Source: Rutstroemia sp. NJR-2017a BVV2
Taxonomy: Eukaryota; Ascomycota; Leotiomycetes; Helotiales; Rutstroemiaceae
Reading direction: 5' to 3'
Length of the DNA: 64,000 nucleotides
NCBI GenBank assembly: GCA_002946415.1
Contig: NJPS01000054.1
Coordinates: 186,001 to 250,000 of the forward strand
This document shows positions 1 to 64,000 of the stretch, piece by piece. A program made the translations under genes and the position numbers. How positions within the stretch are numbered: the stretch's first letter is position 1; every line of letters starts with the position of its first letter. The notes beneath the pieces are model-generated. The model had not been told where the DNA came from. It saw only the letters and a program-made list of their open reading frames with translations, and did not search any database.

Positions 1-901
1 GTCGGTGACCTTCGCGCGTATGGTAGACGGGGAATCCAGCCTCGCGACAGGAGTTGAGCAGTTCCTGTACTTTGGGTACGATGTCAAGGATCGGTTGGTT
101 GTCGATGCCTTGCTGTGCCAAGTAACCCTGATTTGTTGCAACTATGAATGGGTTAGCAGGCATGCCTGATTTTAGAAAGTTGTGGTGTTTCAAGCTAAAT
201 GGGGATTCCTTTCAACCGCAAAAGTGAATTCCAGATGCTTTTATGTATTGAGCCTTCGCAAGTCTTGTTGGATGAACCAAGGTGCAAAGTTGGCTTGAGC
301 AAACAGAAGCAACAGAGTGCGGAGAAAGCACCACGAAAGTTGAAGCTTACTGAGCCTTTACCAGCAAGTTTCAGTAAGAAAGCAGTGAGCCAGACTTACA
401 ATCCTTTTGCATGTCGACAATCACCAATGCAGTTGTTGACTTGTCCAGAGAACTGTCATGGGGCCAATTGTAGGGACGAGCAGAAACCTGGCCGTCATCG
501 AGAGATACTGCGTCGCTAATGGTCGAGGTCTCCATATCTGGCGTATATTCCGAGCCAGTGGTGATGACCTCCGGTGCCGGCATGCTGAAGAACTGCTGGT
601 GAGATGAAACTGAAATTGGGCGTGGTTGTTTGCGGTGGAAGAGGAAATTCGAAAGAAATGAAAGTGAAGATCTCCGCTTGCTGGGCTTGTTCACAGCTTT
701 GGCCTGCAGTTCAAATTTTATGTCATCAATTTCGTCATATAGATAACCCTTATCTCTAACGGAGGGGTCCTCGCTGTGATTCGTGTAGATTATGGAGAGC
801 TTTTGGTGGTTGTCATTCATCGGAGGTGTGTTGGCATTGATTTCAGCATTTGAGGTTTTGAGGATGTGTTGGTAAACACTAGGGTCATTTGGTCCTTCCA
901 T
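1..901 (-). CDS. Isochorismatase-family cysteine hydrolase, 5' part (runs off the window)
   Basis: The 5' part of a gene that leaves the window at base 1. Exon 1 is 901-400 and exon 2 is 141-1; the intron 399-142 opens GTAAGT and closes ATAG. Splicing joins the family core VDMQKDF to a second block reading ATNQGYLAQQG and then PILDIVPKVQELL and AGFPVYHTREGH. This is the strand-1/helix-1/strand-2 pattern of isochorismatase-like amidohydrolases; the Asp of VDMQKD is the usual catalytic acid, while the lysine and cysteine of the triad lie outside the window. About 150 low-complexity residues precede the domain, including a basic serine-rich patch, which is unusual for these normally compact enzymes of about 200 residues. 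I start at 901; an in-frame ATG at 952 is the alternative. Substrate is unknown: ureidoacrylate-, biuret- or nicotinamidase-like relatives share this core. Confidence 0.8.
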
Positions 902-3090
902 CTTGAGAATATTTGGAAATGGCGACAACCAAACAAGTCGCCTGAGCAACAAATCTGTAAGAACAATTGGCTATAGAAAGAGCTACCTTGAGCGATAGGT
1001 TATTCACCAACAAGGTAACGAAACTTTACAGCTTATAAGTGAATGTGAATATGAATACGGAGATGCATATGCTTATGAGAGCACCCACTTGTAGGTTTAC
1101 ATTCTCTATGTTTTAAGCAGCTGATATCAAGCAGCCAAGAATAGCTCGTGTAGTGGTAGTATGAAGGAGGCGTATAACCCCATCATATTGCGGGGGACCA
1201 TGGCATGAGTCTTTCAGTGAAGCAATCATCTATGACGGTCCACTGCAGGCCAGAGTCACGACCGCATTCGGTGAGCTTGCCTATGACTTCCACTGAAGTC
1301 GACAGGTACCAGGAACGTCCTGTATCACTCGAGACAAGCATACAAGTCGGTCGTTGTTTGGTGAGATCATGCACAAGTCTGCGGACCACAATCCGGGGTA
1401 GCACATGCGGAAATCTTGCAGTTTCTGGAAGGGGGTGCCATTGGGTTGAATTTTCCGTGCGACGTACTGTAGATCAGTGAGACAAGTCCAGGAAATCGGA
1501 TTATTATGTTTGGAATCCAGCATTGGAGGAGAAGCTCAGCATCCTGGGCGGTGTGCAGCTTCCCGTCGGTCGCACTTTATACCTAATGGAAAAGAAAAAA
1601 GGCGCTGGACCTTGCGCATGTGGATGTCCGACGGAAGAAATGTTTGCTGAAAGAAGTGCTTTTCTTTTTCCTCCCCGCGGCGAAGAACATGTGGGGCCGA
1701 GAGATATCATCAATAGTTGCAAAGACCTGAGTACCGTGGACAGAAGATTTCCTGCTGGTGGCTTGGGGCGAACATGTACTGAATCCCTCGTTTCGAAGCT
1801 GATCTGAATATCGACTGGACTCCTTGGCACTTGCCTCGACGATTGAGGAGAGAGCCTCCAAGCCTTGCACGCCCACGAGCGTATTGTTCTGGTTCGTGTT
1901 CGTTTTGATGCCGATGTTCATGAGACTCGGCCTTCATCGGTCGGGCATATATGCACCGTCCCTCTCGATGGTTTGAAAACAATCAATACTTTACCCTCGT
2001 ACTACCTTTTTCTATCATATTCCTGAACTTTATCATATTCTTTGTATGCCGAAGGAGAGACAGGAAGGCAGCTCCCCTCGATCTTTAAATGGGCTGTGGC
2101 GTCGTACATAACACAAGACCACGTTATTGCTGCTCTGCGGTGCACTCTTGGGGCGTTCTTGGAAGATTTGGAGGCGGCCGCGGAGGGCATCCGATTTGTG
2201 AAGGATAATATTAACCAAGATGCTGGGCCACCATATATGCAAGCAACGTGAGGAGAAACGTAATGAGGAACGCCTCGATGAGCAACCGAAACTCACTCTA
2301 ACCCGGCGAACAGACAAAGATAGAGAGATATGTATACAAGATATTTGTGAATGAATGCACCAATGGTTGATATGGTTGGTGTAGTTGAGAGATGGTAGAG
2401 ATTGGAACGGCGACTGATAAGCCTAAAATATTTTAGTTTTACTTTGCCCATTCCCCAATCAGCGCTCGACTGGGCTATCCAACCCCTGAAGAGCCACCCA
2501 TGATTGCCGATATCTCATCAGCCAAGGAATCGTCCCCGAAGCCGTCGATCTCCACACAGTACCCTTCCCTTCATCCACATTTCTCCGACCACCAAGACAA
2601 ACTTGTAGAGGGCGATAATGATACAAACATGCTTTCGTCCACGAGCAAGCCTGTGCTCCCGGTCGTGGCTGCGATAAACACATCAGTTCCCGAACACAAT
2701 GACAGCATGAAAAGGATGAATTGTTTCCTCGAACCACTTCAGGCCTCAGCCTTTGATCTCCCACTAACAATCAGTACCTTACCTTCCGGATGTGATGTGA
2801 TGGACGGCAAGTGAAGTCTAAACTAGGATGGCACAATGGCCCTTGATACGTATGGCCATCTTCAGTGTTGCATATGGCATATTCACTTGCATCCTTTAGT
2901 AGGACCTTTACCCGTCAATGACCACCCCGATAAGGTAGGGATCTTTTATGGTTGCTCGAACTTATGCTCTAGAAGCTTTTTATAAATACTTTGGTGGTAT
3001 CCCAGATCGTCTGTGTCTTCATTCCCTAACCTACAGTACCAGCAGTTGCATCCAAAACCTGTGGTCGTTGATTGAGTATATTGTCTTATC
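902..3090. other. Intergenic region, no supported gene
   Basis: About 2.2 kb between divergently transcribed genes. Several open frames of 60-110 codons overlap on both strands (around 1183-1523, 1523-1982 and 2002-2317), but none joins to another with convincing splice sites or shows a domain I recognise. The last few hundred bases are the promoter and leader of the permease: TTTATAAATA near 2980 is a reasonable TATA-like element about 110 bp before its ATG. Confidence 0.5.
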
Positions 3091-5170
3091 ATGAACGAAG
3101 ACGCCGGGAAAGTCTTTTCCCACGATGTGGCTGAAGATAATGCATTGGAGACGATGGGTTATCGCCCTGGTATGTTCGGATTCCCATTGATCTTCCCACT
3201 GCAGTGCATTGCAGATACCGAAAACCTATTCTATGGAATCCTCGGGCCTGAGTAGAACGTCTACTGATTCGCGCAGAACTCAAACGTTCTTTCGGTTTAC
3301 TGGGAATGATTGGCTTCTCATTCTCTATTGTTACCAGGTACGTTTCCATTTCCCAATACCGGCCTTGATCTGCAACAGAAAAACGTGGTAAGATGGGACT
3401 CTAACGGGAGCTTGCAGCTGGAGTGCCCTCGGTGGAGTTCTTGTTACAGGTGTCAATGCTGGAGGACCACCGGTAGTGAGTAACCCTTCATCTGAAAGTG
3501 TTAAATTCCCCTATCAGTCGATTATGAAGCTTCGAAATACGACATGAGCATCATGAATGTTCCACCACGTCTGAGACATCTCCTTGTCAAGCATGACATG
3601 ACTTAGTTGATCTGGCCCCGACATCGCTAACCTAGGTCACATCTAGATGATCTGGGGTTGGGTTGGCATCAGCTGCGTGTCCCTTTGCGTAGTGTATTCG
3701 ATGGCGGAAATGTGTTCAGAATATCCCGTGGCCGGTGGACAATACTCATGGGTCTACATACTGTCGCCGAAAAGCATCCGAAGGCAGTTCTCATATCTGA
3801 CAGGATGGTTTATGATCATAGGTCAGTGACACTGCAGACGATCTCATGATGGCAATTGCTAATGCTGTGCTGTGCAGGGATACTTGCGATGGGAGCCACG
3901 AATAGCTTCATTGGGGCGAATTTCATACTCGGGCAGGCCAATCTCGTCAACCCAACTTACGAAATCCAACGGTGGCATACCGTCCTTGTCGCCTACGCGA
4001 TAACCCTGCTGGCCACGTTCATCAACTTGTGGGGATCAAGGATCTTAGACAAAGTCTCCAAGGCAGCACTGATCTTCAACATCGTCTCATTTATTGTGAC
4101 CATTGTAACCATCCTTGCATGCAACACCAACAAACAGTCAGCTTCCTTTGTCTTCAAAGATTTCCAGAACTTTACTGGCTTTGGTACCGCGATGGCTGGG
4201 ATCATTGGCATACTACAACCGGCTTTCGGCATGTGTTGTTGTAAGTATCACCATTCTTGAACCACCTTCCACCAACGGTCTAACGTTCGCTTCAGACGAT
4301 GCACCATCACACATGACAGAGGAGCTGAAGGACGCGAGTAAAGAGGCTCCTCGTGCCATGGTACTATCCGTCTACATCGGCGCCATTACTGGTTTCATCT
4401 TCCTGATCGCCGTTTGCTTTTGCGTCGGAGATATTGACGAGGTTGCAAATACTGCCACCTTGGTACCACTCATCCAGATCTACTTCGACTCGACCAATAG
4501 CAACGTTGGGACGTGTTTCCTTGCATCTATGATCGTCATCATCAACGTTGGATCGGCCAATGCCCTGCTCGCGGAAGGCTCCCGGTCTCTTTACGCCTTC
4601 GCACGAGACCGCGGTCTGCCGTTTTCCTCTCAGATAAGCAAGGTGAGCTCGAAACACAAAGTCCCGGTCGTTGCAATTCTCCTCGGTGCTATCGTTCAAA
4701 TGGCGTTCAACAGTATCTATTTTGGTACTGTCACTGGGTTCAACACCGTCATTGCGATTGCCACGGAAGGATTCTACCTTTCCTACGCCATGCCGCTTCT
4801 CGTTCGATTGATATCATATTTCAACGGCAGTCATCGACAACTGACCGGGCCCTGGGCGATGAAACCCTTGGTTTCATTGCTCGTCAATGGCGTAGGACTC
4901 GCCTACCTTCTCTTCGCATGCATCACATTCAACTTCCCATCAGTGTCTCCCGTTACTAGCGAGAATATGAACTACACATCCGCCGCCATCGGAGTGATCA
5001 TGTTTGTGGCAGCAGTGACATGGTTCACAACGGCCAGAAAACGATTCTCCGGCCCGGAGATCGAGGTGGTTGTCCACGGTCTTGCGGAACCAGGAGCAGA
5101 AGCAGGGGTGGGAGAACGTGTTGAGAGTAGCAACTCCGACGAAACACGTGCGGAAAAGAAACATGGATGA
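3091..5170 (+). CDS. APC-superfamily amino acid / GABA-type permease
   Basis: Plasma-membrane amino acid/polyamine/choline permease of the fungal ACT family (UGA4/HNM1-like). Six exons: 3091-3169, 3277-3337, 3418-3475, 3647-3821, 3878-4240 and 4296-5170, giving 536 residues, normal for the family. All five introns are GT-AG and keep frame. The protein starts with a short acidic cytoplasmic tail, then ELKRSFGLLGMIGFSFSIVT, the conserved entry into helix 1. AEMCSEYPVAGGQYSW, the substrate/gating region of this family, follows, then about twelve hydrophobic segments. The loop with DAPSHMTEELKDASKEAPRA is highly characteristic. The C-terminus is an acidic/basic soluble tail. Proton-coupled uptake of GABA, choline or a related amino compound is family knowledge; the exact substrate cannot be read from sequence. 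No neighbouring gene suggests a dedicated pathway. Confidence 0.93.
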
Positions 5171-7505
5171 AAGACAGAAGCGCATTCAGTCCAAGCTGGA
5201 AAAATGTCTTCGTGATGAGTGATGAATAAATTGTGTAGCATGAAATAACGAACTATCTCCGATGTTTAATGTAGACGAAAATAGAAACTTCTCAATAACG
5301 CCGCATTTGACTGAAACAAAAGTGCGCGATCTACCGTGCGAATCTCCCATGTTCAGGGATTCCTGAAGTGGGATGTGCTGACGATAAATAGATAGACAGA
5401 TACGAAATAGATAGAGATTAAATGGATTTCCCGAGGTACCAACCGAGGCGAAGGAAACGATCATATCTCAAGAGGGCGATTTCTTTGAAGTGGCTGGTAA
5501 AGATATATCTTCACCGACATCTCAGCTGCGACACGAGGGTCAAGAGAGTCAGCCAGTCAATCATTCAGTCGGCTGCGATACTTATGACCTAGTCACCACC
5601 TGGTAGGTGTTGTTATAGTATGATCGAGGGGCTGGCTGTTGCTCTCTCTTCTTTCTTTCTCTCTCTCGCTCTCTCTCTCCTTACCCTTGCATGCGTAACA
5701 ATTAGTGAACTATCCTCTAAACAAAATAACATCATGCGGTACCTTACCTCCTTGTACAGCGCAGCGAGAAAGCATCAGGTGAAAGCGAAAGCGTAAGGGT
5801 ATGTGTGGCTCGAGATGACCAGGTGTGTATGTATGTACAAGCACAGCACAGCACAGCACGGCGTGCAATGCAAGGAATAAAATGCGAACTGTACATGAGC
5901 AGCGCATTAACCAGGGGATTCCGCGCTGCCTTCCTTTAAGATTGGCTTTCGCACGTCAATGCTTTCGAGCCGGTGAAGCAGCGCGCGCGATGGCCTTGGT
6001 CCCATTCCCACATTAATTGCTTCTCTTGCATGCTGTAGAAAATTCCACCCCGCTGGAGTATTTCGGGTAGGAAGTGAGGGTGGTACGAAGTATATATGAT
6101 ATGTGAGGTATGTTCGTGGCTTGCTGAGAAAGAGTTCTCCGTTCTTCATCTGTCACTGCCGTGCGGAGAGGCACATCACACATCATGTGCACATCCTTCG
6201 TACATATAGAGTGGAGAATGGATCTGTCGTAGTCGCTCTCGCAGGTCATGATTGAACGCAGGAGCAATAACCAAAGCAAACCACAAATTCACGTGCCTTA
6301 TGGAGAGGGGCTGGTGCTGCATCAGCTTTTGTATGGCCGAAAGATATGCAACACACAGAATGAAAATGGGTATGGGCATAGACATAGGCAATGAGAAATG
6401 GGAATGGCAGTGAATGGGCACGCAGGGATCCATCAAGAGCAGCGGCTTTCATTCGACGAGATGGACTCAAGCCTTAGAAGTTGAGATGTGCCTTGACGCC
6501 TTTCCCGTTTTGATGCAATTCCTGGTCGGCCATCCATCCATCATCCCTCGTCCATCGTCCATCGTCCATCCGCCCATCCATCTTCTTCCCCGACTTCTTC
6601 CATTCGCAGAGTTCAGGAGGTTGTCACCCTTCCATTCGCCTTTCCCGCCATTCCAGGACCTGGATCACACCCAACTACCAACTCCCAACTCCCACCTCCC
6701 AACTGCCAACTGCCACCGTACACCACGACAACCCTTGAACCCTCACAAGGTACAGTATTCTCTTTTCTCGATAATTTGATTCACCGACCATTCGTTCTTC
6801 TTTCTTTTCTCTTAAATAATTAAATCGACCAAACACGACGAGACAACTAGCTGCAACTACAACGACGACGCTCATAAACAATTCGACTATTTTCCTTTCC
6901 AATAAACTTCGTCTATTTCGTCTTCCATTCTTCCATTCCCCGGCCGACAAATCTTGACCTCACTCCAGTCGACTAGCTTGGCAGTATCGACCCATCAACC
7001 ACACCAACTGGGACGACCATAAACAAATACATTCGATCATTCAATCACATTCGACGACCAGAGACCGCAACTTTGACCGACAACCACGACAACCACGACG
7101 ACATTGCCAGCAGTGTTAGAGTATTCTTTTTTTCATATTACGACTTCAATTTACCGCGCCTACTTTTAATCATTCTATTTTAAGTTTGCTTTTGAGGGGA
7201 GAGGGAAAAGGAGAATTTCACGACGCATTACGATTACAATACGAAAGACCATCAAACTTCACTTCTGAACCCGCCATCGACTTGACCGCACTTTTTGGGG
7301 GCCCTCATTTTCAGATTAATTTTTTTGCGACCAGTAACGACCTACGAGCACATCTCACAAACACTATTCGACCATTCTTCTGCCATTGTTTACCATCAGC
7401 AACAACAACATTCAAAGTTGCGGGAACGGATGTTAGCGCGACGCAACACACCGGCTTCAAGACAAGACGAATTTTAGGAAAATCACCAGCACAAGATAAC
7501 CGCAG
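5171..7505. other. Intergenic region and long leader of the NudE gene
   Basis: No gene supported. It holds a CT-microsatellite (about 5640-5690), a short CACAG-type repeat (about 5842-5862), and from about 6530 onward a pyrimidine- and CA-rich stretch with runs built on CCAACTCCC (about 6665-6710), typical of promoters and 5' leaders of constitutive fungal genes. Short upstream ATGs occur in it. I see no RNA gene. Confidence 0.55.
5638..5692. repeat. CT-rich microsatellite
   Basis: Imperfect CTCT/TTCT run with tracts such as CTTTCTTTCTCTCTCTCGC. Simple-sequence DNA 3' of the permease; no function is implied. Confidence 0.8.
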
Positions 7506-9358
7506 ATGTCGGAACCACCGTCTTCGCCTCCTCTGGATCCGGTAGATGCGATCGCATACTACAAACAACAGTATGAGGCGCTGGAGGCGGAATTAGCAGA
7601 GTTTCAGGCGAGTTCGCAAGAGCTGGAGGCGGAGTTAGAGAAAGATGTAGAGGCCGCAGAGCGAAGGGAACGATTATTGCAAGAGAAGGTGGAATCTCTG
7701 GGGTTCGAGGTAGACGAGTGGAAGGTATGTTATCATGGTGGAGCTTTTGAATGAGGGGGATTTTGGCTGACCCGTGCATTTCTTCACAGACCAAATACAA
7801 GCAGTCGAAAAATGAAGCAAACGCTGCGCAAAACGCTTTGCAGAAAGAGATTACGGAATTACGAGATGCGAACCGGACGATGCAACTGCAGCTGCGCGAC
7901 ATCGAAGTACAAAATGACGATATTGAGAGACAGGCGCGAAATACCTTTTCCTCTTTAGAAGACGTTGAGTCAAAATACAACATGTCTATTGAGCGAGGGG
8001 TCATGATGGAAGAGGAAATTAAGATCGGCGAAAAGGAAAGAGAGACATTGCGCATCGAAACACAACGGTTGCGCGATGAGCTGTCGGATCTCAAAGTTGA
8101 GGCGGAAATCATGCAAGACAAACTACGAAAAAGACAATATCCAACCATCTCGACCGATCTCACCGATCTTACCGCCCCAAATTCACCTTCTTTCGATGGC
8201 TCTCCGCGATCTGGGGCATCATCCCCACTCATCACCACCCCGCCAGATACCAAGTCTGTGTCTACGAATGACACTATTTCGGAAACTCCCACTCCTCCAT
8301 CGCCGCCGATGTCAGAGGCATCGTCTTCTGCAAGGGCTATTCTGAAAACACCCGTAAACCTACCTAGGAGCAAGTTAAAGTTGCCAACGGCGAACTCAAG
8401 TGCAACGCCCAAGCCTTCAGGCGCTCGATATGCGTCTGGGACCATTCGAAGCTCGCAAGGAGCAACACCGAATGCCAACAACAGTAGCTCACGAATGCGA
8501 AATGCGACACCAGCCGTCATACGCCAAACAAGACAAAAGGCTCCTCCTACACGCGGTCTACCAAACTCTACCTCCCTCACACACATTCGAAGTCTGACGG
8601 CGCAGATGCAGAGGCTAGAGAAGAAGGTACAATCTGTAAGATCGAAACTACCGGCTCCTGTCACAACTCCACCACGCCCATCTCCAAGGACTTTATCTGC
8701 TATGGGTGGGTCTTACATGCCATCCAGCGTCACAATGAGAAATCGGAAACGCACAACTGGAAGCACAGCAAGTGCAAGCACTACATCATCTATGACTGGA
8801 GATGACTCATCGTCCAGCAAACATATCCCAAGATTATCAACGTCAGGAATTAGCCGACTTTCCTTTGGGGCTGTAGCAAATCGCGACGGAAACGACAGCC
8901 GATCGAGCAGCCAAACGAGCGGGAACACATTCGAGCGGCCTCCAAGTCGATCGGCAGCCTCGCGCCCCGGCGCACGAACCCCTATGGGCCATTATTCACA
9001 GTCACAAATTGCCGATGCGAGACGAGCCATGTCGAGCATGGGCGGAAGCTATGCAGACAGACACGGCGAAGGGCGCCACACCCATTCTCAAAGCGTATCG
9101 TACATCGGCCTCGACGAAAACAAAGCGCTCGATTTCTCCACCCCTACCCGCAGAGGCACGCTCAGCGGCGACGGCAGCACCGGCATTCCCACCCCCTCAG
9201 GCCTCCCCCGACGAAAAAGCGGCGGCACTTCCCTCTCCACTCCTTACGGTCTTCACAGGAGAACAAGCACAAGCCATGGGTTCCGAGCAGGCGAAGATCC
9301 ATCCTCGAGACCGGCTACCCGACCGAGGAGGTTGAGTGGGGTGGGAGAATGTTATTGA
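7506..9358 (+). CDS. nde1: Nuclear distribution protein NudE homologue (dynein/LIS1 partner)
   Basis: NudE/RO11-type protein, which links LIS1 and cytoplasmic dynein and is needed for nuclear migration along microtubules. Exons 7506-7724 and 7790-9358 (intron GTATGT...ACAG, 65 nt) give 595 residues. Residues about 10-190 form an almost uninterrupted charged coiled coil, starting [20 protein letters not shown] and including [20 protein letters not shown] and [16 protein letters not shown], the diagnostic NudE segment. The rest is low-complexity Ser/Thr/Pro-rich sequence with scattered SP/TP sites, typical of the phosphorylated C-terminal half of fungal NudE. The ATG is the first after a long pyrimidine-rich leader and opens directly into the conserved domain. 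Length agrees with fungal family members (about 550-650). Confidence 0.92.
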
Positions 9359-10614
9359 TTTGCCTATTCGATTCTGTGATACTTTCTTCTTTTCTTCGAC
9401 TTGTATACAGTAGATTGGCTTGCGTGCTTGCTGGCTTGTTATGTCAGGGACAGTTATTTTTTGGGCTTCCTCCCCTCACCTTCCTACCTTGTGTGTGCTG
9501 AATAAACCTGCTTTCCAAGGAGTGAGTGTTGGTTGGTTCTTTTTTTGGGTCGTCGGCTTCTGGTGCTTGGCTTGCTTGCATAGGACATGGCGTGTGGCAT
9601 GGTGTGGCATGGCATGGAAACATGGAGTTTGTCGTTTGCTGTTGATACAAATTATTGCTTTTTTTGGCGGCATAGCCGGATGGATTCGGTGTAGGCTAGG
9701 GGGGCAATATCATATGGGAGGGAATCGGACAAGGGGAAATTTTACACAGTGTTGAAAATTTTAAGATTCGAGTGACTTGCATGCTTGTGTGCTTGCGTGG
9801 TTGGTTGGGATACCTGGTTGAACTACTTTACTTATGCTTTTTTTATTTGGGAGGTTGGCTCTTACACCTGTCGGGGTGGAGTGGATGGGGGGGGTTTACT
9901 TTCTTTGAGGATTTTTCTTTTGTTTTGCTTTGGTTTGGGTTTGTAGATACTGTGAGGGAGGGGGCTTTCGTTTGTTTTGTGGGGAGGGAGTGGAATGAGC
10001 AGGATGAGATGTGATGAGATGAGCTGGATGGCATAGGATGGGATGGAATGAGCTGGATAGATACGAGAGTGCGATGATACCGAGACCGAATAGACCGGCA
10101 ATGGCAAAGGTTATATGAAAGATGGATGAAGATGCGGAAAATCAAGACTGGGATAAGGGAAGGGGGAGGAAGAGTTAGCTGTAGTGAGTGGAATCGAAAT
10201 GGAATGATGATTATGATGATTTGCATTGCATTGCATTTGAAGGTTGAAGTTGTGATGAATGTGAATGTGTAAATGTGGTGTGGTGGGATGTAAGGTGATA
10301 GGGTAGAGGGGAAAGGAAAAGAGGGGAGGATATAAGCGAAAAAGGAAATCAACATCGTTTTGGATATACCGTCCTCGAGGTTCGACTCCTGCTTTCTCTG
10401 GGGATTATGGACACTAAGATTTTTAGATAAGAACCCGATTCTTCCATCAGACCTCAGTTGCAACACTTCGAAACTATACTGTGCCGAGGATATTCGCTTT
10501 CCCTGTGATGAAGCTGTAAATGAGGAGGGTAGGAAGAAAGGAGGGGAAGAGGAGAGAAGAGAGGAGAGGGGGAGGAGAGAGGGAGGAGGGCCTCACTATA
10601 TATATGTGTGCGGG

Positions 10615-10750
10615 TTAAGTAGGTAGGTAGGTAAGTAGGTGCTTAGGAAGGATATCGGCTAGGGCTGTGTGGTTGGCTTGGGATATGGATGGGATGGGGA
10701 GGAATGGGACGGAATGGACGAGTGTGGGTGGGTAGGTAGGTAGGTAGGAG
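10615..10750. repeat. (TAGG)n microsatellite patches
   Basis: Two short runs of TAGG units, about 10618-10640 and about 10728-10748, separated by G-rich DNA containing GGGATGGGGAGGAATGGGAC. Simple repeats only; too few units and the wrong unit to be telomeric. Confidence 0.75.
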
Positions 10751-13249
10751 AAAGAAAGGTATATACTTAGAGTATAATTATCTTGGATACTGTATTTACA
10801 GGATAGAAGCAGTATGTCTTATTATATCACAGTGCCTATATATACAGCTTTCTAGTCTGATGGCGGGCAGGCGAAGGAAGGGAAGGGGGAAGAGAGAGAG
10901 AGAGGGAGATTTAAGTATACCTACACATATAGCTTGCTATTTCCGATGACGTGTAGGCTAAGAGAAGGGGAACAGAAAGATATTGAGGCTGGTACATAGG
11001 TAGGCAGGCAGATAGGTATTTAATGAAAAGAAGTATCTCTCATATAATGGATAGTTAGAGGGGCTCTTTAGTTCATTTGGTGGGATGCATTATTCATCTG
11101 ATCTGGATGCTGTTGTTGTGCAGGAATCAATAGACCGCCCTGGATGGGATAAATAGAAGCAAGCCTCCGGATCTTCCCTACCGTTGATACGATAGAGTTT
11201 CCCCATCTTCATCCCATCCCACATCCATACCGCATCCCACATCGTTGGGGAAGATCTTGCAGTAGTGTATATGTATGATTGATTGCAGCGGATGTAGGTC
11301 TGTGGAAAATAGAGTGGTAGTGGTAATAGTATTAGTACGATATTAGTAGTCCAGGAGAAACTATAGTAGAGCTGACTAAGGCTGGATGGACCTAGGTTAT
11401 GAAGGATGGACGGAAGGAAAGAAGGTTCGGGGATTAGGCTGGGCGGAACCCGAGCTGAGTGAGGAGGATGACGATGATGAGTAGGGGTCAGCTTACTCAG
11501 TTGCTGGGCAAGGTGTTATTAGGTTATGTGGAAGTGTACAATTAGGCAGCCTGGTGTATTGTACGAAGTAGGAGTGTCAATCATAGCAGGCAGGATTTCC
11601 TGGTAAGGGAGAGATGGACAGAGGAAGGGGAAATACGCTCGGTGATGTTTGATGTGTGAAGTAAGTGTCCATTGCACGGATGTCCGATGGGGTACGTATT
11701 TCTACCCGTCGGTATTCGCTTCGATGAAGCGCGACGGATAGATGCGAGGTACGAGGGAGTTGTTGCTCGGGCATAGCCAGGGAGGGAGGGAGCTGGTTGT
11801 TGTAACTTATTGTTATGCTATTGCTATGCTATTCTGGGACGGGAGAATCGAATCGAGTTGAGGGAGCTGTGTAGAGTAGAATCGCAAGAATAAACGTTGC
11901 GACAGTACACCTCCATACTTTCTCGGCGACGGCTACGTACGTGGTGGAAGTGGAAGAGGAGAAATAGGAATTCAATAGACCCTTGCTGATCGACCGGGAC
12001 CGGGTAAATAATTCATTGCGAAATTCCAGCAAAAGCCTTTGGGGGACCTTTTTATTTGGAAAGCGTGGGAACAAAGCTGGAAAATAAGAAGCTGGGGCTC
12101 ACCAATTTTGTGGTCGTTGGGAATCGCGCTTACTTAATAGGGTTTGGCGTCGGGTTTGGTAGGGGTAAGGTTGAATGTGTGGTTGAGGGATCGATCTGCT
12201 GCCGTTTGGAGATGGTCATGGCGATGTTTGGGTTTGGCGCGGTGGTCGTGTGGAAATGCTGAGTGTTGGATAGCGTCTCTCTCGCAAAGGGATGAAGAGA
12301 CTAGGCGACGACAGGGTGAATTTGTATGAAGTGCGAAGGGATGGGAAGGGAAGGGAAGGGCAGATAACCCACCAGACACCGGACAGCATTACTACGGATA
12401 TCTTCCCCGTGATATTCTCTTCCTTCTCCAAGCTTCACCCTTCACGGCAACAGTGTTGACTTTGAGGTGTGTCTCTTTTAATCCCAAATTAGTACATCGG
12501 CGGTGATTACACTTTATTTGTTCCCCCTTTCTCTGCCTCGTCTCGTCGGCAATCGATAAATTGATATATCTTCCCCTCCCTTTGGCCGACTGATCTCGGA
12601 TTCTTCTTCTGCCTCTGCCTCTGCCTCTATCTCTGTCTCTTCTTTCGTCTGATTCCTGCATCTCATTTCTCCCTCTGCACACTCTTTCTGCTTCGTAGCC
12701 TACGGTACGTGTGTCCTGTGTTCCAACATCAAAAACTTCATATTGAGCAAGGTACGGCATCGTCACCCTCCACCCACCTCCCGCCCAAAGTCCCCTCGCT
12801 CTCGCCAATCCACCAACCCACCAACCCACCAAAGTGGTCCGCACCCACATCTAACATCCACCCAGACAGATACTTCGCACTTCGTACACACACCCACGAC
12901 ACCTCACCCCAGACCCCTACCCTCTTGTAAAATCCTACAGGAAACGCTACGGATTACGGATTCCGATCTATCTACGGAACAGGAAATAGCCTCGTTTCTC
13001 CAAATCTTTTTTCCTTGAAACTTTGAAGCTTTAATAGATCTTCCCCCCGGTTGTTGAGATTGAGACCGACCAAAGGCACTCGGTGGCTTAAGCTCTAGCA
13101 ACGAGAAGTACCGAAGTAAGTTTTAAAACCTCACATATCCCCTCCGCCCTCCCTCCCTCATCCCCTCGTCCCCTCGCCCCAAATTCCAAAGCTCCTACCT
13201 ACTTTTCGTACTCGGACATCGATTCCATCTCTACTTATACCATCTCCTT

Positions 13250-13345
13250 CCCATTCTTGCCTCAACCCTCCCATTCTTGCCTCAACCCTCCCTCTTTCCC
13301 TCCAATCTCATCTCATCTCATCCCATCTCACCTCACCTCACATCT
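13250..13345. repeat. Short tandem repeats in the ACC leader
   Basis: An 18-bp unit, CCCATTCTTGCCTCAACC, is directly duplicated near 13252-13290, followed by degenerate TCTCATCTCATCCCATC units. Pyrimidine-rich leader DNA of the ACC gene. Confidence 0.7.
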
Positions 13346-13645
13346 CACACATCAGGCATCTATAGTACAGTGCATTAGACTCATTTCCCGAGTACCTATA
13401 GACTACGAGGAAAAAGGTCCGGGCAAATAAATCTGTACAGTGAGGGCTGTATTACTTCAATCCCGCCAAAACGAACATTCGCCATTTTCTCGGCTGGAGT
13501 CAACCACCAGCTTTCCATCCTTCTACCTCCATTCCCCGGATTTCAATCCATTTACTGGCGACAATCTCTTCTTTGCTCGTCACCTACGAGCCGGATTTCA
13601 CATTTAAATTCGCAGACCTCAACAATCTCTTCCCCCTCAGCAACC

Positions 13646-16600
13646 ATGGTGGACGTCGACGCAACCGCAAATGGCAGTAAGCCACACACAAATGGCACAG
13701 TACCAGTAATGGGCAATGGCTCGGGAAGCTCATATGCCGCCAAACACAACATCGCAGATCACTTTATCGGTGGTAATAGACTGGAAAATGCTCCTGCGAG
13801 TAAAGTAAAGGACTTCGTGGCACACAACGATGGACATACTGTTATCACCAATGTAAGTTTTGACATTTCTTCTCCCTTCATAACTCTCCCCTTCAATCTC
13901 ACCGTGGAAGAAAATTTTATAAGATCAACACAATTGACATCCGCATAGGTACTGATAGCCAACAACGGTATTGCGGCAGTAAAAGAAATTCGATCAGTAC
14001 GAAAATGGGCCTACGAGACTTTTGGAGATGAAAGGGCGATCCAGTTCACAGTGATGGCCACACCGGAAGATTTACAAGCAAATGCGGATTACATTCGTAT
14101 GGCAGATCAATATGTGGAGGTTCCGGGCGGCACAAATAACAACAACTACGCAAACGTGGAGTTGATTGTGGATGTGGCAGAGAGAATGAATGTTCATGCT
14201 GTGTGGGCTGGATGGTATGTTTACGATTTTCTGATGAGAGCTTACGGGCCACGAATTGGACGCTGACAAAATTTAGGGGACATGCATCCGAAAACCCAAA
14301 ACTTCCGGAATCCTTAGCTGCGAGTCCGAAAAAGATTGTGTTTATTGGTCCTCCCGGTTCGGCTATGCGATCGCTCGGTGACAAGATCTCCTCGACCATC
14401 GTAGCACAACATGCTAAAGTCCCTTGTATACCTTGGTCAGGAACTGGTGTCGACAAGGTAGAAGTTAATGAGGATGGTATTGTGACGGTCGATGATGCAG
14501 TCTACATGAAAGGATGTGTTCAGTCTTGGGAAGAGGGTCTAGAGAAGGCCAAGGAAATCGGGTTCCCCGTCATGATCAAAGCTTCCGAGGGTGGTGGAGG
14601 AAAGGGTATCCGAAAAGCCGAGTCCGAACAAGGCTTTGAGGCCCTTTACAAAGCCGCCGCGAGCGAAATTCCCGGTTCCCCTATCTTCATCATGAAATTG
14701 GCCGGTAATGCTAGGCATTTGGAGGTTCAATTGTTGGCTGACCAGTACGGAAATAACATTTCCCTTTTCGGCAGAGATTGTTCCGTTCAGAGAAGACATC
14801 AAAAGATTATCGAAGAGGCTCCAGTCACTATCGCTAAGCCAAGCACTTTCCAGGCTATGGAGAAGGCTGCTGTTCGTCTCGGTCGTCTTGTAGGATACGT
14901 CTCTGCTGGTACTGTGGAATATCTGTACTCGCATGCCGACGACAAATTCTACTTCTTGGAATTGAACCCGCGTTTGCAAGTCGAGCATCCTACGACTGAG
15001 ATGGTTAGTGGTGTCAACCTGCCAGCCGCGCAACTTCAAGTCGCTATGGGTCTGCCATTGCACAGAATCCGAGACATCAGATTGCTGTATGGAGTCGACC
15101 CTTCAACTACCACAGAGATCGATTTCGACTTCTCTCAGGAAAAGAGCTTGCAAACTCAACGACGACCAACTCCAAAAGGTCACACTACCGCTTGCCGTAT
15201 CACTTCTGAGGATCCAGGAGAGGGTTTCAAACCATCGAGCGGTACAATGCACGAGTTGAACTTCAGAAGTAGTTCCAACGTCTGGGGTTACTTCTCGGTT
15301 GGTACAGCTGGTGGTATCCACAGTTTCTCCGATTCTCAATTCGGTCACATCTTCGCCTATGGTGAGAATCGATCAGCATCACGGAAACACATGGTTGTTG
15401 CATTGAAGGAATTGAGTATTCGTGGTGATTTCAGAACTACCGTCGAGTACTTGATTAAGCTTCTAGAGACCCCTGCTTTCGAGGATAACACAATCACCAC
15501 CGGCTGGCTCGACGAGCTTATCTCCAATAAACTGACTGCTGAGCGACCTGATCCTATGCTCGCTGTCGTTTGCGGCGCCGTCACAAAAGCGCACATCGCA
15601 AGTGAAGCCTGCATTTCTGACTATAAGGCCTCGTTGGAGAAGGGTCAAGTTCCTTCTAAGGATATCCTGAAGACCGTTTTCCCAATCGACTTTATCTACG
15701 ATGGCCACAGGTATAAGTTCACCGCAACTCGATCAAGCATGGATAGCTACCATCTTTTCATCAATGGTTCGAAGTGCTCGGTTGGCGTGCGTGCTCTGAG
15801 CGATGGCGGTCTGCTTGTTCTTCTCGATGGACGATCTCACAACGTCTATTCGAAAGAGGAAGTTGGTGCCACTCGTTTGAGCGTTGACAGCAAGACCTGT
15901 CTTTTGGAGCAAGAGAATGACCCCACTCAACTTCGCACTCCATCTCCAGGAAAGTTGGTCAAATTCACCGTTGACAATGGCGAGCACATCAAGGCCGGTC
16001 AATCATTCGCTGAGGTCGAAGTCATGAAAATGTACATGCCTCTTGTTGCTGCAGAGGATGGTATCGTACAGCTCATCAAGCAGCCAGGAGCTACTCTTGA
16101 AGCTGGTGATATTCTTGGTATACTCGCTTTGGACGATCCTTCCAGAGTGAAACACGCCCAGCCTTTCTTAGGGCAGCTTCCAGACTTTGGACCACCACAA
16201 GTCGTTGGTAATAAGCCAGCGCAGCGCTTCCTACTTCTCCACACCATTCTCATCAACATCCTCAATGGCTTCGACAACCAAGTCATTATGGCTCCCACAT
16301 TGAAAGAACTGATTGAAGTTCTCAGAAACCCCGAGCTGCCATATAGTGAATTTAACGCTCAATTCTCGGCGCTTCACGCAAGAATGCCACAGAAGTTGGA
16401 TGCCACTCTTACTCAAATCGTGGAGCGTGCCAAGTCTCGCAATTCTGAATTCCCAGCCAAGAACCTTTCCAAGGCACTTCAGAGATTCCTCGATGAAAAT
16501 GTTGAACCAAGCGATGTTGACCTCCTGACTGCCTCTCTGTCTCCATTGATTGTTGTTCTTGAGAGGTACGCCAATGGACAGAAGGCACATGAGTTTGCTG

Positions 16601-19600
16601 TCTTTTCTGATATTCTCCAGCAATATGCCTCAGTTGAGCGTTTGTTCTCCGGTCGCACCTCCCGGGATGAGGAAGTCATCCTTAAACTGAGAGATGAGAA
16701 CAAGGATGATGTTACCAAGGTCATCCAAACAGTGTTGTCTCACAGCAGAGTTGGTGCCAAGAACAACCTCGTACTTGCAATCCTCGATGAATACAGACCA
16801 AACAAGCCAAACGCTGGTGATGTCGCCAAGTACCTCAGACCTACACTCCGAAGTCTCACGGAATTGGAATCTCGCCAAACCTCAAAGGTGTCACTTAAGG
16901 CACGTGAGATCCTCATTCAGTGCGCTCTGCCATCTCTAGAAGAGCGAGCTGCACAAATGGAGCACATCCTGCGATCTTCCGTTGTCGAATCCAGATACGG
17001 TGAGACAGGATGGGAGCACCGTGAGCCAGATCTTGAGGTTCTCAAGGAAGTTGTTGACTCTAAGTACACTGTGTTCGATGTGCTGCCCATCTTCTTCGGT
17101 CATCACGATCCTTGGGTTTCCCTCGCCGCTCTCGAGGTCTACATTCGTCGTGCATACAGAGCTTACTCTTTGAAGAAGATTGAGTATCACAACGAGACTG
17201 CCGAGCCTCCATTCATCGTTTCTTGGGATTTCGTTTTGAGAAAGGTTGGTCCATCAGAATTTGGCATGGCAGTTCAATCTTCCGCTCCCTCAACCCCAGC
17301 AACCCCATCCTACGAGAGTGGCAACCCATTCAAGCGTGTTAGCTCTATCAGTGATATGACTTACCTTGTCAATAAGCCTGATCACGAACCAACTCGCAAG
17401 GGTGTCATCGTTCCAGTGCAATACTTGGATGAGGCTGAGGAGTACTTGCAAAGAGCTCTTGAGGTTTTCCCCGTTGCTGGCAGCAAGAAGAAGGTTGGCA
17501 ATGGTCTCATGCCCGAACTTGGTGGCAAGCGCAAGGTTCCACCACCACGCCTTGATAGCGATGACGAGCTCACTGCGGTCTGCAACGTGGCTATTCAAGA
17601 TGCTGAGAGCCTTGACGACAATGAGATCGTCGGCAAGATCAAGTCCATCATCAACGAGTACAAGGATGAACTTATTAGGCGTAGAATTCGTCGTTTGACA
17701 TTCATCTGCGGCCACAAGGACGGATCATACCCTGGGTACTATACTTTCAGAGGCCCCGAGTACGAGGAAGACGAGAGTATTCGTCACAGTGAGCCAGCCT
17801 TGGCTTTCCAACTTGAACTTGGAAGACTCTCCAAATTCAGAATCACGCCAGTTTTCACCGAGAACAGGAACATCCACATTTACGAGGCTGTTGGAAAGGA
17901 CGTGCCAAGCGACAAGAGATATTTCACACGTGCTGTTGTTCGTCCTGGACGACTTCGTGATGAGATCCCAACTGCTGAATACCTGATCTCTGAGTCGGAC
18001 AGATTGATGAATGACATCTTGGATGCTTTGGAGATCATTGGAAACAATAATTCTGATCTTAACCACATCTTCATCAACTTCTCACCTGTCTTCCCACTTC
18101 AGCCACCGGAGATTGAACGTGCTCTTGGTGGATTCTTGGAGCGCTTCGGACGTCGTCTGTGGCGACTTCGTGTCACTGGTGCTGAGATCCGTATCATCTG
18201 TACCGACCCTGATACTGGCATGCCATACCCTCTTCGTGTTGTCATCACCAACACATCTGGATACGTCATTCAAGTCGAGATGTATGCTGAGCGCAAATCC
18301 GAGAAGGGTGGTGAGTGGGTCTTCCAAAGCATTGGCGGTACCACCAAGATTGGCTCTATGCACCTGAGACCTGTGTCTACACCATATCCTACCAAGGAAT
18401 GGTTGCAGCCAAAGAGATACAAGGCTCACCTTATGGGTACCCAATACGTCTACGATTTCCCAGAGCTTTTCCGACAAGCTATCCAAAACTCTTGGGTCAA
18501 GGCTGTTAGCAAACATTCATCCTTGGCTGACAAGCAACCACCAACTGGTGAATGTATTGAATACAGTGAGCTTGTCTTGGATGACAATGACAATCTTGCC
18601 GAGGTCTTGCGTGAACCGGGAACCAACACCCATGGTATGGTTGGTTGGGTTGTGACTGCTAAAACTCCTGAGTATCCTCGTGGCCGCAAGTTTGTCATCG
18701 TTGCCAACGACATCACCTTCCGAATTGGTAGTTTCGGACCCAAGGAAGATCAATTCTTCCACAAATGCACGGAACTTGCTAGAAAGCTCGGTATCCCACG
18801 TATCTACCTTTCTGCCAACTCTGGAGCTCGTATCGGTATGGCTGAGGAGCTTATCCCCCACTTCAAGGTTGCTTGGAAGGATCCGGGAAGACAAGAAGCT
18901 GGATTCAAGTACCTCTACTTGGATGAGGCTACTAAGAAGCGATTTGAGGATGGCAAGACGAAGGATGTCATCACTGAGCCAATCACTGAGGATGGTGAGA
19001 CTAGATACAAGATCACCACCATCGTTGGTGCTGAAGATGGTCTTGGTGTTGAATGTTTGAAGGGCTCTGGTTTGATCGCCGGTGCTACAAGCAGAGCTTA
19101 CGAGGACATATTCACCATCACTTTAGTGACTTGTCGTTCAGTTGGTATGTATCATTTACTCTGTCTTTTAATTAACTATGCTAATTATTACAGGTATCGG
19201 CGCCTACTTGGTCCGTCTTGGTCAACGTGCCATCCAAATCGAAGGTCAACCAATTATCTTGACTGGTGCTCCAGCTATCAACAAACTTCTTGGTCGTGAA
19301 GTCTACACCTCTAACTTGCAACTCGGTGGTACTCAAATCATGTACAAGAATGGTGTCTCGCACATGACCGCCAATGATGATTTCGAGGGTGTCTCCAAGA
19401 TTGTTGAATGGATGGCTTACGTCCCAGACAAGAGAAACAGCCCACTGCCAATTGGACCTGCCACCGACTCTTGGGATCGTGAAATCCTCTTCACTCCTCC
19501 GGAGAAGCAAGCTTACGATGTCAGACATCTGATTGCTGGTAAGGAAGACGACGAGGGTTTCTTGTCTGGTCTCTTCGACAAGGATTCTTTCGTTGAGACG

Positions 19601-20710
19601 CTCGGCGGTTGGGCCAAGACTGTCGTTGTTGGTCGCGCTCGTCTTGGTGGTATCCCAATGGGTGTCATTGCTGTTGAGACTCGCTCCGTTGAGAACATCA
19701 CACCTGCCGATCCAGCCAACCCAGATTCGACAGAACAAATTACCAACGAAGCTGGTGGTGTCTGGTATCCCAACTCAGCTTTCAAGACCGCTCAGGCTAT
19801 CAAGGACTTCAACAATGGTGAACAGCTGCCATTGATGATCTTGGCTAACTGGAGAGGTTTCTCTGGTGGTCAACGCGATATGTACAACGAGGTCTTGAAG
19901 TACGGTTCTTACATTGTTGACGCACTTGTCAAGTATGAGCAACCTATCTTTGTCTACATTCCTCCATTCGGAGAACTCCGTGGTGGTTCTTGGGTCGTCG
20001 TTGATCCTACCATCAACCCCGAATACATGGAGATGTACGCTGATGAGGATGCCCGTGGTGGTGTTCTTGAACCAGAAGGTATTGTCAACATCAAGTACCG
20101 TCGCGACAAACAACTTGAGACCATGGCCCGACTTGATCCCGAGTACGCCGAGCTCAAGAAGCAACTCTTTGACAAATCTCTTCCTCAGGAACAGCTCTCC
20201 GATGTCAAGGCCAAGCTATTCGCCAGAGAACAACTTCTCCTTCCTGTCTACACTCAAGTCTCTCTTCAATTCGCTGATCTCCATGACCGTGCTGGCAGAA
20301 TGAAGGCCAAGCATGTTATCAGAGAAGAGTTGAAGTGGAGAGAGGCAAGAAGATTCTTCTACTGGCGTGTAAGGAGGAGGGTCAACGAGGAGTACATCCT
20401 CAAGCGCATGTCGAACGCAGGAGCCAAGAACCCTCTGACATCACGTGCAAATAACCTCCGAACACTGGCAGCTTGGACTGGTATCCCAGCGTTCGAGAAG
20501 GATGATAGATCGGTGGCAATGTGGTATGAGGAGAACAGAAAGGTGGTTCACGAAAAGGTGGAAGCCATGAAGCTTGAGGGTGTCGCTTTTGAGGTTGCGG
20601 CTCTCGTGAGAGGCAACTCAAAGGGTGGATTGAAGGGTGTGCAGCAAGTATTGAGTATGTTGCCTGCAGAGGAGAGAGAGGCGGCTTTGAAGTTCTTGAG
20701 TCAAACTTAA
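13646..20710 (+). CDS. acc1: Acetyl-CoA carboxylase, cytosolic multidomain
   Basis: Makes malonyl-CoA from acetyl-CoA, bicarbonate and ATP, the committed step of fatty-acid synthesis. Exons 13646-13852, 13949-14214, 14277-19144 and 19194-20710; all introns are GT-AG, giving 2285 residues, the expected fungal length. Biotin carboxylase occupies roughly residues 70-600 (start [23 protein letters not shown]-grasp loop [13 protein letters not shown]; later [14 protein letters not shown]). The biotin carrier motif is EVMKM, with biotinylated Lys at residue 742. A long central region follows. The carboxyltransferase spans about 1560-2200 ([17 protein letters not shown]; later [20 protein letters not shown] and [13 protein letters not shown]). 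The start lies in a good context (CAACCATGG) after a long leader. Nothing is missing or broken. It stands alone with large intergenic spacers, as expected of a housekeeping gene. Confidence 0.98.
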
Positions 20711-22922
20711 GTGACAAGGGACGATGAATGATGGGATGATTGGGATGGATGGATGATGATTCTAAAATTACTTGTACAATTGTATTCTTTATCACAGTTT
20801 TTCTTCTTCTTTAGTTATTTACTGGTACGGTTGTAACCGGATGGCTGGATGGGAGGATGGTAGTATGAGATTAAGACTTTAGATTCTATATTCAAATGAT
20901 TTTATGATTGACATTATTACTGTTTGGTTTTGATGGTGGTTTGGTTTGTATGAAAGTGGAGGTTCGCCAATTCAAATGTCGTTGAATATTGAATTCTACT
21001 ACGTGCGTTCCCTACAAGGCCTCATCGTCCCTGACAAATCACTTCATAGTCATCGCCTCCTCCCAGCAGAGCGATCCAATCTTCCCGGTTCCTTCTTCTA
21101 CCCGTTTCGCTGTCTACGTGGAGAGATAACGTATAACATGTAGCTACCTACCTCCTCAGCATCATCATCGCTACACGCATGCATCGAAAGACGCACGCAC
21201 GCACAAAGCTTGTTCTATCCATCACATCAATCACACCGAACCTCCACTTACCTCGTCTTCGTATATCCTTACTCTACTTACTCATCTTCTCTTCACTTCT
21301 CTTCACATCACCCTCTGCTCAGCTGTCAGAAAGAGTGATAGGTAACCATATTCTATACGCAGATATTGTCTGTTTATGATCTAGTTTGTGCGTTTGAGGA
21401 GGGAAAGTAAGGTTAGATAAAGTTAGTGATTGATGATAGTGGTATTAAGGTTATGGCCAGGCCTAGATAGTACGCGCGCTTCGAGATAACCGATTGAAGC
21501 TGAGAGCTGAAGCTAGGCGGATATGTGGGATATGGGATTGTTTCCCCACGTGCGGAAGCACAGTGGGGTGGGTGGGTGCGATAGTTCATCAACGGCCACA
21601 GATTCAATTCACAATGCTCGCATATACCTTCTGAAGAATATTGATTGCTGAACCAAGTGAAAGAGACCAAGGTAACCAGCTCTTGCTTGGAGATCGCAAA
21701 AATTGACTTTTCTTTTGAATTTGTGGAGTTTGTCGGTGGTTAATATGGAAGGGTGACGTCGCTTAGTCATGATATTCGTACCCCTCGCTCTCGCTTTCGC
21801 AGAGGTTCCGTAGAGTGGTGGCGGAGCCACTGAAAACGAGCAGGTACCCGGGGTGGTAAAGTTAGCTTGATCCGATAAGATGAATCGATCAAACTACGGA
21901 AACTCCTTCCAGATCAAGTTCATCATCTTGAGATCTAACAGTTCTAGCCTCCGTCCAATATCAAGTCCAGGTCACCGAAGAATGAATGCTGATGGAGGTG
22001 GGGGTTGCATGCTTCCCACGATCAATTTGCTGGAATCACATCGCATCGTCTGGATGGTACCAGTTAAACACTGCGCATCCGCCGCAGCCATGCCTGTGAT
22101 CTCGAAACCTTTTGCAGGCTTGCCACGCTCCTGCAGCCGACAGGGGGACGCCGGGGATGTCGATTTCGCCGGAATCCCTTGCTCTTGGGTTAATTGTGCC
22201 TTCAGGACCATGAACCATTATGCACGTCAGAATTTGGACCCAGCAGTTCTGTTCTTCAGCAGCGTCATGGCAGCCATCTGTCGGCTCGAGCTTACGCACT
22301 TACTTGGTCGTATATTTGGTATCGTTTCGCGGCAATTGTATCTCGTGCGAAGCGTATATTGTTGCCGGAAGACTCCAGGTCGGCGATGAACGTCTATCTG
22401 GCTGTCTTTCTGTCTAATTTTGGTTCATGCAATGTAATGAAATGGCTTTTCTGTTCACATCACCACATCAGGCTCAGATGTGAATATCATTATGTGGATT
22501 CATCTACTACCCCATCCTGCAAGTACAGAGTATCACCAAAACAGAACTCCAGATTACCGAGCGGTAAACTTCGAAATCGGTTGCAATTTGTGTCGTAGTA
22601 TCCGTTGGAAGTTCCATGATGGAACGGCCTAGGTCTGCAGAGAAGCGTGTGGGAGCGGTCGCATGGAGTTGCGTTCATTCCACCGGCGATTATCCACCGT
22701 GGTTGGGTTGCATCGCTTCATCTCGCGATGGAGGGTCGCACAAAGAATGAGGAAGGATTTAGAGAAGATATACATACATCACTTCGCTCCTCTTCCCTAA
22801 AGGATTTGCGAAATCATGCTTCATTTACATGTGTATGATATTTTCTTCTCTCAGCGCATTTTTTTACACTTCTTGCTGAGGTTGTAAGTCCTCGCGCATC
22901 TTTCTCGCGCATCTTTCTCACG
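20711..22922. other. Intergenic region, no supported gene
   Basis: About 2.2 kb. One plus-strand frame (21880-22389) and overlapping minus-strand frames (21972-22299) are long for chance but show no recognised domain, no convincing splice partners and unclear codon use. I leave them unannotated. The first 250 bp are the AT-rich 3' region of the ACC gene. Confidence 0.45.
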
Positions 22923-24438
22923 ATGGTGGTGTCAGGTTCCGCTGTACCTGTCAAATCGCCTCATTACTATGAGAAGGCTGGACCGAATCTTGCTGTCGCC
23001 ATTGCTCTTCCAATTTTAGCCGCGATCGTCGTTTTTGGGAGGATATATGTTAGAAGAAAGCAGAAGCTGCCGTTGGGTATCGATGATTGGCTTATGATAC
23101 CTGCACTGGTATGTTGTGTTTACATCGCAAATTGACGGCGTAGGTTGCTGAAACCAGATACTAGATACTGGTGCTTGGTGCGGGAGTGACTATGATAATA
23201 GGTTCTGCTTCACTTGATACATTTGTTCTCTCAAACAAGACTGACTTTGCGTAAAGGCATCGCCAGACACGGGCTAGGATATCCTACCCCGCATGAAGGT
23301 ATGATGGCTCCGAGGACTGATCTTTCGACCATCAATCCTGCGATTGTCACCACGGCTAAAGTGTGTACAAAAGTTCCAAGCACGAGTTCCCAGCTGATTG
23401 TATACTCCAGGCCGAATACGCCATGCTCGTGCTCTCGACACCTGCCCTCGGCTGTATCAAAATGAGCGTCCTCTTCTTCTACCACCGAATATTCTGCCCT
23501 CAGCGTACAGGAATAGCTCGGCTGGTGATCATAGCAATGATGATACTAGTATCGCTGTGGACAATGGGCTTCGGCTTCACGGTTATATTCCCGTGTAAGG
23601 CGGATTTCAACGCTTGGTGGGGTCCTACTGAGGATTTGATTAAGAAATGCATTTCCCCTTTCGACTTGTTGTTTGCTTTGACTCTGAGCGACTTTATTAC
23701 GGATGCGTTTGTATTGATTATTCCACTTCCGCTGGTTTGTGCTCTGGAATGCTGGTTGCATGGATAATAAGGGCTGATGTTCTTGCTAGCTCTGGAAGCT
23801 TCAACTCTCAACTGCGAAGAAAATCTCTGTCAGCGCGGTTTTCTTGCTAGGCACGGTGTAAGTTCATGGAAGATTAAGAAACACCTTGAGATAGCGCATA
23901 CTAACTGTCATGCACAGAGCTGTTGCGGCATCTTTAACTCGTCTTGTGTTCTTGTCAATTGCGAGAAATAGTATGCACTCACCACATACCCTCTGACCAA
24001 CGTCATGATTGCTAATCCGATCCACCTAGTTGGATTTGCCCCCGGATCCGATGAAGACTGTATGCCAATCCTCCCTTCCCAGACAAACCACCACACGCCC
24101 CCTCCCTGAAACTCCATACTAACACTCCAACCCATACAGTAACCATCACCGGCACCCTCTACTGGCTCATGGTCGAACTCGGCCTCGGCCTCATCGCCGC
24201 CTGTCTCCCAACCATCAGTTTCCTCTTCAAAGGACTCACGACCGGGTCCCTCGTATCCAGCCTCAAGATGCGGTCGGCGCGCTCGCGCTCACGCTCGCGT
24301 GTGTATTCGACACAGCAGAGTCGGCAGCGGAATATGTCGACGGCGTCGCATGCGGAGTTGGCGGGGAAGCGGGAGGAAGCAGCGTATGAGGGCAAAAGTT
24401 ATGAGTTGCAGGAGAGGAGGGTGGGAGAGGATTTTTGA
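22923..24438 (+). CDS. SAT4-family integral membrane protein (fungal rhodopsin-domain type)
   Basis: Eight short exons: 22923-23108, 23165-23201, 23257-23360, 23411-23734, 23790-23857, 23918-23970, 24030-24059 and 24140-24438. All junctions are GT-AG in phase, giving 366 residues. Reassembly gives a seven-helix protein of the fungal 'rhodopsin domain-containing'/SAT4 family. Helix 1 is followed by RIYVRRKQKLPLGIDDWLM; then ARHGLGYPTP and ALGCIKMSVLFFYHRIF; a tryptophan-rich segment, FNAWWGP; SDFITDAFVLIIPLPL; and WKLQLSTAKK before the last helices. The cytoplasmic tail is Arg/Ser-rich. These proteins are not true retinal rhodopsins: no Schiff-base lysine is apparent in the last helix. Their function is mostly unknown; some have CFEM domains and act as surface receptors, but none is present here. 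Intron positions are inferred from homology and splice consensus. Confidence 0.85.
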
Positions 24439-25655
24439 GAGGAGGATAATAATGGGTGATGAGATTTTGTTCTGGGCGGTTTGATGGTATGTGACGGAGG
24501 CCGAGCAGTCACGCACGAAGTGAGGGATAAATGAGCCAGATAAATGAATGGCTGGGATGGGCCGGATGGGCCGGATGAATATGAGAAGAGAGAGAAACAT
24601 AGAGCTCACGAGAAGAGGAAACGGCACAAATCCTCAAGGAAATGCCCCTAAGAATACACAGGGAAGTAAAGAGAAACGTTACCGGCTCGTGTCAGCCGTG
24701 CGAAGCGAAACACATACAGGGGAAACCACAGCAATCAGGACGAAAACACCGATTCGATGGCTGGGCTGCAGACATCACTCCCAGCACATGAACGGTACAG
24801 AAATAGCTATACTATACTGTACTATACTACCATCAATTGTAACTATAATCTATAGATCTAATGTCAAAATTACAAGTCAATTGATTATACAGACGACAGT
24901 GATACCAAGTCGAGTGTAAGTATATCCTCCTTCCAGAACCAAGCTAAGATGCAACGTCCTACTCCCCAAGTCGATATACCCCGTGGAAGTGTGTGCATTT
25001 CCTGGCAATTTTCGCTAATGAATCCTGGGGAAGGTGCTCTAGGATTCGCCAGGTGCATCTCTACGCCCAGGAGGGAGAAGATGCTCTCAGAAAGAGGGTG
25101 CTTGACTGCCATCGAGAACGGTAAAGGATTCTTGCAAATACGCTTCCGGGCTGACGTTTCTTGAAGTAGTTTTTCGCGAGTATATGAGTTCGTCGGCTTT
25201 CTCGAGATCTTTCTGTTAGAGCTCCCATGTAAACAAAAGTTGAAGTAAGGAAATCCTACCCACGTAAGGTTAAGCAAAAGCTGAAGCAAGGGATAGGAGT
25301 CGGGGAAATTCATCCGCGGGGTAACGCGTCGCAGTCTAGTGGTTATTCAAGCCACTGTAAACAATCATACGAGCTAACTCAGAGCTTCAGCCACGATGGC
25401 TGTACGACGTAGTTCTCTACTTAGACAATAGTTCAAGCAAATATTTTGTTTAAGTATGCCCCCGACTGCCCTAAGCGCGGACTATCGCTGTTCATTCTAA
25501 CTTGATTAGACCAGATTTTCATCGAGCATCCCCAAGTAGATATATACGTGTGATCGAGATGAAACGGTCGCAAAGTCAGTCTCTTTGCAATGCGCAAAGT
25601 AGCCACCAATTACTAACAATCATTCTGAGAAGATCAAGCTTCTTTCTCACCCATT
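24439..25655. other. Intergenic region, no supported gene
   Basis: 1.2 kb between convergent genes. No coding, RNA or repeat signal that I can support; the small open frames lack recognisable content. Confidence 0.5.
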
Positions 25656-27340
25656 TCAAGCGAAAAGTTTGAAGCCACCTGGAACACCCTTTTGAAACAG
25701 CCCTGCCGGATCATACTTTCTACTAACATTCTGCAGCTTCTTCTTATTCTCAGCACCATACGAACCTATGGGATCCTGGAATCCCGAAGCGTAATTCATG
25801 AAAATATAGTCCACCGCTGTGTTCCTAGCAACAGACTCAGCCTTAATCTTCTCAAGCGCACCTCTCATCGTTCCAAGAACCGTCACATCATCGCTCTCAT
25901 TCTGCCAGTACGTCAACAGAAGAACGGAAACGAGTGGGCCATCTGCAGGACTCAATCCTAAAGAGTTTCCACCGTTTACAACTGATTTCTGTAGTAGAGA
26001 GACAGGATATGGTTGCAAAGTGAGAGAGCAGATGAGACCTGGTGTGGAAGTAACGTTCTGGATGGCAGTTGTATAGATGCTTGATGCAGCTTGCAGAGTT
26101 GCATTGTCGGCCTTGACAACTATATTCATATAAGCCAGCCTACCACATGTTAGCACTCGCTCAACCGCATTGACTCATTGCATTCATCTCTTGGTGATAT
26201 ATGCATACCTCTGGCTTCCCTTTGCATCTGATGCTTGCTCCGACGATGCAGACGTCAAGTTTAATGGACGCAAAGAGTTGAGGGCATTAATCTGTGGTTC
26301 AATCGCGGTGAATGGCTCAAGAACCGGTGGGTTTTGAACATCTTCAGTATAATACACCTGATTCTGACACGCAACCATTCCGAACGCAGAGGCATAGCCA
26401 ATGCTAATCATGATCTGTGTCTGCGTCGACGGGTTTGGTTTTTGCAGCTCGGTCACCAAAGCCTCAATCTGACTGGGGAAACTCGGCTGGTACTAGTATA
26501 CACTACCGCCCCAGAATGGCGACTGGGTGAATGTCCTTAGATCGTATCGAGTAACAACGCCGAAATTGTTAGCACCACCTCTTAGTGCAAGCCAAAGATC
26601 CGAGTTGGAGTTGGCGTTGGCATTGACGATGGCACCGGACGCAAGCACAATTTCGTAATTGATTACATTGTCGCACACGAAGCCCTCCCGGGAGGAAAAG
26701 AAAGAGAGACCGCCTGTGTGAGTGTGTCAGACAGGAGAGAGAAAAAACACGCCAGGCTTTTATACAAACCTTCCAGCGCTAAACCGCCAATACCACCATT
26801 ACCTGAACGCGATCCTGTAGTAGCAAGTCCTACAGCACTTAATTTCGAATAGACCGAGCTCCACCTTTCGCCTGCTGCGACCGATACATATCCATCCGCC
26901 AACTCGACTCCAGTCAAGTTCCTTAGGTCCATAGTGATGCCATTTGCAATGTTTGCTGCACCAGGAAGTGGCACTTGCCCTGCTCCACGAATCGCAAATG
27001 CCACATCGCCCGCATCCACGAATGGGCCGATGACTTTTATGAACTCAGCAATCTGTTCTTTGGTGCTAGGCAAGAAGATACAAGCGGGCGATAGGTCGCT
27101 TTCCAAGGCTGAAAGGTAGGATGCATTCAATTCCTCATACTCGGTTGTGTTTCGCAAAACAAGGCGCGAGCCAGAAAGGTTGCGCTGCAAAGCTTCGATT
27201 GCTTGAGACATTGCGACTCGTTTGTGTTTGTAGATTGATGAAGATGTAAGAGAGGTTGGTGGGTAAGGGTTTGCTTGACAGGAAGGAATCAATGCTACCA
27301 TGGCGAGCAAAAGCCCTCTTAAATAAAAGTTCGTTTTCAT
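25656..27340 (-). pseudogene. Secreted FAD-linked oxidase (BBE-like), interrupted by one TAG
   Basis: Exons 27340-26770, 26713-26209 and 26139-25656, joined by GT-AG introns, encode about 519 residues of a PCMH/BBE-type flavin oxidase. The sequence begins with a clear signal peptide (LLLAMVALIPSCQA). The FAD domain has AFAIRGAGQVPLPGAANI and GITMDLRNLTGVEL, followed by SGNGGIGGLALEGGLSFFSS and FVCDNVINYEIVLASG, then NNFGVVTRYDL. The C-terminal BBE segment ends YDPAGLFQKGVPGGFKL. The RGGGH-type flavinylation histidine and the CxxVG-type cysteine of classical BBEs are both absent, so bicovalent FAD is unlikely. Codon 264 is TAG (plus-strand 26493-26495), in frame and with intact coding on both sides. 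No plausible intron removes it: the nearest GT..AG span is under 40 nt and deletes conserved residues. A recent nonsense mutation, polymorphism or assembly error all fit. Confidence 0.82.
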
Positions 27341-28062
27341 TGTGGAGACTATCTTGGCAGCGAGAGGAAAGAGTGAGTGCTTGTGTGCACTTTGGAGCGC
27401 ATTGCAACTGTGAGGCGAGGGCGGCGTAGTTTTGCTTTGGCAAAGTTGGTGTGTATATACATTTCAGGGCCATACATGTCCGTCCAAAGTATATTTTGAA
27501 TTCTTTGGATAATAATTCTCGATCAACCATCTTACAACTGTTGGCCAACACCCAACAGTTACGTGAAAAGGGCCAAGACGTCTTATTCTATATTTCATAG
27601 GCTGCGTCGAGTAGATTTAGTGGGTGGATACGTACCCGCTCGGTTGGGGACCCCATTAATGGATTGAACGACCTAGAATCACCACCTCAAGCTCGGAGTT
27701 GGCAACCTTTTAGGTTGATTGCTTCATTCTCAACCACCCGAATAACCATGTTGTGCTCTAGTCATACCCGTAGACACGCCGAACCTGGAATGTACGAGAA
27801 TATCAAATGCATGCGTGGTGCTCTTGCGGAATAATATTGAAAATTCTCATCGCCTCGCGGGAGCCCGTAGCCGATTCTCGAAGCAGAAATGGAACAATGA
27901 ACCTCATTTAGTAGCTGAGCGATTAATACGACAGGCTCTCGGCTTCAATTGTTCCAAAAGATTTGGAACAATATAGCACCGTCAACTCATTGCTCGGTCT
28001 GGCACATTCGATGCTCGTTTTGGCACATTCAATTCCGACTCTTATTTGCCTCTCTTACACCT
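27341..28062. other. Intergenic region, no supported gene
   Basis: About 720 bp. The part next to 27340 is the oxidase promoter; the rest contains no recognisable gene. Confidence 0.5.
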
Positions 28063-29889
28063 TTACTCCGCCAGACCTGGGTCTTGCACGCGTCTGGGCC
28101 TGCCTCTGCGTGCACTACTTGAGGAATCCCTGCGCTTCTTACTACCATCTTCGTTAGAGGTATCATCTGAAGGGGGCTGCCGCGATTTAGCCATTTGGGA
28201 AAGAGCTTTCCGGTCCTCCTCAAAGAGTTGATCCAGTAAAGTTTGAATCCTCTCCAATCTCGTTTTCAGGCCCCAATCAATTATATTGAGCACGTAGTTT
28301 CGAAATTCCAAGTAGTGCTCGGCCCTCTGGAGAGCAAAACTATCCACCTTTTGTGTATAATAGCTAACATTGTCCTGCTTCCACGACACAAAAAGACGTG
28401 CCTCAGAACCGCTCATGGCAATACTGAACACGGTCGTATTGAAGCCATCAATGTTGTACTCTCCTACGCGACGATTTAGGCGTTCGGAAATGTTAATGCA
28501 GGAAGCAGAACCCCCGAGGCACTGGTTTGTTGCTGCCCAAAGACTTCCATTTCCGGACGGCCCATCACCCTTAAACTCGACAAGAAGGAACGGGAAGACA
28601 ATATTCAGAGGGTTAGGTGAGAATTCGTCTGCCATAATAAGGTGGGCTTTGTGCTGAAAGAAAGCCATTCTGTTGTAACCGAAGAGAGCGTCAGGCACAG
28701 GGGTGCTAAGTTTCATTCTTGAATCGATTTCCGGGACAGTATTCTTCGACATCGGGTTTTTGTCTGTGCGTCTTAATGCTTCGGATGAACCAGGGACAGG
28801 AAACAGATTCTTGTTGAAATACTGCTCCACTTCGGTCTCGCTAGCACACATCTCCAAAGCTTGTAGATCGGCATCCTGGCGCACTTGGTCTAAAGAAGGG
28901 CCAGGAGATTCGTTGCCTCTACCTATCTCGGCGAGAAGCTGAGCGACGTGCTCGGGAACAGGTTCTGTTGGAGGTCGCAAATAGATGTTGTTCAGTCCTA
29001 GATTCACCTGCCTGTAGCTAGGATCCTCGACGAGCTTCTTTCGACTGGATCCTGCGGAGCTAACACTAATGTTTGACGGAGCTCCTGAAGAGCGGGTTGG
29101 AGTAGGTGGTATCACGTAACCATCGGCATCCTGCGTGTATTCCATGTCGATTCTAGGGTCTTCAAGGGTAGTGTTAGGCCAAGCGGATTCTTCTTCACAA
29201 GATTCTGATGGTATCGATTCCAGCCACTCGGCTATAGGTCCCGAGCAGTTCCTCTTTGGGGAGGGGATCCGGTCAAGAGAGCTTTCCAGAAACAAGGCGT
29301 GCGAACGCTTTCGATTCGGTGAATCAGGCTCTGGCTCTTGAAGACCTTTTTGTAGCGGATAAGGGGCGTCTGAGGAGTAAAATTTAAGCATATTCTACGA
29401 GATCAAAGGGTTCTAACCGACCTTTTGGTTGTGCTTTCGCAATCACCGGTTTCGAGTCTTCAACGGAACTAGACGTTGATACATCAATCTCCGATGATGC
29501 CTTAATAGTTTGTGAAGTCCCTAGGATGGATGATTCCTTCGGCTGGGGACTGGCTGGACTTGTAGAGCTCCGTCTTCTTGGTGCTAAATTATCGAATTAG
29601 ACCCCCTTCATCAATTTCCCATCTATCAAAACCCCTATAACAATCACGTTATAACCACAGCTTCCGCGCTAGCGATGCCTCCACTAAGAAGCTCGCTTCC
29701 CTATAACTCATCATCAATAGCCCCGCCTTGAACTCCTCCTCTACTCGCCAACGCGCCATCACCGAAGGCGTCGATGAATTAAACCAGCGATAGTATCAAA
29801 AACATACCTGTATCACGATTTGAACGTGGAGATAACCCCTTTGCTCCATCGTTTGCATCAATCTCTTCACTCAAAGATGGCGAGTCCAT
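28063..29889 (-). CDS. DUF7924-like fungal protein with PD-(D/E)XK nuclease-like motif
   Basis: Exons 29889-29808, 29583-29422 and 29369-28063; introns GTATGT...TTAG and GTCGGT...TCAG. The second is 52 nt and rescues a frame that otherwise hits a stop. The protein has 516 residues. The first 300 or so are low complexity with SP/TP sites and RKRSH and PKR basic clusters. The C-terminal domain matches a widespread Pezizomycotina family (DUF7924 in my recollection): PDALFGYNRMAFFQ, then FPFLLVEFKGDGPSGNG, then NQCLGGSASCINI and RLFVSWKQ. Asp308, Glu346 and Lys348 have the spacing and strand context of a PD-(D/E)XK core. The tail is strongly basic (RRGRPRRV) with possible coiled coil, suggesting nuclear location. 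Function is unknown; nuclease activity is inference. The start is the first ATG of exon 1. Confidence 0.8.
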
Positions 29890-30185
29890 GATGAACGACG
29901 GGCTAAGTCGTTATTAAATGATATCCGTGAAGGGGTTCGAAAAGCGACCATGCAGCTACACCACCAGCAAACAGGTCAACTGTATCGACACGAAGAGTCT
30001 TGGCAAGGATGATTCATTGACTGCATGTTAATAAGAATAGGCATCTGTGAGGATTTGATGATGACGATCGGAATTGATTGGATTGCGGATGATGTTCTTG
30101 GTCGCGTTGTTGGTTGCGCTTGATTTCAGTCTAGCGTTGTAAGGATGCCGTATCAATCAAACCAATCAAACACAACATCCACCAA
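29890..30185. other. Spacer between the DUF7924-like gene and tRNA-Phe
   Basis: 296 bp of shared upstream DNA between a minus-strand protein gene and a plus-strand tRNA. The A/C-rich run AACACAACATCCACCAAG directly before the tRNA is typical of tRNA 5' flanks. No further gene seen. Confidence 0.4.
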
Positions 30186-30298
30186 GCGGCTTTAGCTCAC
30201 TTGGGAGAGCGCCAGACTGAAGCCCAACTTCATTTATCAACATTCTTACACAAGAATAGTTAATCTGGAGGCACTGTGTTCGATCCACAGAAGCCGCA
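30186..30298 (+). tRNA. tRNA-Phe(GAA) with a 40-nt intron
   Basis: Complete cloverleaf. Acceptor stem GCGGCTT (30186-30192) pairs with AAGCCGC (30291-30297), with discriminator A30298. The D arm is GCTC-ACTTGGGA-GAGC, the anticodon stem CCAGA/TCTGG with anticodon GAA at 30219-30221, and the T arm CTGTG-TTCGATC-CACAG. The intron 30223-30262 sits in the canonical place, one base 3' of the anticodon. A and B box sequences (TAGCTCACTTGGG; GTTCGATCC) are intact. A T-run at 30333-30351 provides Pol III termination signals. Confidence 0.97.
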
Positions 30299-30937
30299 TC
30301 ATTTACGGATGCGATTCAAAGATAACTTTGGATACTTTATTTTTATATTTTTCCCTCCCCGCAGCGTTGTAAAGCAGCTCAAAAGAGTATGGAATTCAAA
30401 AATATCTTGTCACCTAGTAGAGCATTAACACCAAAATGCGACTTTTGACTCTTTTTTGCGTGTATCTTATCAACCGATCGCTTCGGAGAGTGAGCATATC
30501 CGGCCGTCGAGTGTATGTAGCCGTATGGAATAACGTTCATCTTGTGCAGCAGTTCTACCTTCGCAATACACAATCCAAATATAAAATACACCATATTCTA
30601 TTTCATTCATTTCAGGAAGAATATTACGAATCTCTAATGATTATCACGTCCCTCTCGATCTACATCAAATTCACACAAGCCGTATATCGCACCCAACGAA
30701 TCGTCATTCTCAACTACTCACAAATATATCTTCAACGTCTCACCACAGCTTTCCGTTTGATACAGAAGAAGTCAAAATACCTGTACTTCACATTACACGA
30801 GTACTGCAACTCCTCTACTAACTTAACACAGTACAAAATCTTCGCCTGAACCGGGTTCCTGCTTTAATACACCCCACCATACCCAAACCACCTCCCCTTG
30901 CCCTCCTTAACTTCCTATATTTGTCCATTCCCCTCAA
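30299..30937. other. Intergenic region after tRNA-Phe
   Basis: About 640 bp. Contains T-runs suited to Pol III termination just after the tRNA and one open frame (30436-30849) without recognisable content. No gene supported. Confidence 0.45.
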
Positions 30938-31547
30938 TCACAAACCAGATCTTTCTTCAACTTCTCCTATATCGATCAAAAAATCCCCCTCATCTATCTT
31001 CTTATTACCGCCCTCTTCATCTTTCTCATCAAGCAGCCCCTCCCCCTCTTTCTCTTCCTCTCCCCTCCCAACTATATCTCCATCTCCATCCTCATCCCTA
31101 TTCTCCCTGGCCTCCCACTCGCAACTGGTGATCCCTTTCTCCCCACTCCACTCCAACAGCAGACCGCAATCCTCCTCCAACCCCCTACAAATCTCCTCCA
31201 ACGCCTCGGCACCATTTTTCTTCGCTTTCTGCAGCCGACTCTTGCGGATATCGAGCATGAGGCGGAGAATCCTTAGGAGGAGGTGGATGCTTTTGAGGAT
31301 GATCATAGTTTTGTAGAAATTGGTTGTTGCGCTGTCGGTATCGGTATCGGTATCGGTGGAGATGGTGGTGTTGAAGGAGGATGTGGAGTTGAAAGTAGAG
31401 TTTAAAGTGTGGGAGGAGTTGGAGGGTACAGGTAGGAGGAGTAGAGGGACCTGCGCGTGGAATAGAGGGGCCTGTAAGGGGGTGGTTAGTGATGAAGGAT
31501 TGGAAGTATTGAAAGGATAGAGAGGAGGGAGAAGATGGGTTTACCAT
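30938..31547 (-). CDS. Hypothetical small protein, start codon on its own exon (tentative)
   Basis: Proposed model: ATG at 31547-31545, intron 31544-31472 (GTAAAC...TTACAG), then 31471-30938, giving 178 residues. The N-terminal part has many N-glycosylation-type NST/NSS sites (PSNSSHTLNSTFNSTSSFN) and a short TD repeat encoded by GGTATC units. A basic amphipathic stretch, KSIHLLLRILRLMLDIRKSR, and an acidic tail rich in Glu/Asp follow. The continuous frame extends well beyond its internal ATG at 31306, and intron phase fits exactly, but I recognise no family. The gene may instead start at 31306, or be non-coding low-complexity DNA. Confidence 0.35.
31326..31358. repeat. (GGTATC)n microsatellite
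   Basis: Four near-perfect GGTATC units (TCGGTATCGGTATCGGTATC). In the minus-strand frame proposed here they encode alternating Thr-Asp. Confidence 0.7.
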
Positions 31548-32234
31548 TTTGTTCTACAGAAGCCGGAGACTCTTGACGATGAGTGAAAAGATCTGTTAAG
31601 TCTCTAATACACCCCGTGATAATTATCGTATTCGATACACACAGCAAGTAATCACTGTATATGTATACTCCGATTTTTGTTTTCTCGATAGATATCTAAC
31701 GACGATGTGGAAGAAAAAGTTGCAAATTTCCAGCTTATCCACCCTTCATATACCCCCTTCAAAATTTCCATACCAACTGACTTACTGTGCGCGAACGCTA
31801 TACCAGTGCCTAGTTCTTTTTTATCCGTTTCAAATTCTGGCATACAGGCTGTTAAGAACGATTTCCCTTCTAAATGAGGTCACTACAGCGATTAGTCCAG
31901 TCCTGGGATGGGATTTCTTGGTTTGGTAAACGGGTAAAGTTATTAGAAAGTGATTAGAAAATTATTAGTTTGTGGAAATGGGAATACTTTTTTGGTTGAG
32001 AGGGGGAGAAGGTTGGTAGCGAGTACTAGGTCGTTCTAGACTTGGAGGATGGAAGGGGAAAGAATTCTCAAATACCATGCAATAGTGGAAGGTCAGATGA
32101 TAGAAGATGTTTCTGCGTATTGATAGATGTATCTTGCTACAACAGTCTGGCACACGATGGCCGGGGATTTTGCGAACGCGTATATCCGTCGTAAAAGTCC
32201 ATTTATGGGCAGGTAGAGAGTCCACCGTGCACAT
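31548..32234. other. Intergenic region, no supported gene
   Basis: About 690 bp. A minus-strand frame at 31843-31652 has a GTAAGT donor but cannot be joined in phase to its neighbour without an early stop, so I leave it out. Confidence 0.4.
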
Positions 32235-33734
32235 CTATCTCCTCTCACCAACTAGTACCACCCACACAGTCAGCACAATAAAACCCTCCACCCAGCATAA
32301 AAAAGTAGAAGAAGAAGAAAACTCACAAACAACCCTCCTCCCATCCCAATCAAACCCCACCTCAAACCTCCTCAAAACCGCACTCCCCATCAAAATCATC
32401 CTATCCTCAGGATCCCACCCCGGTCTCAGCACCTGCGGAAGCTCTTCAATCAAAGGCACACATTCCTCGACCACCTCCTCGGGTCTCCTACACTTCTTCT
32501 TGAACCTCAACGTGTAGTCCTCCCCTCTAAGCACGATCGTCCTCTCGCCTACTCTCAGCGCGATCTCGGGGAGATGGGGAACCGATGAGCAGGGTATATA
32601 CAATGTCCCGTCGCAGGGGCTGCGTTGTATAGGGAGTTCGGCGCGGATGGCTTGCGCGAGCGAGTCCGGGAAGGCGAGACACGGGTAGTTGGTCATGAGG
32701 ACCACGGGATGGTTGGCGAGTGATGCGTTGAGGAGAGTGTAAGGCTCGGAGTTGGGATACGAGGTATTGAGTTGGACGGAATGGGCTTCGATGCTCCAGG
32801 TCTCGGTATCAGGGGGAAAAAGCACATGAGTAGTGCTGTTAATGGGAGGAGCGGGCGCGGAGCCGAATGTGAGATGACCGGGAGATGTGGTGTTGAGAGG
32901 GAGCTGCAGGGTGAATTGGTTGGCCTCCAGGGCGTTGCTTTCGACCATGGTGCGGAATGGAGAGAGGAGGTTATCGGGTCGGGCGCTGTCCTGCCAAGGG
33001 TTCATTGCTTTTTCGGCGGATTTGCCGAAACTGAGGCCGAGGACGCCGTCGAAGAAATTGGTACCAGGTTCGTAGGAACTTTCATAGTACTTTAGTTCGG
33101 TGAATGATTGGTTCTTGAGGGTGAGAGATTCCCCTGTGGAGGAAGTCGCAAATGGGAGGGTGAGTGTGTCGAAGCCCTCGACGCCGTATGCGGCGATATA
33201 AAGTGGGACGTAATGAGTGTACGTTCGGGTTCCCTCGATGAGATAGGTGCTGGATTCGGTGGAATTATATAGTTGTAAGGTGAAATGCTTCTTTTCATTG
33301 TGATCCACAGAAGGTAAGAAGAGAGAAGACCTGTGACGATTAGTGTTTGTTTCTATCAATTCAATGACGCAGTGCCTGCCATGTGAGGTCTATAACTGCC
33401 CGGAAATCTTGCGGCGGTGTACCGACTTGAATGTTCGCTGTGTATTGGAACCAGTCGCCGGTAAACTATTTATCGTTATCAGCTTTCTTTACAAAGAAGG
33501 TCGTTTCATTCAACACACGGCAATAGGCAGCCCCAAGGGTCCGGAGCCACTAAACTCTTGGTGGTTCATGGGGACCTGCATCTTGGTCGCACGAGGATCT
33601 AACGGTCTGGGGGTTCTGGCATCATTATCACTCTTGTATGGGGATATTCTAGACATGTGAATTGGTAGCGTAAAGGGATGCCTAGCTTGGGCGCACCCTA
33701 GACCAACGAGAACTAATGGATAAATAGCCTTCAT
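32235..33734 (-). CDS. Secreted pepsin-fold protein without catalytic aspartates
   Basis: Exons 33734-33519, 33465-33371 and 33330-32235, about 468 residues. Intron 1 is GTGTGT...ATAG. Intron 2 only fits in phase as a 40-nt GC-AG intron (GCGTCA...CACAG), so that junction is less certain. A signal peptide (AIYPLVLVGLGCAQA) is followed by GDWFQYTANIQVGTPPQDF, the hallmark entry to the A1 peptidase fold. NFFDGVLGLSF and many N-glycosylation sites follow. The first catalytic DTG is replaced by DLTW, and the region where the second DSG should lie reads VVLMTNYPCLAFP, so proteolysis is unlikely. The family contains many such pseudo-proteases. The end is a hydrophobic stretch, FIVLTVWVVLV, then a basic tail, possibly a membrane anchor. 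A strong GTGAGT at 32326-32321 could instead begin another intron. An ATG at 33761 would add nine residues. Confidence 0.72.
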
Positions 33735-34548
33735 GATATGCAATGAATTGACTGATCTCATGTATGATACTGAGAATTATTAAAACTCGAGAAATTGGAA
33801 AGTATGATATGATTGTATATCCGGTGAGGACACATGTTAAATCATGTTGGTTAGGCTGCTAGCGATTACAGTTGGTGTGGCACAGCGTTCCAACTTCATC
33901 ACAATTGCATGCAGAAGCCTATGTGCCGCAAAATCGAAACACTCCTCCTTCGACTCATCGTTTACGCTCAAAATCGGAATCTGGCTCCAAGAAGTAAGTG
34001 GTGATGTTGATATATGTCCTTTATACTCGCATTCAAGCGTCGATGAAAGTAGAGGCATACATAATTTCGTGGGAGTACAATAATTACAGATGAGCATTGC
34101 GCCGGGATACTGAAGTAATAATCATACACTCCGAACTATCAGAGATTTTGAATCTAGAACCATCTTCTCCAACATTTGCGATCCGTATGCACGTCGCCAA
34201 TTATATTTCGGACTCCGATTATATGTAAAATGAGAAACAATATCACAAGTTTCCAAATATTTATTATAATTTTTTATAATTTTATATTTTTCTTATTTAT
34301 AGAAATTATTAATATTAAAATAAATAAATTATCTTATATATATTATAAAAATAATTTTAATATAATATATTTTTATAGAGATATTTTTAATATAGAAATA
34401 GAAAATATTTAAATAATTTATATTTTTTATTTAATCAAAGAATTGGATATAATTTAAATAATATAATAATATTACGAATTGAAGTCTTCATTAATAATTA
34501 TTTTACTAATATTTATTTTAATTATAATCAAAGATTTATTTAATATAA
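33735..34548. other. Entry into the AT-rich compartment
   Basis: No gene. From about 34210 to 34548 the sequence is almost pure A/T with TAA-rich words, abruptly different from the protease region. It is the left edge of the AT-rich, RIP-like island and abuts the 3' end of the gasdermin-like gene. Confidence 0.6.
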
Positions 34549-35379
34549 TTAATTGAAAACACAATAAACATTACTATTCTCAGTTATATCAAGAACAATC
34601 TTAGCAGTCTTGATATCAGCTCCATTCACGTCCTCAACCAAAACACATTCGTCGCCATCTTTCTTCCCGCCAACGGTCATAAAGGCGCCCTTATTATACT
34701 CTTCAAGCTTCAGTCTCCGTCCAAACTTGAGCCTCTTCACGCGGAACGCAAACACAAATTCCGACTCGCGATTAGACTCCGTCGCATCATCATTCGTGCT
34801 AGTCCAGTAGCCTTTCGGGCCAAAGGTCGTGCCCAGCGCGGTCACGTCGATGCCGAGATTCCCCTTGACCGTCGTGCTCTGTGAAGTCGAGTATTTGATC
34901 TTGGCGCCCTTGACGAGCTTCATGCCCGTGACGATGAAGAGCTCGCTGACGAGTGCGAACTTCTGCCTGGGCTCTCTCAGCCATGTCTGCACGGCCGGTG
35001 CCTTGACGGCCTCTTCCACGTATTCCTGGGTCGGCTCGAACGCCAGCGTCGTCACCGTATCGAACGCGAACGTATTTACCGTTTTGTTCGAATGCTCAAC
35101 GTTTACCTCGGGACCAAGGGGCAGTCCACCGGTAGCCAGCTGCAGGAACTGTGCATAGACACCCAAACCGAGCCCCTTCTCGGTTGAAATAGTCTTCTTC
35201 CAGTCGGTCTCCACGACAGGTGGAAATGCATCAGCCACGGCAACAACGCTCGCTCTGTTCAGAGGATATTGCGGTGCTGACGTGGAGCGGATTATAGACC
35301 CAAGACATAGCGGGCCTGTTGGTGGTGGATATATGAAATCGGATGTCGGACACAGAAAGTATGTCTTGGTAAAAGACAT
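34549..35379 (-). CDS. Gasdermin-like cell-death protein candidate (RCD-1/HET-Q1 type)
   Basis: Single-exon 276-residue protein starting MSFTKTYFLCPTSDF and continuing with PPPTGPLCLGSII. This opening, with an aromatic/Leu strand, a proline-rich turn and then GP.xLG.II, is what I recognise in small fungal gasdermin-like proteins of 250-290 residues. No signal peptide or conventional transmembrane helix is present, which fits a soluble protein forming beta-barrel pores. FRVKRLKFGRRLKLEEYNKG near the end is strongly basic, and the last 44 residues after Phe233 would form a short C-terminal tail. In HET-Q1 a subtilisin-like protease removes a similar short tail to activate pore formation; whether that happens here is inference. 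A candidate protease lies about 9 kb away (44424-47457). The stop codon lies within AT-rich DNA. The identification rests on motif memory, not a search. Confidence 0.58.
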   Translation of the reverse strand: MSFTKTYFLCPTSDFIYPPPTGPLCLGSIIRSTSAPQYPLNRASVVAVADAFPPVVETDWKKTISTEKGLGLGVYAQFLQLATGGLPLGPEVNVEHSNKTVNTFAFDTVTTLAFEPTQEYVEEAVKAPAVQTWLREPRQKFALVSELFIVTGMKLVKGAKIKYSTSQSTTVKGNLGIDVTALGTTFGPKGYWTSTNDDATESNRESEFVFAFRVKRLKFGRRLKLEEYNKGAFMTVGGKKDGDECVLVEDVNGADIKTAKIVLDITENSNVYCVFN

Positions 35380-36569
35380 AGCTTCAAGATTCAGGTTCAG
35401 ATACCGGGATTTCCTTAGAACTAAGGGAAATGATCGAAGAAGTAGAAGAAGAGTATATTGAGAAATATCTCGTAATTATCAGAGAGCTGAAATGAAGGAG
35501 TTGGGATTTAGAAGATTAATTATCTGAAAAGGCGGGGAAGCGGAACTTGATCGGCTGATAAATAAAGTTAATATTTTAAATTGATATATATAAAGAGATT
35601 TAAAAAAGAGAATAATAATAATTAACTTATATTTAAGTTAGACTTTATTATTAAATTTTAATTATAATAAACTTTTAATAATAAAATAAATTTAATTTTA
35701 GAATTAATAATTAAAGAATTAAAAGAATTTTGAAATTCGAAAAAATTTAAATATAAAAAACTAATTATATATAAAATATAAAACTAATTTAGATTAATTT
35801 AATATTATAAAAATTTAAATAAAAAGTTTAATTAAATCAATTCGAAATTATAATAGAATATAAAATTGATATTTTTATTACTAAATTATATATTTAAAAA
35901 GAATATTAAATCAGATTGATAATCTAATTTATATCGAATTATATAAAACTTCTAAGTTATTATAGAAATTATAATATCTTAAATATATTAATAAATCAAT
36001 ATAATATTTTTATAAATTATAATAATATTTTTATTTATTATATATAAATTTAAAATAAAGTTATATATTTTAAAGTATACTATATAATATAAAGAATAAA
36101 GATTAAAATAATATAATTTTATAAAAAGAAGAAAAATATAAAGTGGAAATTGAAAGAGTTTAAATATCCAGTATTTAGTTTCTATTTAGAGATCGCCTAG
36201 ATATAATATAGCTACTATCTTAACTATTAATCTTCTTTTAGTCCCTGCTTCCCACTTGGCCGCTAGATTGCGCCCTTACATTATAAATAAACCTAGTTTA
36301 AGATATTAACCCTGCTCGTCGGGCGATTAGCCTCCGTTTACCTGCCTTCTTGCATGATCAACCCCCTAAACCTCAGCTCCTCTCATTTCAATACTCTGCC
36401 ACTTTTGGAGTTCAGTTGTCACAAATTGAATATTATATATATTAATATATAATATACTACTATCTCAACAAAAATAAAGCAAGAGAGAAACTTCTTCCTT
36501 TATCTTACATTTCCACTTACTTCAAAGTCCGCCCTCCCCACATTACATTATCATTAGACACGATAGCAA
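35380..36569. other. AT-rich RIP-like tract
   Basis: From about 35530 to 36180 the base composition is extremely AT-rich with TTAAAT and TATAAT words and no usable reading frame, which suggests an old repeat destroyed by RIP. The stretch 36180-36569 returns to balanced composition and includes the promoter and leader of the PAQR gene. An ATATAT palindrome is at about 36430-36452. The element of origin cannot be recognised. Confidence 0.65.
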
Positions 36570-37675
36570 ATGGCATCCACTTCCCGTCTTCGAGTTACGC
36601 CCCCGCAGCTGCCAGAAGCGCACAAAGGGTGGGAAATGGAATTCATCAGCGACACCGCATCCAAGGTCGGCAGAGCAGAACGCCCAGTTCTTCTCTCGTT
36701 CGATGAGATGCCAGAATGGTTCCGACGTGAATCCAACCAGTGGATTCTTCATGGCTATCGCCCTATCTCAGGCTCGGCTCACGCTTCGTTCTGCAGCTGG
36801 TTGTATATCCACAATGAGTCGGTCAACATCTATTCTCACCTCATCCCGGCTGTTTTCTTCCTGCTCGGCGAGTGGTATATCCAGCAGTACCTTACCAGCA
36901 GATACTCCGGGGTCACTGGCGCCGATTTTATTGCTTTCTCCATCTTCATGTTGACGGCCGTCGCGTGCCTGTCCTTGTCGGCGACGTATCACACCTTAAT
37001 GAACCACTCCCAACGCGTGGAACATTTCTGCCTGCGACTGGACATGCTGGGCGTGGTGATCTTCATACTGGGCGACCTTGTCTTGGGAATATACATGATT
37101 TTCTGGTGTGAACCTTTGCCACGCAATATCTACTGGTCTTTGGTTAGTTAATCCCTATATGCAATTTTGTTTTTCCTCATCTCAGACCTGGTACTTGAGT
37201 CTAACACTCCTCTTTCCCCGGTTGATAGATTGGAGTTTGCGGGACGTTGACAATCTTCATGACAATGCATCCCAAGTTTCAGGGCTCAAAGTATCGCCTC
37301 TTCCGAGCATTGATGTTCGTGGCGACTGGCTTATCCGGTGTTGCGCCCTTGATCCATGGATTATATGTGTTCGGCATGTCGCAGATGATGAGAAAAGCTT
37401 TTCCCTATACTTTGGCAAAAGCAGGCTGCCTTCTATCTGGGACTTCGTTTTATGCAGTAAGTCTCCCAATTTCGCACACAAGAGAGAAATTGACCCTAAC
37501 ACATGTGGTCCTGAAGACCAGGTTTCCCGAAAGTCGATATCCTGGCACATTCGACCTATGGGGCTCCCATTCGATCTTTCACATCCTGGTGGTATGCGCC
37601 GCTGTGGTCCAGTTGATGGGGTATCTGGATGCCTTCGACTATGCTCACGCAAATCTTACTTGCTCGTCTCTTTGA
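36570..37675 (+). CDS. PAQR / hemolysin-III family membrane protein (ADIPOR-like, Izh type)
   Basis: Exons 36570-37142, 37229-37456 and 37517-37675; GT-AG introns in phase; 319 residues. The N-terminal cytoplasmic part contains LLSFDEMPEWFRRESNQWI and GYRPISGSAHASFCSWLYIHNE-type sequence, the fungal Izh/ADIPOR signature: an aspartate-rich entry followed by HNESVNIYSH. Seven hydrophobic segments follow. Conserved zinc-site elements are present: SATYHTLMNHS with its Ser/His, and GSHSIFHILVV with the HxxxH pair near the C-terminus. Yeast relatives act in zinc and sterol/ceramide homeostasis as receptor-like ceramidases. It lies between the gasdermin-like gene and the NLR in an AT-rich setting, but whether it takes part in that system is unknown. 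Gene structure and residues look intact. Confidence 0.9.
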
Positions 37676-38253
37676 CTTATGTATACATGCCGAGTATGGA
37701 GCTTCTGGCCACGGGGACGAGCTTCTAAACGCTGACTGTATGATAGCGAAGAGAAGCATATGATCTGATTGCTGCTAGCAATGTCTGATACTTATTATAA
37801 CTGCCTGTATTGTATCCAATGGCATCATCCACAAAGGGACTTGAAATCTGTTCTCCTATCTGTTCTCCTAGTGTGGATTTCTTTAAGTATTTTAAACTCG
37901 AGATTGACGAAGGGATCTGTTTCTTGGATATTGCCGTCTTGCTTTCCAGTGGCACACAGTCCCGAAAGTGCAAACCACCTCTCCTTCTTTCTGGCAGACT
38001 TCTCGAAAGGGGATGTGCGCTTTTCTGAAGCCACGAATGCCAAACACTACGTCGTGTCTCATGAACTGATGAGATTCTGCGGTAGCTGCTCCCTGTGACG
38101 GAGGGAGTTGTAACGATAGCTGCCCCACAGTTGCCCCGCAGTCACATGGTATCTTTGTGTAGCTTTCCTCGCCCACCTCAAATTCCTCGTGTCCTCTCTT
38201 TCCTTTTCCCACCTCATAATCTTCATCCATAGCTCCAATAGGAACTAGCTCCC
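37676..38253. other. Spacer, no supported gene
   Basis: About 580 bp of balanced composition. Open frames on both strands lack recognisable content. It may include decayed sequence of the gene to which the following WD40 relic belonged. Confidence 0.4.
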
Positions 38254-38406
38254 ATGCTGCCTGATGGCCGCCGGCTCGTGTCGGCGTCGGAGGACGGTAC
38301 CGTCAAGCTCTTGGATACGGCAGACCGCCGTCTGGTGACAATTCAAATGGGCAGAGCTCTCGGTCATATCTCTTTCGATGCGACAACTACGATGCAGCTG
38401 TACTAG
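38254..38406 (+). pseudogene. WD40-repeat relic (probably the tail of a lost NLR)
   Basis: A 50-codon frame reads LPDGRRLVSASEDGTVKLLD, a textbook WD40 blade. It continues RRLVTIQMGRALGHISFDAT, which matches the blade-plus-linker sequence found after the WD40 array in fungal NACHT-WD40 (HNWD/NWD) proteins. It ends at a TAG within AT-shifting DNA. There is no upstream array, so this is a fragment. It suggests that a WD40-type NLR once lay here, just 5' of the solo LTR at 38551. Confidence 0.7.
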
Positions 38407-38545
38407 GGATAAATGGTTGCCTTGCACCTCGATCGCCCAGAGGAGCGGCAAATATGCTCGTATGAATTTAGAAATATAATTAGCTCGTTTATGAAATATA
38501 TTTAGCTTCTTATTGTTTTAAAAGTTTAGAATTATAAATGATTCT

Positions 38546-38801
38546 ATAATTGTTAGGGTTTACTGGTAGGGAATTGTAAGAGTATCGTGGTACAGTAGTA
38601 ATATTGCCGGAGCCCAAACATAGGGCTCTAGTTGAAGATAAACTAATTGCTACTGATCTTCTTTCCTTATTGCTATTCCTTATATTGGGGTCCCTTAGGG
38701 TGGGAACCCCGTTTCTCGCTCGATCAACCTCCGCTACCCCTCTTATGTAGGTGATTAACGCCCGGACCCTCGAATTCCCCTTCTACACTCCTGACAATAA
38801 T
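38546..38801 (+). mobile_element. Solo LTR, copy 1 (246 bp, with 5-bp target duplication)
   Basis: The element proper is 38551-38796. It begins TGTTAGGG and ends CCTGACA (TG...CA with inverted ends), and is flanked by a perfect ATAAT direct repeat (38546-38550 and 38797-38801). A TATA-like CTCTTATGTAGG lies near the right end. The same 246-bp sequence recurs at 43864-44109 (same orientation) and 47652-47897 (opposite orientation). No internal retroelement region is present, so this is a solo LTR left by recombination. Confidence 0.93.
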
Positions 38802-39008
38802 TTACAGTTTAAACTATAGTTTGATCAATTTATATAAGTTATTTATATTTATAAACAATTAATTAAAAGTATATTTAAATATTTCTTAATTAACTATTAT
38901 TTCAAAATTAATTTTAAAAACAATATATAAAATATTATTAATACAAGCTCAAATTTTCCATGTAAGTTAGCTCTGCTACTTTTAAAATGGAAATATTACA
39001 CAATTACT
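38797..39008. other. AT-rich tract at the 3' end of the NLR gene
   Basis: About 210 bp of strongly AT-biased DNA between solo LTR copy 1 and the stop codon of the NLR gene. No gene. Confidence 0.6.
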
Positions 39009-42000
39009 TTATGAATCAAGAATGCGATTCATCATATGTCCGACTCCTAGCAAGGACTGCAGATGCTGTTCCACTCTTTGTCTCGGTACGCCTCTAGGTA
39101 ATGTCAAACCATACTGCTTCCCAATGATCAGGCACTCCACCAAAGTCTTGCAAGCGCGCTTTTGTAGCGATCCCGGAAGTTCCTTCGCTATCAACGCCCC
39201 TATTTCCTCCGGGATGGCCTCACCAATCAGCCACTGGTGAGCGAGGGCATTCTCCTGGCAGAGAATCAAGCATGCTGCCGAGGGTACATTGAGAAAGTGG
39301 TCCTGTCCTTTCTCATGTGTCTGCTGGGCGAACTGGAAAATAGTGGTCAGAAAAAGACGTAATCTGGCAGAGTCGCGACTTTCGCTGATGACAAATAGCT
39401 CATTTGCGCATGCCTGATTCGCATCGCTGGACAATTCAACCTCGTAACTGCTGCCGATGTATCCTTCGAAGAAGTCCGCGACGACCCGGGAGAAATATTC
39501 GATCGGCCCTTGTTCCTGTTTGTCGATCATGGCGAAGTGGCCTGTCATGAGTAGGGCCGTCCGAAGTACGTTCTCTTCCCGATTCCCATTCCGAACACAG
39601 CCATCGAAGTCGCTCAAAAACTCGCGAATGCCAAAATGGAAGAATTCCAAGGCGTCCCTGTCATAGGCGATGGCGGCCCAATCTGAAATTGCCGCAGCTG
39701 TGATGGCAGCCCCATCTCTCCATCCGTGTTGGATAGCCGCGAGTTTCGTTTCCATGCCGGTGAAGACTGTGATGGTCAACAGTGCCTGAAGATCTCTGGG
39801 CGCGACCTTCTGCAAGATCTGCGTCGACAGGTCGCCCATGGCCTTCAGCCTCTTCGGATTCCTGGCGACAACCAGCCCCAAGAAGAACACATGGTACAGT
39901 TTCGCCCATTCTCGCAGTTCGTCCGTTTTGTTCTCCTGGACAAGCTCCTGTAGTACAGACAGACTGTCCCAGCGGTTCAACGCCACAAACTTGAGATAAA
40001 GGGACATCAATTCGAGAACGAGGGGAAGGCGGAGGGAAAGGGCCAGCCCTTTCATGACCAGATCGACAAATCGTGACGAACGCTTGAAGCGTGCGAGAAA
40101 AACCTGCTCCTGGAGCCCAAGTAGCTCTTTCACCCGCTCGTCCACCGGGTCCGTAGGTCCCATCAGGGAAGCAACTCCCAGAAGAGCTGGCAATTTGTCC
40201 ACGCGAGCTCCGTGTTCAAGTAATTCCTGCGTCATTTCTCTCGAATTCGACAGAATGGCTCGCATCAACGGCGTGTCCATGTCGCCATGCTCCCCCTTAG
40301 CCTCGAGACGGGCGCCGTGTTCGAGAAGCATAGACACGACGTCCCTGTGCTGTCCGGTGACCGCGATATGGAGTGCCGTCAACATGCTTCGATCTTTAAA
40401 ATTGACACGCGCACCATGGCCAAGCAGCAGTTCCACCATTTCTCGGTGACCTTGGTTGACGGCCCAGGACAGCGGCGTCCGGCCGTAGTTGTCCTTTCGC
40501 GAAATGAGGCGGGCATGCTTGCTGGTCAACAACTTGGCCCAGGGTACGTTGCCAAAGTATGCCGCGAGATGCAAGAGTGTGAAGGAGGGCGGGCTTCCGC
40601 CGTTCTTCTCCTGCTCCCAGTACACTTTCCACCATTCCTCCCGGATCGGAGAGTTGACTTGGAAGAATGGACGTAAGAACTCAGACGGTGCATCGATAAC
40701 ATGTATGGCGTGGTGGAAATGCACCGGCCAGTACTGGCTGGCATAAGATAAGAAGGGATCGTGGCTAGACATTTCGTGAATCCTTCCGCGATTTCCGTAT
40801 CCGTGTTCGACGTGTGTTAAACAGGTCTGCATGAGAGTTCTGTGGGTGTGCTGGCTCATATGGAACATGTTGATCCCTTTGATGTTGACTTGATCGCTCT
40901 GAAAGAACTCCTTCGCCGATTCGTGAACCAGGTTGACGACATCTCCTTCGACCTTCACGAGCAACCCCCCGAACCTGAGCCGATTCTTGGTCACTTTCGT
41001 TGCTGGAAGAGTACCAGCTGCCTTGATCCCTGCGGCTACGGTCAATTCTTCCAGTGTGAGGGGCCGGGCAGCGAGAACGACCCATTGAAGAATGGGGACC
41101 AATGCTTCCTTGTCGCTGATCTGCTGAAGAAGCCGCTGATAAATCCCACCCAGGCCTTTAGGAACATGGCGGAGAACTTCATCGATTTTGCTCCAACTCC
41201 TGCCTTGAAGCTCATTGACAACGAATCCAACCCATAGAAAGGTCCCATCAGCGCCAGCCAGCAAGGTCTGCTGAATCTGCGCGACTATCTCTTCGGAAAT
41301 GTTTTGCTCGGATGCCAGTTCTGCAACTTTGGCGAAGATGTATCTCTCAACATCATGCGAAATTTCTGTGTCGGAGGCGTCCAGCTGGATCTGCTGATAT
41401 TGGCCGAGTTTGGTCTCCAGAACAGTCGGCTGAGGTCGGGAGAGGATAATGAGCTTCAGTCGTGGCCTTGCCATTTCCCCAGACTTCGACAAGTACTTCC
41501 CGACGGCATCTAGAAGCTGCTTAAGTGATTCCTTTTCGCATTCATCCAGACCGTCCAGAACACAGACTACCTGGGAAGACGTGCTCTGCTGAAGTAGGGT
41601 CAGGAAAACCCTCCACAACGAGACAAAACTAGAAATGGTATATTTAGTTGTTTCCGTCCCCTCGAAGGAGTTCTTGATGTCTTTAGCCAGATGCGGATGG
41701 AGGTCGATCCATTGATGCAGGATGCCCCTCATGATTGTCAATGCGGTGTTCCGATTCTTGTCGCGGTTACTGCAGAAGTAGTAGAGGAGAACATTGTCAG
41801 CGGTGTCAACCACTGGCTGTAGTACCTCGGTGATATAAATCGCCAGCATGGTCTTCCCTTTTCCAGGGCCACCTGAGATCCAGAGGAGTGATTGGTTTGC
41901 ATCTGCCAGCCACTCTTGATAATGGGGATGCTGTGTGAGCCATTCGCAAGTGCCGTCAACCCTGCGCCCTTTCAATGCAATAAGGGACTTTCGATCAACC

Positions 42001-43013
42001 TCGGGTCTTGTCAGAAGCAAAGCGTCAAGAACGGGCGCGGCCTCGGCATAGGAGTTTGTGGCCAGAGGTATCGTCTTGAACACCGTGGGTATGAAAGAGA
42101 GGACCTCTTTTGCATACGCTGCGGCAGCCGCTGCGGCGTAGGCGTGCCAGAGCTCGGACCTGTGCGAATCTGCGTAGTCGCAAATTCCTCGGATAACCAG
42201 GTACTGGGCGGCATTTCTCAGCCCGGTTGCCTCCGTCTCAAAACAGAGAATGCCATGCTTGTGTGCGAACTTGTCCCGGGTCGCTCCGTGACGCGTCAAA
42301 TGATGGCTGGAGGCAATCAGGCCATAATGAACTATGGGGTCCTGTATCTCCCGAGGCTGCCGGGATCGGATCCTGTCCGGGTCGCAATGACTGCATCCAC
42401 TTTCTTCGGATTCGATAGTTGCATGATAATAATTCGGTTCGAAGAGGACGTCTTGCTCTGGGCCAGGGTGGGCAAAGGTGACGGGGTCTTTCTGCACGAT
42501 GTCGGAGATGTACTGGGGCATCTTACTTTCATCAAAAATGGCGGCTGTCTCGGCTTTCCCCATAGCTGTGAGAAGCAGTGGTATTGGCTGATCTAACGCT
42601 CTGCCGCGAACAGACTGATCTTCTGTTCGCTCCCCATTCACGTCATACTGGACGACACCCGGCCTGCCAGCTGTCGACTTGCTGACAACAACATCACCAA
42701 GACGAATATCCTCCTTCGTATCGGGCACTCCTCCCGCAATGCCGACCATGAGATTGAACCGGACAGATGTGTAGCTTGCGTGCAACTGTGTGGCCACGTC
42801 GGCCACCGACGTTTTACCACACACCCCAGAATTCGGATATGCCACAACGACATTGTGGCCTTGAACACTCCCCAGAATGTAGTTATTGTTGTCGTCTGAG
42901 TTCTGATACGGAGGTAGATTCTCATTGACGCGATCAAGCGTTGCTTTGGCTGCGGCGACCTCTATAGGCAGTGCACAAACCCACCCAATTGTGTAGTCAT
43001 CATGGGACGCCAT
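39009..43013 (-). CDS. NLR-like receptor: PNP_UDP - NACHT - ankyrin - long C-terminal region
   Basis: Intronless 1334-residue protein. Residues about 8-310 form a nucleoside-phosphorylase-like (PNP_UDP_1) N-terminal domain: YTIGWVCALPIEVAAAKATL, LMVGIAGGVP, LGDVVVS and then CFETEATGLRN and IRGICDYADSH, in family order. A NACHT follows, with Walker A GGPGKGKT at 381-388 and Walker B VCVLDGLDEC near 483-492, then the winged-helix-like region to about 720. Ankyrin repeats run about 810-940 (NYGRTPLSWAVNQGHREMVE and three neighbours). The last 390 residues have no recognised domain. This is a common fungal NLR layout: the N-terminal domain signals, NACHT oligomerises and repeats sense ligands. 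All key motifs are intact, so it looks functional. It lies between solo LTR copies 1 and 2, which are in direct orientation. Confidence 0.94.
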   Translation of the reverse strand: MASHDDYTIGWVCALPIEVAAAKATLDRVNENLPPYQNSDDNNNYILGSVQGHNVVVAYPNSGVCGKTSVADVATQLHASYTSVRFNLMVGIAGGVPDTKEDIRLGDVVVSKSTAGRPGVVQYDVNGERTEDQSVRGRALDQPIPLLLTAMGKAETAAIFDESKMPQYISDIVQKDPVTFAHPGPEQDVLFEPNYYHATIESEESGCSHCDPDRIRSRQPREIQDPIVHYGLIASSHHLTRHGATRDKFAHKHGILCFETEATGLRNAAQYLVIRGICDYADSHRSELWHAYAAAAAAAYAKEVLSFIPTVFKTIPLATNSYAEAAPVLDALLLTRPEVDRKSLIALKGRRVDGTCEWLTQHPHYQEWLADANQSLLWISGGPGKGKTMLAIYITEVLQPVVDTADNVLLYYFCSNRDKNRNTALTIMRGILHQWIDLHPHLAKDIKNSFEGTETTKYTISSFVSLWRVFLTLLQQSTSSQVVCVLDGLDECEKESLKQLLDAVGKYLSKSGEMARPRLKLIILSRPQPTVLETKLGQYQQIQLDASDTEISHDVERYIFAKVAELASEQNISEEIVAQIQQTLLAGADGTFLWVGFVVNELQGRSWSKIDEVLRHVPKGLGGIYQRLLQQISDKEALVPILQWVVLAARPLTLEELTVAAGIKAAGTLPATKVTKNRLRFGGLLVKVEGDVVNLVHESAKEFFQSDQVNIKGINMFHMSQHTHRTLMQTCLTHVEHGYGNRGRIHEMSSHDPFLSYASQYWPVHFHHAIHVIDAPSEFLRPFFQVNSPIREEWWKVYWEQEKNGGSPPSFTLLHLAAYFGNVPWAKLLTSKHARLISRKDNYGRTPLSWAVNQGHREMVELLLGHGARVNFKDRSMLTALHIAVTGQHRDVVSMLLEHGARLEAKGEHGDMDTPLMRAILSNSREMTQELLEHGARVDKLPALLGVASLMGPTDPVDERVKELLGLQEQVFLARFKRSSRFVDLVMKGLALSLRLPLVLELMSLYLKFVALNRWDSLSVLQELVQENKTDELREWAKLYHVFFLGLVVARNPKRLKAMGDLSTQILQKVAPRDLQALLTITVFTGMETKLAAIQHGWRDGAAITAAAISDWAAIAYDRDALEFFHFGIREFLSDFDGCVRNGNREENVLRTALLMTGHFAMIDKQEQGPIEYFSRVVADFFEGYIGSSYEVELSSDANQACANELFVISESRDSARLRLFLTTIFQFAQQTHEKGQDHFLNVPSAACLILCQENALAHQWLIGEAIPEEIGALIAKELPGSLQKRACKTLVECLIIGKQYGLTLPRGVPRQRVEQHLQSLLGVGHMMNRILDS

Positions 43014-43863
43014 CTCCGGCCAGGGTACAGATCATGAAATGAGAAACTCCAGAAGCGTTGGTATTAGGTGTTGTGTTAGGTATGCTGAAAACATCTGTCC
43101 AATTTTATGACGAGGTGGACTTTCCAGAACATTGCGCGCATTGTTGTAGGTGAGCAAAGTAATGAATCAAACAAGGAGTACAGCAAACATGCAAGGGGAC
43201 AGACAGGCTCTCCATCCGCATTCTCCTTCAGCCTCAGATGTGTAACTTGCAACTTGCTTGGGCCCACTCACACCTTAATTTCTCGATGCCCCTTTCGTCA
43301 GAAACACAGACAACCTGGAATGCAGTTAATTAAAAATGTTGGTCTGCACATCTAAGCGGACGCTTTCCCACAGACTCACCACACGTACTCGGCCAGTTCT
43401 CGAACGAGTACCTGTGAAGGTGTCTGTACTTCTAGGCAGCTGCTAGGGTATATGCAGGTTCCCTGCTTTTGTCGCGACGGCTAATTGTGTAATTTGAAGC
43501 TGACTATTCTAGTTTGAACAATTTAATATAGTTAGTTTCTATTTGTTCTATTATATATATACAAGTTGTTGAGGCTATAATAAACAAGGAAAAAATATAA
43601 CTAATAATAAATAAAGTTATTATTTTATTTTTATATTTATAATATATATATATAATTATAAACCAATTAATTTTTATAATATTAAAACTTCTAATATAAT
43701 AATTATTTAAATATTTTTTTTCTAATATAATTTTAATATTATAAATCAATTTTATTAACTAGATAAATATAAAACTTAAATTAATATATATAATCTTACT
43801 AGATATTAAGTCTTCGCTATAGCTGCTTTGGGTTTGAGATAAAGAAGCGACTTTTATAATAAC
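43014..43863. other. NLR promoter and AT-rich tract
   Basis: The first 450 bp, upstream of the minus-strand NLR, have balanced composition and hold its promoter. From about 43500 to 43800 the DNA is almost pure A/T, a RIP-like relic with no identifiable origin. No gene. Confidence 0.55.
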
Positions 43864-44114
43864 TATTAGGATTTATTGGTAGGGAATTATAAGAGTATCG
43901 TAATATAGTAGTAGTATTACCGGAACCGAAATATAGGGTACTAGTTGAAGATAAACCAATTACTACTGATCTCCTTTCCTTTTTGCTATTCCTTATATCA
44001 GGGTCCTTTAAAGTAGGAATCCTGTTTCTCGCTTGATCAGCCTCCGCTTCCCCTCTTATATAGGTAATAAATGCCCGAACCTTCGAATCCCCCTTCTTTA
44101 CCCCTGACAATAAC
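43859..44114 (+). mobile_element. Solo LTR, copy 2 (246 bp, with 5-bp target duplication)
   Basis: The element is 43864-44109, flanked by a perfect ATAAC duplication (43859-43863 and 44110-44114). It aligns end to end with copy 1; most differences are G-to-A or C-to-T transitions (for example the terminal TGTTAGGG has become TATTAGGA), the pattern expected of RIP. It retains TCTTATATAGG as a TATA-like box. No internal region. Confidence 0.92.
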
Positions 44115-44423
44115 TCGTGCTGTGCCTCAAAACTAGCTGACGGAATATGCACAAATATTGCCCAAGTGGGAAAAATGGTGATTTGCTTATCTATGGGCCA
44201 GCACTCATTATTTCTGGCCAGGCTTGGCTGCGGTCAGGTTGCAGCGAGAGATCGTAGACCAAACACGGCAAGTCGTCCTGAGGTTCTGGGTGTGAATGTA
44301 GCCAGCCTGATCCGACACAACCTGATCGATCAATACACAGCACACTCCCGCTGATTGACCAATGTTCTTCCAGTCAAAGAATCCCAGCGAAATCTTCAAA
44401 CCCATCATTCTGGATGCGCAACC
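44110..44423. promoter_or_regulatory. Upstream region of the S8 protease gene
   Basis: 314 bp between solo LTR copy 2 and the protease ATG. It must hold the leader and part of the promoter. The LTR, in the same orientation as the gene and carrying its own TATA-like box 355 bp upstream of the ATG, could contribute promoter activity (inference). Confidence 0.35.
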
Positions 44424-47400
44424 ATGGAAAACGACACTGATTCCCAAAGTCTGCTGCAATCCGTGCTTGGATTATTCGCTCGAATACGACCGCAAAGGTC
44501 AGCAGAGCCGGCGTCACTGAGATCACGGAAACGGGAGGCCTGGCTACGGACGGATGCATTTCTGCAGCGCGATGATCTTGGCGAAGCTGACCCCGACAGC
44601 ATTGCAAGGACTCTGCGTGCATTTGAACATCTTGTTCAAGACGACTCTGATGGAGAGATAGATTTCGTAGGTATTCTTGATATACAGCAAACTCCAGTAT
44701 TTTGGTTTGTTGGTCTCTCACTTCCTGCCTACTAACGACAGTTCACGCAGCAGAGCTTCCAACAACCCGGACATGAGCGGTATCCGAAGCTTCGCCGCAT
44801 GATCGAGAATCCGAATCACGATCCGCATGCCGACCCAGGCACTGCCATTCGCGTTAGTAAACGGAGACGAGAATGCGATGATGCCATTCAGGAACTTTTG
44901 CATTTGGAACAGGAGCGAAAGAAGCGCCGAGTTCTGTCTCGTGATGAGCCAGCTTATGGGTCCAATCTCGAAGACCCCGATGCCGACTTCGCCGTGCTGA
45001 TGAGGAGACATTTGGTGTCCTTAGACAATGCCTTGCGAAGACACTGGGTTTGCGTTTGCCAGAAGTGCTCAGGGTTGAGTGTGAGACTGTCGCTGCCACA
45101 ACACAAAAAGGATCTCGAGGCTGAGGTGAGTTTCGAAGTATTCTTCGGTGTGCGGTCCGTACCTGCAACTTCATTGCAAGAAGCTAAAATCACGGTCAAG
45201 TAAGCTCTCGAAGCTTTGTGCGATGACTTCTATTCGCTAACACTGTCGGTGCAGAGACCTACACAACAGCACATTGAGGCGCTCATCTGAGCCTGTAATC
45301 AGCAGCCCACCCGACTTTGCCCAAATATGCCAAAGCATCACAGAGTCCCTCGGTCAGCGAAATTGCTTGCATTTCGCTCTCGAGGATGGGATATTTCAGA
45401 GGCTTCGCCCGCAACCAAAGACATTTGGTAGTGACCGAATGTCTCGGACAGTATCCTTGTCGGCATTGTTCAATCGCCAGCAAGAATTACTTCGTGGCGA
45501 ATCGGTACTGCCACTCAAGGGGAAGCGAGTCTTAGCTGTTACACTGGCTTCAGCACTCCTTCCCTTCTTGGAGACACCATGGCTGCAGTTTTCCTTCAAT
45601 CACTCAAAGATCCAGTTTTTTGAGCCACGGCAGGATGGAGAACTCCCCGACATCACGAAGCCTTTCCTGGCTCTGGAGCACGTTCCAATCATCTCAGCCC
45701 GCAGTACAGACACAAGAGACAGCTCTGGCGCCTCGAAACACATGGTTCATCCCAACGCCAGTGTGCTAGCGCTAGGCATACTCTTGTGCGAGCTTCACTA
45801 TTGCACACCTGTGGAGCTGATGGCAAAGGACCCTCATGTGGCCAGGAACGTCAATGATGATTTTTATACCTGTCTCGATAAGCTTCAGACTCTGGAAGAT
45901 GACGCTGGTGTGGATTACTATCTCGCTACGAAGGCATGCCTTACTGGGGAGTACTATCCCCTTGGACAGCACGCTGACTTCGAAGATGTCAGCGTTCAGC
46001 GACTCTTTTACCAAAACATCGTCAAACGACTTGAGGCCGTGATATTCAAGGCATGGGGCATTCGATTAGAGAATTTGGGTTCATTCGATTCTCGACAAAA
46101 TGAATCCTGTTGGGGCTCTATCGGTCGAGAAGTTGTCCGCCTCCATACAGGCAATGTCGATTCCTCTAATGCAAACAATGCAGCAAGGGCAAGTACGCAG
46201 CGTTCAAAGTCTGACACCACGCCCGTGAGCTACGCATCCCTCCACTCAGATATCGTGCTACGGATGTCGACACAACCTTCTTCGGGATCGCAAGCCCACG
46301 GACACCTCGTTGGGCCTTCAGAGAAGAGCTTGTACTTTTTTGATGCAAGCCACCAGACGGGTTCTGAACAAGAGTGAGGTGTTTCCCTTGGCTATAAGAC
46401 TTCGTCGTACTAATGGCCTGCCAGGAATGCACTCTCGGAAGGATGGATGGACAATCTGCTGTCCTCGATCTATCCCTATGTTGACCCTGTTTTCGACCTT
46501 GTCGAACCGGTGCGAATAGCGATTTTGGACTCCGGATTCGACCCCGAAAACCCATTCCTGATCGAGCACCAACAACAAGCCAACCCACGAATCAAGGAAG
46601 CGCGAAGCTTTGTACATGGAACAGAACCGCACGAAATTCGAGACGAGATCGGGCACGGTACTCATGCTCTTGGTCTCCTTCTCAAAGTTGCCCCATGCGC
46701 TGAGATCTATGTCGCCAGAATTGCGCGACGAGAAACTCTGGATTCCAATACCTACGATGACATTGCAAAGGCAAGGCTGTCTCTATACCACTGGCAGAGC
46801 AGGCTTTTTGGACTGAGCTAATGACCCGTGCAGGCCATCGATCACGCAGTTGAACAATGGAAAGTGGACATTATATCAATGTCATTCGGGATTCGTGAAT
46901 ATCACGAGCTCATGAATACAGCAATATCTAATGCACTAAACAAGCGGACGTTGTTGTTCGCGGCAGCATCGAACGATGGAGCAAATCTTGGCAGAGCTTT
47001 TCCAGCTCAGTATCCCAGCGTCTTTTGTATACACTCAACCGATGGAAATGGTAACCCCTCCAATTTCAACCCTACAGCAAGCGAAACGGACGTCAACTTC
47101 AGTCTACTTGGGGAGCATGTCTCTTCTCACTGGCCGGCTGGCATGAACGGACACGATCAGACTGTCAATGTTATGTCAGGAACATCGGTCGCAACACCCA
47201 TCGCCGCTGGCCTGGCCGCGTCGGTCCTGTCCTTTGTCCGGCAGCAGGATCGGCACATCGCTGTAGAAAGTGAAAGGCTGGGACCGTGGCTGAAAAGGGA
47301 CAATTCCATGGATGCAGTCTTTAAGAGTATGGTCAGACGGAGGCGGGGGGTAGGCTACGATTACATCACGCCTCATGTGCTCTTCGATAACGGTTCGACA

Positions 47401-47457
47401 AGGGAGGATGTTTATGGGAAAATCAAAGATATCAAAAGAAATATGTATAAATATTAA
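44424..47457 (+). CDS. Subtilisin-family (S8) protease with DUF7580-like N-terminal region
   Basis: Five exons: 44424-44666, 44751-45199, 45255-46373, 46425-46770 and 46834-47457, 926 residues. Exon 2 could begin at 44742 instead. The last intron is GC-AG (GCAAGG...GTGCAG). The start is ACCATGG. No signal peptide is evident, so the protease is intracellular. Residues about 80-590 resemble the DUF7580 region of fungal signalling proteins (helical N-terminus, LPLKGKRVLAVTLASALLPF, HPNASVLALGILLCELHY, TCLTGEY-type segment). The C-terminal S8 domain is complete: Asp639 in AILDSGFD, His681 in GHGTHALG, oxyanion Asn766 in AASNDG and Ser837 in SGTSVATPIAAGL. Similar cytosolic subtilisins partner gasdermin-like proteins (HET-Q2 with HET-Q1) or sit in NLR-type proteins. 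The last dozen residues (IKDIKRNMYKY) run into AT-rich DNA. It lies between oppositely oriented LTR copies 2 and 3. Confidence 0.92.
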
Positions 47458-47651
47458 TAGAAGTTTAAGAATAATTTAGAGAATATTAAATCTCAGAATA
47501 CTATACAAAATAATATCAAAGCGATATATATAATTATATATTTAGAAGTTGAAAATTATTAAAACTTTACGATTTTTCGGATTTAATATATAATATTAAT
47601 TTTATAATTATTCTAATATTATAATATATTTCTTCTAATTTAATAATTATT
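47458..47651. other. AT-rich tract at the 3' end of the protease gene
   Basis: Almost pure A/T starting at the protease stop codon and ending at solo LTR copy 3. No gene or intact repeat. Confidence 0.6.
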
Positions 47652-47902
47652 TGTCAGGGGTGTAGAAAAGGGATTCGAGGGTCCGGGCGTTGATCACCTA
47701 TATAAGAGGGGTAGCGGAGGCTGATCGAGCGAGAAACGGGGTCCCCACCCTAAGGGACCCTAATATAAGGAATAGTAAGAAGGAAAGAAGATCGATAGCA
47801 ATTAGTTTATCTTCAACTAGAGCCCTATATTTAGGCTCCGGTAATACTACTATTATACTGCGACACTCTTACAATTCCCTACTTGTAAACCCTAATATAA
47901 TT
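47647..47902 (-). mobile_element. Solo LTR, copy 3 (246 bp, inverted)
   Basis: The element is 47652-47897, the reverse complement of copies 1 and 2, beginning TGTCAGG and ending CCTAATA on the plus strand. It has exactly the same length. The flanking pentamers TTATT and TAATT differ by one base, so the target duplication is decayed. Transition differences again dominate. With copy 2 it forms an inverted pair around the S8 protease. Confidence 0.88.
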
Positions 47903-47955
47903 ATAATAAATAATATATATATCTAAATCAATTATTATTCATAATGCGTCATATA

Positions 47956-48331
47956 TACCCGCGACAGTACAGGTACCTACAGAATAGAGGGTACCTTATA
48001 GTATAGGTATCTATCGAGCAGACGGTACTTTGCGAGAAAGGTACCTATTATTGTAAGGGTACCAGAGATTAGAACGGTACCTTTAGTAGAACCCTTAGTC
48101 GGGATCACGTGATATCCCAGCAGTCCTAGCAGTCCCAGTATGCTGGGACCGACGGGATTGATGGGATAGCAGAGAACGAAGGTCTATATAACTAGATAGT
48201 ATTTCCTTAGTATATGGAGCTTCGTGCTCAACGACAATTACTACTTGTTTACCTACTATTACAATTACGATCGATTCCCTGTGTGACTGTTATCAACAAT
48301 AAACCCTACGATAATACCAGAAGCCCGACAG
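47956..48331 (+). promoter_or_regulatory. Promoter-like block with a GGTACC array, perhaps a decayed LTR
   Basis: Seven GGTACC-type sites start at 47972, 47990, 48006, 48024, 48040, 48058 and 48076, spaced 16-18 bp. Five are exact; the third is GGTATC and the fourth GGTACT. Together they form about three copies of a 34-36 bp unit. They are followed by an E-box palindrome, ATCACGTGAT (48104-48113), a perfect 7-bp hairpin GTCCCAG-TATG-CTGGGAC (48132-48149), a TATATAA box (48185-48191) and, near 48299, AATAAA. The block ends CCCGACA. This order of enhancer, TATA, polyadenylation signal and CA end is what an LTR contains, but I cannot find a matching TG end or a second copy. It is 365 bp upstream of the C2H2/ankyrin ATG and in the right orientation to drive it. 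Confidence 0.55.
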
Positions 48332-48695
48332 CTTATAGTATTCGAGATACTGACCACTTCCACGTGACTCAGAATACAAGCATTCGTAACAATATAGCCA
48401 GATACAGCAGCCGGGCCGCTCGCTGATCGCGAGCGGTCAGCGCGTTTTGTACTCGTACCTCATATACCACTGTAAGAAGGCTGAGGCGGGCTTGTAACTC
48501 AGCAGCACCCAAGACACCTGCTACTTTCACATTGTCTGACACTTTGAGTTTCATGCGATAATTTCATAGCCTCAGTCGCGATTTGCCTACCTACGACCTT
48601 TGGAACGTCCTTTCCATACAGAAACCAGGGTCGGCTTCCTGGATCTTTGCCGCACTCCGAAGGACTTGCGACCGTCCACACTGGGCCCTCTCACC
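48332..48695. other. Leader region of the C2H2/ankyrin gene
   Basis: About 360 bp between the promoter-like block and the chosen ATG. The reading frame stays open upstream to an ATG at 48600, which would add 32 residues. I prefer 48696 because of its ACCATGG context, the same as in the protease gene. A palindromic GCTCGCTGATCGCGAGC stretch is at about 48418-48434. Confidence 0.4.
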
Positions 48696-51600
48696 ATGGA
48701 AAGTCTCGAGCGCGCGGGAGACGAGTCTATGGAAGATGTCTTCCTCCAAGATGATCTCAGCCACACCATCGCAGAGCATGCGACACAATGCGAGTCTCTT
48801 TTCCACAAGTACATGGTCATGCCAAAAATCGTGCCAGACTCTACTATCATGGACGACCAGCTGGCACGCTTTTCTCTGTGGGCATCAAACATGGATGTTT
48901 ACGGGCCGCTCAATGTCTCGCTGGACTACAGACTGCGATTCAGTCCCACAGCCGCGGATATCATACATCAGCTCCTGGATATAATTTGCGATACCTTGCT
49001 GTCTTGTGAGTACTTTCCGTGCCACATTCGGATGGCTTGAACATCAAGGCTAATGGGAGTCTCGACAATAGTGAAGCCAATCGACCACCGACCACCACAA
49101 ATTTCGAGCAGGAAGAGACAACGCATTTCAGTACATGGCAATTCGGGAGTCACGAAGAGAGCCGACGACGAAGCAAGCGACTCGGGGAGCGATGTCGATC
49201 CAGTAGAAGAGAATATTTCGAAGATCACCGAGACAATCGGCGGAACATTGACTCGGCTCTTCCGTCTATCTAACGCTGTTCGAAAATCCGCCAAAGCCAA
49301 CCGGGCTCGCAAGATCGAAAGGTACAGAGACGACGAAGAGGCAAACAAGGCAATAGACGAGTTGCGTCTCTACACCAAATGCTATATTGAGTTCCGATTC
49401 CCGGAGGCGCCGGAGGCACTCCGGTCGACATTGCTCGAAGCCAACGCGCTGCGACTTCGACGGCTGTATTATCAGCGATCCCATCGAAGGCGCATTGATC
49501 TGAGTATTCAGAGCCGAAAAACGACTCCGGCCGTTGTTCAACTGCCCGAAATGACGAGGAGTGCGCCGGCTGTACAGTTTGCGTCGAGCGCGCTGCCAAA
49601 GCCTGCGATGACCAACGAAATGCCGGCACCTTCGCCAGCGCCAGCAACGAATGCGACTACTGCTCGACAAACTGCCGTTGCGGCCTTCTACGCCAAATCC
49701 ACAACTGAGGTTCCCCGGGCCAAATCTGTTCTTGTGAACAACAAGTTGTCGTTCCCTCCCATACCGTCGACGCAGCAGTGTCCATACTGCGGGGTCATTG
49801 TTGAGTTCAAGAACGCTGCAAGGTCATTGCTGTGGCAGTAAGCAAATAATTGCTGTCCTTTCATGGAAACATGTGGCTAATATGCACCAGGAATCATGTC
49901 ATCGCAGACTTGGAGCCTTTTGTTTGTTTTTTTTCACATTGCCTGGAAAGAGGTCACCACGGGCATGGGATCGGTCCGTTTACATTCGAAACGTCGAAAG
50001 CCTGGTCCAGCCATATGCAGACTGCTCACGGGCATACATGGGAGTGCAGGGCCCCTTCTCACGATCCAATCGTCTTTGACCAAGAGATCCAGTACCAGGA
50101 GCATTCCATTAAGGAGCACAGCGTGCCTGAAGCGCACGCCGGGACCCTCAGCAACGCCGCACGGAGGCCAGTCCTCGATAAAGTGCTGGAGTGTCCATTT
50201 GGCGACGACTTTCAACCCTCGGGAAAAGTCGAACCCAGCGCTGTCTTCTCGAGTGAAGCTCTCCAGGCACACGTCGCCGGTCATATGAAAGAAATTGCTC
50301 TGCTTACACTGCACAAACTTCCCAGCGATGATGACGAGAGCACGGAGAACGTCGATAGCGACCAACCGTTAGAAAATGATGGGCCGGCCGGGGCTTTTGG
50401 AATGACACGTGCATCCATGTACAGTGTACTGGACGACGAGGACCTAGATTTCCAAGACGATGACGCTGAGGCTGCAGATGGCAATGTGGGATACTGCGAA
50501 GAGGACATCAGTGCACGAGTGACAGTACTCGAGCTAGAGGAGAAAGACGACCTGGGGATGACGAGGCTTCACCACGCGGTGCAGACTGGCGATCTGGGCT
50601 TGGTTGAGTCCTTGATCCAGAGCGGCGTAAGTGTAAATTTTAGGGACGAAAATGGCCAAACGCCCCTGCATTACGCTGCGGAGAGGGGCTTTATCGAATG
50701 CATGGAAGTCTTGGTCAAGCACGGTGCGGATTTACATATCATTGACAACTCTGGATTTTCCTCGTTTCTCTGGGCTGTGGTTGCTGGGCAAGAAGGCGCC
50801 ACTACGAGACTGTTGGCCATGGACGCTGATGGCAATTCATTCAGCGCGGTTGGAAAGTCTGCTCTCGCTTGGGCAGCCAGTCTGGGACGGCCTCTGACTG
50901 CTAAAATTCTTGTTGAACACCTTGCCAGCATATCTGATACCCGAAATACGCAGCAGTCTCTGCCTTTGGAAGAAGCGGCAGCTTCTGGGAACCTTCCCAC
51001 TGTTCGATTGCTCCTTGAATGTGGTGGGGATCCGAACCATCGTGATCATGATGGATGGTCCGCGATACATTGGGCAGCAGAGGAGGGCCATCTGGAGATT
51101 GTGCGTTTGTTGCTGAACGCTGGGGCCAACCCCAATGCTGTCAGCTCTTACGGTACGTCACCATTGCACTGCGCTGCAAACGGAGGGCATGTTTCCATTG
51201 TGAGCTTGCTCCTCCTACAGCAAGCCGACCCACTCAAGTCAACATGCCACGGCTGGACTGCACTACACCATGCCGCATTCATGGGGCACTCCCATGTTGT
51301 CCAGGGCCTCTTAGAAGACGACCGCATACGATCCACTGCCTCTCAGCAGGACAACCACGGCTGGTCCGTTCTTCATTTGGCCATCCATAGTCGAGATCTA
51401 GCCACCGTCCGTATCCTGCTCAACAAATCTGTCATTGCCGAGCCTCAGACTCTATTCGACGAAAGCGGCCTCACAGCAGAAGAATGGCTGGATCGCGGGC
51501 CGACAAGCAATTCCCAGAAAGCCAGCAGCAACTTAGCGTTCAGCAAATCGCGCTGTTGCCGGGCCGTCACAAGCCTTCGTCAAGCTGTTACCATAGGCAA

Positions 51601-52147
51601 CGTTCCCATGATCAAACTTCTATTCAAATTGGGTCACGACATCAATGGCATGAACTCTGGAAGGAGGACTGCGCTCTACTACGCCGCGAAGAAGCGCATG
51701 CTTTCTATCATAGATCTGCTTCTTGACCTGGGTGCGGATCCCAACATTCTGCCCGCGGGGCGGAAGAACTGGGAAGAATTCATTTCGTCTGGTGACGTTT
51801 TACTGAGGCTCAACCGAGCAGGATACAGGAAGCGAGATACCGACCCTGAGGTGGAGCGCCAGATTCGTCAGGCGCTAAGAGTGCAAAGTCAGCTGTCTGT
51901 GCCGGATCAAGCAGCCTGGTTCGTATCAGACGAGTCGACTTTACCAATGCGGGACCGATCTATCTCCCATGGGCCGGACCGACCGTCCTCATCTGTTCCA
52001 GCTTCGTCAACGCCACCTTCTTCAGATCATGCAGCTTCAAGTAAACTGACGCGCTCGCCGGCGCCTAAACACCAAACGAATGATAATAAGCGCAAGACAA
52101 AGTCAGGTCGGACAGTTTGGTGGAAACGTCTTATAAATAGAAGATAA
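48696..52147 (+). CDS. C2H2-type / ankyrin-repeat protein of the fungal NLR-associated kind
   Basis: Exons 48696-49005, 49072-49837 and 49891-52147; GT-AG introns; 1110 residues. The N-terminal helical region (FSLWASNMDVYGPLNVSLDY, then TLTRLFRLSNAVRKSAKANR) is the conserved start of a large fungal family that often carries zinc fingers and ankyrin, NACHT or other domains. Cys/His clusters follow: CPYCGVIV near residue 340, NHVIADLEPFVCFF, SHMQTAHGHTWEC near 400 and AHVAGHMKEIALL near 480. About ten ankyrin repeats span roughly 578-975, with consensus blocks such as NGQTPLHYAAERGFIECMEV and DGWSAIHWAAEEGHLEIVRL. There is no NACHT or kinase domain, so it is a partial NLR-like or adaptor-type protein. 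The tail is basic and Ser/Pro-rich and ends at the boundary of AT-rich DNA. Its role next to the NLR and protease is inferred only from position. Confidence 0.88.
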
Positions 52148-52230
52148 TAATATTAATTTTGAAAAGCGAGAATAAAAATAATAGAATAATTATAGATTAT
52201 ATTATTCTTCAACTTTAATATTTATATTAT
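52148..52230. other. AT-rich tract
   Basis: A short A/T-dominated stretch between the C2H2/ankyrin stop codon and the LINE relic. No gene. Confidence 0.5.
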
Positions 52231-52736
52231 GCGAAAGCCTGGCAGCCAATTGCACTGCTAAGTACCTTAGGAAAGCTGATCGAGAAGGCCACTGTCCAGA
52301 AGATCCGCAATGTAGCCAAGCCGTACAACCTACTGCTAGATGAGCAGATAGGAGCAAGAGCACAAAGGAGTACAGTAACAGTACTGGACCTACTCACCTC
52401 GGTAATCAAATCAGTCTGGGCGAGTAAAGGATAAGTAGCAACACTGCTCTCACTGGATATAGTAGGAGCATTCGATACAGTCGTCTACTTATACCTTATA
52501 GCAGTAGTCCAGAAGCTCGGTTTCCCCTAATAGGTCAGCAAGTGGATAGTAAGCTTCCTAAGCGATAGGATAATATATTTCTTATTTGCCGGCGAAATAT
52601 CAGAGGAGTTCTCTCCAAGAGCAGAGGTGCCCCAAGGATTACTACTCTCACCGATATTATTCCTGCTTTATAATATAGAGCTTATTCGGATATATTCACT
52701 CCCGAAGTAGAGACTCTATATAGATGAATATCACGT
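52231..52736 (+). mobile_element. LINE (Tad-like) reverse-transcriptase relic
   Basis: One frame from 52231 reads as a non-LTR retrotransposon reverse transcriptase: WQPIALLSTLGKLIEKATVQ, LLLDEQIGARAQRSTVTVLD, motif A LSLDIVGAFDTVV, then VPQGLLLSPILFLLYNIELI (motif B, usually QGSPLSP). It is interrupted by TAA at 52432 and by TAA-TAG at 52528-52533. Each can arise from CAA or CAG by C-to-T change, as RIP does. It breaks off before the expected catalytic ADD motif, where other sequence begins. Dead fragment. Confidence 0.88.
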
Positions 52737-53176
52737 TACGTGATAGCCAGGCAAAAGGAATTTGGTGGGAACAATAATAGGTAATCATAAAGTAAAGTGA
52801 TAATTATCTAACCTTCTCAATCCGACCTTCTCAACCTTATTTATAGGTTGATGATCCTCGCAAGAGAGGTCTAAAGTACGAAGTAATTCTAAGTAGTATC
52901 GCTCTAAGGTTACTGATACTGTGGGTTCTTGCCAGCAGATCACTGATACTCAGGGTCCATACCTGCAGGTCACTGACAGTGTTCCCTACAGCCACATAAG
53001 GCTTATTTCCAGGTCAGTGACCCACACAGCCTATGTCAGCTGATCAGTTCCTGTGACATAAAGCTATTCCCATCCAAGTTCGGTTAGGTAATAGTACTCG
53101 GGGGAATATAGGTTCTGTAATAGATTCTCTACTCCCGAGAAATGATTCCTATTCACCAAACAGAATCTATATTACA
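52729..53176. repeat. Repeat-like block truncating the LINE relic (possible decayed LTR)
   Basis: Begins TATCACGTTACGTGATAGCC, with the palindrome ATCACGT-T-ACGTGAT at 52730-52744. It contains about 29-bp imperfect tandem units built on GGTCACTGATACT-GGGT (about 52910-53020) and ends TATTACA. The interruption of the LINE frame and the repeat-rich interior suggest an inserted LTR, but I see no target duplication or second copy, so the ends are approximate. Confidence 0.35.
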
Positions 53177-53469
53177 CCGGAAATAATCAAAAGATATATA
53201 ATGATAGCTAAATGCCAAGTAAAGACTATAGAGACTTCTAGCAGAGCTGTAATGAGAAGAATTGAAGCATATAAAAGCAGAAAAGCGCCGGGGAAATCAA
53301 TTTCCTTGAGCTTCAACACTATGAAATACGAACTTGAACCATAGGTAATACAGCTGGATCAGGGGAGCTGTGGTATAGGAATTGTTCAGGTAGCAAGAAA
53401 ATAATGAACGTAAGAACGAGTAACAATACAGGGATTCCGTCACATATATTAGTTAATATGGTATCCCGA

Positions 53470-53960
53470 CGAAGAAGTAAAAAGGCTACCCACTAAAATA
53501 AGAAAATCCATCTCCAAGTTGAAGTATTATTAATAACTCCACCTAGCAATAGTCCTCCGAGGGCACCAAAGATGCTCAAGTTGACATAAGGGCCCAATAT
53601 AATAGATACTTTGCTGGTGGAATAAATTTATAGAAATTCATAGAAGATCGTTAAGGAGACTGAAAATGAATCGGAAGCCCCTATACCTTGAAAGGTGCGA
53701 CAGATAATTCTATTAACTGTTCTGAGTATGTAATTAAGAATGAACCAGTGAGCGGTAACACTTATAGTTGAAGCATTGACTGAGCAGTTCTGTAAGTAGC
53801 TGAGAATACGAGAAATATGAGATTGGTCGCAATGTAAGTCCACTTCCGCCCAAATACATTACTGATTCTTGTCCAAATTATGAGGAAACCTAGTGACGAA
53901 ACTGTTAGTAGGATTGTGGATTATAGTAAGTAATATACTATCTGTATATGTGAAGACGGA
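53470..53960 (-). pseudogene. MFS transporter relic
   Basis: Fragments of a major-facilitator transporter survive in order on the minus strand: IIWTRISNVFGRKWTYIATN (the loop 2-3 motif), then ICRTFQGIGASDSFSVSLTI, then GPYVNLSIFGALGGLLLGGV and INNTSTWRWIFLF. Frames are broken by stops and AT-shifted, and both gene ends are missing. This corresponds to about helices 2-6 of a fungal drug:H+ antiporter type. Decay looks RIP-like; the gene may have been duplicated or caught in the repeat island. Confidence 0.78.
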
Positions 53961-56235
53961 CAACTGGGGAAGTGGGATATGATTGTTCGTAAAATAACAG
54001 CAGCTTGCCTTTTCCAGTCATCATCTTCGGAACCTCAAGGATTACCAAACCTTCCTCAAATGCATCTGTCAAAGTCAGCAAGGCTGAAACTCGTTTGATA
54101 ATCTCCGATCCTATTCTTTTTCGTTGGTGAGACGGAAGTCCGACGAAGTATTAATTGGTGGCGGTCATGCTCAGCTCTGGCGGTTATGGAATGATGATGG
54201 CATGCATTCGGGCAAGACCGAAGTGAACGTGTTGTGTTCGCAGTTAATTCATCATCTCGAGGCGGCGTGGTCGGAAGACTCAGTATCGCGATCATCAACC
54301 TCGATGTGCTCAAGCAAGACATTGATTCCAATGCGCAGAGCGTACGTACGTACATATAGTTCCACAACAAATCCAAATCCGAACGCCGCGAATCCCAACG
54401 TCCAGAGACGCATATGCAAATCCTATCGCTTATCATAATACGGATTTATGAGTATGGGGGAGGATCTGAGGAAGGACTTGCGACGAAAGCTTACATTTTT
54501 GACACACGGCAGGATGCTGATCTTTAAAGCACCTGGTGATGAGGTAAGTGGTTGATTGATCGCCTGTCAATGGTCTAACGTGGAATGCGTGGAATGCGTG
54601 GAATATGCGAAATGCTTGACTCGATTGGGAGTCTGTGCCAACGTTGACCGACCATGCTTCTCTGACCAGGAAATGAACATGGCCTGACGATTGATAATCG
54701 AGGGAAAAAGAACATTGTTCTGGAAGCGCCACGGGAAATTGACACGGAATACGATCGGATGTGGATCTGATGTTGTGAAACATTTAACTTCGCTCGGAGA
54801 ATTGAATTGGTCTCGTGTTCAATGTGTTCAATATCGCCGTGTCCTGATGCCGTGAGATGTAAGGTTAAGGTACGTTTTGAGCGATTTTGCTTTTTATAGA
54901 TCCTGATTGGGGGTCTCCACTTGTCTACGGCCGACTACTGTAGGTACGGTTCGAATCATCGGCACTGTGGGTGGGTAGTCGAGTCAGTTAGTTGCTGTCT
55001 TGCTGTGTTGCTCTGTAAGGTTAGATGTTGATGGGAAGGATTTTGTAGGTCAACTCATTTTTCATTTTTCCCTTCAAGCAATTCTGTCGCGGTTGTGCCT
55101 CTACGGTACTGACTGATGGCCGTTTCACGGACCCCCATTCTAATCAATATACAAAGTCCTCTGTAAGAAGGAAATATATGAAGGGGCGTGACGAGCAACA
55201 GTTCTCGTTTCTTAGTCTGTTACGGATCCATATCCGGCAAAGACTCTACAGAAACTTTGAATTGGGCGGGAACAAGGAGGTCAAGGAGATGAGAAGTCGG
55301 AGAAGAACGGAAGAAATGGAAATGAACCTTGCTGAAGAGTGCGTGAAACCCCTGCCGAAATGGCCAAAACTGGGGTTGGAAGAAGGCCGACAAGGCTGAA
55401 ATGCTTTTTCGGGTCATCCGTTAAGGCCCGACATTAGCAAGCGAGATGGGATTGCGCTCGGGCTCAACATCTGCATCCCCCTCTCACGCCGTACGCTGTC
55501 AATCATCCCACTTCAACCCGAACGAACGGTGACTGTTCCGTCAAGGAGGAAGACTAGTGAGTGTACATGTTTGCGACGGTGAGGATGGCCTGTGAAACAT
55601 CAATACTAGGTACTGGGTAAATGTACAGTACTACGTAGGATTATGTGTCTTCATGAGTCTGTTATCGCCATCACCATCACCACACCATCACCACACCATC
55701 ACCCGTCAACGAGCAACGAGCAGCCATCGTGGATTCTCCCATGATACACACACAGTACGGACATCCGTAATACCGCCTCTTTCATTCATTCAGTCATCCA
55801 TACATTCGCTCACCCACTCGCCCACTCGCCCACAGTCCCACACAACTTACATCCAAGATCCTCGCAGCTTCCAAATGGGCCAGCCGGTACCCTAACTACT
55901 TGCTACTTCGTACTGCACAGTAAGTGCTTCCTGCTGGCCCACATCCCGCGACCCGATTAGCGGGTACATTTATTTTCTTCTTCCTCCTACTGGTGCGCCC
56001 GCTGTTCATCCCTTTCGCCTTCCCTGGTCACTTCCGTCGTCCTGTCAGTGCTCGATGCAGGTATGTCCGATGTCCTTCGGATGAATATTGAAACCTCAAC
56101 GAAACCTGCAGGCATGCTGTTACAAATTTTCTCAAATATGCCCATCATGAAGCGCTTTTCCCAACACCCTAGACTACGCGCAGGGGATTCGCACTTGTGC
56201 CCACATAAAAGTAGCTCGCAGCAGCACCCCATATC
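53961..56235. other. Intergenic region from island edge to malic enzyme
   Basis: About 2.3 kb. AT bias ends near 54 kb. No gene is supported; the open frames at 54056-54783 and 55178-55417 lack recognisable content. A GGAATGCGT triple repeat lies at about 54583-54605 and a CACCAT repeat at about 55668-55700. The last 700 bp, rich in CT and CA, hold the promoter and leader of the malic enzyme gene. Confidence 0.5.
55666..55702. repeat. CACCATCAC simple repeat
   Basis: Imperfect run of ATCACCATCACCACACC-type units upstream of malic enzyme. Simple sequence only. Confidence 0.7.
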
Positions 56236-58457
56236 ATGTTGACCTTTCCCAAGACTTTCTCACGCTATATCTCTAATCTTTCAATTTTACCCCCAACCCC
56301 AACCCCAACCCAAATGGCTTCTTATAATTACAGCACTTCCAGTTCCGAAGTCAGCTCTCCTCATACTCCTCGCTCTTCCTCCCCCAATTCTGTAGCAAGC
56401 CGTTCCTCTTCTACCACCATCAGCAACCGAATTTCCATTTCGACGAGTCGAAGAAATACAGGCATGAATCCCCTCGGCGGTATTGATATTGCGGCGATTG
56501 AAGCTGCCATGAAGCAGTCTTCTCTCGATCACCTGAGAGGCTATGCCCAAGATCATTATGGAACTATCAAGCAATACTCCTCCACCGAATACGTTCCCAA
56601 ATCTGCCGCTGGAGGATATCAGGTTCTTCGTGAACCTGCGTGGAATAAAGGCAAGAATCTCTCCATGCGTTTCGCAGGAAAGTCAACTAACTTCATCTTC
56701 AGGTACCTCCTTTAGTCCCGAAGAAAGAGTCACCAAAAACCTTACCGGACTTATTCCTCACGTCCTAGAGAGCCTGGAAACGCAATGCATTCGAGCCATG
56801 CGAATGATTAACAGCCGTGGCACCAATCTCGACAAATATCTCTACCTTTCCTCCATCAAAGCACAAAATACAGACCTTTTCTACCGTCTCTTAATCGATA
56901 ATATTGCAACCCTTATGCCACTCGTATATACACCAACAATTGGAGATGTCTGCCTTCAATATTCGACTTTATACACAAGACCAGAAGCATTATACATTTC
57001 CATCAAGCAGAGAAAATCCATGACCACAATTTTGAGGAATTGGCCCTATCCCGACCCCTCTATCTGTGTAGTCACTGATGGATCCCGTATTCTTGGCTTG
57101 GGAGATCTTGGCGTAAATGGCGTTGGCATTTCGGTTGGTTCCCTCCCCCAGTCTATTGTCTCATTCCCCAGTTCTTGGCTAACACATCCACCCCTCCAGA
57201 TCGGCAAGTTGGCTCTCTACACAGGTGCAGCTGGTATCCACCCAGAGAAGACTCTTCCCATCGTTCTTGACTGTGGTACCGCGAATGAAGATAATCTTCG
57301 CGATCCGTTGTACCTTGGTTTACGCATGAAGAGACCTTCACCGCAGGTGGAACAAGAGTTCATGGATGAGTTCATGGCAGCTGTTAAGGAAGTCTACCCC
57401 AACATGCTTGTGCAATTCGAAGATTTCGAATCCGAAAAAGCATTCAAGTATCTCGACCGCTACAAGAAAGAAAAATGCTTCAACGATGACATCCAAGGAA
57501 CTGGAGCAGTCGTACTAGCAGGGTAAGTTATTAACCAGATCGCCCCATCCCACCGCACAAAACTAACAAACCCGCAGCTACATCGGAGCCGTCAACCTCT
57601 CCGGCGTCCCCATCGAAGACCAACGCCTCGTATTCATGGGCGCCGGTTCCGCCGGCGTCGGCGTCGCCAAACAAGTCATGGAATACTACACCCGCCGCGG
57701 GCTCTCAGAGCAACAAGCGCGAGAAAAGTTCTGGCTCGTCGACACCAAAGGCCTGGTCACGCGCGACCGCGGCGACAAGCTCGCCGAGCACAAGAAGATC
57801 TTCGCCCGCACCGACAACAACGGGCATCAATTCTCCACACTCGAAGAAGTCATCGAGTACGTGAAACCAACCGCGTTAATCGGACTCACTGCCACCTTTG
57901 GCGTCTTCACAGAATCGGTGGTGCGCGCGCTGAAAGTATCGGTTGATGCGGGCGGGCTGGGCCGCAGACCAATTCTCTTCCCCCTGAGTAATCCGCTCAC
58001 GAAAGCGGAGTGTACCTTTGAGCAGGCGATTCACTGGACAGAGGGGACTGTGATTTTCGCATCGGGATCCCCGTTTTCGCCCGTGTCGATCAAGAATGCG
58101 GATTCCTCCGTCACGACGTACTACCCGAATCAGGGGAACAATGTGTATGTCTTCCCGGGGCTGGGCTTGGGAGCGATATTGGCGAAAGCGAAGAGAGTTA
58201 CGGATGCAATGGTTTATACGGCGGCGGAGGCGCTGAGTGGGTGCTTGAATAGGGAGGAACTGATGCTGGGTCTGATTTATCCGCGGATTGAGAGGGTGAG
58301 GGATGCGAGTGTGGTGGTGGCGAGGGAGGTGATGAAGAGTGCGAGGAGGGAGGGGGTGAGTGCGTTGGGGGAGGAGGTTTGGGTGGAGTGGGAGGAGTGG
58401 GGGGATGTCGCGTTGGAGGGGTGGATTAGGAGGCAGGTTTATGATCCGAAGTGGTGA
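56236..58457 (+). CDS. NAD(P)-dependent malic enzyme (probably mitochondrial)
   Basis: Oxidative decarboxylation of malate to pyruvate with NAD(P)H formation. Exons 56236-56650, 56703-57133, 57200-57522 and 57578-58457, 682 residues. Intron 1 is a GC-AG intron (GCAAGA...TTCAG) that restores the conserved NKGTSFSPEERV. Intron 2 (57134-57199, 66 nt) has a length divisible by three, so reading through would insert 22 foreign residues instead of GISIGKLALYTGAAG. Landmarks: LMPLVYTPTIGDVC with the catalytic Tyr, GLGDLGVNG, metal-site QFEDFES, CFNDDIQGTGAVVLAG, and the Rossmann loop FMGAGSAGVGVA. The first 80 residues are Ser/Thr/Arg-rich; MLTFPKTFSRYISNL resembles a mitochondrial targeting peptide. 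A second in-frame ATG at 56314 would make a form without it, so dual targeting is possible. Cofactor preference cannot be read safely. Confidence 0.95.
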
Positions 58458-59214
58458 GGGATGGAGGGGTAATTTGTTAGAATGGGAGAGGGGAAAAGTG
58501 ATACACTCGGGTGGGGTTTTTTATACGCTGTTTCTACTGTGCTCAAGATACCTACCTATAAGCCTGATTTGCCTAGTTAGCGATGTATACATCCATGAAC
58601 TTGTTTTCTTTTCAGCAACTTTCTTTTTTCGCTTCGGCATTATGGATGAATGGATGGATGGATAGATAAATAGGGACGGCAGTTAAACGAGAATGAAAAG
58701 TGGATTTTATTAATTACTTTTGGCTTTGTAGGATACTGTAAATACGTTGTCCTGATCTTCTATCTATTCTCATGTATCTTGTGTGCTGGGTGTGCAGAAA
58801 GGTAGGCAAGTCGGAGGATATGTACCGTCCACCTCAGCTGCCCTGCTCTGCCCTCCTCTGCTCACCTTCACAAAATACAAAAACACGAGATATACACATA
58901 CGAGTATACGGATCATATGTACTTCTATTCTACGATATACTTACCTATCGATCTGGAAAGGAAAAGTATAAGACGGACAGGCGGATGGATTTGGTGGATT
59001 GGATGGATTTGATGGACTCGTATGCGGTTTTAAATGGGGAGGGGAGTGGGTGAGGGGGTAGGTTGATGGATGGGTGGACAAGTGGGTTTGTATAGCTAGG
59101 CAGCTGCGACGGATGGGGATGGGAGTGGGAAGTGGTGGGCAAGGGGAATAGGTGGTGAGGAGGCGAGTTGGGTTTTTGTCAGGCAGTGTTCGTTCTTTTA
59201 CAGGTGGAGGATAC

Positions 59215-59330
59215 AATGGGGATGGATGTGTAGGCTGGAGTGGATGGATGTGTAGGTTGGAGTGGATGGATGGATGGGCGGATAGATATATAGATGGATG
59301 AATGGATACATATATGAATGGACATAGAGG
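59215..59330. repeat. GGATGGAT-type minisatellite
   Basis: GATGGATGTGTAGGYTGGAGTG-like units occur twice, followed by GGATGGATGGATGGGCGGATA and GATGGATGAATGGATACA. Simple-sequence DNA 3' of malic enzyme. Confidence 0.75.
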
Positions 59331-61312
59331 AGGGGATGTATAGGATTTTTGGATTGGATTGGCTTGAGTGGAGCTGCGTTGAGTTGGGGACTACGGAGGG
59401 GATTACGGAGGATGCGATTGATTGGCTGGGATGGGTAGGGAAAGGTGAGAGGGGGGAGAGCAGGAGAGCACGAGGTGATATCTTTGGATTAGATTGGGCT
59501 AGGTTGAATTGGGTCGATTTTGGATTGGGCTGGGGATTGCGGAAGATGAAATGCCTGGGCTGGAGTGGATGAGATGGCTAGAGAATGTGGAGAGGATCGT
59601 GTAGATACATATCATGTTTTCTCCTTCCGAATATATGTATCCAACCAGAGGTGGTATGCCCCGTGCTATACAGCATCGCTGACGAGAAGGTGCGGATATC
59701 ATACTAGGCAGGCAGCATACTTTCTGCTGCAGTCATGTATTTTCCTGGGACATGGCCAGGTACTTTACTATCTACATGTCAATTGTTATTCTGCAGGATA
59801 TGTATATGGAGTGTTCGGGCAGGTAGGTGGATAGATGGATCGGTGAGAGTAAGATTGACAGAGAAAGTATACGAAGGAGGAAATTGCACGACTTGATGAG
59901 TGAGAATAAGCGGCGTGAAAATGAAGATATGGTATGTAAGTGAAGTCTATCGTATACGGCGACCAATGCGAGAGAGAGAGGAAGAGAGAGAAAGTATAAA
60001 ACTGCCATTTACGGTAGAAAGTTTCTAGGCAGCATTTTACCGGGTGCAGGGAGGGATCGCCGGAGTGTTTGTGGTGCCACGCTGATGGGTAGAGTAATAG
60101 TGTGTTTGAGCGTAAGATGAGACGAGTGTCGGAGCATGATTAGTTAGTGTAGATGTTGGCGTGGGCTAGAAGCAAGGGAGTGAAGTATGTCAACGTCGCT
60201 TAGTAGGTAACGGTATTTGCTTGGTAGGGGTTGTGGGGAGTGATAGAATTGATAGAGGCAGATACAACAGTTGGATAGGTAACATTATAGGGTTGCGGAC
60301 GACTGGTTTGGGGATAGTCCGGTAGTAGTATTTGATACGTTTCGGCAGAGATGGTAAACACTCCGTGAAAGGCATTGTATACAGCTGAACAGAGGATATG
60401 AAGAGTTGATCTTATGTTGGAAGTATATGCAAGTGCTCACTGGTACTGTACCCGTGGTGAGGTGGATGCATATGATCCAACGTTGATGACGGTAAGGTTG
60501 TTGACTAAGCTCCCTGCTGTGGGACCGTGGTAGGCAACATCATAATACTACTTACTGCTCAGTAAGTCGCCGTCCGGGTTTCCGTAGGCTATATACGCAA
60601 AGGGACGAATAAGTACAGGACGATACCATATCGCTAGCATACGGTACATGTCATGTACCAGTGCGCGCAACTATGGCGCAAGATACAACGGCTGAGAGAG
60701 CGAAAGCGAAAGCGGGATACAGTAGCTATATCGTGCGGTGGCCTCCGGAATTGGGAAGATTTTAGCGGTTGCCTTTCCCGCCGTACCAGCGGAGATGCAG
60801 ACTGCAGACTGCAGACCTAGGCCAGGACAACAAATTTATGGGTGACATAGATAGTTCCTCTACTATGGTACAGGTCTGTACTGTATGAGTAGGCAACGAA
60901 TAATCTTTTGGCGGAGGTTATTGCGGAATACCTAATAGAGCAGTCCAGGTGGTGTCCCAAGACTGCCGATCTAGGTATTCCAGGCGCGTGTGATAAAACA
61001 AACGAGTCAAGAGTCTCTGCACCAAGATGACACAAGATGACAAATTTATGTAAAAAGCAAAAGGCGCAGCTAAGATTAATTTAAAGGAACATGCAATCGG
61101 CACGTGGGTGAGGTTCGAAATGCTGGAGCCTACGGGAGGCGAAAAGCGAGAGGCGCGAGGCGAGCGGCCACCTGAGTTAAAAAGGAAATGTCGATGCAAA
61201 GGGAGAGGTCGAAATGTAGCCGCCTGGTGGCCGCAGTGCTGGATTTGGTGGAGGGTCAGGATTTGTCATGCCCGATTTGGGGGAGACGAAAGTAGATGAG
61301 GCTGGAGAGCGA

Positions 61313-61345
61313 CAGGAATGGGAATGGGAATGGGAATGGGAATGA
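61313..61345. repeat. (GGGAAT)n microsatellite
   Basis: Four to five GGGAAT units in tandem within otherwise unremarkable intergenic DNA. Confidence 0.8.
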
Positions 61346-62315
61346 TAGGAAGAGGAAGCGGCAGGGCAGAGCAAGGCTTACTGGCAAAAGAACAAACAAA
61401 ACAAACAATGCTTAATGCGGAGGGATAAGATAAGTATGTATCTATGCATCCTGCACCAGGTGTAAGGATACTTACTGTTGTCAAGGTACGCGTACAGCAA
61501 ATAGCGCGGAGCGAATGCAAATCCGGGGAAACGAGGGAGTAGCTTTGCAGCCAGACACAGCTGGAAAGGGACTTCGCATGCATGTAAACATCGATAATCC
61601 ACACACTCCACGGTCCAGAATCCAGAATCCACAACCCACAACCCACAATCCACAATCAATGCAAGTATTCAGCCAAGCAATAGCCAGCCCAAATACCAAA
61701 TACCCAAGCATCAACACAAACACCGCCAAACACTAAACACCAAACACCAAACACTCAATGGACGGCGATCAGCACAGCTCGGATTAGCAATTCCCGTTCG
61801 GAGTCCACTTCCCTTACTTCCTGCTCTCCTTCCCGTGCCCTGACTCGGCGGTCAAGGCTTTTTGCGGCTGGTCCATGCGGCGGTGGTGGTGGTGCTCTTT
61901 TACGTATCTCTACGGAAGTATCTCAACCTTCAACTACTCGAGCGTGTTGGAAAAAGGTCGGAAAGAGGTGCTGCCGTTATTAAGTAAGCAGTTTCACAAA
62001 AGAGGCCGAGCCAATCACATGCGTCCACCCAATCCCATCGACAATTCTTCTTCCAGGCAACCATTAAATCCACTCTTCTCCTCCGTCGCTGACTGGCCAC
62101 AGCAAATAGGCATCCGAATAATTTCTTAGCCTCGAACAGTTGGGTCGCCCATCCCTGTTACATAATATCGAATCTCATTGTCTCCTCAGATTTGGCAAGC
62201 AGGCATGCGCAAAAGCCACAACCGAGAGTGCAAGTGAGAGAGCGTGGGTGAGGAGAAGAGAAGCAAAGAAAGCGAGAGGATGACTACGCCGACTGCTGCT
62301 TGATACGTGATTCTC

Positions 62316-62348
62316 TTCTTCTGCTTCTGCTTCTGCTTCTGCTTCCAT
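62316..62348. repeat. (TTCTGC)n microsatellite
   Basis: Five tandem TTCTGC units in the leader of the gene starting at 62657. Confidence 0.8.
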
Positions 62349-62656
62349 ACTCTACTCTACATCTTCTTCTCTTCTTCTTCACCTGCCTATTCCCGGTGTC
62401 GATTCGTTGCTCTTCTCTTCATCCTTTCATTGATAATTCTTACTTACTACGCGCCGCGCCGCCATAATTCATTCAACACCCCCGTCTAACCCCCGCGCGG
62501 GAGCCATTCGCTTTGAGTGAGCTGCGTCAGCGTGGGTAAAATCACCATATCTAAATCATCAGACTTCGACGTTGCCATCAATACATATACCAAATCAACA
62601 ACTCTCACACCTCTCACCCCTCCCACATCATCCATCACCCCACCACCGCCGCCACC

Positions 62657-64000
62657 ATGGATCTCTTCAGTATGCCCTCGACGGCGTTTCAGCGGCGGCT
62701 AACCAAAATGTACACCGACACCAAAAATATTTATGATTTCGTCAAAGAGCCAGTCAGAAATGAAGAAGATCCAGAACTTCAGTCATTACATCGCAAATTG
62801 CGAATTCAGCAGAATCGCTTGGTATCTTGGGGGCTAGAATGGTCGGATCCAACACAGTCACCTGATATCGATGAATCCATATCGCAAGCTGGACTTAGTG
62901 AGCTAGTGGGGAGTGTAATGACGACGATCAAGGAGATTTTGGCAGAGGCAGAGCCATTATGGCAATCTTCCAAGAGGTTACCAGATGAGCGTCCTTCTGA
63001 AAAGACGGGCGATAAGAAAATCCCGCTAATACAATGGGATAAGTCGAGGTTTGAGGATCTCATTCGAGATTTGACCATGTCGATCGATACTTTATTTGAT
63101 TTATCGAAAACTCGACAGTCGACGAGGGGCAAGGGTTTAAGTGCTAAGGCTTCGGAGGCTTCAAGTTCGAGGCAGAAGCTACCACTGGTCGAGGAGAGAC
63201 AGTTCGAATCGACGAGAATGTCCACACCTCAACAGATTGATCCGGCTACACTCATTTGGCCAAAGGACTTGATGTTCTCTTCCCATGGCCGGACGAAAAC
63301 AGCGAATGAGTCCAGACAAATCGTCTTCATGAGGAGACCAGTCACATCTTCTGATCTGAGAGCAGCCATTGGACAACCACCACCTCCTGTCCCTATCCTT
63401 CTGGAATACGCTCCTTACGACCCCATCTATTCCATCACCGGTATCACACCGTCCATGACTCGATTTGAGAAATTGTTCGCCGGACTTTCGCAGGCGTATT
63501 TTTCGAACGACAAATTACTTGTCGGTTTACTGCGTCTAATTGGATATTATGAAGATGCAGAGAATTCAAGGTTTTGTCTTTTGTTTGCACTACCCACTAA
63601 TTTTGGCCCTATGGATATCGAAAGCCCCAGTATGCAGATGCCTACGGTAAATACACTGTCAGACCTTCTCATTAGCCCTGCCTATGAGCCCAGTTTAGAG
63701 GTCAAGTATCGGTTGGCCTACAATTTGGCCAACGCGGTATTCGATTTACATGCCAAGGGGATTGTTCATGGCAATCTTCTATCTTCCAATGTTCTCTTCA
63801 TCGAACACCCTACTTCTCGGCAACCTGTCGATTTGACACAAATTAACATGCGACATTCTTACTTGGGTTCCTATGATCTCTTCTCGGACAATGCAACGGA
63901 TGGCTCTGACTCGGGTTTGGCTAAATCGAGCCTGTTATATCGACATTCGCTCGATCCACGAATCACTAGCTACACCCACTTGACGGCCGAAAGCAAGTCG
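62657..64000 (+). CDS. Helical N-terminus plus kinase-like domain protein, 5' part (HeLo-like candidate)
   Basis: Open from the ATG at 62657 (context CACCATGGA) to the window end, 448 codons with no stop. Residues 1-130 are amphipathic helices ([60 protein letters not shown]). The length and feel resemble HeLo/prion-inhibition-type N-termini of fungal cell-death proteins. From about residue 250 a kinase-like fold follows: [13 protein letters not shown] as hinge, [20 protein letters not shown] and [14 protein letters not shown]. The catalytic-loop HRD is changed to HGN, with the Lys of DLKxxN lost, so the visible part looks like a pseudokinase. The DFG region and C-terminus lie beyond the window. 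Family assignment is by pattern memory. Confidence 0.62.

What the first reader, a model, noticed from the sequence alone, without database searches (positions are those of the whole stretch)
34549..47457. Candidate cell-death island: gasdermin-like protein, NLR and subtilisin-like protease within 13 kb
The three parts of a known fungal death circuit lie together: a 276-residue gasdermin-like candidate, an intact PNP_UDP-NACHT-ankyrin receptor and a cytosolic S8 protease with a complete catalytic triad. Established: the subtilisin-like HET-Q2 cleaves the gasdermin-like HET-Q1 to trigger cell death in Podospora. Here the protease carries a long DUF7580-like N-terminal region and the NLR lies between it and the gasdermin candidate, a layout I have not seen described. 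That they form one pathway is inference.
Basis: partly seen in the sequence, partly recalled or inferred. Interest (0 to 1): 0.9.

Follow-up and report, generated by a model that had tools for sequence, protein, structure and literature searches.

The report
Travelling fungal cell-death gene cluster
A fungus carries, side by side, genes for a membrane-piercing suicide protein, a protease of the type that switches such proteins on, and a separate immune-type receptor; very similar sets sit together in distantly related fungi, which suggests that a whole self-destruct circuit spreads between species.

Summary

I first took the receptor for an intruder; that was wrong. Relatives of the three genes share contigs: gasdermin + protease 30, gasdermin + receptor 32, protease + receptor 22, all three 13; about 0.05 expected by chance. 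Where locus tags are sequential they lie 1-4 apart.

Between fungal classes the genes reach 91-94% identity, above eEF2 (86%). Single-class clades are mostly rejected and the genes diverge together (r 0.65-0.94). I read this as transfer of the cluster as a unit.

Gasdermin-protease pairs are published; a separate receptor linked to them across classes I did not find in the papers I could search. That the protease cuts the gasdermin (candidate site F233) and that the receptor acts upstream are inference. A PAQR gene (36570-37675) may be a fourth member.

The parts
34552..35379 (-). Fungal gasdermin (P0001), 276 aa, executioner candidate; conserved F233 leaves a 43-residue, 4.6-kDa C-terminal tail
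   Evidence: F233 in 64 of 65 aligned sequences, the window's included
36570..37675 (+). PAQR / haemolysin-III membrane protein, 319 aa, exons 36570-37142, 37229-37456, 37517-37675; possible fourth member
   Evidence: HlyIII E 4e-22 and 3.7e-18 on two frames; gene model; membership only guessed from one or two unidentified tags between gasdermin and NLR in other genomes
39012..43013 (-). NLR: PNP_UDP_1 (8-298), NACHT-type (354-526), winged helix, ankyrin repeats, long C-terminus; 1334 aa, single exon
44424..47457 (+). Protease gene, 5 exons, 926/929 aa: about 160-residue N-terminus, DUF7580 (165-492), linker, S8 subtilase with D639/H681/S837
   Evidence: S8 fold on relative P0122
38546..38800 (+). 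Solo-LTR-like repeat flanked by the 5-bp duplication ATAAT (transposon remnant, not part of the circuit)
43859..44113 (+). Solo-LTR-like repeat, 84% to the first, flanked by ATAAC
47644..47915 (-). Third copy of the repeat, inverted, 84-87%

Best explanation
A conserved cell-death cluster for regulated suicide of the fungal cell, which has moved between fungal classes as a unit. Proposed action: the NLR (PNP_UDP-NACHT-ankyrin) detects a foreign or altered component in the cytosol, for instance after fusion with a non-self hypha or a virus or parasite attack, and oligomerises. Directly, or through the products of its nucleosidase-like domain, it releases the separate S8 protease from inhibition by its long DUF7580 region. 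The protease cuts the gasdermin after about residue 233, removing a 43-residue inhibitory tail, and the gasdermin perforates the plasma membrane. The PAQR protein, if a member, could act on membrane lipids at the site. Shown here: gene content, catalytic and nucleotide-binding motifs present, conserved linkage, matched divergence, conflict with fungal taxonomy. Inferred from HET-Q1/HET-Q2: the cut and the pore. Inferred without precedent: NLR upstream, role of DUF7580, role of PAQR.
For: Gasdermin identity. Linkage: exact contig lengths shared by gasdermin+protease 30, gasdermin+NLR 32, protease+NLR 22, all three 13; 58 contigs with two or more; chance 0.035-0.07. Locus-tag distances: protease-gasdermin 1 in 8 of 9 and 2 in 1, gasdermin-NLR 2-3 in 9 of 9, protease-NLR 2-4 in 6 of 6. 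Matched divergence: Mantel r 0.65, 0.84, 0.94, 0 of 2000 permutations as high; cross-class pairs alone 0.59, 0.79, 0.93. Transfer: cross-class median identity (77.2/66.9/73.0%) not below same-class-other-genus (75.4/65.1/71.0%), MAGs left out; the AU test rejects one Sordariomycete clade and one Eurotiomycete clade for each of the three genes; A. multicolor is nearer T. arundinaceum (83/78/80%) than three other Aspergillus (77-80/69-70/68-74%) in every gene. Cleavage: HET-Q1 (278 aa) is held to be cut at F238 by the S8 protease HET-Q2 with loss of 40 residues (PMC10989679); here 276 aa, F233, 43 residues, 4.6 kDa. In this genome the two other gasdermin-like genes found at E<1e-3 also lie beside an S8 gene.
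Against: No experiment. The NLR's place upstream is guilt by association; it may have its own effector (PNP). Linkage in other genomes is read from contig lengths and locus tags, not from DNA; 68 of 107 protease contig lengths have no partner in the (partly cut) lists. Class labels still cluster on the trees (0 of 500 shuffles as low for Sordario- and Eurotiomycetes in each tree; the three Leotiomycete NLRs stand together), so descent is partly vertical; Dothideomycete monophyly is not rejected for the gasdermin (p 0.40) and was not finished for the NLR. No captain gene lies near (the one DUF3435 remnant on this contig is about 200 kb away, with stops), so no vehicle is identified. The gasdermin model is of low confidence. 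DUF7580 as kinase-like is weak (hhalign probability 35%; the whole-protease profile aligned elsewhere).
Confidence: 0.58

Rival explanations
1. Two-gene gasdermin-protease unit plus a passenger NLR. The protease is itself the sensor through its DUF7580 region (the published Q2L model), and the linked NLR runs a separate death or defence reaction with its own PNP domain; they travel together as a small defence island.
For: Gasdermin and protease are the tightest pair elsewhere (tag difference 1 in 8 of 9). The NLR has its own effector-type domain with conserved Asp279 (64 of 66) and Glu259 (56 of 66, Asp in the other 10). A second DUF7580-S8 + gasdermin-like pair in this genome (contig C26) has no match of the NLR search on that contig (which scored 35 of 358 candidates).
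Against: NLR and protease show the strongest matched divergence of all (r 0.94), and gasdermin-NLR linkage is as frequent as gasdermin-protease (32 and 30 contigs), more than expected of a passenger.
Confidence: 0.28
2. Old vertical inheritance: an ancestral Pezizomycotina cluster under extreme constraint, with early duplicates sorted differently among lineages, gives the cross-class similarity without transfer.
For: Taxonomic labels are not random on the trees. Some species hold diverged copies (Fusarium oxysporum proteases 82 and 51%).
Against: Best cross-class identities of 91.5-93.6% exceed eEF2 (86.5%, 352 of 407) and FAS beta (82.8%, 289 of 349) of this fungus against structures recalled to be from Chaetomium thermophilum; same-genus pairs of the same genes fall to 67, 50 and 58% at the low end; NLR relatives inside this genome are at most 42% identical in matches longer than 100 residues (35 of 358 candidates scored).
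Confidence: 0.1
3. Selfish or allorecognition cassette: the cluster persists because strains or spores without it are killed, as with het loci and spore killers, not because it defends against pathogens.
For: HET-Q1/HET-Q2 and RCD-1 are allorecognition systems (PMC12881547). Two diverged gasdermin lineages both straddle classes (A. multicolor with Trichoderma against three other Aspergillus in all three genes), as alternative alleles might.
Against: No population data; gasdermin and protease are in one genome rather than alternatives at one locus as in het-Q.
Confidence: 0.15
4. Chance neighbourhood of three unrelated fast-evolving genes in a transposon-rich stretch.
For: Three solo-LTR-like copies and AT-rich blocks interrupt the region.
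Against: 58 contigs shared by relatives of two or more of the genes.
Confidence: 0.01

Closest known systems
HET-Q1 / HET-Q2 of Podospora anserina
   Same: Gasdermin of about the same length (278 against 276 aa), S8 serine protease, Phe leaving a 40-43 residue tail (for HET-Q, here)
   Different: HET-Q2 is 388 aa, here 926; het-Q1 and het-Q2 are alternatives at one locus, here both are in one genome; no NLR is described in the passages read
Fungal gasdermin + Q2L protease two-gene clusters
   Same: S8 protease gene within 10 kb of a gasdermin gene; proteases fused to other domains, predicted kinase-like ones included (PMC10197012, PMC12881547)
   Different: Here a third, unfused NLR is linked, and close relatives of the set (gasdermin 84-91%, protease 85-92%, NLR 84-89% between Periconia, Pyrenophora, Coniella and the Pyrenula MAG) occur in different classes
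NLR-S8 and NLR-CHAT fusions controlling gasdermins
   Same: NLR, protease and gasdermin are the three working parts
   Different: There receptor and protease are one protein; here they are two
Mammalian NLR inflammasome (NLR, caspase, gasdermin)
   Same: Three separate proteins: receptor, protease, pore former
   Different: Protease family (S8 against caspase), no CARD/PYD in the Pfam scan of the NLR, genes clustered, no signalling shown
RCD-1 of Neurospora crassa
   Same: Closest solved structure and sequence
   Different: RCD-1 works by heteroallelic pairing, not by cleavage (PMC12881547)

Membership tests
Fungal gasdermin | Sequence homology to a proven fungal gasdermin | tested here: met
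   RCD-1-2 E 5.3e-10, profile 1.4e-11
Fungal gasdermin | Gasdermin N-domain fold | tested here: met
Fungal gasdermin | Forms pores and kills after activation | not testable with these tools
   needs expression
Q2L (HET-Q2-like) protease | S8 domain with intact Asp-His-Ser | tested here: met
Q2L (HET-Q2-like) protease | Gene within 10 kb of a gasdermin gene | tested here: met
   9.0 kb here; adjacent tags in 8 of 9 genomes
Q2L (HET-Q2-like) protease | Cleaves its gasdermin | not testable with these tools
   needs assay
Q2L (HET-Q2-like) protease | Kinase-like regulatory domain (one published architecture) | tested here: inconclusive
   DUF7580 (7 frames of this genome) against 10 kinases of this genome: hhalign probability 35%, E 4e-4 for one comparison; one search aligned elsewhere; the fold list was filled by the S8 domain
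NLR | NACHT with Walker A/B, repeat domain, N-terminal effector | tested here: met
   Walker A Lys and Walker B Asp in 66 of 66
HET-Q allorecognition system | Gasdermin and protease are idiomorphs | tested here: not met
   Both are present in one genome here and on the same contig in 30 cases
HET-Q allorecognition system | Polymorphism and incompatibility between strains | not testable with these tools
   no population data held
Starship cargo | DUF3435 captain at the element's end | tested here: inconclusive
   Only match on this contig C50:21519-22519, about 200 kb away, with stops; element ends not sought, other genomes not tested

The most novel reading that the evidence does not exclude
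Fungi possess an unfused, inflammasome-like pathway (NLR, separate S8 protease with a regulatory domain, gasdermin, perhaps a PAQR membrane protein) encoded as one compact cassette that is passed horizontally between classes of Pezizomycotina: a eukaryotic counterpart of the mobile defence islands of bacteria.
Probability: 0.42. Interest if true: 0.9.

Novelty: new variant of a known kind. Interest (0 to 1): 0.74.

Why it matters
What activates fungal gasdermin proteases, and whether a fungal NLR can act on a separate protease as animal ones do, are open (PMC12881547, section 20, names the stimuli as a major open question). A conserved receptor-protease-gasdermin set makes this directly testable by reconstitution. 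If the set moves between classes as a unit, it supports the proposal that clustering of cell-death genes favours horizontal inheritance of the whole pathway (PMC9815663, passage) and the suggested analogy with bacterial defence islands (PMC10197012, section 15).

Tried and rejected
Intruder hypothesis: after I took the NLR for an insertion that split a two-gene cluster; one search refuted it, since the NLR is linked as often. NLR inside an LTR element: rejected, because the two flanking copies each have their own target duplication, so they look like independent solo LTRs. Starship vehicle: searched in the own genome only. Kinase fold for DUF7580: sequence profile weak, whole-protease profile aligned elsewhere, fold search filled by subtilisins; no statement on the DUF7580 fold. 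Relatives' DNA: viral contigs with the gasdermin gave none; with the protease profile one weak S8 locus at 24% identity, not followed up; genome contigs gave none. PNP as an ATP-degrading effector is known to me only from recall; the one paper search for it listed nothing with that term (15 of 757 listed). DUF7580 is in no held paper. Benchmark: 7old and 7q5s as Chaetomium thermophilum and 4v58 as Thermomyces lanuginosus are recalled; the tool prints no organism. A third, very weak gasdermin hit on C5 (E 0.07, with stops) was not examined.
Full report

Linkage elsewhere. Protein searches listed 120 of 310 gasdermin relatives, all 108 protease relatives found (only the 7,997 best candidates were scored) and 120 of 2,399 NLR relatives (one is the window's own). 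Each row gives the exact length of the longest contig. With that length as a fingerprint, gasdermin and protease share 30 contigs, gasdermin and NLR 32, protease and NLR 22, and 13 hold all three; shifting the lengths by 1-200 bases gives 0.05, 0.07 and 0.035 on average. These are probably lower bounds, because two lists are cut off and each row stands for a 90% cluster; 39 of 107 protease contig lengths have a partner in the lists and 68 do not. Some shared contigs are whole chromosomes or long scaffolds, some are small: 27,809 bp (Periconia), 67,875 (Coniella), 80,564 (Pyrenula, a MAG). By eye I picked out 18 genomes where two lists show the same tag prefix with sequential numbers: protease and gasdermin differ by 1 in 8 of 9 and by 2 in one, gasdermin and NLR by 2 or 3 in 9 of 9, protease and NLR by 2-4 in 6 of 6. 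Pyrenula reads protease-gasdermin-x-NLR, Fusarium FIESC RH6 protease-gasdermin-x-x-NLR, Pestalotiopsis NLR-x-protease-gasdermin. The window reads gasdermin-PAQR-NLR-protease, so the protease seems to have changed place here. That x is PAQR is only a guess.

Movement between classes. I labelled by class the rows with a usable species name: 64 of 120 gasdermins, 63 of 108 proteases, 65 of 120 NLRs. Dropped were the unnamed metagenome rows and some other named ones, mostly partial proteins or further strains and species of the same genera. Classes were assigned from recall; eight species were looked up, all as assigned. Without the MAG rows (62, 62 and 63 left), the median identity of cross-class pairs is 77.2% (gasdermin), 66.9% (protease) and 73.0% (NLR); pairs of the same class but different genus give 75.4, 65.1 and 71.0%; same-genus pairs 82.2, 76.1 and 81.9%. 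So beyond the genus, class makes no visible difference. The nearest relative outside the genus is in another class for 22 of 62, 37 of 62 and 25 of 63. The lists were drawn by likeness to the window, which favours similar rows from every class; this can flatten such medians, but it cannot make cross-class pairs of 91-94% (93.6% Xylaria grammica-Exophiala gasdermin; 92.0% Periconia-Hyaloscypha protease; 91.5% Exophiala-Stachybotrys NLR). Trees (quick, LG+G4) reject one clade of Sordariomycetes for gasdermin, protease and NLR (AU p 6e-4, 5e-41, 8e-5), of Eurotiomycetes (0.0135, 3e-7, 4e-79), and of Dothideomycetes for the protease (1.7e-4) but not for the gasdermin (0.40); for the NLR that last test did not finish. 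Against this stands a real taxonomic signal: for the two large classes no shuffle of 500 needs as few changes in any of the three trees, and the three Leotiomycete NLRs stand together. The history is therefore mixed.

The three genes share that history. Distances between genomes correlate: gasdermin-protease r 0.65 (30 contigs), gasdermin-NLR 0.84 (32), protease-NLR 0.94 (22), none of 2000 permutations as high; among cross-class pairs only, 0.59, 0.79 and 0.93. In the 13 genomes with all three on one contig, Aspergillus multicolor is nearer Trichoderma arundinaceum (83/78/80%) than A. karnatakaensis, A. spectabilis or A. stella-maris (77-80/69-70/68-74%) for every gene. As a yardstick, the first 407 aligned residues of a 615-residue eEF2 frame of this fungus are 86.5% identical to PDB 7old, and 349 residues near the C-terminus of FAS beta 82.8% to 7q5s and 86.5% to 4v58 (organisms recalled). 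The window's NLR matches that of Stachybotrys at 91% and is thus as conserved as core machinery, while NLR relatives inside the same genome are 24-42% identical in matches over 100 residues (up to 49% in shorter ones; 35 of 358 candidates scored). The class of the window's own fungus is unknown, but the named cross-class pairs do not depend on it. I take the horizontal reading as about 85% likely.

Positive controls in the same genome. Two further gasdermin-like genes were found at E<1e-3. C39 (29-32% identical) ends next to a gene whose frames read patatin-like (by eye) and then S8. C26 (20%, RCD-1 E 0.0015) follows a second DUF7580-S8 gene; it matches the C39 gasdermin at E 1.5e-11 but was not found with the window's gasdermin as query. 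With the window, 3 of 3 lie within 10 kb of an S8 gene; at 12 distinct S8 places in the genome, one such case has a chance of about 0.6%. C26 was met because I was looking at a DUF7580-S8 gene, so it is not an independent case. A fourth hit, on C5, is weak (E 0.07, with stops) and was not examined. The list may be incomplete, because only single-protein searches were possible.

How it may work. HET-Q1 (278 aa) is held to be cut at F238 by HET-Q2 (388 aa), losing 40 residues (PMC10989679, passages read). Here F233, conserved in 64 of 65, would leave 43 residues of 4.6 kDa. The extra 600 or so residues before the S8 domain, which a 388-residue HET-Q2 cannot hold, are the natural place for control. 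The NLR's N-terminal domain is a nucleoside phosphorylase relative with conserved Asp279 and Glu259 (that these are the catalytic positions is recalled). PNP_UDP proteins also occur among het loci of Aspergillus fumigatus (PMC11138114, passages). Whether the NLR acts on the protease, or beside it, cannot be told from sequence.

Literature. Read: sections 15 of PMC10197012 and 20 of PMC12881547; passages of both and of PMC11138114, PMC9815663, PMC12258605, PMC10989679, PMC12506042. The key paper (Clave 2022, PNAS) is not held; its content is known here through the reviews. Among the rows listed by the searches I saw no paper that, by title, abstract start or passages read, describes a separate NLR linked to a gasdermin-protease pair or the transfer of such a cluster; several of these lists show 20 of many more. 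PMC9815663 proposes horizontal inheritance of clustered pathways as a reason for clustering. The reviews mention two- or three-gene clusters, so part of this may be in papers I could not read.

Verdict. The finding is right and stronger than its author could know: a conserved cluster that has probably moved between classes. It is a new variant of the known gasdermin-protease clusters. The upstream role of the NLR is the open and testable point.

Noticed in passing
L032 (own genome C26:30000-39900), about 2986-5921 and 6551-7459: A second DUF7580-S8 protease gene followed in the same direction by a third, 20% identical gasdermin-like gene; the NLR search shows no match on this contig.
   Followed up: partly
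L029 (own genome C39:150000-159999), about 2000-4351 (+) and 4439-5329 (-): A second gasdermin converging on a gene whose frames read patatin-like phospholipase (by eye) then S8 protease: a different sensor architecture next to a gasdermin.
   Followed up: partly
window 38546-38800, 43859-44113, 47644-47915: Three solo-LTR-like copies (84-87%) around the NLR and protease genes; target duplications ATAAT and ATAAC read for the first two. AT-rich blocks (13-31% GC), most with a raised TpA/ApT ratio, as repeat-induced point mutation would leave, separate the genes.
   Followed up: partly
own genome contigs C25/C74, C8/C37, C47/C30, C71/C2: Pairs of contigs give identical hits, some at identical coordinates: the assembly seems to hold duplicated or haplotype contigs.
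   Followed up: no
window 48700-52147: Ankyrin-repeat frame (49850-52144) downstream of the protease on the same strand; whether it belongs to the cluster is unknown.
   Followed up: no
window 32235-33389 (-): Aspartyl protease (Pfam Asp E 1.9e-16) beyond the 3' end of the gasdermin gene.
   Followed up: no
relatives P0036, P0045, P0054, P0070, P0086 and others: Gasdermins fall into two lineages (24 and 41 rows, support 100), each with more than one class; Aspergillus has members in both. They could be alternative alleles or duplicates of the whole cluster.
   Followed up: partly
relatives P0007, P0017, P0021 and others: Some close relatives of the gasdermin are listed with the Pfam family PF26164, but scanning P0007, P0002, P0108 and the window's own gasdermin against the Pfam copy at hand gave no family at E<=1.
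   Followed up: no
own genome C50:21519-22519 and C11, C17, C59: DUF3435 (Starship captain family) genes, matches without stops on C11, C17 and C59, broken on C50: the genome may carry Starships.
   Followed up: no
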